This document shows positions 1 through 64,000 of a DNA stretch of 64,000 nucleotides, one piece after another. Positions within the stretch are counted from its first letter, which is position 1; the number at the start of each line of letters is the position of its first letter. A model generated the notes under the pieces. It made no database searches. It was not told the origin of the DNA and was given only the letters and a program-made list of their open reading frames with translations. The stretch comes from Auricularia sp. M13 (Eukaryota > Basidiomycota > Agaricomycetes > Auriculariales > Auriculariaceae), in assembly GCA_037042915.1 (NCBI GenBank), contig CM073199.1, forward strand, positions 3,286,001 through 3,350,000, given 5' to 3'. Position numbers and translations under genes: made by a program.

Positions 1-212
1 GTTACACTCAGTAAGTAGTTCCGGAGCCTTTTTGCACTCATTTTTGCGTTTCAGACTTCAAGTTCACTCTGTACAACAAAGACGAGACAAGTTCGATGTG
101 ATTGCGGGCGACTTTGGTCGCAAACGAGTACAAAAGGGGCGCGGAGGCCGATTCGGCGAAAACGACATACGGGACACCACATGCGAAACGCGAGAAGCTA
201 CCTACGGGACAC

Positions 213-1095
213 TCAAGAAGCCTTGCTCATCGGACGCGAGGGCACCTTCGGGGTCGCCAAGGGGGCGAGCTCGTCGACGAGCTCTCCTTCGGCATCAGCC
301 TCAGTGCCGGCGGCGATGGCGCGCTCCCGCGCGAGCTTCGCGTGGATTTCCTTCATTTCCTGCGCGAACCCGGGCAGGGTGGCACGGATCTCCGACAAGT
401 CGAGTTCGAGGGCCTTGAGGCGCGTCGAGTGTTCCGTGAGGAACGCGAAGGGCATCATGAGAGCGTTGACGAGCTCCTCGTCGCGCTTGAAGAAGTGCTT
501 GAGCAGCAACTCGAAGTCGAGGTAGCCTGTGTTGCGCGCAATGTTCTCCTGAGACGAGGGCGACACCCTGTACGGCACGAACTTCTCGTCGCGCAGGAAT
601 GGCGGCGCGAGGATGTCGGGCTTGAAGTCCGAGTCCGTCTTCGTGCGCTTGCGGGGAGAGAGCGTGGACGAACCCGCGATCGGCGACGAGTCGCGCTTTC
701 GCTTCTGCAACACGTGATCAGTGGGATATCGAGGCGCGGGAAAGTCGAGGACGAACCGAGGCGCTCTCGACGTACTCGTCACCGTCCTCGGGCTCCGGCG
801 TGGGCGTGTGCTCGGCCTCCTCGTCGCAGAGCGTGAAGCAGACGCGCTTCGAACCGTGGCTGCGCCAGCAGGCGTAGCAGGCCTTCGTGTCCGCCCACTG
901 GAGGCAGTTCCGCCACTGGAAGTTGGGCGCGACTTGAGAGCGATTCTCTCCTAAGCCGCGGCACCACTCGCAGAGGAAGGCGGACATGATGGTCGTCGAC
1001 GTGTGCGGGTAGAACGAGAGCATGAGGAGCTTCTTCTCCTCGGGGAACTGGCGCAGCGGGGAAGGCATCTCGTTGAGCTCGACGCCGAGGCTACC
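213..1095 (-). pseudogene. 3' half of the same host gene, Cys-cluster region
   Basis: Continuation of the gene starting near 6107. The reading comes out of the LTR boundary at 1095 and shows a cysteine-rich segment: CEWC, then a lone C, then CYAC, then a final C near 840-960. The spacing is CX2C-X18-C-X8-C-X2-C and resembles a degenerate zinc cluster. An intron lies roughly at 773-705, ending GTGTTGCAG. The last exon (704-213) begins with a basic KRKR stretch, possibly a nuclear signal, and ends in a helical, charged tail. Function is unknown; a nuclear DNA- or RNA-binding role is only an inference from the Cys cluster and basic patch. With a 4.3-kb insertion inside an exon this allele is probably non-functional unless the insertion is polymorphic. 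Confidence 0.6.
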
Positions 1096-1952
1096 TGTTG
1101 CGGTCATCACGGCCATCGCAAGCTCTGTCCGCTTGCCCGCGGATTTTACGCCGCTTCGCCGAGCGTTCGGACGCTGTTGCATACAGTCGGCGCACTGTTT
1201 ACCCTCGAACGGAGACTCGGCCAGGGTTATACGCCTCGGGCTGCTCAACTCGGGATATGATCGATGCGCCGCTCTCTACCTGTCTAGGGGGTGAGACGAC
1301 CTCGGCGCATACCCCAATTCGGCTCGGTGAAGGCTTCTTATCCTCGGACCAGGGTTCGGCAGCTCTCCCCTCGCTGTATGCGTCGGGTATGGGTGTTGTG
1401 GTGCTCGGGATGGACTCTAGGATCCCCTTCTGACCTCGGGCGAACTCGGTGGGCCACCCTGAACGACCTCGGAGGGTCTGGAACGCCTCTATTGGACTCC
1501 TCGTTGGTGCGACACCCCTCGGAGGGATAGTAGGCCGGTTGTCATCGCCTGGTACAAGCTCGGCTACATCCTCGGACCCTCGGCCCGTGGCCTCAGCAGC
1601 TCGGCGCTCTCCCCGTGCACTCGGGAGGTGCCCTCCTTCCCGGTTCGTGCCCTCGGTGGGTGTGTATGTGGATAGCATACCTCGGCACCTTTGTCCTGTC
1701 TCGGACCCGGTTCGATTGGAGGTGTGGTAGGGTGTTGGCACCATGGGAGATGATGGTGGATGGACCCTTTAGCTCCGGGATCACCCTGGACCGGATCATC
1801 GGACCCTGGGGGAAGGGTATATAGGTTGTAGGGTGTAGATGCGTGTACCCCAGGTTTGGTCTGGTCAATTGCACCGCTTGTCCGTTCTTCCTCGTCCCTC
1901 TCTCCTCTCTTGGGCGTCGGTCTCGGCGAGTGACGAGCGCTCTGCCGTGACA
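1096..1952 (+). repeat. 5' LTR
   Basis: Left terminal repeat of the 4.3-kb element. It contains a TATA-like GGTATATAGG at about 1816-1826, placed near the right side of the LTR as expected for a promoter reading into the element. All open frames in it recur at the right LTR and are not genes. Confidence 0.85.
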
Positions 1953-2949
1953 TAAGACCAAACCTTCACTCCCTTTCGACCGACGCTCATCCCTCTTCTT
2001 CTTCCCCACACGGCCGCGACGTCCTCCCGACTACTATCGCCCGTGTGTCACGCCGACGACCTCATCAGGCCGGCCTCGCCGTCAGCTAGCCGCTGTGCAC
2101 CGGCCGAGGTCCATTGGCATCCGCATCCTTCTCCCTCGGAGTCGCCACCCACACCGAGAAGCGAGGCGTCCGCTGCCAAGGCCCTATCTCCATCCCATCG
2201 GCCGCAGCGCATGACCAAGCCCTTGGCACAGCCTCTCCACACGGTCGCGCGGGATACCCCGATCCCGCCCTCGGCGACCCCTGGTGCAGCACCTCCTTCG
2301 CACCCTCTACCTCGGCGAGTAAACCAAGACACTCGCCCACGCCCAAAACCCCACCCCGGTTGTCTGGACTTGCGCGCTCAAGCCACAGCTGTTACACCTC
2401 CCCCTCTCGCACGCCATCGGCAGATGGGGCCTCGGCCGTGATCCGGATGGACTGGATGCACGCGCCGCAACGCCCGAGATATGAACACCCTCGCCCCGAG
2501 GACGTCACGAACCACCGGCCGCTGGCTGGACGACATGTACGACGTTTAACGATGCCCCGAGCTCACGCCGAAGCTCCAGCAACCAGTAACTTCACTCGCT
2601 GCGCGAACCCCAGCCGCCGACGGCGGATCCCACACGTTCCTTATTTCCCTTATCACTTACGGGTCGGTGCGCAGGCGCAGTCGGACCAACAGGACACAGC
2701 ACAGGACTGGAATCCAACCTTTCCCGGACCTTGGAGTCGGCCGCAGGATGCCTGGGTCGGAAGGTGCCACACCAGGATGGATACGCCGACGACTGGAGCC
2801 AAAATCCCGGACCCGCAGAAAGAAGTCCCATTGGTCTTTGCGCTGGTTCGGACTCCCACTTCGGTCCCAGATTCAAGAAAGCTATTTATATTCTGTACAT
2901 GCGCCCATTGCGACAAGAAAGACTAAGTACAGGATGCCGAACCGAATCC
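1953..2949. other. Internal region of the LTR element without a clear gene
   Basis: About 1 kb between the left LTR and the antisense gene. A plus-strand open frame of 270 codons (2114-2926) is Pro/Ser/Arg-rich and shows no family features, so I do not call it. This stretch probably holds the primer-binding and packaging sequences, but I could not match a tRNA primer. Confidence 0.4.
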
Positions 2950-4394
2950 TCAGTCCATGTCCATCGCTTCCTCCACCTCCTCTACCTCGTCCTCGTCCTC
3001 CTCCTCCTCCTCCGGACCCGACTCAAGTGGTGCCGACGCGCGCGAGGAGCTCGCCCCGGGTGTAACCGACGAGCGGGACGACCGCGTCGCCGTACCCGCC
3101 GCAAAACGAGTGCCGCGGCGCATGGCCGAGCGCAAAGGCACGGACACATGCGACGACGCGGGCGGAGCGGCTCCCCCGGCAACCAATGACCACGCCGCCG
3201 CGAACTGCGCCATGAAGTTGGGATGCAGCGGGGGCGCGGCCGCCGTGACGCCGCACTCGGTGCCTCAATAGGCAGCGCAGGCAGACTCTCCTTCGCGGTC
3301 CGAGACCGCGAAGCACGAGACGACGACGACGCGGGCGCCTGGGGTACGACGGACGCGGCGCGGGAGCGAGATGGCGGCGCGCGTGTGCCCGACGACGGCG
3401 CCTTGGAACCCTTCCCTGTCTTGGTCCCGAACCCGAGCGGCGTGCGCACGTCCTTCCACGAGCACTTTACCTTCCGGCGCGAGCACTCGAGGCACGCTGC
3501 CAGCCCCTGCGCCGGAAGGCAGTCGTCGCCGCGGTCCACACATCGGCTGCACGGCTGCCTGATGTCAGTGATCACAGCCCAAGCCGGATGGTAATAGGTA
3601 CTCACCGAGGTTGGGACCCCATGGCGATCTATCACGCCGTCCGCAAACGCCCGATCCCACGCGTGCCGACGGTCGCGCAGAGCGGGGCGTTCCTCCACGC
3701 CAGGCGGGGGCGTCCGTGGCCGACGCGGGTGGTGCAGCAGAGACCCCGACGACGGCGGCGCAGAAACGGGCGGCACCCGCGCAGCAGATGACGAGCGCGG
3801 CGGACGAGCAGGTGGCGCCGAGCGAGCAGGCGGGGCAGGCGCCGACGACCGAGACGACGACGACGGAGGCGCAAGACGGCGCGGCAACGGAGCAACGACA
3901 GGCGGCGGCGCGGACTCCTCGCACTCGGCGTATAGCGGGTGCCCGGGCGGGACTCTCAACGCCGAGCAGCGGGTCCTGGATGCCGCATCGGACGGCAGAG
4001 GTGGCAAGCGAAGCGCCAGCGGACGGACGCAATCGGACGGCGCAGCGGGCACGGACAGAAACGGCGACAGAAGGGCGTCCGCGGGTGACGAGCAGGCAGC
4101 CAGACCGAGTTCAAGAGCACGGGCCGACGGCAGCAACGAGAAAAGCAAGCGGCGCTCGACGCCGAACTCCAACTGCCGGTTGCGGGCCAGGTCGCGGTGC
4201 GCAGCGGGGATGCCAGCGTCGCCAAGCGCGGCGGCGATGCGGTCCATGGCGCCGGTCAGGACAACGATACGGGCCTCCATGCCCACGGCCCGAGCGCGCG
4301 AGAGCACAAAATCGGGCAGCACGGGCACCCAGGCGGGTGCTCCGCCACTGCGCTGGTCGTCGCGGGCGTCGTCTGCGCGGTCTGCAGAGGGCAT
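2950..4394 (-). CDS. Antisense cargo gene in the LTR element, Zn2Cys6-like
   Basis: A minus-strand coding region, opposite to the LTR transcription direction. It starts near 4394 (MPSADRADD) and carries a Pro/Ser/Ala/Arg-rich middle. A cysteine cluster follows at about 3455-3555, spaced C-X2-C-X6-C-X8-C-X2-C-X6-C, which fits the fungal Zn2Cys6 binuclear cluster pattern. Just before the cluster is a stretch with good intron signals (GTGAGT...CAG, about 50 bp near 3545-3600). The Asp/Glu-rich end near 2950-3000 looks like an acidic tail. Retained introns are expected for a gene carried antisense to the retroelement transcript. It may be a captured host regulator; I cannot name the source. Confidence 0.5.
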
Positions 4395-4550
4395 GGTGAG
4401 GGTAAGAGGACAAGAAGCAAATTGACAGGCCGAAGCTTTATGTCCAACCGCGAATTGAATTGCCATTCAGTCCGCGGCGCCCTCGGCCCGTTGTTTCGTC
4501 CTCCCCGCCCTTCGCCTCTCTCCCTCGGATGCTCCCTCGGCTTGCGGCTT

Positions 4551-4560
4551 GAAGGGGGGG
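4551..4560 (+). other. Polypurine tract
   Basis: GAAGGGGGGG three bases before the right LTR. Plus-strand priming tracts sit exactly here in LTR elements, so it fixes the element's orientation. Confidence 0.6.
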
Positions 4561-4563
4561 TTA

Positions 4564-5419
4564 TGTTGCGGTCATCACGGCCGTCGCAAGCTCTGTCCGC
4601 TTGCCCGCGGATTTTACGCCGCTTCGCCGAGCGTTCGGACGCTGTTGCATACAGTCGGCGCACTGTTTACCCTCGAACGGAGACTCGGCCAGGGTTATAC
4701 GCCTCGGGCTGCTCAACTCGGGATATGATCGATGCGCCGCTCTCTACCTGTCTAGGGGGTGAGACGACCTCGGCGCATACCCCAATTCGGCTCGGTGAAG
4801 GCTTCTTATCCTCGGACCAGGGTTCGGCAGCTCTCCCCTCGCTGTATGCGTCGGGTATGGGTGTTGTGGTGCTCGGGATGGACTCTAGGATCCCCTTCTG
4901 ACCTCGGGCGAACTCGGTGGGCCACCCTGAACGACCTCGGAGGGTCTGGAACGCCTCTATTGGACTCCTCGTTGGTGCGACACCCTCGGAGGGATAGTAG
5001 GCCGGTTGTCATCGCCTGGTACAAGCTCGGCTACATCCTCGGACCCTCGGCCCGTGGCCTCAGCAGCTCGGCGCTCTCCCCGTGCACTCGGGAGGTGCCC
5101 TCCTTCCCGGTTCGTGCCCTCGGTGGGTGTGTATGTGGATAGCATACCTCGGCACCTTTGTCCTGTCTCGGACCCGGTTCGATTGGAGGTGTGGTAGGGT
5201 GTTGGCACCATGGGAGATGATGGTGGATGGACCCTTTAGCTCCGGGATCACCCTGGACCGGATCATCGGACCCTGGGGGAAGGGTATATAGGTTGTAGGG
5301 TGTAGATGCGTGTACCCCAGGTTTGGTCTGGTCAATTGCACCGCTTGTCCGTTCTTCCTCGTCCCTCTCTCCTCTCTTGGGCGTCGGTCTCGGCGAGTGA
5401 CGAGCGCTCTGCCGTGACA
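4564..5419 (+). repeat. 3' LTR
   Basis: Right terminal repeat, matching 1096-1952 almost base for base, with the same TATA-like motif at about 5283-5292. It is followed directly by the second copy of the CTACC target duplication. Confidence 0.85.
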
Positions 5420-6107
5420 CTACCGTACAGCGAGCGGATCGTAAGCAGCGCGTTGCGGTGCGCAGAGCCGAAATCGAAAGTGTACGCCCCGAGATCGAGG
5501 AGGCGAGTCGCTTGCCGCTTCCAGTGATTGTAGGCGCGAGCGGGACGAGGGCCCTGGTCGTTGTGGCAAGCGCCGGCCGCGAACTTGTATGCCAGAAAGA
5601 GGCGCGCAAGGAAGATAAAGGCGGGGCGGTGCTCCTCGTCGAGCTCCTCGTAGCACTCGGAGGGGATGACGCAGTACGCGGCCAACATGAAGCAACACAC
5701 GGGTTCCGAGTCGTCGTCGTAGCCAGCGATCTGCGAGACCGTCAGCATAAACGCGCGATTCCAATATCGTACCACGTACCGGGAAGTGGGAGAGAATCTC
5801 ATGCTCGTTCTTGCCGGTGCGAATGGCCGTGAGGAATAGCACGAACTTGTTGGCGTCAAGGAGAGCGTCGCGGCGCGGCTGGTCGCCGTGGCAGCAGACG
5901 AAGGACGAAGGAAGCGAAGAGTCCAACGCGGGCGGGTCGTCAGGAGCGTTCCAGTATTCAGCGAGGGCCGCGAGATCCACGGGCACGGGCTCCTCCACGG
6001 GCGGCGGCGGTGGCTCCACAGCGCGCGCGACGACCACCAGCCTTGGCCTTGGCCTTGCCCTTGCTGTTCTTCGGGGGTCCCGTCTTATGAGAGCGGCGGC
6101 TGGACAT
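5420..6107 (-). pseudogene. 5' half of an unknown host gene, split by an LTR element
   Basis: Minus-strand start of a host gene whose other half lies at 213-1095. The ATG at 6107 is my choice; the reading just after it, a Lys/Ala-rich stretch, does not join cleanly to the next frame, so the true start is uncertain. Coding then runs through a Pro-rich stretch, an intron at 5779-5731 (GTACGT...CAG, 49 bp) and a helical region with Ala/Leu-rich segments such as FLARLFLAYKF. It stops where the LTR begins. The reading phase on this side continues in the same phase at 1095 once the duplicated CTACC is counted once, which ties the halves together. I do not recognise the family. The segment vaguely recalls a cyclin-like helical fold, but no motif proves it. 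Confidence 0.6.
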
Positions 6108-6476
6108 GAGGGAAAACGCAATGAGGGCAATGCGGGACAGGAACCAACTTATATCCTCAGACAGGGGGTATTCAGTTCTAGCCCTTCACAAACGACTTGG
6201 ACGAATTCGGGACGGTCAGTACGGTTTGCCGTGCAACGGCAGCCTCAGAACAAGCAGCCTGCGGTCCCGAATGTTCCACGCAACGAGTACCATTCACCCG
6301 AGTCAACTTCAGCAAACTCAACTCGCGACAAACACGTGGCGGTGCAAGAAATCAATGCTATTCCGCGGGAACACTTCCAAGAACATGTCAACTGTCAAAC
6401 AACTCGACCCTGAGGCGCCGGCGCCGCGTTATTCGGACGGCCGAACATCGGGACACTGGACCGCCACGCACTCGGA
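6108..6476. other. Intergenic, likely promoter of the minus-strand gene at 6107
   Basis: About 370 bp between two minus-strand genes. I see no convincing TATA box or RNA gene. It must hold the promoter of the split gene and the 3' end signals of the gene at 6477-7481. Confidence 0.4.
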
Positions 6477-7481
6477 TCAGCAATCAAGTCGCGAATACGA
6501 AGACGGAACGCACTCAAAAGTCAAGGCCTCGAAAGCGTCAGCATGTTCACCAGTGGCGTACAGGCCGCCGTTAATGTTCTGACGTGAAAGAACGTCGTGG
6601 ACGATCTCGGCACGGATGTCTTCAGGGATGAAGCCGTCAGTACGGGAGAAGGTCGCGAAGCGGAACGGGTTCCGTTCATCAAGCGCCCCATATTCCCAAA
6701 GGCTAGCGGTAGCTGTCGGGATTTCGGTGGTGAACGGCTTGATAACGTTGAACATGGCCATGAGACCCGCATACGAGGAAGGACGAACGGAGCGGAAGTC
6801 GCGAGCGACGTTCGCGTGGATGCGCTCGAGTACCTGATACTGCGTTCCAACGAACTTGGCGTATTCGCGATAGATGCGCGCGAGTCCGGCGTAATGGGCA
6901 AGAATCAGAAGCGTGTTCTGCGCGGGCGTTCAGCCTCTTCAAACGCTATTCCGAATGCGGCGACTCACAGAGATTGCGGGCCAGTGCGAGATGAAGAACC
7001 CGACTTCATCGGCGTGCGCTTGGTCAGGAGCGCTCACAAGGCGCCCGAGCTGCGTACCGATATCCTGAGCAACGGTGGCATAGAAGTCAAACGCAAGGAC
7101 AGTAAACTGTCCCGGGTAGACCTTTGCGGGTTCCGGCATCTCGGGAGTCGGGGCGTTTGGATCGAAGTACGTCGAGAGACCAGCCAAGGCAGGGTTCCAT
7201 CCAAGGGCCATTGAGTCTTGAGATGCGAGCGTCTGGATAACTTTGGCGACCGTCTTGGTGATGCTATCGAGGGCGCGATAATTCTCGGACACCGCGCGCG
7301 AGATGGCCGCGAGCTGAGCATGTTGCGTGGCGATAGCCTCGTCGATTTCGCGATGACGCTCAACAGCGCGACGGGCGACGTGGGCGAACGACAGGAACGT
7401 CGGGAAGACGTAGACCTGAGAGAGGGAGGTATTGACGAAAGACTGCATGATGAATGCGGGTTGGAGGACACGACTTAGCAT
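6477..7481 (-). CDS. Hypothetical two-exon protein with a coiled-coil N-terminus
   Basis: Two exons, 7481-6969 and 6917-6477, joined across a 51-bp intron with GTGAGT, a CTGAAC branch site and CAG, giving about 317 residues. The start at 7481 is the first ATG; one at 7448 (MQSF) is also possible. Residues about 35-100 are Ala/Glu/Arg-rich heptad-like helix, with repeated Ile/Val spacing in VAKVIQTL. A central part has PGQFTVLAFDFYATVAQDIG, and the C-terminal exon is largely helical. No catalytic motif, signal peptide or membrane segment is evident. I do not recognise the family. The clean intron and uninterrupted frame argue for a real gene. Confidence 0.6.
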
Positions 7482-8685
7482 TCCGAGGACCTTTTATGGC
7501 GACGCGATTTCGCGGGTCCCTGATGCTTCGCAATTTGATGCACAGGGACGTGCACATTCAAAGTACCCCGCGGATGATCGGGCAGAAATTGACACGCCGG
7601 AAAAATCGCGTCCCTTTCAAGATAAAGGCGACATAGCAAGACACAATACAAACTCGAATACAGTACTACCACACATCCCGACAACAACGAAGACCGCAAA
7701 TCAACAAGAACAGCATTCCGAAATGGAACACGCGACGCACACCGGCAAGACCCGACATCTCTCCAGCATGGACAACTTGGCGACAACGGCTCGGCAACCA
7801 CAATCCCTTCTATTGGACCTCAAGCACGACTCCCGGATTTGCCTTTCGAGACTCCCAGAGTATGCGCGAAGGACGAACGATCCGTCTCTAAGAGCAGGCG
7901 AGCATATTCCGCGTTCGCCTCCCGAAAGTGTCCCAGCACACGACCGCGTGCTACTCCGGCAAAGACACCACGACCACGAAGGTGCGCAGTCGCCCTGGCT
8001 GCGAAGGAATATTCTCGACGCCGCTGTCTCCGGTTCCAAGGGATCACCAGCAACCGAGAACGATCCTGACTCATTCACCCAAAATCGTTATCGGCACCTG
8101 CGCATTCGCGAACACGTCACCCGCTGCGACCTCGGACCATATCCAGACCAGGGTCTAGGGCATCCTTCCTCTCTACTGTCCCTGAGCATGTGCATCCTGA
8201 GAAACCGGGGAAATGCGGAACACGAAACCCATACTAGGGGAATCCCGTCATCGTGATCGCAGCGCACTTTCCCACGGTCTATGGCGTCATCCAAACGGCA
8301 GGGCAGGCCGCAGCACACTTGTGGACGATCGGTAGTCTTTCCTCGGAGCAAATCCTGAATCACACGCTCACGGGATCGGCCTTTCATTGGCTCCCGAGAA
8401 TGGATTGCGCAACCCGCAGGCGCGCGCAGTCCGCATGTGACAATCGGGAACTCTTCCTATCGCATGGGCATTATCGGTACAGCTCGGGACATGGTCTTGA
8501 TTGGCTTGGCATTCTCCTGTATAAAACGCGATAGGTAGTTAGGTAGTTTTCCCCCAGCACAGCGGCTCACGAGCATCCGGCTCACCAGTAGTTCAGTATC
8601 GCGCACTCCGGCGCCCAGTTCTCGTACTCGCACCCGTCCTCCGTTCTAGTCCGTACGCAATCGAAGTCTCAGTCACCCTCTGCCA
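7482..8685. other. Gene-free stretch left of the KDZ transposon
   Basis: About 1.2 kb with only overlapping open frames on both strands and no intron logic linking them. A TATA-like TATAAAAC occurs at about 8520, some 170 bp before the transposon target site, and may belong to a promoter that the insertion separated from its gene (right flank from 27031). Confidence 0.4.
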
Positions 8686-8693
8686 TCTCCGTT
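8686..8693 (+). repeat. KDZ target-site duplication, left
   Basis: TCTCCGTT immediately before the first base of the left inverted repeat; the identical octamer follows the right end at 27023. Confidence 0.9.
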
Positions 8694-9520
8694 CACCTCA
8701 GGTAGCTGCAACCGGGTGGCGTTAACCCTATTTTACCCCCCCGGAAAATAGGCTAGCGTCAGGCCCGCGCCCGCGCCCGCGTCCGTTGCAGGTGGGTCAG
8801 TGGGACAGCAGGTGGTGGTGCGGGTTTCGTTGCGGGTCCCTGTATAGTAGTGCGGTTCCCATTGCGGGTGCGTGAATGCCAGTGCGGTTCCCATTGCGGG
8901 TGCGTGAATGCCAGTGCGGTTCCCGTTGCGGGTCCCTGGGTGCGCCTGCGGGTCCCGTTGCGGGTCCCTGGGTGCGCCTGCGGGTCCCGTTGCGGGTCCC
9001 TGGGTGCGCCTGCGGGTCCCGTTGCGGGTCCCTGGGTGCACCTGCGGGTTGCTCTGCGGGTCCCGGGATGCACTTGCGGGTTGCTCTGCGGGACCCATTG
9101 CGGTTCCCTGGGTACGCCTGCGGGTCCGTTGCGGGTCCCTGGGTGCTGCTGCGGGTTGCTCTGCGGGTCCCATTGCGGGTCGCTGGGTACGCCCGCGGGT
9201 CCCGTTGCGGGTCCCTGGGTGCTACTGCGGGTTGCTCTGCGGGTTCCATTGCGGGTCGCTGGGTACGCCCGCGGGTGGCCCTGCGGGCGCTGCTGCGTGC
9301 GGCTTATCCCGGTGGGCCCCGCCGTCGCCGGCATCGGCCGCCGCCGCGCCCACCGCCGTCGGCATCGGCCGCCGCCGCGCCACCACCGTCGGCATCGGCC
9401 GCCACCGCTGCCGCCGCCGCCGGCGCCGCCGGCGCTTAAATCTCAAAAACATTTTCTTTCCCAAAAACATTTTCTTTCCCCAACTACAAACTAAATCGAG
9501 GCAACACTTAATATGTACCA
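8694..9520 (+). repeat. Left terminal inverted repeat with minisatellite
   Basis: About 0.83 kb that reappears inverted at the right end. Order from the tip: CACCTCAGGTAGCTGC, an AT-rich block around CTATTTTACCCCCC, a GC-hexamer tract, then a tandem minisatellite built from TGCGGGTCCC and CTGGGTGCGCC modules (about 8850-9290). Next come GCC/GCATCGGCC repeats and an AT-rich inner edge near 9440-9520 where AACATTTTCTTTCCC is doubled. The open frames here exist only because the repeat has no stops. Confidence 0.85.
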
Positions 9521-10347
9521 TATTCGAAAGCAGTGTCAAATTTGGAGCACGGAATCTTAATGCATGCAGAAACTTTCGTATCACCTTTGCTATGTCTACA
9601 AGCGAGCAATTTACGCAAGGATTATCAAGAGCAGACAAAGCAGAGGTGATAGGAATTCCCTTCTAAGTTCCCTTGCAGCCTCTATGTGTCTGGATGTGCA
9701 ACAACAACGATATAATCATTCAATGCACAACAACGTGCACATAGACCAATGATACTTTGCGGTATGTGCCCGTTGTTGTTCATTATGGATGTATGCATCG
9801 ACATCCACAGACCCTCGGCCGCACCCGCGCCTGCACCCGCGGCCGCACCCGTAGATGTGACGAACGTTGAATCGAACGCCATGTCCTGATGCATGCAAAA
9901 TTGTTCGCGTTACCTCTGCTACGTCTACGCACGAGCTATACGGGGTAAAATATTGACCCAGAGCCTCTATGTGCCCGTTGTTGTACATCCAGAGATTAGG
10001 ATCACCAAGTCGGACGCAAAATAAAGGAATGCACAACAACGGGCACATAGACGAATAAATATCATTTAATCGCGGTATGTGCCCGTTGTTGTTCATCACA
10101 AGTATTTATGGTACACGCCCCGGACGCGCACCTGCGCCCGCACCTGTGCCCGCACCGCGGCGTACCCGCGGCCGTACCCGCGGCGGTACCTGTGTCGGGT
10201 GTCTGTCAGCTGTCAACGGACAAGTCCGTTGCGGCTGATCTCCGTTGCGGCTGATCCTGCGGGTCACGTGACGGGTGCGGCGGACCTACGGAAGTATCCG
10301 GGGAAGGCCGACTTTTTTTCACCCACCCGCCGCCACCACACCACATA
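9521..10347. other. Left subterminal spacer of the KDZ element
   Basis: Gene-free. Carries several copies of TGTGCCCGTTGTTGT in both orientations (about 9763, 9967, 10032 inverted, 10078), GC-hexamer tracts at about 9822-9850 and 10115-10195, and probably the transposase promoter. Confidence 0.6.
9763..10096. repeat. TGTGCCCGTTGTTGT motif cluster
   Basis: Four copies within about 330 bp, in both orientations, some able to pair as hairpins. A fifth, inverted, lies at about 25789-25803 in the right spacer. Location in the two subterminal spacers suggests a binding site for the element's proteins. Confidence 0.6.
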
Positions 10348-13300
10348 ATGTCCCACAGACCTGGCTCGTCGGCCGCGCCTAAGCGCACCCAAAAGTCCGG
10401 CGCCCAGCGACGCAACTCGAAAGCGTTAAAATCGGCGCTGTGACATCCATTGGCCTGGGTATACCCCAGGCCATGAAAAAGCTCACAAAAAGGCGGAAAA
10501 GCGGCGAGCAGCACATGACGCCGCTGTTTGTCGTCCCCAAAATCCCCGCGTCAGGTGTCGTTCGCGCCCGCACTGCTGTTCATCGCGAGTGGGTCACGAG
10601 AAAACCGTGCGCACGTGCGCGAGGTCCGTGTGCAGCAGTAATCCTGCCCTAGAAGACTGTTCAGACATCCTAGAATGATTGTTGAGGGTCATTCCAGTAG
10701 CTTACACCTACCCGCACATGTCTGTGTGCACAAACCTATCAAACCTTAAAAACTGGCCAAGATATTGTCAAATTACTGGTTTCAAGTTCCGTGCGCATGT
10801 TGCGCACGTTGCGCACGGATGCGCACGGACTGCGCACGGATTTTTCACACTGCGCACGAAGGTTGAAATCATGCGCACGGATTGTAAATCTGTGCGCACG
10901 GATGAAGGAGGACTGCGCACGGATTGTGATTTTGTGCGCACGACATTTTGGACCCTGCGCACGGATGTTAGAATCATGCGCACGGACATGGTAGACATGC
11001 GCACGGACATGCTGACACTGCGCACGGATTTTGTGTGTTGCGCACAGATTCTGTATAAAGCACAACTGCATTATTTTTTTCACTTTGGCACATCTAGGCG
11101 ACTTGATTGAACTCATTGAAGTTCATTAACAAACACCAACTATTTCCATAAGTCTTGTTGCAATTGACTGCTCAAGTACAGTTTGTTAATACACTACGGA
11201 ATGTAGTAAACACAGGTAGAAGTGCCACAAAATGGATGTCTATGACAGGATTTGAACTGAGGGTGTTTCGAATCCATTAAGAACATGTACATGTTAACCA
11301 CTAGTCCAAACTACAGAAAATACATCCTGGTAACTTGAGTATAATATGGTGTGGGCGTCCAGGTCCCTCTGTGAGATGACATGGTGAGGATGAGGTTGGA
11401 ACCCATCTAATCAACACGAAGATCTGAAGGGACGGGATGGTGGTGTGATGCAGGAGAGTGAGCACCTCTGTGGTACAGAGGTGGTGGAGCAGACACAGCA
11501 AACTTTGGCTTGTTCCAGGTCCACTCCACGGCCCAAAACACGTGTCTCGTCTCTCCTTGACCCAGACAATTCATTTGAGATTTTTTGACCAAACTGGGAT
11601 CAGGGCTTAGAATCTATTAGTAGATGAGTGAATCATGGTTACTCAGGCTGCAAAGGATATTACTCCTGAATTCATGAACCAAATTAATATAAGTCCTAAC
11701 CTTAGCAAGCTTAATCTAACCTAACATAACATAACTGTATGAGGGTAACATCTTTTGAGTTATGAGTACCTACTTAGAGCCTCTTCAGGAAATCAGCTTA
11801 GAACACAAACCGACATGCTGGCTGAATATTTCTGATCCCAAACAGATCATGTAGCACAGTAGTTTATCTAAAATAGTTGACACTAGAGATGTGCACCTCT
11901 ATCAATGCACACAGTGCCATAAATACATCTATGATATACATCTTCAAAAGATTTTTGATGTTTTTCACACTGCGCACGGATTTTGTACTTTGCGCACGGA
12001 TTGTGAAAACTGCGCACGGATATCAGGAGCCTGCGCACGGATTGTGAAAATTGCGCACGAAAGCACATTTCATGCGCACGGATGACCAGGACCCTGCGCA
12101 CGGATTTTGAAAAGTGCGCACGGACATTTGGACCCTGCGCACGAAAGTTAAACTCATGCGCACGAAAGTTCTAACCCTGCGCACGGAAGTTCTGCGCACG
12201 GATATTCTTGCGCACGGATGCGCACGGACCCTGCGCACGGTTTTCTAGGGGTCCATCGCGAGTCACCCGTTCCACAGGCCGCCGCTGCTCCGGAGGTGCA
12301 GGACGACTTTATTCCGTTTGGCCCAGCAGATGACTACGACTATACGCCGGCCCCGAAACGCAAGCGGGTCGCAGGTCCACCGACGCTGAAGACGGAGCGC
12401 AAGTTCTTTCATTGGAACGAGCTGCTACCGAAGCTGGTCGACCCGATCCTCCATTATCTCGCATCCAGCTACGGCGACGCGATGGGCAGCAGCGGTAGCG
12501 GGACCCGCAGCGGGACCGGTAGCGGCAGCTGCGATGTCTTCTCGCGCTCTGAAGGTATGTCGCAGTTACAACAGAAGATGTTTCCTGAGTGTGTACATTA
12601 TCAGAATGCCCCGGCGACGCGTGCACAAGTGGAGTGCGCCTGCATCGCGTTAATCTGGTGTACCTGAAGCGTGCGAATTTTCTTGCCATGCTTGGATGTT
12701 ACTCACACACAATATCAGACTGTGAAACCCGGGAAGTTAGGACGTGTAGCCACATGAGCTATGCAGTCTATTTAGCTGAGCGCGGCCTGTTTCCCTCATC
12801 TCCTTGCAATCCCCATTACGCATTTAGTATCGACTTGCTGAATCTATTTCTAGACCTCATCCGGAATGCTTCCAATTCCGTTCAGTCTCTCGCCGCATCG
12901 CTCAGAGATCAGCATCGAAGCAATGGTTACATTTTGCGGACGAAGAAGGTAACAATAGTGCGTGAAGTACAGCCCAGTCGCTAATTTCTTTCCGTTTCAG
13001 GGAAAACCGATCAAGGAGGGATTCAAGAAGGCCCTCACGGACGCACTCCTGTGGTACGACCTCGTTCGTGCCAGACAGGAGGCCGGGACTGCCAAGTGCA
13101 TTCTTCGAGGCCGGCAAGACGTGCTGTATCCATCGCTGGCGAGCGCGGTCACGGTCGCGGGTACGGGTACGGGCACGGGCGCGGGCGCAGGCGCGGTCGA
13201 ACTTGCGACCCTGCCTCCAACGCCCACCCACGAGCATCAGCGGCACCGGATACCATTCCCGACCGTTGAGGAGGTTCTCGACGAAGACGCCATGGACGAA

Positions 13301-16300
13301 GATCGGTCGTCAGATGTCCCTGACACTGAGTTCGACATGGACAGGTTTCCACGGGCAGAGCCCTGGCATCCGCCGCATCCCGCAGCCCATCCGCGACCGG
13401 CGCCGAGTGGGCCACAGGTAACAGGGCCAGCACGTCACTGGATTGCTGTTGCGGCCAAGTTTGGCCTGTTTCCTGATGGTCGGACCGACATCGATGGATA
13501 TCTTGCGTCTCGTTGCGCAAAGTGCTTCGCTACGGCATTCGTTGGACTTCCGCTGTCGACGTATGTAATTTTCTGCTCTGGGCTGCGTGCGGTGTGACTT
13601 ATGCTCAACAGATGTGATTACCACCTGGCTGTCGATGGCAACTTCTCCCACCGACGTAACGTCACAGCAGGTGACTGCCCAGAGATTCTGTTCACGCCCG
13701 AGGCCTTTATACCGAAGGAATTCGTCGATGCCGTTGGTACCGCACACGACGAAGCCAGGAAGCGCCCTGCTCGCAAGTACAAGACTGAGGTGCCCGCAAG
13801 CGCAGTGAAGCAATGCGAAAGCTCTCATACCGCGGCGGACGGGTCACGGATCAAGGCCGGCGGTGAGAAGCACGACGACCGCGGTTTGATGGCTATCGTC
13901 TGTCGACATGACGTGCCACTCTATGTCTGCAACATCGACACACCGGGAGAACAGATGAAGTACGCCCTCGCAATGTTTATCTGGACAAAACTCCACCTTC
14001 CGTCTCTGGCGACTATTCTGAACCTGTACGACATCGGATGTGTGCAGCACAAGACCGTTCTGGCTGTGAGCACCATTGCGGATACGGCCGCGGGCGCGCC
14101 TGCGGGTGCGGGTGCGGCGCGGCCGCAGCACATGCCACCGTGACTTCAGCTAATGCCTCCTCAGTATGCCGTCCTGACTCCCCTGATGGAGTCCCTCGTG
14201 GTATTTGCCACGAGCTCCATGCACTCCTATGCGCACCAGTGGGAGTGTCAGATTGTGTACAGTCCGCGAATGAATCCCGGATTTGGCCTCTCTGATGGCG
14301 AAGGCGTTGAACGGCTGTGGTCACGGCTCAGGGGTTGATTACCAACCTCCGTGGTGCTTGGGTAAGTCAAATTGCACCTGTTTGGTATTTATATTGACAT
14401 TATACAGAGGAAGGGACGCCTCATTACCCTCGATCGGCATATCCAATGGGTCGGCAGAGCCATACGCGACGAGTCGGGCAAGTGGCTGCAACGAAAGTGG
14501 AAAGCAGTCAAGGACCGCGAAGTGGAGGCAAAGAAGGACATTGAGGCGTCCGGACGCTCATCGGAACTCCTGAGGGCGCAGTGGCGCGAGCAACGCGAAG
14601 CTCAATTGGCGGTACGACGCAGTAAGTTTTGTTACGTCTGCGGGCGCGGCTACGGGCGCGGCTACGGGCGCGGGCGCGGGCACGGGCGCGTGTACGTCTG
14701 CTTGTTCGATTAAGCTAACGGACTTGCAGCTCGGACACCCCGGTTGCGCAAGGAGCTGGAGGCTGTAATGGCGCTTCAAGACCAGATCGACACGGTCGAG
14801 GAAGCCATCGCAGTTGCACAGGCCGCCGTCGACCGCAGCAGTGTGCCGTCTGCATCTCCCAATGCGCACCTGGATGAGCTTCGGGAATCATTGGCGAACC
14901 TGACACGGCAGGCAGATGCGCTGTACGCCTCGCTCAACGTGGAGCAGGAGTTTCCCGACATTCAGGAACTTGGTGTGGACTTTGTGCGTGCCTTGATCAT
15001 GTGCTACGATGCGAAGTGCATTGCGCGCCGCAAGATTACCGGACGTTTTTTCGAGTACGAGACCCTCGATCAGGCTGCCGGTGGTGCTGGCGAGCCGCTG
15101 GGTGAGTTCGTGAGTTGCTTGGATTATATGTTCTAACGTCCTACGATCTTTGCAGGCACCAAGCAGCATCAGAAGGTCCGGTCTTCGATTAATCGCCGTA
15201 CTCCTGCAGTTCACAGCGCCATCGTCCGCTATAACGACCTTTGCGCACGTGTGCGACAGCTCCTACCCGCAGGCCGCACGTTCCCCCTTCCGCAGGAGCT
15301 GCCAACCGACATTTCGAAGCTCAAGAGCGACAACTCGATGCTGCTGGAGGATGTCTGGGTGTCAAGGCTACCTTCTGGAAACGGTCTGTGGCTGACAGAC
15401 TCGACTGTCCGTGTTGCGATTCGGGCGCAGCTTGCTCTCGATCGTTGCACTGCTGAGAGGGAGCGCCTACTTCGCGAGGAGAAGCAACTGTTTAACTGGC
15501 TAACACTGGAGGCAAAGGCCATTGCCTCGGCGATCATGAACCCTAGCAGTACGTCAAGCTATCAATTTATCGCAGCCAACATTGACCCACCATAAGACGC
15601 TCTTTACGTGACCCTATTGCGGCGGGAGTATGCTCGTCTGGAAGACCTTGCTCAGGGCTGCAAGAAGCTCAATATCCCGCTCGCTAGGTGGGAGGAAGCG
15701 GTGCAAACGCCCATCGCAGCGGTCGAGGCCACCGCAGCCGCAGCCGCAGCCGCAGCCGCAACCGCGCCCGCGCCCGCGCCCGCGCTTGGAACACCAGTGT
15801 CGGCCCATGTCGGGCAGGCTCCGCGCCCCAACATTGGAACGACATCTCACGGTCCAATTCGGTTCAATTTGGCATTGCCGAACGGTACACGACCGCGCAC
15901 ACTGGGTCTCTCAACGCCGCCGCCGACTCCACAGCACCGACACCATCACGGCGTGGAGAACGAGGACTCTGACTCTGATGAGGACTCGGACGACGACGAC
16001 GACGGCGATTCAAGCGATGAAGACGACCCGTTTCTGGACAATTCTGTTCGCGTGGCCGACTATGAGCTTGGTATTGCACCAACTGTTGACTTTGCTGCCC
16101 ACAAGCCGGTGAGTCATCCTTGATATAGATTTTGCGGCATAATACTTACACAAACCGCCTTCAACAGATCAAGTCTGCGCATATCGACTCGGAGCTCGGC
16201 CCCATGCTCCAAGCCTATGTTCCAGCGCACCCGCAGCCGCAGCCGCAGCCGCGCCGCAGCGGCCCGGGTCCGGTTTTGCGCGGGTGGATCTGACTTGTGC

Positions 16301-17170
16301 AGCTCTCACCTCGCTGCGCGCTCCTGGCGTTCTCTCAGGCGATGCCATATATGCGTGTACGAGGGCTCTCATTTCTGAGTTCGCCGGTGGGGCTTCAGAC
16401 CGCGTTGCTGTGTTTCACCCTCGCGACTACGCACTCTGGCTCGACACAAGTGAGCGAACCCGCGTGTTCAAGCAGGTCGAATGCACCGAGTTTTGGAGGA
16501 AGGACGTCATCGCGGTGCCGATCTTGAAGAACTACGACTGGATGCTGGCTGTGGTGTACCCTCTCTGCAACAAGATCGACTTCTATGATTGCTTCGGCAA
16601 CAAGGATCGCGGAAATTCATGCGGAGGTGTGTCTCTGTGATGTCCGCTGAGACAGAGTGCTAACTTGCTCTTAGTGCGTTGGTCAATTCATCACTGCGCT
16701 CCTTGGGTTCGCCAAGTCCGTCCCATCAAGGAACGCAACAACACCGCCTATGCGTTGGGACGTGCGAAGACTGGTGTCTCCCACAGAGCCCCATCAGGTC
16801 CACGGCCTTGTGGACAGTGGGCTTTGGGTGCTGGCTACGATGGCAGCTGTAGTCCGCCAGTGGCGCTCAACTGGGTTGTCCGAGGATCTAATTCCTGTGT
16901 TTCGGGTTTATTTGTATGATCTCATTTGTAGGCATGTTCCTGTAGTAGATAATAATGTTGATCCTTTGTAATTTGGCTGGCAGAAAGCTTGGTTCCTTCT
17001 GCAACGGCAAATGCCGTGGAGCGCAGCGGCTGTACCAGCGGCCGCACCCGCGCCGCCGCGCCCGCACCCGCAACACGCACTTGCGTGACCCTCGACATTT
17101 TTTTAAGTGTGTTGAAGCAGCTTGCTGCCACATGTACCATTTCAAAAATATGTATGAAAAATATTTTTGA
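10348..17170 (+). CDS. KDZ transposase with C-terminal Ulp1-like domain
   Basis: About 1,450 codons over at least a dozen exons. The N-terminal exon (from ATG 10348) has the basic K/R-rich lead usual in fungal KDZ proteins and is split by the element at 10591-12253. A degenerate Cys region (12590-12750) precedes YAVYLAERGLFPSSP. The RNase H-like core has D in AVDGN (about 13630), CESSHTAADGS with CRHD, D in YDIGC (about 14030), and E in DGEGVERLWS (about 14310). A helical insert and an acidic Ser/Asp tract follow, then the Ulp1-like peptidase domain (16270-16920). Intron examples: 13561-13611, 14066-14149, 14622-14729, 15102-15155, 16109-16167. Breaks seen: frame changes near 10430, near 14331 (GGGG just after the last catalytic motif) and near 16250. 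The 3' end is either about 17086 or 17170 depending on the last splice site. Confidence 0.85.
10797..11046 (+). repeat. Left TGCGCACGGAT subterminal repeats
   Basis: About fifteen irregularly spaced copies of TGCGCACGGA(T/C), each with the palindromic core TGCGCA. Such arrays normally serve as transposase-binding sites. Confidence 0.75.
11971..12240 (+). repeat. Right TGCGCACGGAT subterminal repeats
   Basis: Second cluster of about sixteen copies in the same orientation as the left cluster, ending at the right tip of the nested element. Confidence 0.75.
16270..16920 (+). other. Ulp1-like peptidase domain with altered catalytic residues
   Basis: C-terminal domain of the transposase gene. The fold signature is clear: YALWLDTS, then NYDWMLAVVYP and IDFYDCFG, then HGLVDSGLWVLATM. 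In active C48 peptidases the first would be H-W, the second Y-D-S, and the third Q-x5-D-C-G. Here the catalytic His is Asp, and the nucleophile Cys is Ser, while the Asp and the upstream Gln are kept. It is therefore probably a non-catalytic, SUMO/ubiquitin-like-binding remnant, or this copy has decayed. An intron at 16629-16674 interrupts it. Confidence 0.6.
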
Positions 17171-17449
17171 TGTCCTATTTAAGGCGGTGCCATATCATAT
17201 TACAAGTCATAAATGTGTTGAGGGGAAAATGTGTGGCGAAGAAATCGATTTCGGAAGAGGCCGGACTCAAGAAACGCACAAAGTCAAGCGGGAGAAACCG
17301 TATTACAGGTCAGACAGTAGCACGGCGAAACCCGCGGCAAAACGCGGTTGCAAAACAAGAGGCAATCCAGAAAGTAATCCGGAGAAAACCGCATTAGAAT
17401 AGCACCAGGATTCAAGGCCAAATGCATTAGCAAACCCCACAGCAAAGGC
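17171..17449. other. Spacer after the transposase gene
   Basis: No gene. Degenerate versions of the 35-bp satellite unit (CGCATTAGAA, AATGCATTAG) already appear near 17390-17430, so the array probably fades out to the left. Confidence 0.4.
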
Positions 17450-18080
17450 AAGTCTAATGCGCTCGCAAACGCATTAGAAACCGCAAGTCTAATGCGCGCG
17501 CAAACGCATTAGATAGCGCAAGTCTAATGCGCTCGCAAACGCATTAGAAAGCGCAAGTCTAATGCGCTCGCAAACGCATTAGAAACCGCAAGTCTAATGC
17601 GCCGCATAAACGCATTAGAAAGCGCAAGTCTAATCTTTCAAACGCATTAGAAACCGCAAGTCTAATGCGCGCGCAAACGCATTAGATAGCGCAAGTCTAA
17701 TGCGCTCGCAAACGCATTAGAAACCGCAAGTCTAATGCGCTCGCAAACGCATTAGAAAGCGCAAGTCTAATGCGCTCGCAAACGCATTAGAAACCGCAAG
17801 TCTAATGCGCGCGCAAACGCATTAGATAGCGCAAGTCTAATGCGCTCGCAAACGCATTAGAAACCGCAAGTCTAATGCGCTCGCAAACGCATTAGAAACC
17901 GCAAGTCTAATGCGCTCGCAAACGCATTAGAAAGCGCAAGTCTAATGCGCGCGCAAACGCATTAGAAACCGCAAGTCTAATGCGTTTGCGAGCGCATTAG
18001 ATAGCGCAAGTCTAATGCGCTCGCAAACGCATTAGAAAGCGCAAGTCTAATGTGCGCGCAAACGCATTAGAAAGCGCAAG
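17450..18080 (+). repeat. 35-bp palindromic satellite, about 18 copies
   Basis: Tandem units of AAGTCTAATGCG + CTCGCAAA + CGCATTAGA + linker. Each unit is an interrupted palindrome (CTAATGCG/CGCATTAG) able to form a hairpin. Linkers alternate among AACCGC, AAGCGC and TAGCGC, giving hints of higher-order structure. One unit near 17976-18010 has its central spacer inverted (GTTTGCGAG). The units abut with no unique spacers, so it is not a CRISPR array. Confidence 0.9.
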
Positions 18081-19351
18081 GTAATGCGCGCGCGCGGATT
18101 GTATTTGATTTGCTTTGCATTAGGGTCGAAAGTGTTCTAATCAGTGAAGTTTGATTACACTGAGCATTACACTGAGCACTAATACCCTGCTCTTCGCGGT
18201 CTGTAATGGCGATTATCGCCCCAACGATGCATGCAAGTCTTGACCCCTCATAGGAGTACAGTTTAGATGCAAGTCAGAGTCTCTTGAGGTGGTGAGAGAG
18301 CTTTGAGAGGCAAGTAGTGGAAGACTTTGTGATGGTTTTGTTCACTTGGGTTAAGGATACAGATTCATGCAAAGCAGATCGAGTCGTCGAACAACCAGCC
18401 CACCGTACGCACATCCAGTCTTATTCCAGTGTCCTAAGATCATCTACTGTCCATCCTGTGCAAGGGGTCAAGGAAAACGCGTGGGATGGTTGTGTATGCA
18501 GCAGCTGTGGTATTCTTGTTCAAACAGCTTACACCCAGTACCTCAATGTCCACAGCACTGTCTCATGAGCCTTTATTCGATGAAACTACATATGTATTGT
18601 ACTGAGGTGCGCCAGGGAAATACAGCGTGAAATCCCGCACACCAAGGCAGTCAGGACTGCGCATGCAGCTGCAGCGTAGTGCTCACTCGAGCTGTTCCCT
18701 GCAGCAAGTCACTGAGCATCGCACTGCAGACTGTGCAGGCTATGAATGGTGCGCCTCACATCCTAGACACAGCTGAGCCTACTCATTCTCACTGACAGCA
18801 GTGTCCTTCCAGCAAAAGCACGCCTGGAAACAGGTGGGAGACGCTGTATAACTCACTGGTGCTTCGAGTGCCATGCATGAATGCACTGACCAGAACACAC
18901 TTCAACCTCCCAACACTTACACCGTGCTATATTTGACAGTGAGGACATTGATATGTATTGCAGACATAAGTCTCAGGTTGCAGAATCCGTCACTGCTGCA
19001 TAGTTGACTGAGGCACGAGTGAGAACGCTCCATAGACACACGCAGTCGCGCACGCAGTCAGAACCGCGGCCGCAAGCGCAGCCGCAAGTGCAAGAGGACT
19101 TGCTGTCCTTATCAAGGACTGATTCAAGGCTACATTAGAGTTAGTTCAGCCTTATTGCAACCGAGAGAGTTCGTTCAGGGTCACCTCCGGGATAATAAAC
19201 CTTGTAGGGATCAATTGAGCCGATATTGTGACCGAATTTCTTTGCCCCACTATCTCCAACTGTATTAGACACGTGTTTATGGCGTTGTCTACTATTTCTC
19301 ATGCCTCTGGGGGCGTTTGAGGACCCACTGGTACACCGGGGGCACGCGAAA
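18081..19351. other. Spacer before the second KDZ gene
   Basis: About 1.3 kb with only short open frames. It holds one Arg/Ala-type GC tract near 19060 (GCCGCAAGCGCAGCCGCAAG) and must include the promoter of the gene starting at 19352. I found no clear TATA box. Confidence 0.4.
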
Positions 19352-22300
19352 TGGAACTCCGATTCCGTCTCTTGATCCGTAATCCCAACCTCGCCCCGCT
19401 CACCCCGCGCCCGCCCCTACCTCCCCAGGTGCGCCTGGGCGTTTACCGCCCTGCTTGCAGTGCTGACAGGCAGCGCAGGATGCTACCGCGCCCGCGCTAG
19501 CCTGCGCAAGAAGGCAGCCGCAGCCGCAAGCGCGCCAGCAGCGTCGCCCGCAAAACGGGCTGCAAAGCCCACCGCAAAGGCCACGACGGCCACGAAGGCC
19601 ACCAGGGCCACCAAGGCCCCCGTTGCGAAGGTGCGCCCTTTGTTCTCGCACGACTTTGCCTTGCTGACAGCCTTGCATAGCGAGGAGCCTACACCGGCGA
19701 CAGCAGCAGCGACAGAGGCGACGACGACAAAAACGACGACGACGACGAAGACGAGAAAACGGCCGAGGAGTCCGCCACGTCCAGCGCCGCAGAAGAGTCA
19801 GAGTACGAGGCCGCGAGCGACGCTGCGGCCGACGAGAGCGCTGCCGAGGGCGACAAGGCCGACGAGAGCGCCGCCGAGGGCGACAAGGACGACGAGGGCG
19901 CCGCCGACGAGAGCGCCGCCGAGGGCGACAAGGACGACGAGGGCGCCGCCGACGAGAGCGCCGCCGAGGGCGACAAGGACGACGAGGGCGCCGCCGGAGA
20001 GCGCCGCCGAGGGCGACAAGGACGACGCGCGGGCGACAAGGACGACACGGCCAAGGGAGCCGCTGACAACGAGAGCGCGGCCGACGAGAGCGCCAACGAG
20101 GACGCTGCTGACGACGCGGCCAAGGGCGCCGACGACGAGGACAGCGCTGACGAGAGCGTCAACGAGGGCGACAAGACGGTCACCGCCGCCGATGGAGCCG
20201 CCGACGACGACACCAACGAGGGCGACAAGACGGTCACCGCCGCCGATGGAGCCGCCGACGACGAGAGCGCCGCCGACGACAAGAGCGCGGCCGGCGAGGA
20301 GATCGCCGCCGAGGGCCCCGCTGACGGCGCACCCACCGGCGACGCGGACGCGGGCGCGCACGCGGGCGAGGGCGCGCTCGCGGGCGAGGGCGCGGGTGCC
20401 GCTGACAAGATCGCGGCTGAGGACGACGGCGACAAAGACGGCGACAAGAACATGAGCGACGTCGACGACGACACGAGCGAGGTCGACTCGACGTACTCGC
20501 CCGTCAGCCCGCCTGCGCAAACCCCGACTCCGTCGGAACAGGTGAGGTTTTCATCTCCAGTGTTTTATTTTTCTAATATGTGGCTCAGTCGGACGACGAC
20601 GACGCGCAAACGGTCGATGAAGATGATCTGTTTGAGGATGTAGTATGTACAGTCTTTTTGTCGCGAGTCATCAGCACTAACGAGCTCTGCAGCCTATTCT
20701 GACCTTCCCGGAGTACAAGCAGTTGTGCCTCAAACTCGAACCGTTCAACAGCCTGGGAGCCTTGGAAATGCTCTACACAGCAAGCTTCCTGCCGTGCGAT
20801 TCAGAGGAGAGAGAGCAGGAAGAAGCGAACCGGGTCAGACTCCGGTCAATAATCTTGAACGACCTCAAGGCGGTGCGGAAGAAGGATCTCGTCGATATGA
20901 CGCCGGATATGGTGAGGGAACGGCTGCGGCGGATGCAGGCAGACGCCAAGGACACATACGACGTGGTCGTCGAGAAGCAGGTCGAGTTCCCCGACTCCCC
21001 GCACGTCGCATTCGAACCCGCGCCCACGCCCGTGCCCTCGTCTTCGCCCGCCCCCGCACCCGCGCCCGCAACTCCCGGGGTGCAGGCATCGCCGTCACCA
21101 GCGCCTGCGAAGTCGAAGGCCAAGGCAACGGGCGGCCGTCGCGCGTCGGCCCCCGAGCAGGGTACCCTGGCTGCGGCCATCTCAGCTCGGCCACCTGCGT
21201 CCGTTGGTGCACCGGTCGCGGCGCGGGCAAAGCCCATCGTCAAGCGGACGCTCGGCGAGTTGCTGGGCGAGGACAGTAGCGACGACGGCGACGAGACACC
21301 GACCGCCGTGCCCGCTGCGACACCTGCAGCAGCACCCGCAGGCGCACCCGCAAGTGCCGACGCTACCACTGCGTCCGCTCCTCCGCCTGCTCCAGAGCCC
21401 GCGCCCAAGCCCAAGCAGCGCAAGCAGCGCAACGTCGAGCCCGACCTTCCCGCGCCCTTAGAGATCTCGCCCGAGGCCAGCAAGCGCAAAAGCAAGAGCA
21501 AAAGTGCGTCTGCTGCGCCCGCAGCCGCAGCCGTGCCCGCGCCCACGCCCGTGCCCGCGGCCAGCAAAGCCAAAAGCAAGAGCAAAGTGCGTCCGCTGCG
21601 CTCGCAGCCGCGCCTGCGCCCACGCCCGTCCCCGCGACCTCCGAGGTCATGGCCGAGCCCAGCAAAGGCAAAGGCAAGAGCAGAGGTGCTGCCGCTGCGC
21701 CCGTGGCCGCAGCCGCACCCGCACCCGCGCCCGCGTCAACCCCGCGCCTCCATCTCCACCGCCTCTGGATCCTGCCGCCGCCGCCGCCGCCCGCGCCGCC
21801 GAGCCATTCGACATCCCCGACGTGCTGATGTTCGACGAAGACCCAGAGGACGAGGAGGAACGCCTCGAACAGGAGGCCAGAGAGTTTGACAAGGTCTTCA
21901 GGCCTGCTGGCCGGGACACGACTCAGGAGGAGGTCCACGACCTCTACAAGCTCCTCATGAAGACTTTGCTGCGTGAGGCCAAGCTGCAGCACGAACTGGG
22001 ACCCGGGCGTCCCACAGCGCGCCAGGGCCAGGCCATGGACCTTATGGCGACGTTTTTTTCCAAGATGGTCACCCTCGGCTCAGCCAGCCTTGGGGTTAGC
22101 TCAGAGCGCCTGCGCGCCCTCATTGGGCTTCTGCAGAAGCCGCGTCAAGTCACCCGGCTCGAGCTGTTCAAGAAGTTCTGCCGCAACACGCACGAGGGTA
22201 CCTTTTTTTCCTTCTTTCTCTTGTCTCGTATGCTGATGTGATTGCAGAATGTACAGAGCGTCGCAATTTCGACGATATCCTCGGCAACCGCGGCAAGTAC

Positions 22301-25300
22301 AGCGCCGAGGAGTGCAAGACGCTGTACACCAAGTGGTCGGCCAAGTTGACGGACGAGCAGATCGACAATCTGCTCATCCGTCACGAAATTGTGTACCCGT
22401 ACGGCCCGGACAATGGCACGCCCACCGACCGCCACAACCTCTTTCAAGTCGAGGTGGACAACGTCATCCGGCTGGTAAGTCACTATTGCGGTCGCAGGCG
22501 CGGGCGCGGGCGCGGGCGCAGGTGCGGCTGCGCCTGCGCCTACCTATACATGCAGCGCTGACGCTTTTTACCTTGCAGCTCGATTACCTGGCCGCGTTCT
22601 ACCATTTCGACTCGACGCTCTTTATTGCCGGCTCGCGCATCGACTTCGACCGCGACCCCTCGATGTTGCGGTTCCATGCGACCCACAATGCGCACGACTT
22701 CGTCCAACACAAGCTGTTGGAGGAGCCCCGTGGAGCCTTGGCCAAGTTCCAGGGCCACGTGACGTGAGTGCCTGAAAGAGTTTGTCAACTCTTTCCCTCT
22801 CGCTGACATTGATATTGGCTCGTAGGAACAGCCACCTCAACATGGTGACGGACATGACCGCAATCGCCCGCGGTCAGCAGCCACCCGCCCAGCGCGTCAG
22901 CATCACGGGCACCGTCCCCCCGCCCCAGCCGACGCCCGACCAATTCTACATAGCAACACGCCCTCGCCCTGGGGCGGTTGGATACGGGCTACAGGCAGCT
23001 CGCGCATCGGGCTCGGGCTCGGGTGCGGGCGCGGGCGCGAGTGCGGGCGCGGGCGCGAGTACGGGCGCGGGTGCCGCTACACCTGCACCAATGTCGGCCC
23101 GTGGCGAGACAGCGGAACACGAGGGCAACGACGAGGAGCAGGTCGAGGGAACGTCCAAGACGCCAGAGAAGGGCAAGGAGCCCGTCCTGTACTATCCGGA
23201 CGTCGACGAGCCGGTGCCAGCGGGCAAGATCGCCATCTGGACTCGCAGGGGCAACACGACGCAGCGGATGAAAGTTCTGCTCGACTACACGCCGCTGTAC
23301 ACCGACTACATCGGTTTCACGCTGCAGCTCTCGGAGGAGGATAGGAAATTGGCGCGCGATAGGCTCGTCGAGCTCTTCGAATGTAAGTACCAACCACATC
23401 CGCGCCCGCGCCTGCGCCCGCGCCCGTGCCCGCGCTTGACACCGTGCTGATGTCTTGCAGTTACTCACGTCAAGATCCCTTTGCCACAAAATGACGGGAT
23501 ACCTCTGGCGGCCATGATGACCGCGCTCAACAATTACCGGATGATGATGGGTGGCTGGCCGCCATTCGCATATTTCCCGGCCGATTTGTCGGGCCGCACC
23601 AACTTCTCGTCGTTCAGCGGTGCGATGCAACGGCTGATCTTGTTTGCTGCACTCTGCGGCAAGCTATGGACGCGGCCCGCGCTTGAACTCGAGGGCGACA
23701 TGCTCGAGCAGGTCCGCACAGCCACGGGCAAGCCCCACCTCAACAACGTCTTCGTCATGGTGCTCAGTGAGGAGTACCCCGTCGGCGTTGGCAAGCCGCA
23801 GTGGGCTGGCACGTATCGTGCTATGCTCAACGACAAGACGGTCCTTGGCTGCCCGCATAAAGAGCTCATCGACTATGTTCCCACCGCAGTCAAAGTCCCG
23901 CCGCCCAACTGCCCTTACAAGGGAGTAAAGGCGCCCGCTCCGCGCGTTCTTCGAGTGGGCCCTGAGCCTTCGGCTGCGCTCGCCGCGCAATGTGCATCAG
24001 ATGGGCAGCAAGCCGCAACGCCCGCACCATCCGCACCCGCGCCCGCACCTGCGCCCGTGCCCGCACCCGCACCCGCACCCGCACCCGCGCCCGCTCCCAC
24101 CGCCAAGAAGTCCAAGCGCAAGGCGCGCGACACGGTCAACTCGGGCGACGAGGCGGCTCTCGCGCCCGTCACCGAGGTTGTCAGCAACAAGACCAAGAAG
24201 CCGTCAAAGCCGCCCAAGGGCGTATCCGCGTCTGTCAAGTCCAAGGAGCAGCTCGCAGCTGAGAAAGAGCTGCACAATCAACAGCAGCAGCGTAAGAAGG
24301 AAATGGTGGATCGGTACGTCGAGATTGACGACACCACAGCTGTCACCGAGGCTGCGACCTCCAAACCGGCTGCAAAGGACGCGAAGAAGACAACGGGCCG
24401 CAACAAGACACACGAGCAGGAAAAGGAGAAGGAAGCCAACGAGGAGGACGTCGAGGAGGTCGAGTACGAGGAGGAGGAAGTCGACCCGCCCGTCGACCCA
24501 ACGCGTGTGGAGGCTCCCAAGCGCAGGAAGTCCAAGAGGTCGGTCGTGTTTGCGGAGGATAAGGATGCACCGGTAAGTTTTTTTTTTGCTGATTTTGGTG
24601 TCCATCACACTGACCATTCACAGGCGGCCAAGAAGCGCAAGATTGCGGGCGCATCCGCACCCGCAACCGCGCCCGCGGCCGCACCCGCACCCGAGCCGGC
24701 GCCGGAGCCCGAGCCCGAGCCCGAGCCCGAGGCTGACCCCACGCCCGAGCCCACGCCCGAGCCCGAGCCCACGCCCAAATCCAGGGCTGGAAAGCAGGGC
24801 AAGCGCAACGTCCAGCCTGACGTGCCCGCGTCCGAGGGCGATACTTCGCCCGAGTCCAGCAAGGTCAAGGGCAAGCGCAAAGCCTCCCCCGCACCCTCAT
24901 CCCCTCCCGCCCCTCCCGTCACACCCTCCCGCAATCGCCAGCGCGTCGTCGCCAATACGGCTGAGGCAGGCCCGTCTACTACGCCGTCCAACAAACGCAA
25001 GCGCGATGCTGCAGACACAGGCGAGGAGGACGCGCAGCCGCACAAGTCGTCCCGAGTGCAGGAGAAGGCCATCAGCAAGCTCCCCGCGGTCACCCTCACG
25101 ATCGCAAAGGCCAAGAAGATGTCCAAGTCAAACAAGCAGATGGACGGCCTCCTCAAGCCTCAGAAGTCGTGGCCGGCCGGTATGCAGGTGCCGGCAGGGT
25201 TCGAGGACCAGACCGCGTACACGACCGCGATTCTGCGCGCGCTCAATCGCGTTGCCCTGACCGAGGTGGAGAAGGTGCTCATCCGGCACTGCTTCAAGAG

Positions 25301-25364
25301 CTGGCCGGCGGATGTCAAGAAGTCGCCCGAGATGATGGAAATGTTCCTTGAGCTCGTCATGTAG
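19352..25364 (+). CDS. Large unknown cargo gene of the KDZ element
   Basis: Proposed about 1,800 codons in ten exons. The start at 19352 (MELRFRLLIRNP) is tentative. Then a basic Ala/Lys/Thr stretch like a histone H1 tail, an acidic repeat (DEGAADESAAEGDKDD units, 19682-20541), and a globular region from 20693 (ILTFPEYKQLCLKLEPF). Ala/Pro spacers follow, then segments with ELFKKFCRNTHE, IRHEIVYPYGPDN, DYLAAFYHFDS, DYTPLYTDYIGFTLQLSEED, MMGGWPPFAYFP and VMVLSEEYPVGVGKPQWAG, and finally a long charged, Pro-rich tail with KSKR stretches. Introns: 20542-20588, 20643-20692, 22198-22247, 22475-22578, 22764-22825, 23383-23460, 24573-24623. The frame shifts twice inside the Ala/Pro tract at 21580-21750, or an intron is hidden there. 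No known domain is recognised; a nuclear, chromatin-linked role is inferred only from composition and context. Confidence 0.7.
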
Positions 25365-26156
25365 CGTGTGCCGGTTTCCTTGAAATTGGAGCTTTGATTT
25401 GTTGCGCTAAATTTCCGTGTGAACCAAGTACAAGCGGAGCGGGCGCGGGCGCGGCTGCGGCTGCGGCTGCGGGCGCGGTTGCGGATGCGGATGCAGGAGT
25501 TGGTGTGCAACTTGAGTCCCAATGGGAAATTGGAATTCAGACATAGGCTCATGTGCTCTTATGCATCTGAATGTAAATCTTTATCTGGGGTTTTGGTGAT
25601 TATCCAGCATCTGATGAAAAGAATGTGACAAGTACTTCTCACAATGCACATTTTCTTGAAACATCAACATCCATAGTCAAATCAACATATCCACATTCAC
25701 ATAAACACATTCACACGTACTGAGAGACCCTCCAAGCATTCACTGCTTCTCCGATTTGAAATTTGTCCCCAGTTATTTTGTTCATGTACAACAACGGGCA
25801 CATAGCACCGATGGCTGAAATTGCATAATCAGGCGTCTGGCATATCTTAAATACGTTTTGTAATGGCAGAGGCTGTCACCGGATTGGCGCTGAGTTTCTT
25901 ATGTCTGCTCTCGAATGCCCTCTGCCGCACCCGCACCCGCAGCCGCAGCCGCAGCCGCAGCCGCAGCCGCAGTTGCACCCGCGCACTGGGCCGGGCGCGT
26001 AGATGTAACAGAGGTGACTTGAAATATAAATTTGTTAGCTGATATGAATGTACTTGAGTGATTTGAGTTGAGGTTTCAGCTGCGGTTACATATGTGGGAT
26101 TCATGATTGACATTTTTGTTTCATGCAGTTTTTGTGTCGCCGCTTTTAAATGGAAC
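25365..26156. other. Right subterminal spacer of the KDZ element
   Basis: Gene-free. GC-hexamer tracts lie at about 25437-25495 and 25928-25985, and one inverted copy of the TGTGCCCGTTGTTGT motif near 25789, mirroring the left spacer. Confidence 0.6.
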
Positions 26157-27022
26157 TAATGTACAGATTAAGTGTTGCCTCGATTTGTTTTGTAGTTTGG
26201 GAAAGAAAATGTTTTTGAGATTTAAGCGCCGGCGGCACCGGCGGCGGCAGCAGCGGTGGCGGCCGATGCCGACGGTGGTGGGCGCGGCGGCGGCCGATGC
26301 CGACGGCGGTGGGCGCGGCGGCGGCCGATGCCGGCGACGGCGGGGGCCCACCGGGATAAGCCGCACGCAGCAGTGCCCGCAGGGCCACCCGCGGGCGCAC
26401 CCAGGGATCCGCAACGGGACCCGCAGGCGTACCCAGTGATCCGCAATGGGTCCCGCAGAGCAACCCGCAGGTGCACCCAGGGACCCGCAACGGGACCCGC
26501 ATGCGTACCCAGGGATCCGCAATGGGTCCCGCAGGGCCACCCGCGGGCGCACCCAGGGACCCGCAGGGCCACCCGCGGGCGCACCCAGGGACCCGCAGGG
26601 CCACCCGCGGGCGCACCCAGGGACCCGCAGGGCCACCCGCGGGCGCACCCAGGTATCCGCAGGGCGCCCCGCAGGTGCACCCAGGGACCCGCAACGGGAC
26701 CCGCAGGCGCACCCAGGGACCCGCAACGGGACCCGCAGGCGCACCCAGGGACCCGCAACGGGACCCGCAGGCGCACCCAGGGACCCGCAACGGGAACCGC
26801 ACTGGCATTCACGCACCCGCAATGGGAACCGCACTGGCATTCACGCACCCGCAATGGGAACCGCACTACTATACAGGGACCCGCAACGAAACCCGCACCA
26901 CCACCTGCTGTCCCACTGACCCACCTGCAACGGACGCGGGCGCGGGCGCGGGCCTGACGCTAGCCTATTTTCCGGGGGGGTAAAATAGGGTTAGCGTCAC
27001 CCGGTTGCAGCTACCTGAGGTG
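26157..27022 (-). repeat. Right terminal inverted repeat with minisatellite
   Basis: Inverted counterpart of 8694-9520, matching from the outer tip to the inner AT-rich edge (TTAAGTGTTGCCTCGAT on the plus strand). The minisatellite differs in copy number and unit order: this arm has a run of CGCAGGGCCACCCGCGGG units near 26535-26655 that the left arm lacks. The inner AACATTTTCTTTCCC is single here. Confidence 0.85.
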
Positions 27023-27030
27023 TCTCCGTT
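27023..27030 (+). repeat. KDZ target-site duplication, right
   Basis: Second copy of TCTCCGTT, directly after the last base of the right inverted repeat. Confidence 0.9.
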
Positions 27031-27544
27031 GGCCTCAAGTCCCGTTTTCCCCCTTCCCTCGGTGCGTAGTCGCGACTTCCGTGATTGCACACCATCCTCC
27101 CTCCTCCCCTACTACGACTTCTCCATCCGAACGGTGCTACTTCTGTTCGTCGCGTTCGCACGCAGTCATAGACTTCGCCAGTGCAGCGACGAAGAAAAGA
27201 CGCACTCCCGTCTCACAATCCTCCTCTCCCGTGCACCCTCTTCTCGTAGACGACTCCACACGAGTAGTCTCGAGCTCTCCGGATACTGGGGTCGGGTTCC
27301 CCCTCGTCTTCGTGATCCTCACTCGGGTTTTGATCATACACACTCGAGACCATTTCCCCGTTTCACCCCTACCTCTATATCTATTCTCTCGTGTGTTGGG
27401 TATACTCCACCCACCCACCCTTTTGATCTGCGGCTCCTCCCTACTCCTGGATTCATTGTCTTAGTCTTCCCTGGCTGTTCACCGTGCTGAGATATCCCAA
27501 TACGATAAGATTGACATGAACACAGTTTAAACCAATCTCTCCAC
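27031..27544. other. Right flank of the KDZ element, no gene called
   Basis: About 510 bp, pyrimidine-rich on the plus strand. Before the transposon landed it was continuous with the TATA-like region ending at 8685. Plus-strand open frames here are Ser/Pro/Thr-rich and could be the 5' part of a lost gene, but I cannot support one. Confidence 0.4.
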
Positions 27545-27655
27545 TCACGGGCTGTAGATGGCATAGTCGAATAGCGCTATCGAGCCGCTGTCCCCGTCCG
27601 CCCAGCTGGAAATGAGCATGTCAAGGGGTACGCAGTTGTTAAGCGCCCGGAAGCA

Positions 27656-28275
27656 ACTGGGAGGGGGAGGGTCCCCCGCAGATGCTGCTATGGAATTTTT
27701 TTAATATCTTGAATTATTTTTTGGGGATGGTTGAGAGAATTGGTTTAGCTTTTTAGAGGTGATATAACCCATTTCTAAGCATCTCATGTAGGTAAAGCAG
27801 CTGAATTCACAGAATAATACTTTGCAGTCCGTTTTCGGCACATTGCCTCCGACACCAGAATGTGCATTGCAAAGGCAATCATCTTATACAGGGGCTGTGG
27901 CAATCTTAAAGAGATGTATGTGGGTATTTATGAGAGATACGGTTGGCTTCATCCCATACAGAGGGCCATGGGCAGTACAAAATCCTCCTCAACCACTCTC
28001 GGCAAGCCTTGCTGAGGGGAGTCGTGCCCAAGCAATAGTCCTTCATAGTCTCGGCTTTCTTATACATTGCCTCGTCAATATCTGCTGTCAATTGGGGTGC
28101 TAACACCCTGGTATCGCAATAACTACAATCTCGAAGGTGAACCTCGGGATCAATACGGCGTCCCAAATAGGGAACTGTCACCTGTCAGGTCACGTGACAG
28201 AGGGGGAGGGGGTCGCTCGAGAGTTGTTATGGAATTTTTCGGGACGGTGCAGGAATTTTTTTTTTGCCACCCCCT
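27656..28275. other. Extra 0.6-kb block inside the mucin-like gene
   Basis: The block separates two segments of the interrupted gene. Its two edges share a related motif, AGGGGGAGGG...TATGGAATTTTT (27661-27702 and 28203-28235), in the same orientation. It contains a minus-strand frame, 28181-27906, of 91 codons (MTVPYLGRRIDPEVHLRDC...), which I do not recognise. No clean target duplication is visible, so whether this is a transposon, a duplication or captured sequence is open. Confidence 0.4.
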
Positions 28276-28591
28276 TGGAGCATGTTGTGTTCCCCTGTGG
28301 GAAGAAGATCCGTTTTGAACACGAGCTGATTATACAGGAGGCCATCCACCCTCAAGTCAGGCTGATGGAGAAATTGATAGATTGGTTTGAAAGAGCCGTC
28401 CAGGTAGAACGCGAGGCGGGTATCCTTGTGCGCGACGTCGATATTGTTGGCTAGTATGAAGAATATGTAGATGACGCTTCCTGCCAGTGAAAGTTAGAGC
28501 GAGTAATCAATGGAAATGCACAGTCGAGAGTCACCGTTGAATGCGAACGTCACGTTCGACGGAATCTGGCCGGGAAATGTTGTATCGTCGT

Positions 28592-28958
28592 CAAGGGGCC
28601 TTCAGATTTTTTCGTAAGCATATCACGTCGTATTTTCTTGTAAGCCTCAACGGGCTGGACTAACTAACTATTTGCTTCCGGATATACCCGATTTAGTATT
28701 TTCGGATCTATATTGTCGATAATCACGGCAGATCCGATCAAACCTCAAAGGGGCCCAACTTCAGCAGGTCCCAGACAGTAGGACTATAAGCTCTGGTAGC
28801 CTTGTACTCATGTTCAGACATGCAGAAAGAATGCTTGGAATGTTTCTGTCTGGTTTGGAAGTGCTCAAACAGGCTGATGAAAAAAATTCTGGAAGGTCAA
28901 AGCCGACCAACTAACTAACCCACATGATATCACGGGATCAAATCCTGATGGCCCCTTG
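28592..28958. mobile_element. 367-bp hAT-like MITE
   Basis: Inverted tips CAAGGGGCC(T/A)TCAG on both ends and an 8-bp target duplication ATCGTCGT at 28584-28591 and 28959-28966. It has no coding capacity. CA-starting tips with 8-bp duplications fit the hAT superfamily. Confidence 0.8.
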
Positions 28959-29241
28959 ATCGTCGTGCCTATGGAAGGCAGGTGAGGAGAGCACAAAGTT
29001 GATTAGAGCTGAGAGCAGCAGACCAAGTTCCATCAAATGCCTTGGTCACATCCGGCCGCGCGCCACAAGCGGGGCACTGAGTGCTCGGGGATCCTGCATT
29101 CCACGCGTGTGCAGATGCGTACTGTGGTACGCGGCCGCTGCGCTGGTCGCCGCACGTGTCGTCGATTGTGACGTTGACGAGGCCTGCGCGGCACGTCAAT
29201 GTCAGCAGCTGAGATATGATAAGCAATGCGGGGAAAAGCAT

Positions 29242-31177
29242 AGCGTCTGGCCCTGCACTCGTTTAAACACCGTCGGCTGTAGAATATAAAGGAATTCTAA
29301 GGCGCACTGAACGGCACGCCAAAGCCCTGCAGCTTGATGTAACATCGTCGCAGCCGTCAATCTGGCCGGGATCCGTGGAGCCAGGGATGCCTAACAGTGA
29401 CCGAAGCTACTTACTTATGTCCTATTGGTTTTCACCAGCCGGAGACATTTCGGTAGAGCTGACCGACCTGCGAGGGAAACTTGAGGCTGCACATAGCAGA
29501 AAGTCACCCATCGTAGACAACATTTCAGTAAGCACGGTCTTGCGGACAGGGCCTTTAATACGGATGCAATGGACGAGACATCGCCGGACGAAACTTATGA
29601 TGGATAGCCTCAACAGCACCGTCAAGAAGTTCTAGCCGCGAGAGAACGTGTAAGCTGACCCACAAATAGCCGATTGGTGAGATAGCTTGCCATAAGTAGA
29701 CAGAAGCAATGGTGTCTGAGAATCGATACGAGGGAGATAGTTCCTGGGAGATGCCCACACCAAGGGGAGTCTCTCCACGGCGCACGGCTGGGCGTGCAGA
29801 GTTGCACATTAATAACTGGGAACTCGATGTGTCGAAAAGGCGTACGGGAAGTCTGCGCGAATTGAACCAAAAGGACGTGAGTTCTACAATTATTTGCGGC
29901 GTATGACCAAGACCGCGCGGATATACTGTGGCGCATCGAGTACATAGTGCAGCTCCGCGAATGGAGGCCCTCATCGTTATAAGTGATATCTTCCGCCGAA
30001 GCGGAAGGGCGGGAACGGGGCAGGCGACCAGCGCGCTGCTTGGCGACGTCGAGCAAGGCATGAGTTGGCTGCAGAGTTGCCAGAGCCAACACGCGAACGT
30101 GCAATTGTCCTCCAAGGTGACCGTATTCTTCAACCCATCCTTTACCACGACGTTGCCAACAACACAGGCAAGCGCAAGGGGACACCGGAAGCAAACTGAC
30201 GGCACCGGGTTGGTAACCGCTGCAAGCAACTGAGGCAAGACCCATCCATCCTATTTCCGCGGATATACCTCCGGTTTGCCTCCGGAGATCCGCAGCAGGC
30301 CTTGCTCTAGGATAGCCAAAAGGGTTTCTGCACTAGAAATGTATATTACTGCTCCCAGGACATGTGCCCATCCAGCAGCTTGTCCAGACGTTCCAGCAGC
30401 TTGCCCGGAAGTCCTAACTCAGAACAGTGATGCATTATGTCAGCAATATGCATCCGATAAATCCGAGAATAATGCCCCTACAGCAACATAAAAAACTGAG
30501 AAGGACTTAAAGTGCTCTGACTATGTTTGTTAATCCATTTCAGAGCAGGATTGAGCCTTTGGGGGGCTCTCCGGAGCCAATTTGACCCGGGTCCTCAACC
30601 TCTGCAGCCCGAGGTCGGCGGACCCATCCATCCTAACCTGATGCTCCAAATTTTGCCAGCTGGGTCCCCTTGGGCAAGCGTGCGGAACTCGAGGTCGCTG
30701 GAAATCTCCTTTTCTTTGCAGATTTAGCTGACGATGTGCGGGACAACAGGCCATCCACATGTTCCTTTGCGCGCCAGTAGATTGCAAAATGGCTAGAGCA
30801 GGAGAGACGGTCATGAGGACAGAACATGAGCTATCACGATATCGAACTCCGCTGTGCCGTCACTCGTCTCGCGACCGCTGACCACGCTGGCCGAACCCCG
30901 ACTTTGCGTCGATTCAATGTGGCTCAGTCCCTGCAGGCGCCGTCTCTAACCTGCTCGCTGTGCTCATCTCCCGTCTATCTTTCTCAGAATGGATGAAGAC
31001 TCAATTGAATGAAAGGTGCGAGATTTTCTAATAGCGATGCAACTATAGATAAACAGGTCATAAGGTACCTACAGCCGCAGTGAAACCATGAGCAAGATGA
31101 AAAGATGCGCAGCCCTCGCCTCGTGTGTCCGGCTCGTGGTCTTGCAACAAGCTATATAATCTTGTTCGCCTCATCGA
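29242..31177. other. Gene-poor stretch
   Basis: About 1.9 kb. Two long overlapping minus-strand frames (30238-29555 and 30245-29622) lack intron logic, signal peptide or family motifs. Near 30368-30410 a short tandem CCAGCAGCTTG(T/C)C motif is doubled. I call no gene here. Confidence 0.4.
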
Positions 31178-32735
31178 TTACCTGCCGCCGCGCCTGCCTC
31201 TGCCTCTCTTTCCGCCTCGACCCCCGCGGCCTTTTCCAGCTCCCTTGCGCCGAGATGGACCAGCGACAGAAGCCTCCGCGCTCGCCGCCTGGTCGCCGCC
31301 ACGTGGCTCGTCATCGTCGAAGGACAGCTTGATGTCCTCCTCCTCCTGCTTCACCCCACCCATCTCGAACGAGTGTGTGACAGTTCGGATGATCTGTACT
31401 GGCGGCGGCGGCGGAGGCGGCGTCGGAGACAGCGATGCCGGCGTGACAGCCTCGAGGCTGTAGTCGCGCCCCATTGGGTGGTTTGGGTCGCGTGGGTAAC
31501 GCCCGTTGTAGCGACCTCCATATGGATCGTACGGGCGCTCATAAACCCGGTTTGGAGAGCCCACCTCTTCGCTCAGTGGGCGAGCCACCGGGGGCGCAGC
31601 GGGCACCGTGGGCCTCCAACGCGGAGTCGGCGACCGCAGCGGCGGCGATGGCACCGGATGCGCAGGCGGCGGCGGCGTCACGGCCTCCTCGCTCAGCCGC
31701 TCGGGCTCTGGCACAGTCACCGGTGCCAGACCCCGCTCTGCACGCTCTTCACGCCAACGGGCGTACATCTCCTCCCGCTCGGCAGCCATGCGCTGGCGCA
31801 TTGCTTCCATTCTGCGCTCGATGCGGGCCTCCGTCTCTGGGCTGTCGACGCACTCCAAGCTGGGCTCACGGTCGTGCCAGGTGCGGCGGCACGGAGGCGT
31901 CACTGGCCGGTGTACGCGTGGGGAGGGTATGCGGGCGATGGGCACCGCCGGGGTTCCCGCGCGACGGGGGAGGGGGCGCACGACGCGTGGCGATGGTAAA
32001 TGGGGTGTCGCTGCATCCTCTGCGCTGTCGTCGAGCGCAGGCGTCGCAGCTGGCTCCGTCTTAATACGGACGCTGCGGCGAGGGCCTGGTGTTGGCGCCC
32101 TGCGCAGCTTCGAGCGGCCGGCCAGCGACCAGTCGCCGTCCTACAATCGCATAGTCAGTTCCTTTCTGCCAAAACAAGACGCGCTGAACATACCTGGTCA
32201 GACTCATCATCGCCGTCGTATGTGTCCACAGCAGCAGATGCCGCCGCGGTTATAATGGATTCGGTGTTGCGGGTCGCCGCTGCAGACGACATCGCGTTCG
32301 CGCGCATGGTGTCGGGCGCCGGCGACCCCGACGCCGACTCCATTCGCACTCGGCGCCGTCTGTCAGCTAGCGACCAATCGTCGTCGCTGCCCTCGCCAAA
32401 GTCAGACCGCGCACGCTTGGGCTTGATGGCCGCTCTGGTCGATGGCAACTGCACGGGCTGTGGCGGCCGCGGTGGCGGGCTCGGTGTCAGCGAGCAGTCC
32501 GTGTAGCCAACGCGCTCGAGATTGCATTGGTCGGCGCTCGTCAGGTGGGAGTCAAGGAAGCCGTGCGTTGTGCTCGCGTCATTGTGGTCGTCTGCAATCG
32601 TCGTCGTCGGTGTCAGCGTACTGGACCACCTGGAGCGCCAAACTGCGTTTACTCACAGTCAACCGTCATGGCGTCGTCGTCGCGGTCGCGGTCGACGGCG
32701 CGTGCCTTCTGATAGCGGGTGTCGAGGTGGGCCAT
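31178..32735 (-). CDS. Acidic, Pro-rich protein with an RGG-type tail
   Basis: Three exons: 32735-32657, 32591-32194 and 32140-31178, with introns of 65 and 53 bp (GTGAGT/CAG and GTATGT/TAG), about 480 residues. The sequence has a DRDRDDD acidic stretch, then two copies of a DWSLA motif (GSDDDWSLADRRRR and DGDWSLAGRSKL), Pro-rich linkers, a predicted helix EARIERRMEAMRQRMAAERE near residues 250-290, a Tyr/Arg-rich DPYGGRYNGRYPRDP segment, an acidic KQEEEDIKLSFDDDE, and a C-terminal tail of GRGGRGGKRGRG repeats. RGG tails bind RNA and G-rich nucleic acids and are arginine-methylated. The gene probably acts in the nucleus, but the family is unknown to me. Confidence 0.65.
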
Positions 32736-34011
32736 GTGGGCGCGGTGCAACGGCTGGGTGTGTGTGGGGGTAAGAACGCAAGGTTCGGCGGCCCGAAACC
32801 GCACGCGCTTTACTTATATATCACCCCCATCCGCAGGTGGCACCCCGGGTGGGCGGACAAAAGAGCTGCGCTTCGGATCAAGACACGTTGCTTATTGTCC
32901 TCTACATCCGAACGTGGTTCATGATCAGGCAGCATGAGGCGCGCGTGGTGCGCGTCTTGGAACTCCGATGCTCCTCCTCATTCCGAGTGTGTGTTTGCGT
33001 GCTAGGTGAACAATTTATCTGGTTTATTCACTGTGTGGGTGACTTGTCGTCTTACTCAAGCCGTTCGTGTGCGACACCGGACGGTGCACATTATTGCACG
33101 GCGGTTGCTCTCATTTCAAGACTGCGACGCATTCATCTCATGCAGGAATGGGAAATGGGTGAGAACGAGCAGCATCCCACAAATGTACTATGTAGTATAG
33201 TTATAACAAAAACTCAGCCCGAATGAATGGGCTCAGTTTGCATTACATAAATTTGTTAAGTCTCTGAGCCTATGCTGCACTGCGCGTTTCTGAGAATATG
33301 AGAACGCCTACTTATACAGATCGCGTCATCCGGAGCGCAGATGGCGTGGCAACGTTGGTATATAAGATCGCATCAACCACTCAATGAAGTGAATTCTTCC
33401 CTCCTGCACCAGTGTCCCGTCTCCTTTCCTCCGGGCCTTTCTTGAACCCTTGCTGTCGTCTTTAGCAGAGACCCGGAACGTATCTTCGGGTGCTGCTGTG
33501 TGCCCATACTACCGCGCTTGCTGTTCGGCCAGCTTGCATTTCGAAAAAAAAATTGTGCCGTGCACGATGTCCTTTCTTTCCCGCTTCAGTGTCGACGAGA
33601 TTTGCTGCTAAATACGCCTGGAATAGGCGGGAATGTCATCGAAGGTCTCGGGCTTGCTGGCGGCTTAACATCGCGGCCTCAGTCACCGTATCTTGGCTTG
33701 GAACTGACTGTGTGAAAATCCGATCTGGGGGTCCCGGTCCGCTCGTACCGCTTACCATACTGTTTTCCCATTCTCACGGCTGGGAGCACTTGTCTACCGG
33801 ACTGAATGCAGCAGCTCCCGAGTTGGGCGGCGCTGCCGAACAAAGGGCCCTGTGTTAGATAATAGACATAGAACTCTCTGGAACCGCGGCTAATCAACCC
33901 GTGCACTCGCCGACTGGCCGGACAAGCTCATAGCGCATAAATACTACTGCTGCCAGCTGGAGATGTCCTGCACCCTTTGTTGAACTTCACAGTCGACGCT
34001 GATCGCACACG
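32736..34011. other. Intergenic, divergent promoters
   Basis: About 1.3 kb between a minus-strand and a plus-strand gene. TATA-like motifs: TTATATA at about 32813, GGTATATAAG at about 33357 and CATAAATA at about 33936, the last some 75 bp before the glutathione transferase ATG. No gene between them is supported, although a short transcript from 33357 cannot be excluded. Confidence 0.45.
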
Positions 34012-34886
34012 ATGGCCCAGTCTAACCGCTACGAAATCACCTACTGGCGTCTCCCGGCCTTGGGAGATCTGCCGCGCATGCTGCTCGACGTCGCGGGAGT
34101 ACCGTACGAGAACACATTCGTGGACAGGGAGGCCTGGAACGGCGGACTCAAGGACACCATGACGTTCGGCAAAATTCCCAGGCTCACGATCCACGGCCCT
34201 GATGGCACCAAGAAGGTTTGCAGCATCTATTAGCGCTCTCAAGCTTCGCTGACGAGTGGATCTTGTGGAAATCGCAGGAGATCTTCGAGACCATCGCCAT
34301 CGAGTCGTACCTTGCCGAAACCCTCTCCCTCGTCCCGGGGCCTGACGCATTCTCGCGCGCGGAGTGTCTGAGCGTCGTGTCGTCCCTTAAGGACATGATG
34401 GACAAGGTGAACAAGGCGAGCGCCCTACCGACTGTCGAGGAGCGCCGCGAGGCGCACAAGAAAAACATCGCGGAGCTGATCCCCTCCTTCCTTCGCTACC
34501 ATGAGCGTTTCGTCATTTCCCGCGGAGGGCCATACTACTTCGGGAACAAGGTACGTGCCTCGCTGAAACGATGAGTAGAGTTATGCTCAGAATCGTGAAT
34601 GACGCAGCTCACTGTCGCTGACCTCATGCTCTACGCCGCATCCCTCAACCTCGCCGCCATGTACGGCAACAACAGTCCGCTGAAGACGGGACAGTACCCG
34701 TCGCTCGCCAAGCTGATTGAGACGCTCGACGGCGGCCGTGCCGGCGACTATGCGCGCAACCGTCGCCTTAGGTATGTGCTGACATTGCGCAGTCAGGAAC
34801 ACACGGACTGATTGAACGCATGCAGCGCGAACTTCGTCTGGCATGAGGATGAGCAGAAGTGGGGCCTGCCTGTCAAGAAAGATTGA
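34012..34886 (+). CDS. Glutathione S-transferase
   Basis: Four exons: 34012-34215, 34257-34550, 34608-34771, 34826-34886, about 240 residues. The introns are 41-57 bp with standard signals. The N-terminal half is a thioredoxin-like fold: YEITYWRLPALGDLPRMLLDVAGVPYE, then FGKIPRLTI, where the conserved cis-Pro binds the glutathione backbone, then SQEIFETIAIESYLAE with the glutathione-contacting acidic/Ser pair replaced by Q-E. The C-terminal helical half includes LTVADLMLY. Cytosolic GSTs of this layout conjugate glutathione to electrophiles; the spacing is closest to fungal sigma-like forms. Tyr10 or Tyr11 could serve as the catalytic Tyr. Confidence 0.85.
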
Positions 34887-35013
34887 GCCGATTCATTAGC
34901 AAAGACGTGAGATGCGCGATACAACATGTAAGAATTATGCGATCACTTTGCCAACCACGGCGTGTCTAAAATCTAGTGGCATGTGCAAGGCCTTCAAGTA
35001 AGAGTCCAATTCT

Positions 35014-36519
35014 CTAAGATGTTTCGAGTAACTTCTGTGCGCGAGTGAACCAGTCTTCGGTACTGCCGTGCGCCATGGTCGTTATGCGTGCGAATGTGGT
35101 TATCTCGACATCCGAGGCATGTGCCACGAGTTCGACGCCCCTGAGCGCGAGCGTAATGTTGGTCATGTCGGCTTCGATGTCGACCACGAACGACTCGACG
35201 TCGACGGAGAAACCTCCATGGTCTTCCCATCCATCGGCTTCAAGAACGAGAACCCGTAGTACAGTGCATGAGAGGCTGCTCATGTCATCCTCAGATGCAT
35301 GATACCGGCCTGGAGGGTACAGCAATCGGGAGAAGTCAATGCTTAGTGCCCGGAGCACAGGTAGATTTTGCACTCCCAACGCAAGGAGCGCCTCCCATGC
35401 AAGGTCGGTGAGAGAGATGGCCACCAGGAGCCAGGGCTGCGATGTGACGATGCTGCCCACGACGGGTGCGTCCCAGAATGGTTCAAGATCTATGGTCGTG
35501 AAGCCCGTAAGTGTGCGCTTTTGCTTTGCATCCTCGGATGCTACCTCGATGAGCCCCATGAATTCCCCCACATCCACGAAGTGGGATTCGATGAGGCCGA
35601 TGTGGACAGTGAACCGGCGCGTCGGGACGCAGACCATGACGACATCGGGGTCGCGGTACTCAACGCGTAGAGCAACGTCAGAGATTCCGGACATTGGAAG
35701 GTGCTGAAGAGTGGCCCATGCGGAAGTGCAGCCTCGTGATTCCAGACGCTTCAATGAGCACAACAAATGTAGAGTTTCCGGAGCAGGAGGTTCTGCGGGG
35801 AAGGGCGGAGGCGGCTATTCGCTGTTGGATCCCGAATATTGACCCCAGAAATTGAGTGAGAGCGACTGCATTTTCGGGAACATTGCGGTAATACGGTCCA
35901 GGGCATCGAAAGGGACACGCCAGCGAGGGTCCTCGTCAGATTCGTCTAACCTAGAGGCTGGATTGTACGCCCAGCGCGAGATGCCAACGTGCTGCATGGA
36001 CGGGAATGTCAGAGCGCCCAGCGGCTGAAAGACGAACGTCGCTTCTTCTAAGTCGATGCTGGTGAGTTGCGATACATAGTCGGCCAGACGGCTCGGCGCA
36101 GAAATTATGGAGTCGAGGTTGTTACGTGAGCAGACGATGCGCAGCGTACGAAGGAGAGGAATGGGCACGCATAGTGCTTCTAAAAGGCGATCCTCGTGCC
36201 ATGTGTAGATGAGCAAGTCGGTAATTCTGTGCATGTTGGCTGCCAGCGCTTCGAAGGCGGGTAGAAATTCTTCTAATGGAGTCGCGCAAAAGAATTTGAC
36301 CTTGACAGGAAGACCGTTTCGACGGTTGATACGGCGGAGGAAGTCAGGAATGCTGTGGCGCCTTCCAACCTGGGCACAGCTCTAAAATAATGGATGCTCT
36401 TGAGTCACCTCAAACCACCGTTTGGAAACCATAGAGCATTGATAGAGGTCCTTGGGATACTCGCAGCTGTCGAAGAACCGAACAAGAATTTCGTCGGGCA
36501 CAGCGTCGATATGAACCAT
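35014..36519 (-). CDS. F-box protein
   Basis: The start at 36519 opens a typical F-box: MVHIDAVPDEILVRFFDS followed by PKDLYQCSMVSKRWFE (residues about 5-40). F-box proteins bring substrates to the SCF ubiquitin ligase through Skp1. A 39-bp intron (36408-36370, ending GCCCAG) leads into a long leucine-rich helical body, about 450 residues overall. An in-frame TAG at 35817-35815 lies in a stretch of about 50 bp that begins GTCAAT and ends CCCCGCAG, so it is best read as a short intron with a weak 5' site, joining LNFWG to PPAPETLHLL; otherwise the gene is truncated. Substrate unknown. Confidence 0.7.
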
Positions 36520-36931
36520 TGCAAACGTCGGGCCAAAGTCGGCTAGCAAAAAATCACTACAAAGCCGTGCGAAGCGCGCAGGAGGAGTGGGCGGGGTCCT
36601 ACAACATCAGAAGCGTTAGCGCTAGAGCGGCGGACACGTCGATGCATACCGAGCGTCAGGCAGGCTTGGGGTGGAAGCAGGTGGACAAGAGTCGATTTCG
36701 GTTAAGGCCGCCACAGACGTCCAACATCGGTGTCAAGCGTCGTCCAATCCGGTTGAGATGAGTCAACTCGACCTTGTTGTCATGGGATCAACTTACAGGG
36801 AATAGTGGACATTGAGCCATTATCTGGATCATGGTACTCTCACACGCCTTCCACGTTACGCGACAACATCACCGCCCGAGGACAACAAGAGCTCAGAAAA
36901 CTCCTTCACTATCGACTACACCTCCACAGTT
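36520..36931. other. Intergenic between two minus-strand genes
   Basis: About 410 bp: upstream region of the F-box gene and 3' end of the peptidase gene. No RNA gene or repeat seen. Confidence 0.4.
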
Positions 36932-39725
36932 TCACGTCTTCACCGCCTTTGCAAACCACTCCCTAGTCGTCTCCCAAACGACGCGGTCGGCTTCAACCCC
37001 GTCCAACGCATGTCCCTGACCCGGAAACACAAGCATTTCTACCTCAACGTCGCCGTTGCGTGCTTTTAGAGCATGGTACAAGGCCCTCCCTTGGGACATT
37101 GGCACCCGAGCGTCTGCGTCCCCGATTAAGAGCAGAACGGGCGCTTTGATATTGGCGACGTGCGCCATGGGCGACGCAGCCTGCATCCGCAGATACTCGT
37201 CAGGCGACGTAATGTGCCCCGTGCTCGCCGGCGTGACAGACTGCCCGAACTGCGCGAAACACCAGTCCGGGATGTCCGTGACATTAACCATGTCGCCGGC
37301 CGCCACAACGGGGTTGCGCAGCGAGACGGCCGAGAAGAAGTCGGGGTATTGGCCAACCACTGTTAAAAATGTCAGATGTCATCCGGTTGTTCCATAGGAC
37401 CGCGGGCATACAATGCGCGCCGAGGAAGCCGCCGTGGCTACCACCGATGATGAACTGTTTTCCAGGCCCGGGCTCCGTTATGCCCAACTGAATGAGATGC
37501 TTCGCGGACGCCATGCATTCCTCTACGTCCAGCTCTCCCGCACGCCCAATCAACTTCTCGATGAAGTGTTGGCCGTGACCGAGCGAACCCGTGTAGTTCA
37601 CCAACGAGACGACATCTGCGACCCAGGAGTGAGTAAACATGACCGATTAGCGAATGAACACGTACAGCCTTCCGCGGCAAATGCTGCCCAGTACGGGAGG
37701 AACTCCGTGGTGGTGATGAAGTGCGGACCTCCATGAGGCATGGTGATACATGGCGCTTTCTTTTTGTCTTTGCGCCTGATGACGATCGTTTCAAGAGGGT
37801 GGTACTCGGGAATACGGATGATCGACGCAGTCAGGTCTCTCAGCGCGGCTGGCGTCTCTGATGGTGACGTCAGCCATTGCCAGATGAAAACTAGCGGGGT
37901 GACAGCGCGTACCTGCCACATGCTCAAGAACCCGCCAGGACACTGCGCCTGAATCGTCAAGAGCACCCAGGAGTAGCTGGGGTACTGTCACAGGGGTATG
38001 GCGTGCGCAAATCAGGCGCCTGTGACCATCCGTTCCAAGAAGGCCCCAGCTAGACACATCGTCTTCGCTCTCCTTTGGTGTGAGTTCCTTCACCTGGCCC
38101 GCATTTGGTCCCTCCAGAGTTACGAGAAGCACTGTTCGACGCGAACCCCACACGGCGTGGATCGCGACCTTCGAACCCAGGAAGGGACGCTGGTCGATGT
38201 AGTCTGCGAAGAGCCCAGGGAACGCGCCTTCGGCCTTGGGCTTGTCGACTATAGGCACAACTTCTTTGTGCATGCCCGTGATCAGGTCTAGCGAGTGCAA
38301 CGACGAGCAGCCTGCGTGCGGCCCGCCGACCTTATTCGCCAGCCAGACGATCTTCGCCTGCTGCGCGTCCGAATCATTGCGGAGCAGGCGGGGGCAGCGG
38401 GCACTGGTCGAGGCTGCCGAGAGCCGCGTGCAGTCGACCACGAGCATCGTATCCTCCGAGTCCTTGCGTTCGCCAGACTGCGTGTAAGCTTGCCCCGAGT
38501 GATCGAACGACCCGCGCAGCGAGGCAGAGGCGCCGCGCGGAAGGTTGAGCTTCCAAATTGCGCTCGGGCGGTTCGTGCAGCCCATGATACCCAGCCTGCG
38601 CCCGTCCGCAGTCTGCTCGTAGCCGCGCGCGATGAGTGTCTCGTCCGCGCTGAAGAGCGCCTGGCCGAACAGCACCGAGTCTGACGGCGTGAGCGACGGC
38701 TGCAGCGTCGCGATAGTCGCGTCGCGGTTATTAGTCCACTGCACCACGAAGAGTGTGGGCCGGCGCCGGGTCTGCAGACGCTCGCCCAAGGAGGGTACGT
38801 AGCGAAACTTCTCAGTGTCCGTCGAAGTGGGAGGGTTTGCCTCGGCCGTATAAACGAGGGCGGTTTCGGAAGGCGAAAAGCTGAGTGAGCCGAACACGTC
38901 TGCGAAAAAGGATCAGAGACTCTCTAGGATGTGAGAGGGTACGATGAGATGGTACGCAGAAACAAGCAGTCCCAAGCTTGCTCTAGCACCATAAGAAGCT
39001 CCGGATATTAAGAAGAATCATAGCAGTTGAGAGGAGTTGCGGGGCTGGTCCAGTCAACAGGCACAAAGCTGAACAGCATGCCAAAGGTGGATCAGGTCCA
39101 GTGTAGCAAGACAGGGTCATCAGCTTCATATTCGTGCGGTCACGAGAAAACAGAGCCCCGAGCGGACTGTGGCGCAGCATTTGTGCAGCTTACGGTGCAG
39201 CATCGACCAGGCGTAATTCCAGTCGCATCGACAGCCAGTCCCAGGTACAGGCACTTACCGTCCGTGTAAAATTCTCCATGGAATTTGGTCACTTCCTGGT
39301 TATTATCGCTTGTGAGCACGACGTCCTTTTCTTTGAATCGACTTGGTACAAACCTTGATGGCTGCAAGTTTAGAGCCACTCCATACTTCGACGAACCGTT
39401 TCTTGCTGTCCCCGGCGTTGGATTCGCGGAGATACGCTAATTGCTTGCCCGACGGCGAAGTCGCGGAGAGCAACACGTCGGACCCGGACTCCGCAGGCGT
39501 GGTGTGGACCGCGGATGGCGTAACCACGAGCGTCCTTGCGAGGCCCCGTTTCACGTTGCGCGTATGGTCGCGAACCGAACTGGTGACACGGATAACTGTA
39601 TCAACGTTAGCACAATTTATCGTATAATTATCTGGCTTACGAAGCGCATTATCATCGTCGTTCAGAAACGTAGCTGAGCCATAGACTGGAAGCTCGGAGA
39701 GCTCGCGGTATACGGATGAGCCCAT
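36932..39725 (-). CDS. Acylaminoacyl-peptidase (prolyl oligopeptidase family S9)
   Basis: Releases N-acylated amino acids from peptides in the cytosol; S9C family. The start at 39725 (MGSSVYRELSELPVYG) fits the family. The N-terminal beta-propeller region runs from 39725 to about 37830 and includes FGSLSFSPSETALVYTAEA. The hydrolase domain has MPHGGPH (oxyanion region), SLVNYTGSLGHGQ, the nucleophile Ser in GGSHGGFLGAH, the Asp in IGDADARVP and the His in FPGQGHALDG. The stop is at 36932. Introns recognised: about 39646-39595, 39357-39301, 39256-38900, one ending near 37870, about 37667-37618 and about 37411-37361. The intron at 39256-38900 is about 357 bp, far longer than its neighbours. Length and triad are complete, so the gene looks functional. 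Confidence 0.9.
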
Positions 39726-40287
39726 TGGGTATGTAATGGTGAGAGGCCAGGCTCGGAACGGTCTCCGGACTCCGCCACTCTTCTTTTCCCCACACTGTGA
39801 TCGCATCCTAGACGCTCTTCGGTCACTATACGGCTTCCAACCCGCCACTAATGCACCTGCCACATAGCATGCGTTATTGGCGCTACTACTACCACTAGCC
39901 GGTACTGGCAGTCCTCGTCCAATTTGACATCGTCTGCTCGCGCATTATAGATGAACGCTGCTGTGCTCTGCGTCCTTGCGCTGAGCGCCGCCAATGATGC
40001 ATAATCTGTATCCAAATCTCTTACGACTCTCACGGTAGCTTCTGTTTGAACCTGTCGCACTTTCGCTCCGTTGAACGACGTCGACGACTCGACGTCTATC
40101 ACCCTCGAGCCCATTCACGTCTAGTCCGACGCGGAATGGTCCCTGCTCGTGCCGTTATTGGTGGATTGTCACTCTTTCCGCGCCTCGGGTCGTCGGATAG
40201 AGTCAGCCTTGTCCTGTGCAACCGTTGCTCTCCAGCCTGCGCTGCCATAAATACCCGAATATTGCAGGCCCGCTGACTGTTGCCACC
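39726..40287. promoter_or_regulatory. Shared upstream region of divergent peptidase and aldolase genes
   Basis: About 560 bp between head-to-head genes. CATAAATAC at about 40246 lies some 40 bp before the aldolase ATG and serves as its TATA box. Minus-strand open frames here have no support. Confidence 0.5.
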
Positions 40288-41245
40288 ATGTTCAAACTCG
40301 CAGGGACGTCCTTCGTCGCGTCTCTGGCCCTGTATGTCTACGCACAACCTGACGCGGTGACGCAAACGATCCTCGATCTCGCGCTGGCCTCAAATATTCT
40401 CGCGCAGCAGAGTGTCTGTGCGTTCCCCCTCGTTCTCTTCCTACGCAGCTATCGTTCAGGTCTCTTGCACAGTCGACGCTTTTGGTCACATATCGGCCCG
40501 GCATCCTACGAACTCGTCGCTCTTCTTTCTGTCGCGCAATCTGGCACCCGCGCAGGTAACGCCTGCGGACATTGTATCCTACAACATCGAAGATGCATCT
40601 CCCGCCGATCCCAACGCGCCCGCAGGCTTCATTGAGCGATTCATCCACTCCGAGCTGTACAAAGCATTTGCGGACGACGATCAAGTGCAATCCGTTGCGC
40701 ACTTCCACGCGAAGGAGGTGCTGCCGTTCAGCGTCTTGCCGCCCGAGACGATGCCGTTCCGGGCGGTCAACCATCTCGGGTCGTTTCTCGGTGCGCATCC
40801 ACAGGCACATATGAGGTTCCTTGGCTAATTAGGCTCGACAGGCGCCGCACCCGCACCAAATTTCGACATCGCGGCCCATTTCGGCGCAGGGACGGACATG
40901 CTCGTGCGCTCGCCGGCCATCGGGTCTGTCCTCGCGCAGACATTCGTCCCGTCCGCACCCGCTGCGTCGTCAGGCATAAACTCGACGGTCCTACCCTTCG
41001 TCCTGATGCGCGGCCACGGCGGGACGGTAGTCGCGCCAACCATTCAACTGGCGGTGTTCCGCTCGGTGTATACGAAGGTCACGGCGGAGGTGCTCGCGCA
41101 GACGGCCGGGATGGGGAGCGTGCAATTCATGAGCGCTGAGGAATGCGAGGCAGCCACAGCGACCCTGTCCGGGCAGGCGCCCAGGGCGTTCAACCTGTGG
41201 AGCGCGCAAGTTGCGGGTGGGGTGCCTGAGATTGTGCCTTCGTAG
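40288..41245 (+). CDS. Secreted class II aldolase/adducin-family protein
   Basis: The start at 40288 follows a CCACC context. A signal peptide comes first (MFKLAGTSFVASLALYVYAQP), then VTQTILDLALASNILAQQ. A short intron (about 37 bp, ending CTACGCAG) is followed by VDAFGHISARHP, a helix, AHFHAKEVLPFSV with two candidate metal His, a 51-bp intron near 40780-40830, and VLMRGHGGTVV with the third His of the family. About 290 residues. Class II aldolases cleave sugar phosphates with Zn; adducin-like members have lost this. A secreted version outside the cell is typical of some Agaricomycete genes, where the substrate is unknown. Confidence 0.8.
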
Positions 41246-41750
41246 TAGGAAATTCAACTCCTCTGCTTCCTTTTGCTCAGAGGGTGACGCGTTCAGTCTC
41301 GAATTGCATGAAAAATTGTGCCTGAAGCAGGTGCGTCCAATCGATGCGTTGCAACGCGGAGGGCTTACAGATTGAAGACGCCATTGGACAAATCCATTAG
41401 CCACCATGTCTTACGCTGCAGCGCTGACTGACGGACGAGAGAATTGCGAATTGGTTGGCGCTGACAGAATTGGCCGGTACTCTCCCATTGCACCAGAATT
41501 GACCGGCGCTGACAAACTCTTATCCGATGTTATAAATCAGTGACCACGTCCCAGATCCGGTCCTTCTGCACATGGTTGAGAGCTCGCTCACCGCCTCTCG
41601 CTCGTTAGGAAGCTGCATAGAGATGGCCTGGAATCTGCGGTTGCTGACCAAGATGCAGGGCTTACGTCACCACTGAGAGACTACATAATCGCGACGCGGA
41701 CGTCGCCGATGTCACCACGATCTTGACCTCTACCTACTGTCATCGCCAGC
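41246..41750. promoter_or_regulatory. Intergenic with TATA-like site
   Basis: About 500 bp between two plus-strand genes. TTATAAATCAG occurs at about 41530, some 220 bp before the dehydrogenase ATG. GGCGCTGACA is repeated at about 41458 and 41504, with a GAATTG(G/A)CCGG motif beside it. Confidence 0.4.
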
Positions 41751-42975
41751 ATGCCGTTCGACTACAAGTACATTGCCGTTGTTGGCGCGACGTCGGGCAT
41801 CGGTGCGGCTGGGATATACGATGACAACGGGCACCGCTGACCGTTATCGCAGGGAAAGCCCTGGCCGAGGCGCTTGTGAACATCCCGTCGCAGCCGACGG
41901 TTATCGCTGTTGGGCGCCGCGAGGAACGTCTCAAGGAGCTCGAGGCGAAGAGCGGCGGCAAGATCAAGGGCCTCGTGTGTGTATCGCAATCTTCCCGCCC
42001 CTTTGCGGTAGTATATCAGGCCCTCATCAGATCCACAGCGCAGATGTCGGAAGCGCGAAGAAGGCCGAGGAGTTCGCGACCAAGTTGATCAAGGAGTACC
42101 CCCAGGTCGGCTGTAACGCTTCTGAAATCAATGGAATGGCACTGATCGTCGCCCAGGTCGACGCTGTCATCATCAACGCTGGTGTTCAACGCGTGCAGGA
42201 CTGGTTCAATCCCGCTAGCATCGATCTCCAAGGTCCGCGTCTATTACTGCTGCCGTGCGGGGTTCTCTAACAAATTGCTTATCTTAGCGCTCGACCAGGA
42301 GTGGGAGCAGAACTACACCGTAGTTTTGCACCTGTCGAAGTATATCCTGACGCACTTCAAGAAACTCAACAAGGGCGCTTTGGTTAGTTGGAGATTTGTC
42401 TTAGCTGGTGTCCTTAACTGAGCGGATCGGTAGGTAACGGTATCATCTGGCCTCGCCGCAGTCCCCAAGGCCGATACTGCCAACTATTGCGCCACCAGTA
42501 AGTCGATACGTTTCCGAACGGCACCTTTCACTCGAATCTCACGCCCACTACTCCATCCAGAGGCCGCCGTGCGCTCGTTGACGCTCAGCCTGCGTGACGC
42601 GTACTACCAGACCCCCATCAGCATTCGCGAAATCTCGCCGCCGTAAGTTCGCCTGTGATTGGTGTGAGACTCAAGTATCCTTGAACTTTGACAGACTCGT
42701 TGAATCGGAGCTTCACGACCAGCAGGGTACTACGGGCGTATACAGCAAATTCTGGGTCCCGCTCAACGAGTACATCCCCCACGTCGTCAAGCAGCTCGTC
42801 GAGGTGCGTCCGGATGTCTATTCTCACGCTTGGATGCCGGCTTACACTAGTCCGATAGACCGACAACGCCGAGATCACGTACCAGTTCTCGGAGAAGGCG
42901 TACTCGCGTTTCGAGTCCGGCAAATTCGAGACCATGATTCAGCGTAAGGCAGAGGTCGCGGCAGCTACCAAGTGA
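41751..42975 (+). CDS. Short-chain dehydrogenase/reductase
   Basis: A Rossmann-fold NAD(P)-dependent oxidoreductase. The ATG at 41751 gives MPFDYKYIAVVGATSGIG; a 50-bp intron interrupts TGxxxGxG and splices to KALAEALV. The residues are in order: the nucleotide-binding GATSGIGKALAE, VGRREERL (Arg favours NADP), ADVGSAKK, INAGVQRV, VSSGLAAVPKAD with the catalytic Ser, NYCATKAAVRSL with YxxxK (intron inside CATK), and IVPPLVES-like ending. The C-terminal region runs to TGA at 42975. About 270 residues and six or more exons with introns of about 50-70 bp. The substrate cannot be told from sequence. Confidence 0.85.
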
Positions 42976-43408
42976 CGATGAACAGTTTTTGATTGTACGT
43001 TGTACACCGGGAAAGAGAAATTGTTATCACTCTGCCAGCGGGAGGTCATTCTAAGGGTTTGGAGAGAAAAGAGACCGGAACGATCGCAGGTAGCTGAACG
43101 AAAACTGATACAAGAGCTCGAGTGATCTGGCGGACTGCTTAGGTAAAACGGGTCGATCTCACTAGTTCTTGGACGGTTCGCGCACATATATGCTTTAACT
43201 CTCCTTCAGACCAAATTTCAGAAAATACGAGTCAATTTTGAACAGTGATGTATAAAAACCTTCCCAGTAGCGAGATACATGTATTGGGCACGTTCGACAT
43301 CCGAGAACTTACGACGTAATGCCTGGAATTTGTGCGTGAACAGCCTGTCCGCCTGAGGTCTGAACGGGAAGTCAACTGCTTCATTTGGGGCGTGGGAATC
43401 TGAAAAAC
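42976..43408. other. Intergenic, convergent genes
   Basis: About 430 bp between the 3' ends of the dehydrogenase and of the first family paralogue. A minus-strand open frame (43538-43218) overlaps the paralogue's end and could be an alternative last exon, but the stop at 43409 matches the end of the second paralogue. Confidence 0.35.
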
Positions 43409-44051
43409 CTACGATCGCCATCGGGATCTCTGACCGGGATCCTGCATGAAGCCAAATGGAATGTCTTTGCGTGGAATATCCAGATTCTTGGACAGTTTGT
43501 CGAGCAGCAGCTCGATTTCGTTTTCCTCCGCGATCCATTTCTCCTCGTCGGTCTCGGCCCTCGCCATTGCCAAGGCGTACACCGCCGCGAAGTCTGACAC
43601 GTCGTCGTCCGCTCCTGCGTGCAGAAGCTCCCGAGCCTTCTTCTTGGCCGCTTCATCTGCCACAGGGATGTCGAGAAGCGTGAAGCCGGGGTCGTATTTT
43701 ACTTTGGTCAATGGAAAATATTGGAGTGCGATGGGGAAAGCGATCTAAATCCGATTGAGCATTGCTATATGGATGGAATGCCAGCACGTACAAACTGTTG
43801 CGAGTCCTCAATGGGACGGTCCCACTTTGTAGCGCTGATAAGAATTGGTAGCATGTTCTCGTGCTTGAGAACTTCCCGCTGAAGTGACTTGTGATGCGAA
43901 AATAGGGCTTCGAATTGGACGGAATTTCTCCGCCGATAGCCTTGGCTAATTTGCTGGCTTGTTGGTCTTTGCTGATGTACCAGCCAGCCCACGCGAGCAA
44001 GACGCCACGGTCATTCCTGGTAGCTGAGGATTCGACTGAGGTTGAGGTCAT
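43409..44051 (-). CDS. Unrecognised small family, paralogue A
   Basis: Two main exons. The first (from 44051) reads MTSTSVESSATRND, then AWAGWYISKDQQASKLAKAIGG; the second (from about 43755) reads IAFPIALQYFPLTKVKYDPGF and ends KDIPFGFMQDPGQRSRWRS. These match paralogues at 44520-45159 and 51762-52513 in order: WAG motif near the start, (I/L)xFPIA at the exon start, and KDIP(F/I)GF(M/I)Q(D/E) near the end. The first exon changes reading frame around 43890, after KPYF, and only the second frame (SATKWDRPIEDSQQF) matches paralogue B, so A may be a decayed copy. About 215 residues. No signal peptide or membrane segment; function unknown. Confidence 0.6.
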
Positions 44052-44519
44052 GTCTCGATGGAGGATGATGTGGATCGTGGAGCCGATTCTACGTTTGCCT
44101 GCCTTTTATACCAAGCACCGGCCCCGGTGATCATCGCCGGGACTTCTGCTATGTACTTAGCCTTCTGTGTACATCAAAGATGAAATCCCACGTGCCACAG
44201 AAGCGAGCGATGATAATACCGGTACGCGTTCGGTCAGTCTTTGCCTGGACCTATGATAGGTTTGATACTCTGGGCTCTTGTTTTAGCAGTGTTTCGTCCA
44301 GTAACTTATAGCACAGGTAGCAGTCATGCTCTATAGCCACTGGCCACGCGGCCTAAAATGCTCGGAAAAAGATCCTACAGTCGAATGACTGGGTACGATT
44401 CCAATTTTCCGAGCAAGTATCAATCAGCTTGTCCGCCCAGATCATGCACCCCGTCCCCCAGGAGCCGATCCCGCATCCTTTGACACGATCAGTACCAGGC
44501 GAAAGTGAATCTAGGCGAC
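44052..44519. other. Intergenic between paralogues A and B
   Basis: About 470 bp, with no gene. Ends upstream of the A start, with TTTTATACC at about 44103, about 50 bp before A's ATG on the minus strand and a candidate promoter element. Confidence 0.4.
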
Positions 44520-45159
44520 TTACGACATCCAATCAAGCCTCTGCTGGGGATCTTGCATGAAACGGAAAGGAATGTCCCGGGGACGCACATTGATGACCTT
44601 AAAAAGCTCCTGGACCATCCCCTTCGCGACAGTTGCGTTAACCGATTGACTCCCATCGAAGTACGTCTTCACAAACGGATAGAATTTCGTAAACTCGCAG
44701 TTGGCAACCTCGGCGTTGTCCGCATCGTCCAGCTGCAGTATGTCGCGTGCCTCAGCCAGGGTGGTGTCGTCACATTCTGGAAGAGGGGGATAGGTGAATG
44801 CAATCCCCGATTGTTCAAAAGAAACTTGTTCTTCTGGGAACTCTCCAAATGCGATTGGAAAGAGGAGCTGAAAGCATGTGAGAACGAACAGTCGATTTGA
44901 CGAACTGGCCACGTACGAATAGCTCATCTGGCTCGATGCTGCGATCATAGCTAGCAGGCGTAACCAATTGTGGCTCCAATGAGTACTTTTCCTCGCACAT
45001 GTCCACTACCGCCATTGCGGGGGTGGTTCCTATTCTGAGGTTATGGGCTTCCACGAAGGCATCGACCTGAGCCATGGTAATCGACCAGCCAGCCCATATA
45101 TGAACTTTGTCGTTCTTGCCGGAATCGGCCTGAGTACGAGTAATATCGGCCGCACTCAT
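44520..45159 (-). CDS. Unrecognised small family, paralogue B
   Basis: The complete member of the family. Exon 1 (45159 to about 44917) encodes MSAADITRTQADSGKND, then VHIWAGWSITMAQVDAFVEAH and SYDRSIEPDELF. A 49-bp intron (GTACGT...TTTCAG) precedes exon 2 with LLFPIAFGEFPEEQVSFEQSG, an Asp-rich middle, and RPRDIPFRFMQDPQQRLDWMS. About 200 residues. The WAGW start resembles a beta-strand; the end is helical. Arrangement next to A in the same orientation implies tandem duplication. I recognise no known domain. Confidence 0.65.
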
Positions 45160-45835
45160 GGTTATGGGAAGGAAGAGGATGCGGATAGCAGAGCTGGTTT
45201 GCAGTTGTTGGGTCGGTGGTAGGTAGAGGAGGACATCTGTTCGGCGTCACCCGGGCGGGTTGCGGGACCGGAACGATGGTCCGACACCTCCGAGCGCGTT
45301 GCAACATTTTTCGTCGTCGCCGCGCACGCTCGCCCCAAGAGCTGGAGCCCCGTAAAATACCCTAAATATGCCTGTGATATTCCCAGAATGTTATGCAGCT
45401 CGAATATTCGCGCAAAATAGGCACCCTTGAGCATGAATAAATGTCGCTCGACGACGCTCGGCGCAACCTGGCGAGTTGCGTGGCAACCCCTTCGAGTTTC
45501 GACCGCGCGCGTGAATCTGCGGAAGTCGAGCTCGAGTACGCTTCGCCCATGCTTGAAACAGCGTTGTAACGCCCGTGCTCGTCGGCATCGACTTGGCTTC
45601 CTCGCTACGCGCCCCCGACGCAGTTCGCATCGCCGGTGTGCGGGACAACATGGAGCCCTTTTCCAGGGCAAACGAAAATTCTATCTAGATTTTAATTGAT
45701 TGTGGGAGTGGTCATAAAGGAGTCACAGGATCAGAACGTAGCCTATGGGCTGGGGCCATGGCCAGCATGCCATTACTTTGTTGTACACCGCCGTAGCGTC
45801 AAAATATTCTGCGCCGGAAACACCTCACACTTGCG
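45160..45835. other. Intergenic
   Basis: About 680 bp. Open frames on both strands overlap with no support. Nothing else is visible. Confidence 0.35.
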
Positions 45836-47382
45836 CTATCCTATCCGCTTCGGGCAGTTCTTCGCGACGTGCAGCTTATAGCCCGCGATAGTAGCACAGC
45901 CCTTATCCTTGCCATGGTGGCATTTCGGGCACTTGAACGCTGTAGAGACAATCAGTCTGAGCTGCGGTATCACGGATTCGATGCTCACGTTTTGGATCAT
46001 GGGACCTCGCATGTGCCTGGAACGAGTCCTAGTCGATTCAAATCGCCAGCAGACAAGTTTGATGCGCACCTCGTAATCTTCTTGCGTCGTGAATTTCTCC
46101 TGGCAGTCGTAGTGACAACGGTAATACCCCTTCGAGTCCTTGGCAAATCTATCGACATGGACGAGTGTCGGCAGCGGGGCACCGCGATAGACACCGGGAC
46201 CGTGTGCCGTCAATGGGCCTACACCCGGAGGGGGATGAGGGTGTGAGACACCAGTGGCTGATACATGAGGAGCTTGAGCGTTTGGAACCTGGAGCCGAGG
46301 AAGCCCTCGCTGGTCGTGATTAGCACGTGAGACTTTGCGAGCAACAGGTGGGGCAAGGAGCTGCGGTGCAGCCGCAGAAGATCCAGTAGCGCGAGCTGTG
46401 TCTTGACGGCGCGATGGTGCGGCACGAGTCGATGCAGTTCGAGACATGATGACGGCAGACTCCAGAGGCACTGCACCTGTTCGAGATGGATCTGATACGT
46501 GAGAAGAGGAAGAGCCTGTAGACACAGGAGGAGACGAGTGCGTCTGCGTGGCTGCAGGAGCTTTCCGATGCATTCGACTAACTGACTCCAAGAGAGCGCC
46601 CGCACTCGGTGAAGCTGGGCTCGTTACACGTGTTGGTTTGGGGCGCGATGATACTGTAGGAGTCGACACGGTCCGAGACGCAACAACTGCTGGTGGGAAT
46701 CCTGCACCTGTGAGAGACTGATCCGTTCCGTGAGAAGAATATGAGCCTGCGGAAACATGACCAGACGAGTGCGTCTGCGTGGACGAGGTCTCCGAAGCGA
46801 CGAATCTCCTACTGTGAATCAACGAAGCGACTCCCTCCTGTGTTCTAGGGCTCCGTGACTTCAACATGTCTGATACCTGCCGTGTGTTCGAGGGAGAATA
46901 CGACGGACGGACCTCCGACGGAGACGGGCGGCGGGAAGAATGCTTCGGGTCTTCTGGAAGGTGAGTCACAGTCAATGCGGATGCAGTGAATACCCACCTT
47001 CATCCTGCAACAGATTACGCCGCGGTGGACTGCCAGATCGCCGTTGTCCCCCCTCATCTCCCGGTTTAGTTGCGTTCAGCCGTTGAAAGAATAATGAGCG
47101 TACCGCATCTGGACGTTGGCGGGGGTTAGCGGAAGGGAGTCGAGAGTCCCGTCGCCTGATCATGATGGGTCGTGTGCCGGATGGGGGTGTCTGCAAAAGC
47201 ATCAGTATACAAGGCGAGACCAGCGTATAGAGTCCAACCTGAGTACTGTCATCATCTTCAGCCGGACCTGATGCATGTTCAGGAACGATGGGGGAAGCTA
47301 ACTGTGGACGAACCAGTAGTGGGCGGTGGACGATGATCTCCGCGAGCCACGCCATAACGAGTCCCGTCAAAGAGGTCGACAA
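45836..47382 (-). CDS. C2H2-type zinc-finger protein with a long disordered N-terminus
   Basis: Several exons from about 47382. The first exons are basic (IMIRRRDSRLPSANPRQRPD), followed by a Ser/Thr/Pro-rich disordered region with near-repeats: TQTHSSGHVSAGSYSSH and TQTHSSPPVSTGSSSSH. The C-terminal exons carry the DNA-binding part: YRCHYDCQEKFTTQEDYE, then after a 41-bp intron QAHARSHDP, then FKCPKCHHGKDKGC and LHVAKNCPKRIG. Finger one is C-X3-C...H-X3-H, and the next is CX2C...H-X4-C. A transcription factor role is inferred from the fingers and linker HDPKPF; targets are unknown. Confidence 0.65.
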
Positions 47383-47597
47383 GGCCGGTGTCCAGAAAAG
47401 GGGGTGTACTGTTATGGGCCATACTGAGTCGGAATCGATGGAAAATACTGTACGCTATATGTAGCCTCAGACCTCACCGGCTCAGTGGGTGTATCTGTGA
47501 AACCGAGGTGAGGTTGGTCACATGAGATTACACCCGCGAATCAGCGAGCGACGCACGCAAGATAAGGCCCTGGCCTATACCTACCGAGGGCACGAGG

Positions 47598-49019
47598 ATG
47601 CCGCTAGGTTATTCCTGGAACGCCAAAGATAGGTCTGCTCGAAGTTTGAACTCAGCTAAACGCCTTCACCCCGACCCAATGTTGACTGGCGCGTCGATCC
47701 GGCTACCAGTGGAGGTCATCTCTCTGGTGTTCGACTACATTAACATTGAACAGCTGCTGCTGGTGTCTCGTATCTGCGCCAGATGGCGGGCCATCGCTCG
47801 CTCTCATCCGGTGTTCTGGCGCAACATCCGGCTCGCAGCGGTATCTCAGGCGGCCCTCGACTTCTTCGAAGCGCGGCTTAATGAAACGATAATCAATGGC
47901 ATTCGTATTGATATCCAGCTCACGGATATCCCTCTCGCCAAGGACGTACAATCCGTCATCTTGTCTGCCATTGCTCGCAACCTTGGACGGCTGCGTGACC
48001 TGAGGCTTGACTTACACTACGAGGTCGCTTCAGATCTTTTGCCCGTCCTCGTAGATCCAGCACCTCGCCTCGAACACGTCGCTCTCGCTTTCTATCATAT
48101 ACCAGAGGAGGAAGGCTCGGTGCTTCTGCCACACGACCTCTTTGCAGGCAGATGCCCGATTCTAAAGGGTGCTGCGTTGACCAATGTTTCCTTCCCCCTA
48201 CAACCTATCCGTGCCTTCGATCGCGTCCTAGCTCTGATTATCTACTTCGGCTCTCCGCGAGACTTCAACTTCGGGCTTTTCAACCACTTCCCGGCTCTGG
48301 CACAATTGGCGATGTTTGGCAAGGCGTATTCGGGTATGGATGATGACTCAACACACGCAATTCCCGGACCTATTCCGAAGCTAGACGTCTTGGACATTTG
48401 CCTTTCGCACTGCAACTACGACAGCATATTTTCCTCCTTTACAAATCTCTCCCAGATACCCAACGTAAAATGCAGGCAGCCTCCTTTGGATATTGCCCGC
48501 TTGTTCATCACCCATCTCGACGGTGATATCGAGATGGACTACCATGTCTCGCGGGGTAGTGTTCACATCATGCTGTTCTCGCCTTCTTCTCGACGCTGGC
48601 GAACGTTCATCGAGTTTGAGTCGCATGTTCTGGGGGATTGGCCCCGCGACGTCTTGTTCGAGCGGCCCTTCGTCGAGCGTGTGACGATGTTGCGGCTGTA
48701 CACCCAACTCGCGTACCTTGCTCCGCATTTCGAGGAGCTACCCAATTGTCACAAATTGAAGGTTATCATCGACGACACCGAGTTCCCGCCGTCATTCAGC
48801 GCTACTCCACCGGCTCTGCTCCTTCCCGCGCTGAAATCCATCGTCGTGGAGCTCGCGAAACATCCGCCAATTCCGCCGAGAACGATCTCTGCGAGCGATT
48901 TGAGCGCATTCCTCACGCTACTTGTCGGCAATCGAGAGAAACACCCTTCGCTTGAACTGCAGGGCGTCTCAGTCTCCGGGGACCGCGAGACGTTGCTGTC
49001 CGCGTTCGAGCTGGCGTAA
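47598..49019 (+). CDS. F-box protein, intronless
   Basis: A single open frame of 473 codons. The F-box is at residues about 28-80: SIRLPVEVISLVFDYINIEQLLLVSRICARWRA would be the Skp1-binding part, shown here as IRLPVEVISLVFDYI and LLLVSRICARWR, ending HPVFWRNI. A leucine-rich body with repeats follows, as in the large Agaricomycete F-box families. The ATG at 47598 or at 47679 (MLTG) could be the start; the latter is nearer the domain. It likely recruits substrates to an SCF ligase; the substrate is unknown. Confidence 0.85.
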   Translation: MPLGYSWNAKDRSARSLNSAKRLHPDPMLTGASIRLPVEVISLVFDYINIEQLLLVSRICARWRAIARSHPVFWRNIRLAAVSQAALDFFEARLNETIINGIRIDIQLTDIPLAKDVQSVILSAIARNLGRLRDLRLDLHYEVASDLLPVLVDPAPRLEHVALAFYHIPEEEGSVLLPHDLFAGRCPILKGAALTNVSFPLQPIRAFDRVLALIIYFGSPRDFNFGLFNHFPALAQLAMFGKAYSGMDDDSTHAIPGPIPKLDVLDICLSHCNYDSIFSSFTNLSQIPNVKCRQPPLDIARLFITHLDGDIEMDYHVSRGSVHIMLFSPSSRRWRTFIEFESHVLGDWPRDVLFERPFVERVTMLRLYTQLAYLAPHFEELPNCHKLKVIIDDTEFPPSFSATPPALLLPALKSIVVELAKHPPIPPRTISASDLSAFLTLLVGNREKHPSLELQGVSVSGDRETLLSAFELA

Positions 49020-51761
49020 GCCGCTGAGGTGCGCAACTCTCTGTTCTGCACATCCCGTTCGTCTAACTCAAGCAAGTGATGCGATAGTGCACTGGGACAC
49101 ATGCTCAGCACTGCGCGGGGCTTCGCGCGCCCATCTATCTTCTCGTATGTTCGGCGAAACCTATGTATGCGAGTTTCGTTTGCCAGACCTGTAGAATCCA
49201 AGTGCTTGGAGACATAGATGGATATATACCGTACACAGTGCTGGAGTCTCACAAAAACAGCAAGGTCGTGTCTGCCCTGGCGAATTGTCAAGCGCACTCC
49301 CGGCCCGACATGAAGGAAGACCGTGAGGCCTGGCAGAACCGATACGACGTCGACATGAACGGGTCCGCTTCATACACTTACAATGGTCTCTCTTCAACGA
49401 CTCTTACCAGAGTCAGACCGGTTATCCACCAGTAGCCAGGCCATTCAGCGCAGCACAAGCACCAACACAGAGATTCTTAGCGCGGACAGCGAACGCGCCG
49501 CAGAACACACGTTGCTGTCCCAGTCGTCGGCGCGTTCACCATCACCGAGAGGATGCGTAATAGGAAACGCCAAGCGAGCCGCTTGCAGGCTGCATGTGCA
49601 AGGACGAAGAATGCGCTTGTTCCTAAATGAGTATTCAGCTGGAGCGTGAGGGGAGCTGCCTACTGTAATAATGGCCTGCCGTTCACATTTGTGAATGTCC
49701 GCATCGGCGGAAGCGAGTCATTTCCCCTTCCGAGTCGCCAGCGGCCGGCAGCACTTCGACGAAGGCATGCGCCTGCTTGCAGCTTGACCAGCGCATCCTA
49801 GACAGTCAACTGATGGCCCGTACTGTACCGGACAGCTGTGTAGATTATCATTGTCAGGCCAGCGAGGCGCGCAGATACAGACTGTAATGGACTCACACAT
49901 ACAAGCCGCGCAGATGGCTGCCGCATCGCCGCACCGAGTACGTGCTCAGCCACCAGCTCGCTGACCGCGCATCCTCTCCTGTCATGGTGGACAAGGTATT
50001 CCAGAATTTCTCGTTGCCGCGCACGCCAGCCAGACCTTCGAAGCATAGAGTACTTCAACGAGGCTTACGGGATGTCCGAATGTTGAGAATGGGGTCTGAA
50101 CGACTCAGAAAGTATGAGGCGTCACCCGTGGAAGCCTTTCGCGCTCCGAGTCCCGCGGCCGGCGCCCTCAAGTGCGTGAGCGTGATGGTGAGGCTGTCGG
50201 TATAGATTCGAAGAAGGCCACGAGAGAAGATGACCAGAGTGTACAAAGAGTCCAGTAGATCGCGTTCAGACTCATCCAGTTCACGTCGACACGCGAAGCG
50301 CATAGCGTCCACGAGTGATAGACAGTGATGAACCTGTGCACAAGTTTCTAGCGGTCCAACAAGTCAATCTGTCCAGAACTTCGGCCGACCGAATACTGAG
50401 CATTGCAGGTGAAGGCAACGCTCAGCGTGCTTGTCCAGACTAGCAGGGAAGGCGAAAATCGTATCTGATCCCTGGCCCAGTGCCCGCAACACCGTATATC
50501 GAAACGGGACCCAGGAGTCGAAGACGCGTACAAAAGTACATCGTTAGAGCTGTGGCGACGAGCACATGCAGAATATTCAATGTCAGAATCCACAGCGCGA
50601 GCAAGAATAGCGAGCAAGCAGCGGATATAGCACAGACAGCGGTCAGAGCAGCCCTTCTTGTCGTCGAACCCGTTTCCGAGCTGTAGTCTGCGGCGTCCAT
50701 TGGCAGCGAAGAGCAAAATGTCGTGCGTTCAGGCCCAGGGCGGCAGCGCCTCGGAGAAAATCTCCTTCCCAGTGCAGTGCGCGAGCAAGAACGAGCATGC
50801 AAGCAGCAGATATGGCAGAGATGAATTGTAGTGGATGTCGCCAAAAAGTAGCAGCGCAATCCATGAAGCGGAAAGTGGCCAGATGAGCTGCCATTATTGT
50901 CGGTGAGGCGATCGTCAAGCTATCTTCTACTCACGGCGCCCACTAGCAGCGAAGAGGTACTTGAATCGCCATGCGACGACAGCGCGCGTTGCACAACTCT
51001 TGCCCAGGCCCCAGTGCTCGGAACAGATGGCCCAAGTCGTGGGCAGAGAATTAAAGCGGTCTAACGCGATTAGGACATGACCTCCTGGCTTGAAAGAACA
51101 CCTGTGCCTGTCATCGATGCAGACGGGTAGCTGTTCAGGTTGCAGGCTGTCGCAGGGACCTGGGAGAGGTTGTTGTCACTGCTCGCGCCCGCGTAGCTCT
51201 CGCTGGTAGAGGGCCAGACAGCTGCATGACCCGGCGCGAGCTTCTCGAGCCCGCGTGGCGACTGGTCGTGTTCAATCGGCGTGCCGAGCGCGAAGATCGC
51301 GCGTTGGAACTCCGATCCTTCTCCTCGTCCCGAAGCCAGGCGCCTTTTGATATGCCTCATCATCGCAGGTGAAATCCTACTTCTCAGCGGCCGCCAGAAG
51401 AATCACTTTCAGTCAGAATTGCTATATGTATGCTTTTGAACCTGGTGCATCTGCGGGAGCTATCAAACAAGTCTGAGACTGATTGTCCGGCGTCATCCCT
51501 GACTATGCTCGTCTGGCACAGGCGCCCGACTCCTCAGAGTTGGGTGCGTGTTTAAAACATCGATATTATTATGGTACTATGATGCAAACATTGAAACAAA
51601 TAGTTGACATGTCCCTTCGAGCTGAGTAGCACGATAGATCCGACGATGGACTCAAAAGGGGTAGACAAGATCAACTAATTTCTAGCAACATTGATATGAA
51701 AACGAGGCAAAGTGAGGAAACAACAAATGTGCATCGAGGTCTCGACGCTGCAAGAGAAATC
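49020..51761. other. Gene-poor region with a possible membrane-protein relic
   Basis: About 2.7 kb. Minus-strand open frames between 50859 and 49798 contain a hydrophobic stretch (SAACSLFLLALWILTL) and later CACRRELDESERDLLDSLYTLVIF-like helical sequence, which could be exons of one membrane protein. A related hydrophobic start, SISAACMLVLARALHW, occurs near 50820, suggesting duplication. A further frame, 51363-51070, reads like a cytoplasmic tail. I could not join them into a convincing gene. Confidence 0.35.
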
Positions 51762-52513
51762 CTATCCGGTGATAATGTTCTGCAAACCCGCCTTATTGTC
51801 ATTTTCATCCCTGTGGTGATGCAGATTAGCACATATCCCACACAAATGTTCACACAAATGACATAGGACGAACCTTTCATATTCCTCCCTCTCCTGCACC
51901 TCCTGGATGAATCCAATTGGAATATCCTTGGTCGTCGTATTAAACAGCAGAGCAAGCTGCTGGAGTAACTTCTTTGCGACACCATCGGCCTCGCTTTCGA
52001 CGAATGATTTCATGCTGGCGATCTTCTTGTACCGCGCAGCCCATTCCGACACATCTTCCTCCGGTCCGACGGCGAGAATCTGTCGCACAGATGCCAGCGA
52101 GGCGTCGTCAGCCTCAGGAAGGGCGACAAACTGAAGCCCCTCCGGAGTAAATTTAACATCCGAAATCTGAACATTCTGCCAAGCCAGCGGAATGATAACC
52201 TATAAATCCAAGCGCAAATGTTGAAGCTTGCTTTGCGATGAGAGTCCAACGAACGACGCACCACCAGATCCGACTTCCCCATCAACTTGGACAGAGGCAA
52301 CGCCAAACAGGGTTCGACGTTGAGGTTCCACTCTCTGCACTTCCGTCCGATGAATGTAGAAAGGGCGCTTGGTGCATCCTTTTTGCTTCCGTAGATCCTC
52401 GTTTTGACCTCCTGGATTTGTGGTAGCGTGAAGCATGGCCCCGCCCAGACAGTGACAGTAGGCTTGTTCCAACGCGCAAGAAGCTGATCCGGTTTCCCTG
52501 TGGAGAGCGACAT
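51762..52513 (-). CDS. Unrecognised small family, paralogue C
   Basis: The third family member, about 7 kb from A and B on the same strand. The start at 52513 (MSLSTGKPDQLLARW) is chosen because the WAG motif follows at the family-typical distance: VTVWAGPCFTLPQIQEV. The first exon ends near VVRR; an intron of about 50 bp ending TTATAG leads to VIIPLAWQNVQISDVKFT, VALPEADDASLASVRQIL, and TKDIPIGFIQEVQERE. The end is uncertain: the frame continues past the family end to 51762 and may use another splice. About 225 residues. Function unknown. Confidence 0.6.
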
Positions 52514-53331
52514 GCTGTGACCAAGTAGAGGAGATCTAGAGAGTCGTGATTTTTTTGTTCCGTACCTTTGGCCGGTTTTATAAGTCCTTGCGCGGCTATT
52601 GCCGGCGGCCTTTGCCTTTCGCTCAGAGTCACTATGCGATGCGTGCCCTGATGTGTCTTGTGATGTGCCACGATCCATCTACGTCACTCAGGTGGAAAAT
52701 TCCAAGCCCGGGCACTTGAGCACAACGGAAACCGCAAGCAAGGGTGACCGCGATCAGGCGATTCAGGCCACAAGAAACACGTCCTTGTTGCTGCAATAAC
52801 CGGAGTAAGCACTCGCAAGGGTTCTTCATCGCCTTTGGCATAGACTGTAAGTCCGGTACCCTAGAACACAATGGAAATCGCAAGCACAGGTAATGATGAT
52901 GCATACAGTACTCGTGATAGCGTCGCTCGCACAAGACTGCATCCCCGATCGCCTTGTGAGTCGTCTTATGTGAGTCGAGATCTGTTACGTCTGGTGTCTT
53001 CATCGCCTTAGGCATTTTCATCGCCTTGGGCACAGGCCACTGCTTCTGGCGAATGCTATACGCCGTCATGTGAAAGCTTGCACAACGCACTTTCTCTCGG
53101 CTTCGAAACTTTCCGAAACTTCCCCGTCGACTGGTGTCCACCCGTGTGCCCTTGTGCCAACCTTCCCCAAACGCTATTTAAGGTCAATGGCTGTTTATGA
53201 AGATGCCTCAAGGCAATCGGTCCCCAACCTGCAACCTACCGCGACTACTTGTCTTCGAGCATTACACAAGGTAAACCCGCGAAATCTCTGCTGAAGGCTT
53301 CCATGCTGACTGAGCCGAGCTAGTCTAAGCC
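52514..53331. other. Intergenic with short duplications
   Basis: About 820 bp. A block around GGCACTTGAGCACAACGGAA (52692) recurs as a diverged copy near 52855 (GTACCCTAGAACACAATGGA), and CATCGCC(T/A)TNGGCA is repeated at about 52829, 52999 and 53017. No gene is supported. Confidence 0.4.
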
Positions 53332-54654
53332 ATGGCCGTGGACGCCGCCTACCAGGATTTCATGAACACTCTCATCGGAAATCATCGCTGGACGTTCTTG
53401 AGCGAGCGTGCACGGGCACAGGGTTTTTCCCTGCCCCATTACGAGTATTCGCTCTACGGTGAAACCTCGTTGGCCACCTGGCTTATGTTCCCTCCGACGC
53501 TTGGTTTTAACACCAAGGTACAATGCCGCCTCGGAAACTTCGCGCACTGGAACGCCAGACCCGACTCGGAGCACGTCCGTCGGAGTTCCACTGGCACGCT
53601 CGAACAACCAGGCAACAAACGTACATGCAACCCCGATGCTATTGTGGCATGGACTACGTATGATCCCCAGAATCCCCCGCCTGCTGACGTGCGCGCCGAT
53701 CAGATCCCAGTTTTGGTGGTGGAGGTGAAGCCTGCGAGAAAGGCTAACACTTATGAGGAATTCATGGAAGCAGAGGATCAAATCCTGAAGTATCTCACCC
53801 GCATCAACGACAGGAGGACTGCCGCCCATGCAACCGCTAGGCAGGCTCTCCATGACATACTCACTCCTGGATTACTCATTATCGGCACTCGCTGCTTTCG
53901 CTATCGCCAGCATCCTCCCGACGCGGACGGCAATACTTTCACTTGCGAGGACTCTTACAACGACCAAGTGATCAATTATTGGGACAGCGCGTCTGCAGCA
54001 AATCAACAATTCTTCCAATGGATCTTCGATATCAGGTCGCAGTTCACTTCTACTCGGCCCAACCCCCCAGACAATTTCCATGAGCTGTGGTTTACCCATG
54101 ACGTATACTACTTCCTACATTACGTTCCCAACTACGAGCCATCACTTTACTCCCTCGTCTACGACGCTCTCGATGCGGCCGGCTTCAAAACGTTCGTGCA
54201 CGCATACCTCGTCCGCCCCCAAGCTGGACTCCGAGAGCCTGTGCCCATGGTTGAAGCCAATCTTCAAACTCCTCGGACATCGTACGACTTCTATGGCGAG
54301 AAGGACATTGTCGCAATCCCAGACTTCATCGTCACCGTGCCCGCGGGTGTCTTCCAGCAGGCAAGGCTCATAGTGGAGGTCAAGAAAGAGGACAACACAA
54401 GGAACCGCGATGATGCTTTCGATGAGATAGAGAGGTGCATGAACCTCCTTTTTCGTTCGGAGAAGAAGGCGAAGGTACCAGGAATCGCCATCCTCGGAGC
54501 CCGCTACTGGCGCGTCGTTTGGTCCCAGGGCACATCAGGAAAATGTGTTCGGTGTCAGCCACGCTCCGCGGCCTCCGGGAGTAAGCAGAGTGAAGCAAAT
54601 GGTGAGGGAGCCTCCCGGAGCGACCAGAGTGATCGAAGTGAGTGTTTGGCGTGA
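53332..54654 (+). CDS. Protein with two PD-(D/E)XK-like nuclease motifs
   Basis: A single intronless frame of 440 codons. Two similar halves appear. In the N-terminal half, residues about 100-145, CNPDAIVAW is followed after about 25 residues by VLVVEVKPAR. In the C-terminal half, residues about 325-355, AIPDFIVTV is followed by RLIVEVKKED. Both fit the PD...(D/E)xK core of restriction-endonuclease-like folds, where the Asp and Glu bind metal and the Lys is catalytic. Each is followed by a helix with Asp/Glu and Leu, also expected. The C-terminal tail is Ser/Arg-rich. Two complete active sites in one protein would be unusual; one could be structural. It stands alone without transposon ends. 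Confidence 0.65.
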   Translation: MAVDAAYQDFMNTLIGNHRWTFLSERARAQGFSLPHYEYSLYGETSLATWLMFPPTLGFNTKVQCRLGNFAHWNARPDSEHVRRSSTGTLEQPGNKRTCNPDAIVAWTTYDPQNPPPADVRADQIPVLVVEVKPARKANTYEEFMEAEDQILKYLTRINDRRTAAHATARQALHDILTPGLLIIGTRCFRYRQHPPDADGNTFTCEDSYNDQVINYWDSASAANQQFFQWIFDIRSQFTSTRPNPPDNFHELWFTHDVYYFLHYVPNYEPSLYSLVYDALDAAGFKTFVHAYLVRPQAGLREPVPMVEANLQTPRTSYDFYGEKDIVAIPDFIVTVPAGVFQQARLIVEVKKEDNTRNRDDAFDEIERCMNLLFRSEKKAKVPGIAILGARYWRVVWSQGTSGKCVRCQPRSAASGSKQSEANGEGASRSDQSDRSECLA

Positions 54655-57181
54655 TGTGATGGCATTCATCCTTGCAGCTGCTCGAGCCCAGAGTTGTCTG
54701 AGGTTATTAAATGGTCACTGAAAATTGCACTCCAAAGAGACAATGTGAGAGCAGCTCCGTTGCATGCTCCAATGTTCCTATGACGGTTGACACGTTGACG
54801 TCGAGAAATCGTGCAGTAGTCAATTCATGAGCAATTATAAGCCACAGCTCACAGACGGATGACAAAAAAACTGGAGCTATATTCGAGTTGCTGACTTGCT
54901 GCGGCAAAAGTACTGCACAGTGCAGTAGAGACGCCGGCGGACTTGGTCAAAGTCTGCCGCAGGAAGTTGGAAGTCCGCCATTCGGCTTTCCCCTAAATTT
55001 TTCTTCAGTCCCGCACTCGACAGCTGGCGCCCCACGGTACCCATGCCTTCGCCGCCGTCACGCCCTTCCACCACGCCCGTCATTGCCGCGCTCGCCTTCC
55101 CACTGCTCAAAGCCCGATCGTCATGGTGGAATCCTGGAACTCGCGAACGCGCTGGTGCGCCTGCTCGGTTTGGCCTGTTCAGTCATGCTTACTTCTCCGC
55201 AGGGCATGCATCGTTGCCACAACCGTCTTCTAGTTCGTGACTTTGCCCCTCTCTCCAGCTTATCCTGCACGATAACTAGGTACGTTCTTCTTGTAGACGC
55301 GCATGCTCTCCGGGCTGGGAGAACACAGCTCGGGCCGGCACTGGTATACGAGGCATTTCCAGGTGTGTTAGCCAATCTCGTACCCCGCGTCATCTCATCT
55401 AACATCATTCCAGCAGTGCGGCCGAGCAGTCGCCGCCGTTACGGCTGGTGGCAGGTGCGGGATTTGTCATTTCTACAAGATTCACACGTCGACCTCTCTC
55501 CAGCGAAATGACAAGCACTGCCGCACGCCGCACAAGGCGTTATGGAGATCTGGGCGGGGAAGGCAGGTCGGCGGTCGTTGCTGGACGGGCTGTGTCGTAC
55601 ATATACTGTTGTATCTTGCAGTTTTACCGTAGTATCCAATATATCTCTTTCGTTCGTATCTTGTTCATTTTCGACTGCAAGCAAGAATAAAATAAGAAGT
55701 AGAAAAGACGCATGTGGAGTCCCTGCAGCATCTGGAGTGAACGCAGCTCCCGGAGCTCCGGACACTTTGCTGACTCCGCGAAGCAGCCAGAGACGACCTA
55801 TTCCTTAGCGAGCTCCGATCACTCCAGAGCCCGTGGAGACTCCCGGAGTCTCCACAGCACAGGCGCGTTCTCCTGATGCAATGTCAGCAAGCCGACGGCC
55901 AAGTGGGAGCAGCCGGGAAAGCCGCTTCTGGAGCTGGAGAACGATCCAGACATTTGGAAGTGCTACTAGTTACTGCTCATGATGCGGCTGTCGCATCCGT
56001 GTACTTACTATACAGTCATATCTGAGGGAGCCCACTACGGGCTCCCGGTTCATGCATATTGTCATTTTGTTCAACCCGGCCAGCAGCGTGTCAAGCGCCT
56101 GGACGGCGCCATCATATGTAGATAGCCTCATTAATTTGGCCAAACGCGTATCTGCAGAGTGGATTCTTCGTGCTTTCGCAAAGCCCTCGGAATGGAAAAT
56201 TTTCGCCAAGCTGCTAAATTCAAGTGAGGCTGAAGCGGGAGAGGTGCCAATCCCGGTGGTTGGGCGATTAGCAGCATGTTCTTTATTGTGAGAAGCAGTG
56301 GATAAATAATGCGATTGAGACGGGAGGGTACAATGCTTTTGATGCGTTTTTCGTGAGTGAATCATGAGTCGTAGTTCGTGGATCGTGAGAAGCAAACGTT
56401 GAAACGGTCAGCAAACGCGGACACCAAAGCCGGCCAAAACGTTTCGACCGGCACAACGAGTTTCGACTTGCAGTTTCTGGCATCGTTTCTACAGCTGTGA
56501 CACCCCCTAGTGGCGATAATGTTCAACGCCGTGTGACTATGCCTCCACTGCACTTCAAATTGATCCATCTAGACCGGATTGCACATGTTACTGTTACTGT
56601 TAGACTATGCTTTGCAACGTCTCAAGCAGCGCTATACTCAAACGGTGCATAAGCAATCCTGTGCAAATCGCGGTGGCTGAACCAGAAGGTTGAGTTGTTT
56701 GCAAAGCTGGGGGCGACTGACCCTAAGCTCCTGTTGTTCCTTCTCAGACTATCTGACACGCAGATTGTGCGGGTGCTCGCTGTGCATGAACCAACACTGC
56801 CGATGTTTGCGCGTTTCGCGTGTAAAGTGATGAATGTATTTACCGCCAAAGACTTATAATTATGGCGACTATAACCAGCACTCACATTGCAATGGTGTAG
56901 ACTTAATCTAGTTGAGGCCGGAAATCTCAACTGGAAGATCGAGCCATATTGCGGTGGGTGTCCGGAGCTACTGCTCGTAGCCCGGAGCGGTCGTCCCTGA
57001 TTGGGACCTCCCCGCCTGAAACCTTCCTTCCTTCCTTCCTTGAGGACGATTTGCAGCAGGTTCTTTATTGTGAGTAACAGTTGATAAATAATGCGAGTGA
57101 GACGAGAGGATACAATGCTTTTGATGCGTTTTTCGTGAGTGTATCGTGATTCGAGGATCGTAAAAGCAAACGTTGAAACGG
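54655..57181. other. Gene-free region with a duplicated 160-bp block
   Basis: About 2.5 kb. Nothing coding is supported. It holds the duplicated block listed separately, a (CCTT)n tract at about 57020-57041, and a Ser/Gly-rich repeat-like stretch near 55720-55860 with CTCC(A/C)GGAG motifs. Confidence 0.5.
56271..56435. repeat. Duplicate of the 3' end region of the F-box gene
   Basis: About 165 bp nearly matching 57053-57210, including the last codons (GFGVxVC and stop, read on the minus strand) and downstream sequence of the F-box gene at 57182. It appears to be a truncated local duplication. Confidence 0.6.
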
Positions 57182-57210
57182 TCAGCAAACGTGGACACCG
57201 AAGCCGGCCA
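57053..57210. repeat. Original copy of the duplicated block
   Basis: Overlaps the last codons and the 3' flank of the F-box gene. The copy at 56271 continues for the same length and then diverges. Confidence 0.6.
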
Positions 57211-58021
57211 GCAGGGCGTCTAAGACTTGTGCAGCGGTCATCCAGGCGCGGCGCAGCCATCCACCGCCCCAGGCTTTGTGGACCGCCTCGCCGGCGCGGG
57301 CGTTCTGGCAGAGCGCGCAGGAAGCGCCGCACCGCAGCGGGAGCGGGCTGGGCGCTTGCAGTGCGGGAAAAGCGCGCGTGAGATCGAGGCCGTCGAGGTC
57401 GCCGTGCACGCCTAACACGCGCACGGCAGGGAATACGGTCGGCTCGTCCGCGATGAGAATGCGCAGGACGTCGGCGTCGAGCTGGAGGTCGACGAGGGTG
57501 AGAGCGGCGCGGCGGGTGAGACTGGCGATGGCGGGCGCGAGGTAGGGCGGGCCGTGCACGTGCAGACGGTCGACGGCGAGCGGGGCATCGGCGAGGGCTG
57601 CGGCCATGTGCAGCGAGAGGTCGGGCAGCTCGAGCACGCGGAGTCGGAGCGGGCGGAGGGCGGCGGCAAAGGACGGGGCGTCGAGCTCGACGCGCGAGAC
57701 GATGCGCAGGGCGCGCAGGTTGGGCAGGCGGGCGAGGACGGCGGCGAGGTCGCGCTCGGCGTCGGCGTGCGGCTCCTCGTACAGGAACGGGCGCGCCTCG
57801 GCGAACGCGCGGACGTATGCCGCCAACGCCGGCCGGGCGTCCAGCGCGCGCGAAAAGGCGTAGAGCGCGCAGTAGTCGGCGACGGCGACGCGGGCGTACA
57901 GCGCGGGCGTCGCGAGCGCATTTAACGGGCGCGAAGTCCGGCAGAGCGCGAGCAGCGCCGGCGGCGGGAGAAAGTCGGCGACGCAGCGCAGGACGTCGGC
58001 GGGCAGGCGGGCGGCGGGCAT
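57182..58021 (-). CDS. F-box/LRR-like protein, intronless and GC-rich
   Basis: A single frame of 279 codons. The F-box lies at the very start: MPAARLPADVLRCVADFL then LALCRTSRPLNALATPALY. The rest is leucine/alanine-rich with LRR-like spacing (LPNLRALRIVSRVEL, LRLRVLELPDLSL). GC content is much higher than in its neighbours. A TATA box, TATATAACC on the minus strand at about 58066-58073, lies about 45-50 bp upstream of the ATG. The length is short for a full LRR F-box protein. Substrate unknown. Confidence 0.75.
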   Translation of the reverse strand: MPAARLPADVLRCVADFLPPPALLALCRTSRPLNALATPALYARVAVADYCALYAFSRALDARPALAAYVRAFAEARPFLYEEPHADAERDLAAVLARLPNLRALRIVSRVELDAPSFAAALRPLRLRVLELPDLSLHMAAALADAPLAVDRLHVHGPPYLAPAIASLTRRAALTLVDLQLDADVLRILIADEPTVFPAVRVLGVHGDLDGLDLTRAFPALQAPSPLPLRCGASCALCQNARAGEAVHKAWGGGWLRRAWMTAAQVLDALLAGFGVHVC

Positions 58022-61000
58022 TGCTTCCGGCGGGGTGGGTGCTGGAGAGCCCGGGTGTGGCGGGGGTTATATACAGCCTGGGCTGTCGCGCGTCCCTGGC
58101 TCAGGGTCCGGTCTCATTGGGATCTGCATTGGATCGCGGGTTAACGTTTGCATGCCCGCTCCGCCGTTTGCCGCCGTCCCGAAGCGCCGCCCCGTCTTCC
58201 GAAACATTTTGTCCGCATGAGCGCGCGTCTCAGCTGTGCGGGAAAACAACAACAGCCTGGTCTGGTTGTACTGTGCTCTGACACTCTTGTGCCCGCACCC
58301 GATCAGTCCCCGCCGGCCTCATGTCGCGCACGACCTCGCGTCCACGTCTATCCGGACCCCAGGAGCCAGGGTAGCACTCTCGGGGCCCCCTCGTGCCGCG
58401 GCAACCATACAATGGCCCGCCGCCTATTTCATATTGCAGCAGCATGAACCCGTCGCTTCCCGTCGCCGTCCGAGTCATTCCATGTTGTCTGCCGCACCTC
58501 GTCCTCCGACAGTTTCCGCTTGCCGCTTGCGGCTGTAGATGCTAGCCCTGGTCTCGTCGCGTTGGTGCAGGGACGGGTGGCGCTCTGCAATGCCTCACCA
58601 CGGTTGGACCAGGACTAGCTCCTGCAAGAAACCCAACTCTGTTTGTGTTTTCTCGGTCTCTCCCCCGCTGTTCTTGCTTTCCCGGTCTCTTCTCCGTCGT
58701 GTTTTGGTCTGGTCTCCCGGATCTACCTACCTACCCGCTCCATAGTCCCGGAACTGTGCGGCAACGCGTCTGGGCTCTACTATCTGTCGCATGTTGCGAT
58801 TATTTACAATGATTCATCATCAACTAGCTCCTGCGAACTCGGAGCACAGCAAGGATCGCTCGGGCTCTTGTGTTCAGTGTTACCGTCACGCTGGCGACGT
58901 CGGCCGGCCCATGCTCGTCGGTGCATACTGCCATGGACGTCCTCGCGACCCTGACTGCTTTTGATCGTGATTGTACTCTTGCTCGACATCGACTTGTGGC
59001 ATTGGACATGATGCTTGATGACTTGATACGGCATACTCTGGTCTCTGGCTGCTGTCCATGGCCACGGACAGCGACTAGTGCCGCGTCGACACTGGACACT
59101 GGCGTCTCGGAATTTGACGTCAACGACGCCGCGATTGCTTTGCTTTGCTACACTCTCCATGCCGAACCCGCCACTTTGGCAATACGTGCTACGCGTTTCA
59201 GTATTATGTTACACTACTCTATATGCCGCTCATTTTGTCAGCGATCAGTCCTGCTACTATACAGTCCAGCACAAATGGCCACGGGCTTCTCCAAATCAAT
59301 ATCTGATATGGATGGGCCACAGCAGTGCAGCGGCTTCTGGGATCGGTTTTCTTCTCCCGCCGCAACGATGTTCCACCCAGGCTGACAGTTTCGGACGTCG
59401 CGACTTTGAAAGATCTACAGCAGACTTGTTCCCGCCCGCACCCCTCACCCAATCCGCGACCACCCGACTCCGCCCGGCGCACGCGAGCTGGCTGGGCCCC
59501 CTGGCTCCTCGGACTGCTATCAACAACACTGCCGGCATCCTTGGTCTACACGAGGACTATTGGAATATCATCCGCGCGGGCGCGCGCGGGTTACTTACTT
59601 TGAATGGTGCGCCGAGTCTCAGGCTACCAGGTGCGACGCGGAGGGAGGCGTGCTTTGCTTCTTCGACTGCTTTGTACTTGGGGGTCGCGACTCGCTGCTG
59701 TAGCGACTTGGACGGTTAGCTGTCGCCTCCAAACGTCTCGATGGTCTCTCACTGACGATCAGTACACCCCGTGTCGATACGGTCCGCCTCAGTCCGTTTA
59801 TTCGAGACTCTGAGCTCGTGTCGGGTGGCTGTTGCCTAGGACGACTGGAGATGTCTGAACGTCTGCTCGCTTCGAGCTCACTCCCCGGATGATGATATCG
59901 ATGCTATTTCCCCCGCCCCGTGGCGACGAGAAACGCTGCATTGACGCTTACCGCCGAACTGCAACACGGAGCTACAGTACCAGTGCTGTACCCGCGCCTC
60001 GCGTACAATGCGGACATGACGCGCGCGATCGTCGCGCCAACGTGTTCTGGATATGTAGGAGTGACCCCGAGAGAGACGGCGCTCGGCCGCTCTAGCTTCA
60101 TACGCGTCGCGAGCGCTCCCACTCTCAACAACACGTTCTGACCTCCCATCCACGTCTACTCTACTGAGAGTTCTCACGGTACTCTGGCGCTCTTTGAAAT
60201 AAATCGCGGCAATGCATCACTGTGAAGTCCGCTGCTGTGTCTTGCCTCAGTTCTTGTCGATTTGCTGCGGTTGTGCGCGCGATGAAAATGGTGGCCTGCC
60301 ATTTTCGCGTCTTCTGGCCCGCCCAAAGGGTTCGAATTCGATTACGCCAGCGTAGGCGTGCTGGTGGCTTCAGTTCTGGCTGCAGCAACGCGTTCGGTGC
60401 GCATACAGCGCAAATGCTGCTGCTCTTGATCTCTTTTACTTAGCAAGCAACGTTCCCTTGCCGCACTCGCATGCCAGCTGATCGGACGCCGTGCATCGAT
60501 ATCGTGTCGTACGTCTCAAGCCGCTGTCGCAGACTCGCAGTTCATAGCTGCGGAATACCCTGGATCCTCGCATTGACTGTCCCAGAGCTGTCCCTGTATA
60601 TTACCGGGAGTCAAGCCATATCCAATGTCGAGGCTGCTGGCCACAGGGCTAGATACGAGACGCAGGGCTTTCGTTCTCCCTTCGACGCTTCCTCGCCAGC
60701 GTCAGGGCCACCTGCTGAGTGTTCTCATAGATCAGGTCTTCCTGGCTCCATTATTCACCGACTCCTTATTAGGTTAGACGAAGTCTTACCTGATAAGGTA
60801 ATTTAATTCAGTTTTCCTGAGGGTGTTCTTCGTTGAAACAGTGAAAAATCTCGGCCCGGATGCCGGTCCAATAGGATTTTGCAAACAGCCTCCGGGAGGA
60901 TTGCCTCTTTGGTAACTAACCTCCAATTACGCTCTCGCTCGCGCCCCCGATTCTCTCACATTACCGCCACCTAACGGCAGCTCCTATAAAAACTCAGCCT

Positions 61001-61702
61001 CTCGTCTCACATTGATTGTACGGCGGCATAATGCCACCTTCTCTCAAAACGGCTTTGCTCCTCTGGACAACTGCATAGCTGTGATGGCTGGCCATTGTAA
61101 TCACAACAGCATTGGAACTGGCCTAATTCATATATCTGTGCTCCTGAGCGAAGTTCTGGAGCTGAATTGGAAGCTGTGTTCCTCCAAGCTCAACTGTTGG
61201 TGGCCTTGGATTGAACTCTCTCTGTATCTTGAGCACAGGCATGGAAGTCGCATTTGGTGCAAGTTATATCAAGCCAAAAAAAATTCTGGTGTGTATCACC
61301 TTCGCTGAGGATGACCATAACTGTCTTAACTCGTTGTAACCAAGTTGTAACCTGAAAGCTTCGCAACTCAAGCTATAGTGGTGCCGCCGTTTATCAGACT
61401 GCTTAGGGACCAAGCACTTATGGTGTCGAATACTGCAGGTCTTAGAGCTTCAAGTTGCATATTTGTTCTACCGGTCAGTTGAGGATCAAGTACGAGGATG
61501 TGTTCGTGACAGGTCAAACTCCGAATCCGGCTCTTAGTATCTTACCCTTCGACGTTCTTCAACACCTATTCTGAGTCCGCAGATATTTCGTTGCTGTGCT
61601 CTACTTAGAGCCAGCAGGTCCATTGCGCCTTGTGCAATCTAACCAAACACGTCTATGACCCGGTGGACTGCATCAATCGGTTCTCGCAACTGGCCTACAT
61701 TT
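58022..61702. other. Long stretch without a supported gene
   Basis: About 3.7 kb. Overlapping frames (58870-59385, 59078-59719, plus strand) show no family signature, and the stop-free stretches follow base composition. No repeat or transposon end was recognised except the LTR at the right edge. Confidence 0.4.
58064..58075 (-). promoter_or_regulatory. TATA box of the F-box gene at 58021
   Basis: GTATATAACC read on the minus strand, about 45-50 bp upstream of the ATG; one of the clearest promoter elements in the window. Confidence 0.6.
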
Positions 61703-62305
61703 TGTTACGCCCATGCATCCAGTTTGCCTCCGTTTGCCTCTGATCTGATATCCGTTTTATTTCCGCTCCGTAATCCGTGATCTCCGATTGTATATCCGTT
61801 CCGCTCTCCGTGATCTCCGCCTGTTCCGATTTCCGCTTCTATCTTGTTCTATCTCACTCTCTCCCTCTATCTCGTTCTCTCTCATTCTACACCACGTCAG
61901 TCCCACGTAGGCACTACGTCACTTCCGCAGCACACTTGCATCATAGGAATATTCTAGATCCTGTTCCGACTGATGTGTTTCTGTTCCGCTCTCTATCCCG
62001 CTCTAGTATAAATAGCTCCCGTCTACTTGTACCGTACCTCAGTTCGAAATCAAACTCGATCCTCTCACTTCCGCAATCTGCTCTACTCGCTCTCGTCCTC
62101 AAGTCCCAACCCGATTGACGGACTCCGCTATCGGAGCTCACTTGCTCCGCTTGCTGAGTTCCGCCCGTTCTCCGACTTCCGCCCTGACCTTACACTCGCG
62201 TGTGCCGGTGTGTTCAATAGCGCACTGTGGTCCGCCGTGTCTGCCTTTAGTTCCGACGCGGGCTCTGCGGATCTCCCCTTGATCCGAGAGGGCACGATCG
62301 TAACA
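61703..62305 (+). repeat. 5' LTR of the Ty3/Gypsy element
   Basis: 603 bp from TGTTACG to CGTAACA, a 7-bp inverted repeat at its tips. Contains a TATA-like TATAAATAG at about 62008. Simple CCG/CTC-rich stretches fill the left part. Confidence 0.75.
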
Positions 62306-62339
62306 GTATTTCGAAACTCCAGCACTCTCGAGTTGTATG

Positions 62340-64000
62340 GCCAGTGGCACCCGACGTCAAATCCGAAACAACGCTCAATCACTTGCGCAACCAGTCAACT
62401 CGCCTGACCGCCTCATCCGCGAAGCCAATCGCACACGCCGACAGCAACCAGCTGTTCCGACAACTCCGTCAACATCCACACTCTCCACCCTAACCCCACT
62501 TCCAACAATGTCGCTTTTCGGATCAGCATCCATTCACCCGGACGACTTCGACGACCTCGGCAACCCCGAAGGGTCCGAGAACCCCGGGCCGGGATCAGGG
62601 ACTGCACCTCCGAGCTCGCAGACCCCAACCCCGTCACTGCCGCGCGCACCGCCGCCGTCGCAGGAAAACCTCGGACCATGGTTCATTGAACTGCCGCCGT
62701 CCTGAGACTCGTCCGCAACCTCCGTAGCGTCGGTCCCACACCCATGCTGTTACAATCCGTTCTGCCACGCCAATCCGCACTCTCTCCATTCGTCTTGCGT
62801 CCATTCCGCCCCGCGCGGACCTCCGTCTCACCCCAGTAATCCGCCTTCCTCTCATGGTAGCGGACCTGGCGGAGGTGGCGGAGGCGGCGGCGGCGGACCT
62901 CCAGGTTCCAGCTACCACTCCAGTCACCATACGCCTTCGGGCTCACCTCCGCACCCGCATCCCAGCGACTCTGTTGGCGGAAGTATCGCACCTCTGCCCG
63001 GACCTCCTGGCCCGCCGGGTGGCGGCGGAGCTGGCGGACCTCCTGGACCTCCCAGACCTCCAGGCCCCCCTGGCGGCCCTCCCGACTTCGACTCGGATGT
63101 GGACCGCGAACGTCTCCGCAACATGTACAGAGACGCCATTGCCGCCCATCGTCCGCACCGCAAAATCAAGACTCGCGACCCCGATGAGTATGACGGCACC
63201 AAATCCGACAAACTCCGGGGATGGATTACCTCCTGCGAGAACTACTTCCTCGGCGACCCGTCCACTTACGAGTCGCATCACGCCCGCATCGTTACTGCCG
63301 CGTCTTACCTCGTCGGAAAAGCGCGGACTTGGTACGAGGCGTACATTGAGCTCCTCCTCGACGGAAATCCGCCGTCGTTCCTCCGCTCATGGCCAGAATT
63401 TAAGGTTAAGCTCAACGCAGTCTTCGGAGTCCGCTTCCCGCGCGGCGAAGCCGTCGAGAAGCTGGAAAAACTCAAGATGGCGGAGGACCACAAGGTCGCC
63501 CAGTACGCCATCGACTTTGAGCCTCTCGCCCGCGCGTCGGGTTACGATCAACTCGTCCTTGCCGACAAATTCTACGCCGGACTTCCGAACCGCATTAAGA
63601 AAGTCATGGGTGACCAGATTGCTCCGCGCCCGACGGATCTCACGGTCCTCCGCGCCTGGGCTCTCAGTATCGACCGCAACCAGCGGAACGCCGGTATCAC
63701 CATCAAACGCAATGCCGACAGCTCGACGTCCGTCTCGTCTTCCGACACCAAGAAGGACAAGAACCATTCGCATCAGCACAAGAAGCCCAAGCCGTCTACG
63801 TCGTCCTCCGCTTCAACCCAATCCTCTTCGCACAAGTCTTCGTCTTCCGCTACGAAATCCGCTTCTTCAACCTCCAACGCGTCGTCTTCCAAGAAGTCCT
63901 CCGCCCCCGACCTGACCGGAAAGCTCAACAAATCCGGTAACCTCACCGAGGAGGAACGTCAACGGCGCATAAAGGAGAAACTCTGCATGTACTGCGGAAA
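62340..64000 (+). other. Gag region of the Ty3/Gypsy element
   Basis: Starts about 35 bp after the LTR. It contains a Pro/Gly-rich lead, then the capsid-like segment (RGWITSCENYFLG and KARTWYEAYIELL), then EKLEKLKMAEDHK and YAIDFEPLARASGY, typical of Ty3 Gag, a basic Ser-rich linker and the start of the zinc knuckle (CMYCGK). It is about 1.6 kb long here and continues past the window. Confidence 0.7.

Follow-up and report, generated by a model that had tools for sequence, protein, structure and literature searches.

Positions 8694-27022 of the window (the full 64,000-nucleotide stretch analyzed, C7:3286001-3350000 of a 52.1-Mb genome in 14 contigs, probably that of a fungus and perhaps of an agaricomycete) very probably hold a two-gene KDZ DNA transposon of the cut-and-paste type, full in length but decayed. 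This high confidence applies to the identity and the state of the element; the roles of its second gene and of an Ulp1-like domain in its first gene are graded separately below. The anatomy of the family is secure despite the broken state of the window copy (W), because one genome shows its ends, duplications, further copies and short derivatives, as well as empty sites at paralogous positions.

Element boundaries and insertion site

The element spans 8694-27022, with inverted repeats at both edges and an exact 8-bp duplication. CACCTCAGGTAGCTGCAACC starts the element at 8694, and its reverse complement closes it at 27022. The terminal features and an internal satellite are as follows:

8686..8693, no strand: target site duplication, left copy TCTCCGTT, single at three paralogous empty sites
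8694..9538, + strand: left terminal inverted repeat (TIR), 32/64-bp minisatellite units and subterminal palindrome
17444..18093, no strand: internal satellite, 35-bp unit, 18.7 copies
26135..27022, - strand: right TIR
27023..27030, no strand: target site duplication, right copy TCTCCGTT

The left and right TIRs measure 845 bp and 888 bp and are 93.6% identical over 827 gap-free columns, an alignment that bears out the long minisatellite TIRs of the preliminary description. The internal satellite named there was also recovered; it has 15.7 copies of the unit in copy C7b and is shorter in C11. Each TIR has a brief unique outer end followed inward by 32/64-bp tandem units, and a 32-bp periodicity is found in the TIRs of both subfamilies (A and B, below), the unit itself not being identical. 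The palindrome GACGCTA...TAGCGTC lies within the outermost 75-80 bases. When folded as single-stranded DNA, the left end of W is unremarkable (z -0.63, with 47 of 200 shuffles equally good); the fold stands out at the right end of W (z -3.73) and strongly at a B end (z -9.65). The motif TGTGCCCGTTGTTG was considered as a general end signal and set aside, as it occurs several times in the A copies and C8, once per B copy, and not at all in C2, C10a or C10b. Open reading frames over the TIRs were rejected as genes, since the repeat arrays are open in several frames on either strand.

The genome was searched for empty sites with 200 bases of each flank joined by one octamer. At least 29 LTR copies match all 400 joined bases at 95-100% (29 among the 40 matches listed; the other 11 include the window's two halves themselves as well as partial or more divergent matches). 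The octamer is single in all three sites read base by base (CTGCCA-TCTCCGTT-GGCCTC), so that the empty site proposed as a check in the preliminary description does exist, as paralogous LTR copies and not as the allelic site. Many of the matches are paired ~12.2-12.9 kb apart in the same orientation. On C5, one such pair is formed by direct repeats that share 99.7% identity over at least 974 bp; they enclose aspartic protease, RNase H and integrase zinc-binding domains and a reverse transcriptase match below the cut-off. Because paired direct repeats enclose these retroelement domains, the insertion context is an LTR of a retroelement of the gypsy type. The 3' part of this retroelement is matched by window positions 1-1095 and 5420-8693, and its LTR end by 27023-27481.

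Copies, subfamilies and mobility

A genome search with a 434-bp query from the left end gave 28 matches, which sort into nine copies having both ends, plus a solitary end of 38 bp at C2:3031952 that was not counted as a copy. Five of the nine carry two genes and four are short. They are listed with their target duplications, where those of B type, as printed, are 9-mers made up of 8 bp and one chance base:

Subfamily A, two-gene copies: W TCTCCGTT, C7b TGTTGAAC, C11 CGACAGAG
Short copies with A-type ends: C8 CGAGGTCA, C2 GTCCGGGA, C10a GCCGTAGC
Subfamily B, two-gene copies: C1 CCGAGAAG, C10c TGTCGAAT
Short copy with B-type ends: C10b TTTCTCTC

An exact 8-bp duplication was present in all nine copies with both ends read. 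The preliminary description had proposed a complete KDZ transposon, with both ends present and a target duplication of 8 bp, and had called for a search for other copies; both the proposal and the search were borne out by this result. Gap-free identity within subfamily A is 99.59% for W and C7b, 98.89% for W and C11, and 98.85% for C7b and C11; within subfamily B it is 99.34% (C1 and C10c), as against 67.3-67.9% between A and B. C8 is an A-type element with an internal deletion. The remaining short copies (C2, C10a and C10b) have a fold-back-like structure, their inverted repeats being ~2.4-2.6 kb long (measured up to 2,600), and have little in common with the two-gene copies except the ends. 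As little or nothing of either gene is left in the four short copies, they were presumably mobilized by protein from elsewhere. The occupation of several sites, together with the empty site, documents past movement of the family. In the genome as a whole there are at least 149 exon-level KDZ matches, a few of which fall below the cut-off.

A nested repeat within the element

A high-copy repeat foreign to the KDZ element lies within exon 1 of gene 1:

10582..10590, no strand: nested-insert duplication ATCGCGAGT, 9 bp, left copy
10591..12254, no strand: nested high-copy repeat
12255..12263, no strand: nested-insert duplication, 9 bp, right copy

The insert is 1,664 bp long and is absent from the other two-gene copies (C7b, C11, C1 and C10c) as well as from the short copy C8. 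Its duplication can alternatively be read as 10 bp, the insert then being 10591-12253. This insert rules out one continuous 18.3-kb element: of the complete 18.3-kb element described earlier, the ends stand, while the size includes the insert and the element proper is ~16.7 kb. A genome search with the insert gave at least 51 matches (71 candidates, 40 scored). At least 18 matches besides the window cover at least 1,587 of 1,651 bases of the insert, 17 of them at 92-97% and one at 85%. The 9-bp duplication was found in two of three other copies examined, the left end of the third (L023) lying outside the part read. Duplications of 9 bp are typical of Mutator-like elements, and from this length alone we would guess a Mutator-like origin for the insert.

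Gene 1 encodes a KDZ transposase and is damaged in the window copy

Gene 1 runs from an ATG at 10348 to a stop near 16971 and would encode a protein of ~1,450 residues. Its intron positions were assigned manually after aligning the five two-gene copies, from GT-AG sites and open frames and not from transcripts:

10348..16971, + strand: gene 1, CxC1-like/KDZ transposase with C-terminal Ulp1-like domain, 11 exons, placed by hand
13612..14361, + strand: exons 4-5, most of the KDZ domain, intron 14066-14164 (omega 0.05, 0.03)
16168..16971, + strand: exons 10-11, Ulp1-like domain, intron 16627-16674 (omega 0.15, 0.12)

The KDZ profile PF18758 matches one open frame of the window at 3.6e-23 (82.8 bits) and spliced C11, in two pieces, at 149.8 bits against a cut-off of 26.6, and the KDZ signature noted earlier is thereby upheld. 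The CxC1 cysteine cluster (PF18802) scores 26.3 bits on spliced C11, just below its cut-off of 26.9. With PF18758 over the cut-off, an 8-bp duplication and TIRs, the element belongs among KDZ DNA transposons.

Both genes are under purifying selection between subfamilies A and B. For each exon, omega was calculated from whichever open frame scored best and from the best A-B pair among three A and two B copies, a choice which, along with the dropping of long gene 2 linkers from the alignment, biases the values of 0.14 for gene 1 (dS 0.85) and 0.35 for gene 2 (dS 0.86; 0.15-0.51 by exon) towards coding. The halves of gene 1 exon 1 on either side of the nested insert are both constrained between the subfamilies (omega 0.14 and 0.17).

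Besides the nested insert, gene 1 of W has frame-shifting indels near 10420, 14330 and 16608. The spliced gene 1 model contains, with the natural stop counted, 59 stops in W, 32 in C7b, 3 in C11, 10 in C1 and 38 in C10c. None of the five two-gene copies gives an undamaged reading in this model, and the present activity of the family is therefore unproven. With the nested repeat in its transposase gene, W is very probably unable to make a whole transposase, and any further movement would need the protein of another copy. The preliminary description saw in this locus an attractive reference copy; owing to the nested insert in exon 1 and the frame-shifting indels that follow, W is a poor one.

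Two other readings of the locus and its state were weighed. A locus lying by chance between two inverted repeat arrays, and forming no single transposon, could produce inverted matches from repeat arrays and GC-rich tandem units alone, of which there are 197 inverted pairs. We give this practically no chance, as the same unique outer ends recur in nine copies, each flanked by an exact 8-bp duplication of its own; the existence of an empty site and the different duplications of independent copies already contradict it. As to the damage, some of the gene 1 indels could be assembly errors: some of the differences fall in short single-base runs. That all the frame-shifting indels are such errors, leaving the nested insert as the sole real damage, is improbable, since gene 1 damage varies among copies; the insert, with its own duplication and many relatives, by itself interrupts exon 1.

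The Ulp1-like domain appears to have lost the catalytic residues of the protease

The C48 profile scores 23.6 bits on spliced C11 against a cut-off of 20.7, and 20.4 bits, just under, on W's own frame. Similarity to SENP1/SENP2 structures in the PDB is weak (E 0.059 and above), and the same list includes unrelated chains. The best PDB chain, 2g4d, has Ser at the Cys site and is evidently an inactive mutant; as it carries Ser itself, it gives no view of the wild-type Cys. In the family, the His-Trp position of the protease is Asp-Trp (NYDW) and the Asp-Cys-Gly position is Asp-Ser-Gly (VDSGLW). Both motifs are found in all five two-gene copies (W, C7b, C11, C1 and C10c), so that Asp and Ser stand in place of the catalytic His and Cys of an active Ulp1/C48 peptidase.

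There are 28 C48 matches in the genome, 13 of which (L030-L042) we paired with a KDZ match lying on the same strand, the C48 match being 2-3 kb downstream. These 13 KDZ-Ulp1 loci resemble the window family in this arrangement and differ from it in their intact catalytic His and Cys, HW and DCG being kept in 13 of 13 (readable frames), and in their KDZ part, which is 31-41% identical to that of C11 in 10 of the 13, those placed in a tree. They do not amount to 13 independent families; L033, for example, equals L034 in the compared part. A tree of the partial KDZ domain was built from 15 rows (C11, C1, 10 of the 13 KDZ-Ulp1 loci and three further KDZ loci), leaving out L035, L037 and L039 as unreadable through. 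L033/L034 fall on the side of the C11/C1 family with support of 97/93, a placement made unsure by the long branches of both groups and the midpoint root. The residues present, along with the constraint on exons 10-11, suggest that the Ulp1-like domain probably no longer cuts SUMO. With less certainty, it may serve as a binding module.

Gene 2 is conserved and has no profile name

The second gene was mapped as follows:

20590..25363, + strand: gene 2, conserved exons to stop

These exons are probably preceded by a low-complexity N-terminus that starts at ~19.3 kb. That the element has a second gene, as first described, is backed by the selection reported above. Six loci carry gene 2 sequence: each of the five two-gene copies, plus a fragment at C11:291199-292812 with 96.7% identity to C1. 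No Pfam family was over the cut-off for gene 2: four window frames and two spliced pieces had no match, and a third spliced piece had two weak matches, both below the cut-off. A two-row profile of gene 2 matched a ribosomal protein alone in the PDB (E 0.12-0.17). Gene 2 as a known domain was accordingly rejected. Long open frames with P/A/K-rich linkers also lie downstream of the KDZ-Ulp1 gene at L034. In five pairings of gene 2 with the second gene of the L034 family, the C-terminus alone stood out (18 of 2000 shuffles equal); homology is unproven, four of the five pairings having failed.

The roles of both the Ulp1-like domain and gene 2 can be read otherwise. The domain would be an active protease if its catalytic residues were misaligned or functionally replaced. 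The C48 match and the PDB similarity are weak, Ser is a possible nucleophile in other proteases, and 2g4d likewise has Ser at the Cys site. Against this, the His and Cys positions are both changed in every two-gene copy across two subfamilies, and the neighbouring motifs align with those of the 13 loci that retain HW and DCG. We regard activity as a minority reading of low probability and a domain that has lost SUMO cleavage as the preferred one. For gene 2, the chances are about even that its protein assists the transposase as an accessory factor. A rather unlikely alternative is that gene 2 is host cargo picked up by the element, or does not code at all, and has no accessory part in transposition. 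Such a reading would fit the lack of a Pfam family over the cut-off, the uninformative PDB search and the long low-complexity stretches, as well as the four short copies (C2, C10a, C10b and C8), which are or formerly were mobile without gene 2. The omega of 0.35 between subfamilies, falling to 0.15-0.16 in two exons (61-80 aligned codons), argues for the accessory reading, as does the fact that five of the six gene 2 loci are two-gene copies. No host gene ancestral to gene 2 was seen in the genome.

Comparison with described elements

The KDZ name was reportedly coined by Iyer et al. in 2014 (PNAS). KDZ1-3 of Cryptococcus neoformans are described, in the part of PMC12810828 available, as moving KDZ/CxC1 elements of ~9.2-11 kb with TIRs of 139-241 bp. 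The window family resembles KDZ1, KDZ2 and KDZ3 in its KDZ domain, CxC1-like match, TIRs and 8-bp duplications, which are 4-8 bp in KDZ2 and KDZ3 (PMC12810828). It differs in its size of ~16.7 kb without the insert and in TIRs of 845-888 bp composed of minisatellite units, movement being proven for KDZ1-3 (PMC12810828). Further differences from KDZ1-3 are its conserved second gene and its Ulp1-like C-terminus, and its CxC1 match is just below the cut-off. A term search of the text of PMC12810828 did not find 'Ulp1'. Target duplications of 8 bp are reported for Zisupton, a Dileera family and KDZ1 in PMC12730594 and PMC12810828. For Zisupton in Pristionchus, PMC9297572 gives TIRs, no target duplication having been detected.

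The pairing of a KDZ transposase with a second gene recalls the TET-bearing Kyakuja/Zisupton elements of Agaricomycetes (PMC12730594, in part). Two of these from Laccaria bicolor, Kyakuja-1_LB and -2_LB, have 7-bp duplications and no TIRs according to the available part of PMC12730594; with 8 bp and TIRs of 845-888 bp, the window element is set apart from them by description. It further differs from the TET-bearing elements, as the available text presents them, in that the scanned pieces of both genes gave no TET/JBP dioxygenase match. The link to epigenetic genes raised in the preliminary description thus found no support here. A genome-wide search with PF20515 gave no match, and the controls likewise gave none. 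'Ulp1', 'C48', 'protease' and 'minisatellite' were absent from the main text of PMC12730594 in a term search.

No paper in the literature searched contained both 'kdz transpos' and 'ulp1', and a KDZ-Ulp1 fusion may have been published elsewhere. Ginger elements have an integrase-like transposase and belong to another superfamily than KDZ. They offer a likeness in that a paper on these DNA transposons names Ulp1 21 times (PMC2836005). As KDZ elements have already been described, a complete KDZ element as such is not new, and we rate the family as a variant within the known KDZ superfamily.

Proposed mechanism and significance

The gene 1 transposase, whose KDZ fold we take to be RNase H-like, would bind both long TIRs and excise the element. 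It would then join the element to an 8-bp staggered cut, the repair of which would leave the 8-bp duplication. W itself inserted into a gypsy-type LTR, and the nested repeat entered its transposase gene later. We infer the biochemistry of this scheme, as well as the accessory role of gene 2 and SUMO binding by the Ulp1-like domain.

Of lasting interest are a gene 2 that is under selection and has no profile name, TIRs in which minisatellite units follow a subterminal palindrome, and a SUMO-protease domain apparently disarmed yet constrained. Tentatively, these could mark a two-component KDZ lineage in which an inherited Ulp1 domain has become a protease-dead, SUMO-reading module of the transposase, reliant on an orphan second protein working on the long minisatellite TIRs; we consider this possible, at somewhat less than even odds. 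If the Ulp1-like domain is indeed disarmed, it would raise the direct question of whether SUMO marks steer transposition.

Relatives of the KDZ element and neighboring features

The features below were recorded in the same genome (G000), outside the window or in the window itself; one segment holds two loci.

Features in G000 and in the window
C1:2668100-2680000, L034 and L063, related KDZ-Ulp1 family with downstream gene
C11:291199-292812, L028, lone gene-2 fragment, subfamily B
C2:3678689-3685161, L014, fold-back-like relative
C10:49070-55472, L015, fold-back-like relative
C10:155678-161874, L020, fold-back-like relative
Window 1096-5419, LTR-type element, 4.3 kb, direct repeats and 5-bp duplication
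Window 10591-12254, high-copy repeat, 9-bp duplication
Window 37794-38912, minus strand, acylamino-acid-releasing enzyme N-terminal domain match, over cut-off
Window 47526-49016, plus strand, F-box-like match, over cut-off

The KDZ element inserted into a gypsy-type retroelement, and the LTR-type element is nested in that retroelement too. The direct repeats of the LTR-type element measure 857 bp and are 99.8% identical, with a site overlap of 5 bp. Close to each end of the high-copy repeat, TGCGCACGGA tandem units were observed.

In its KDZ domain (L011/L012), the two-gene copy C11 reads YNIGC where the window's element and the subfamily B copy C1 read YDIGC. The lone gene-2 fragment is 96.7% identical to copy C1, and an exact search for CACCTCA and its complement across 19.5 kb around it returned a single match with no partner.

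The fold-back-like relatives are 6.2-6.5 kb long with inverted repeats of ~2.4-2.6 kb, and no KDZ match falls inside them. Among the frames inspected, their repeat arrays contain most open frames of at least 170 codons. Like the two-gene copies, the related KDZ-Ulp1 family carries a long downstream gene containing P/A/K-rich linkers.
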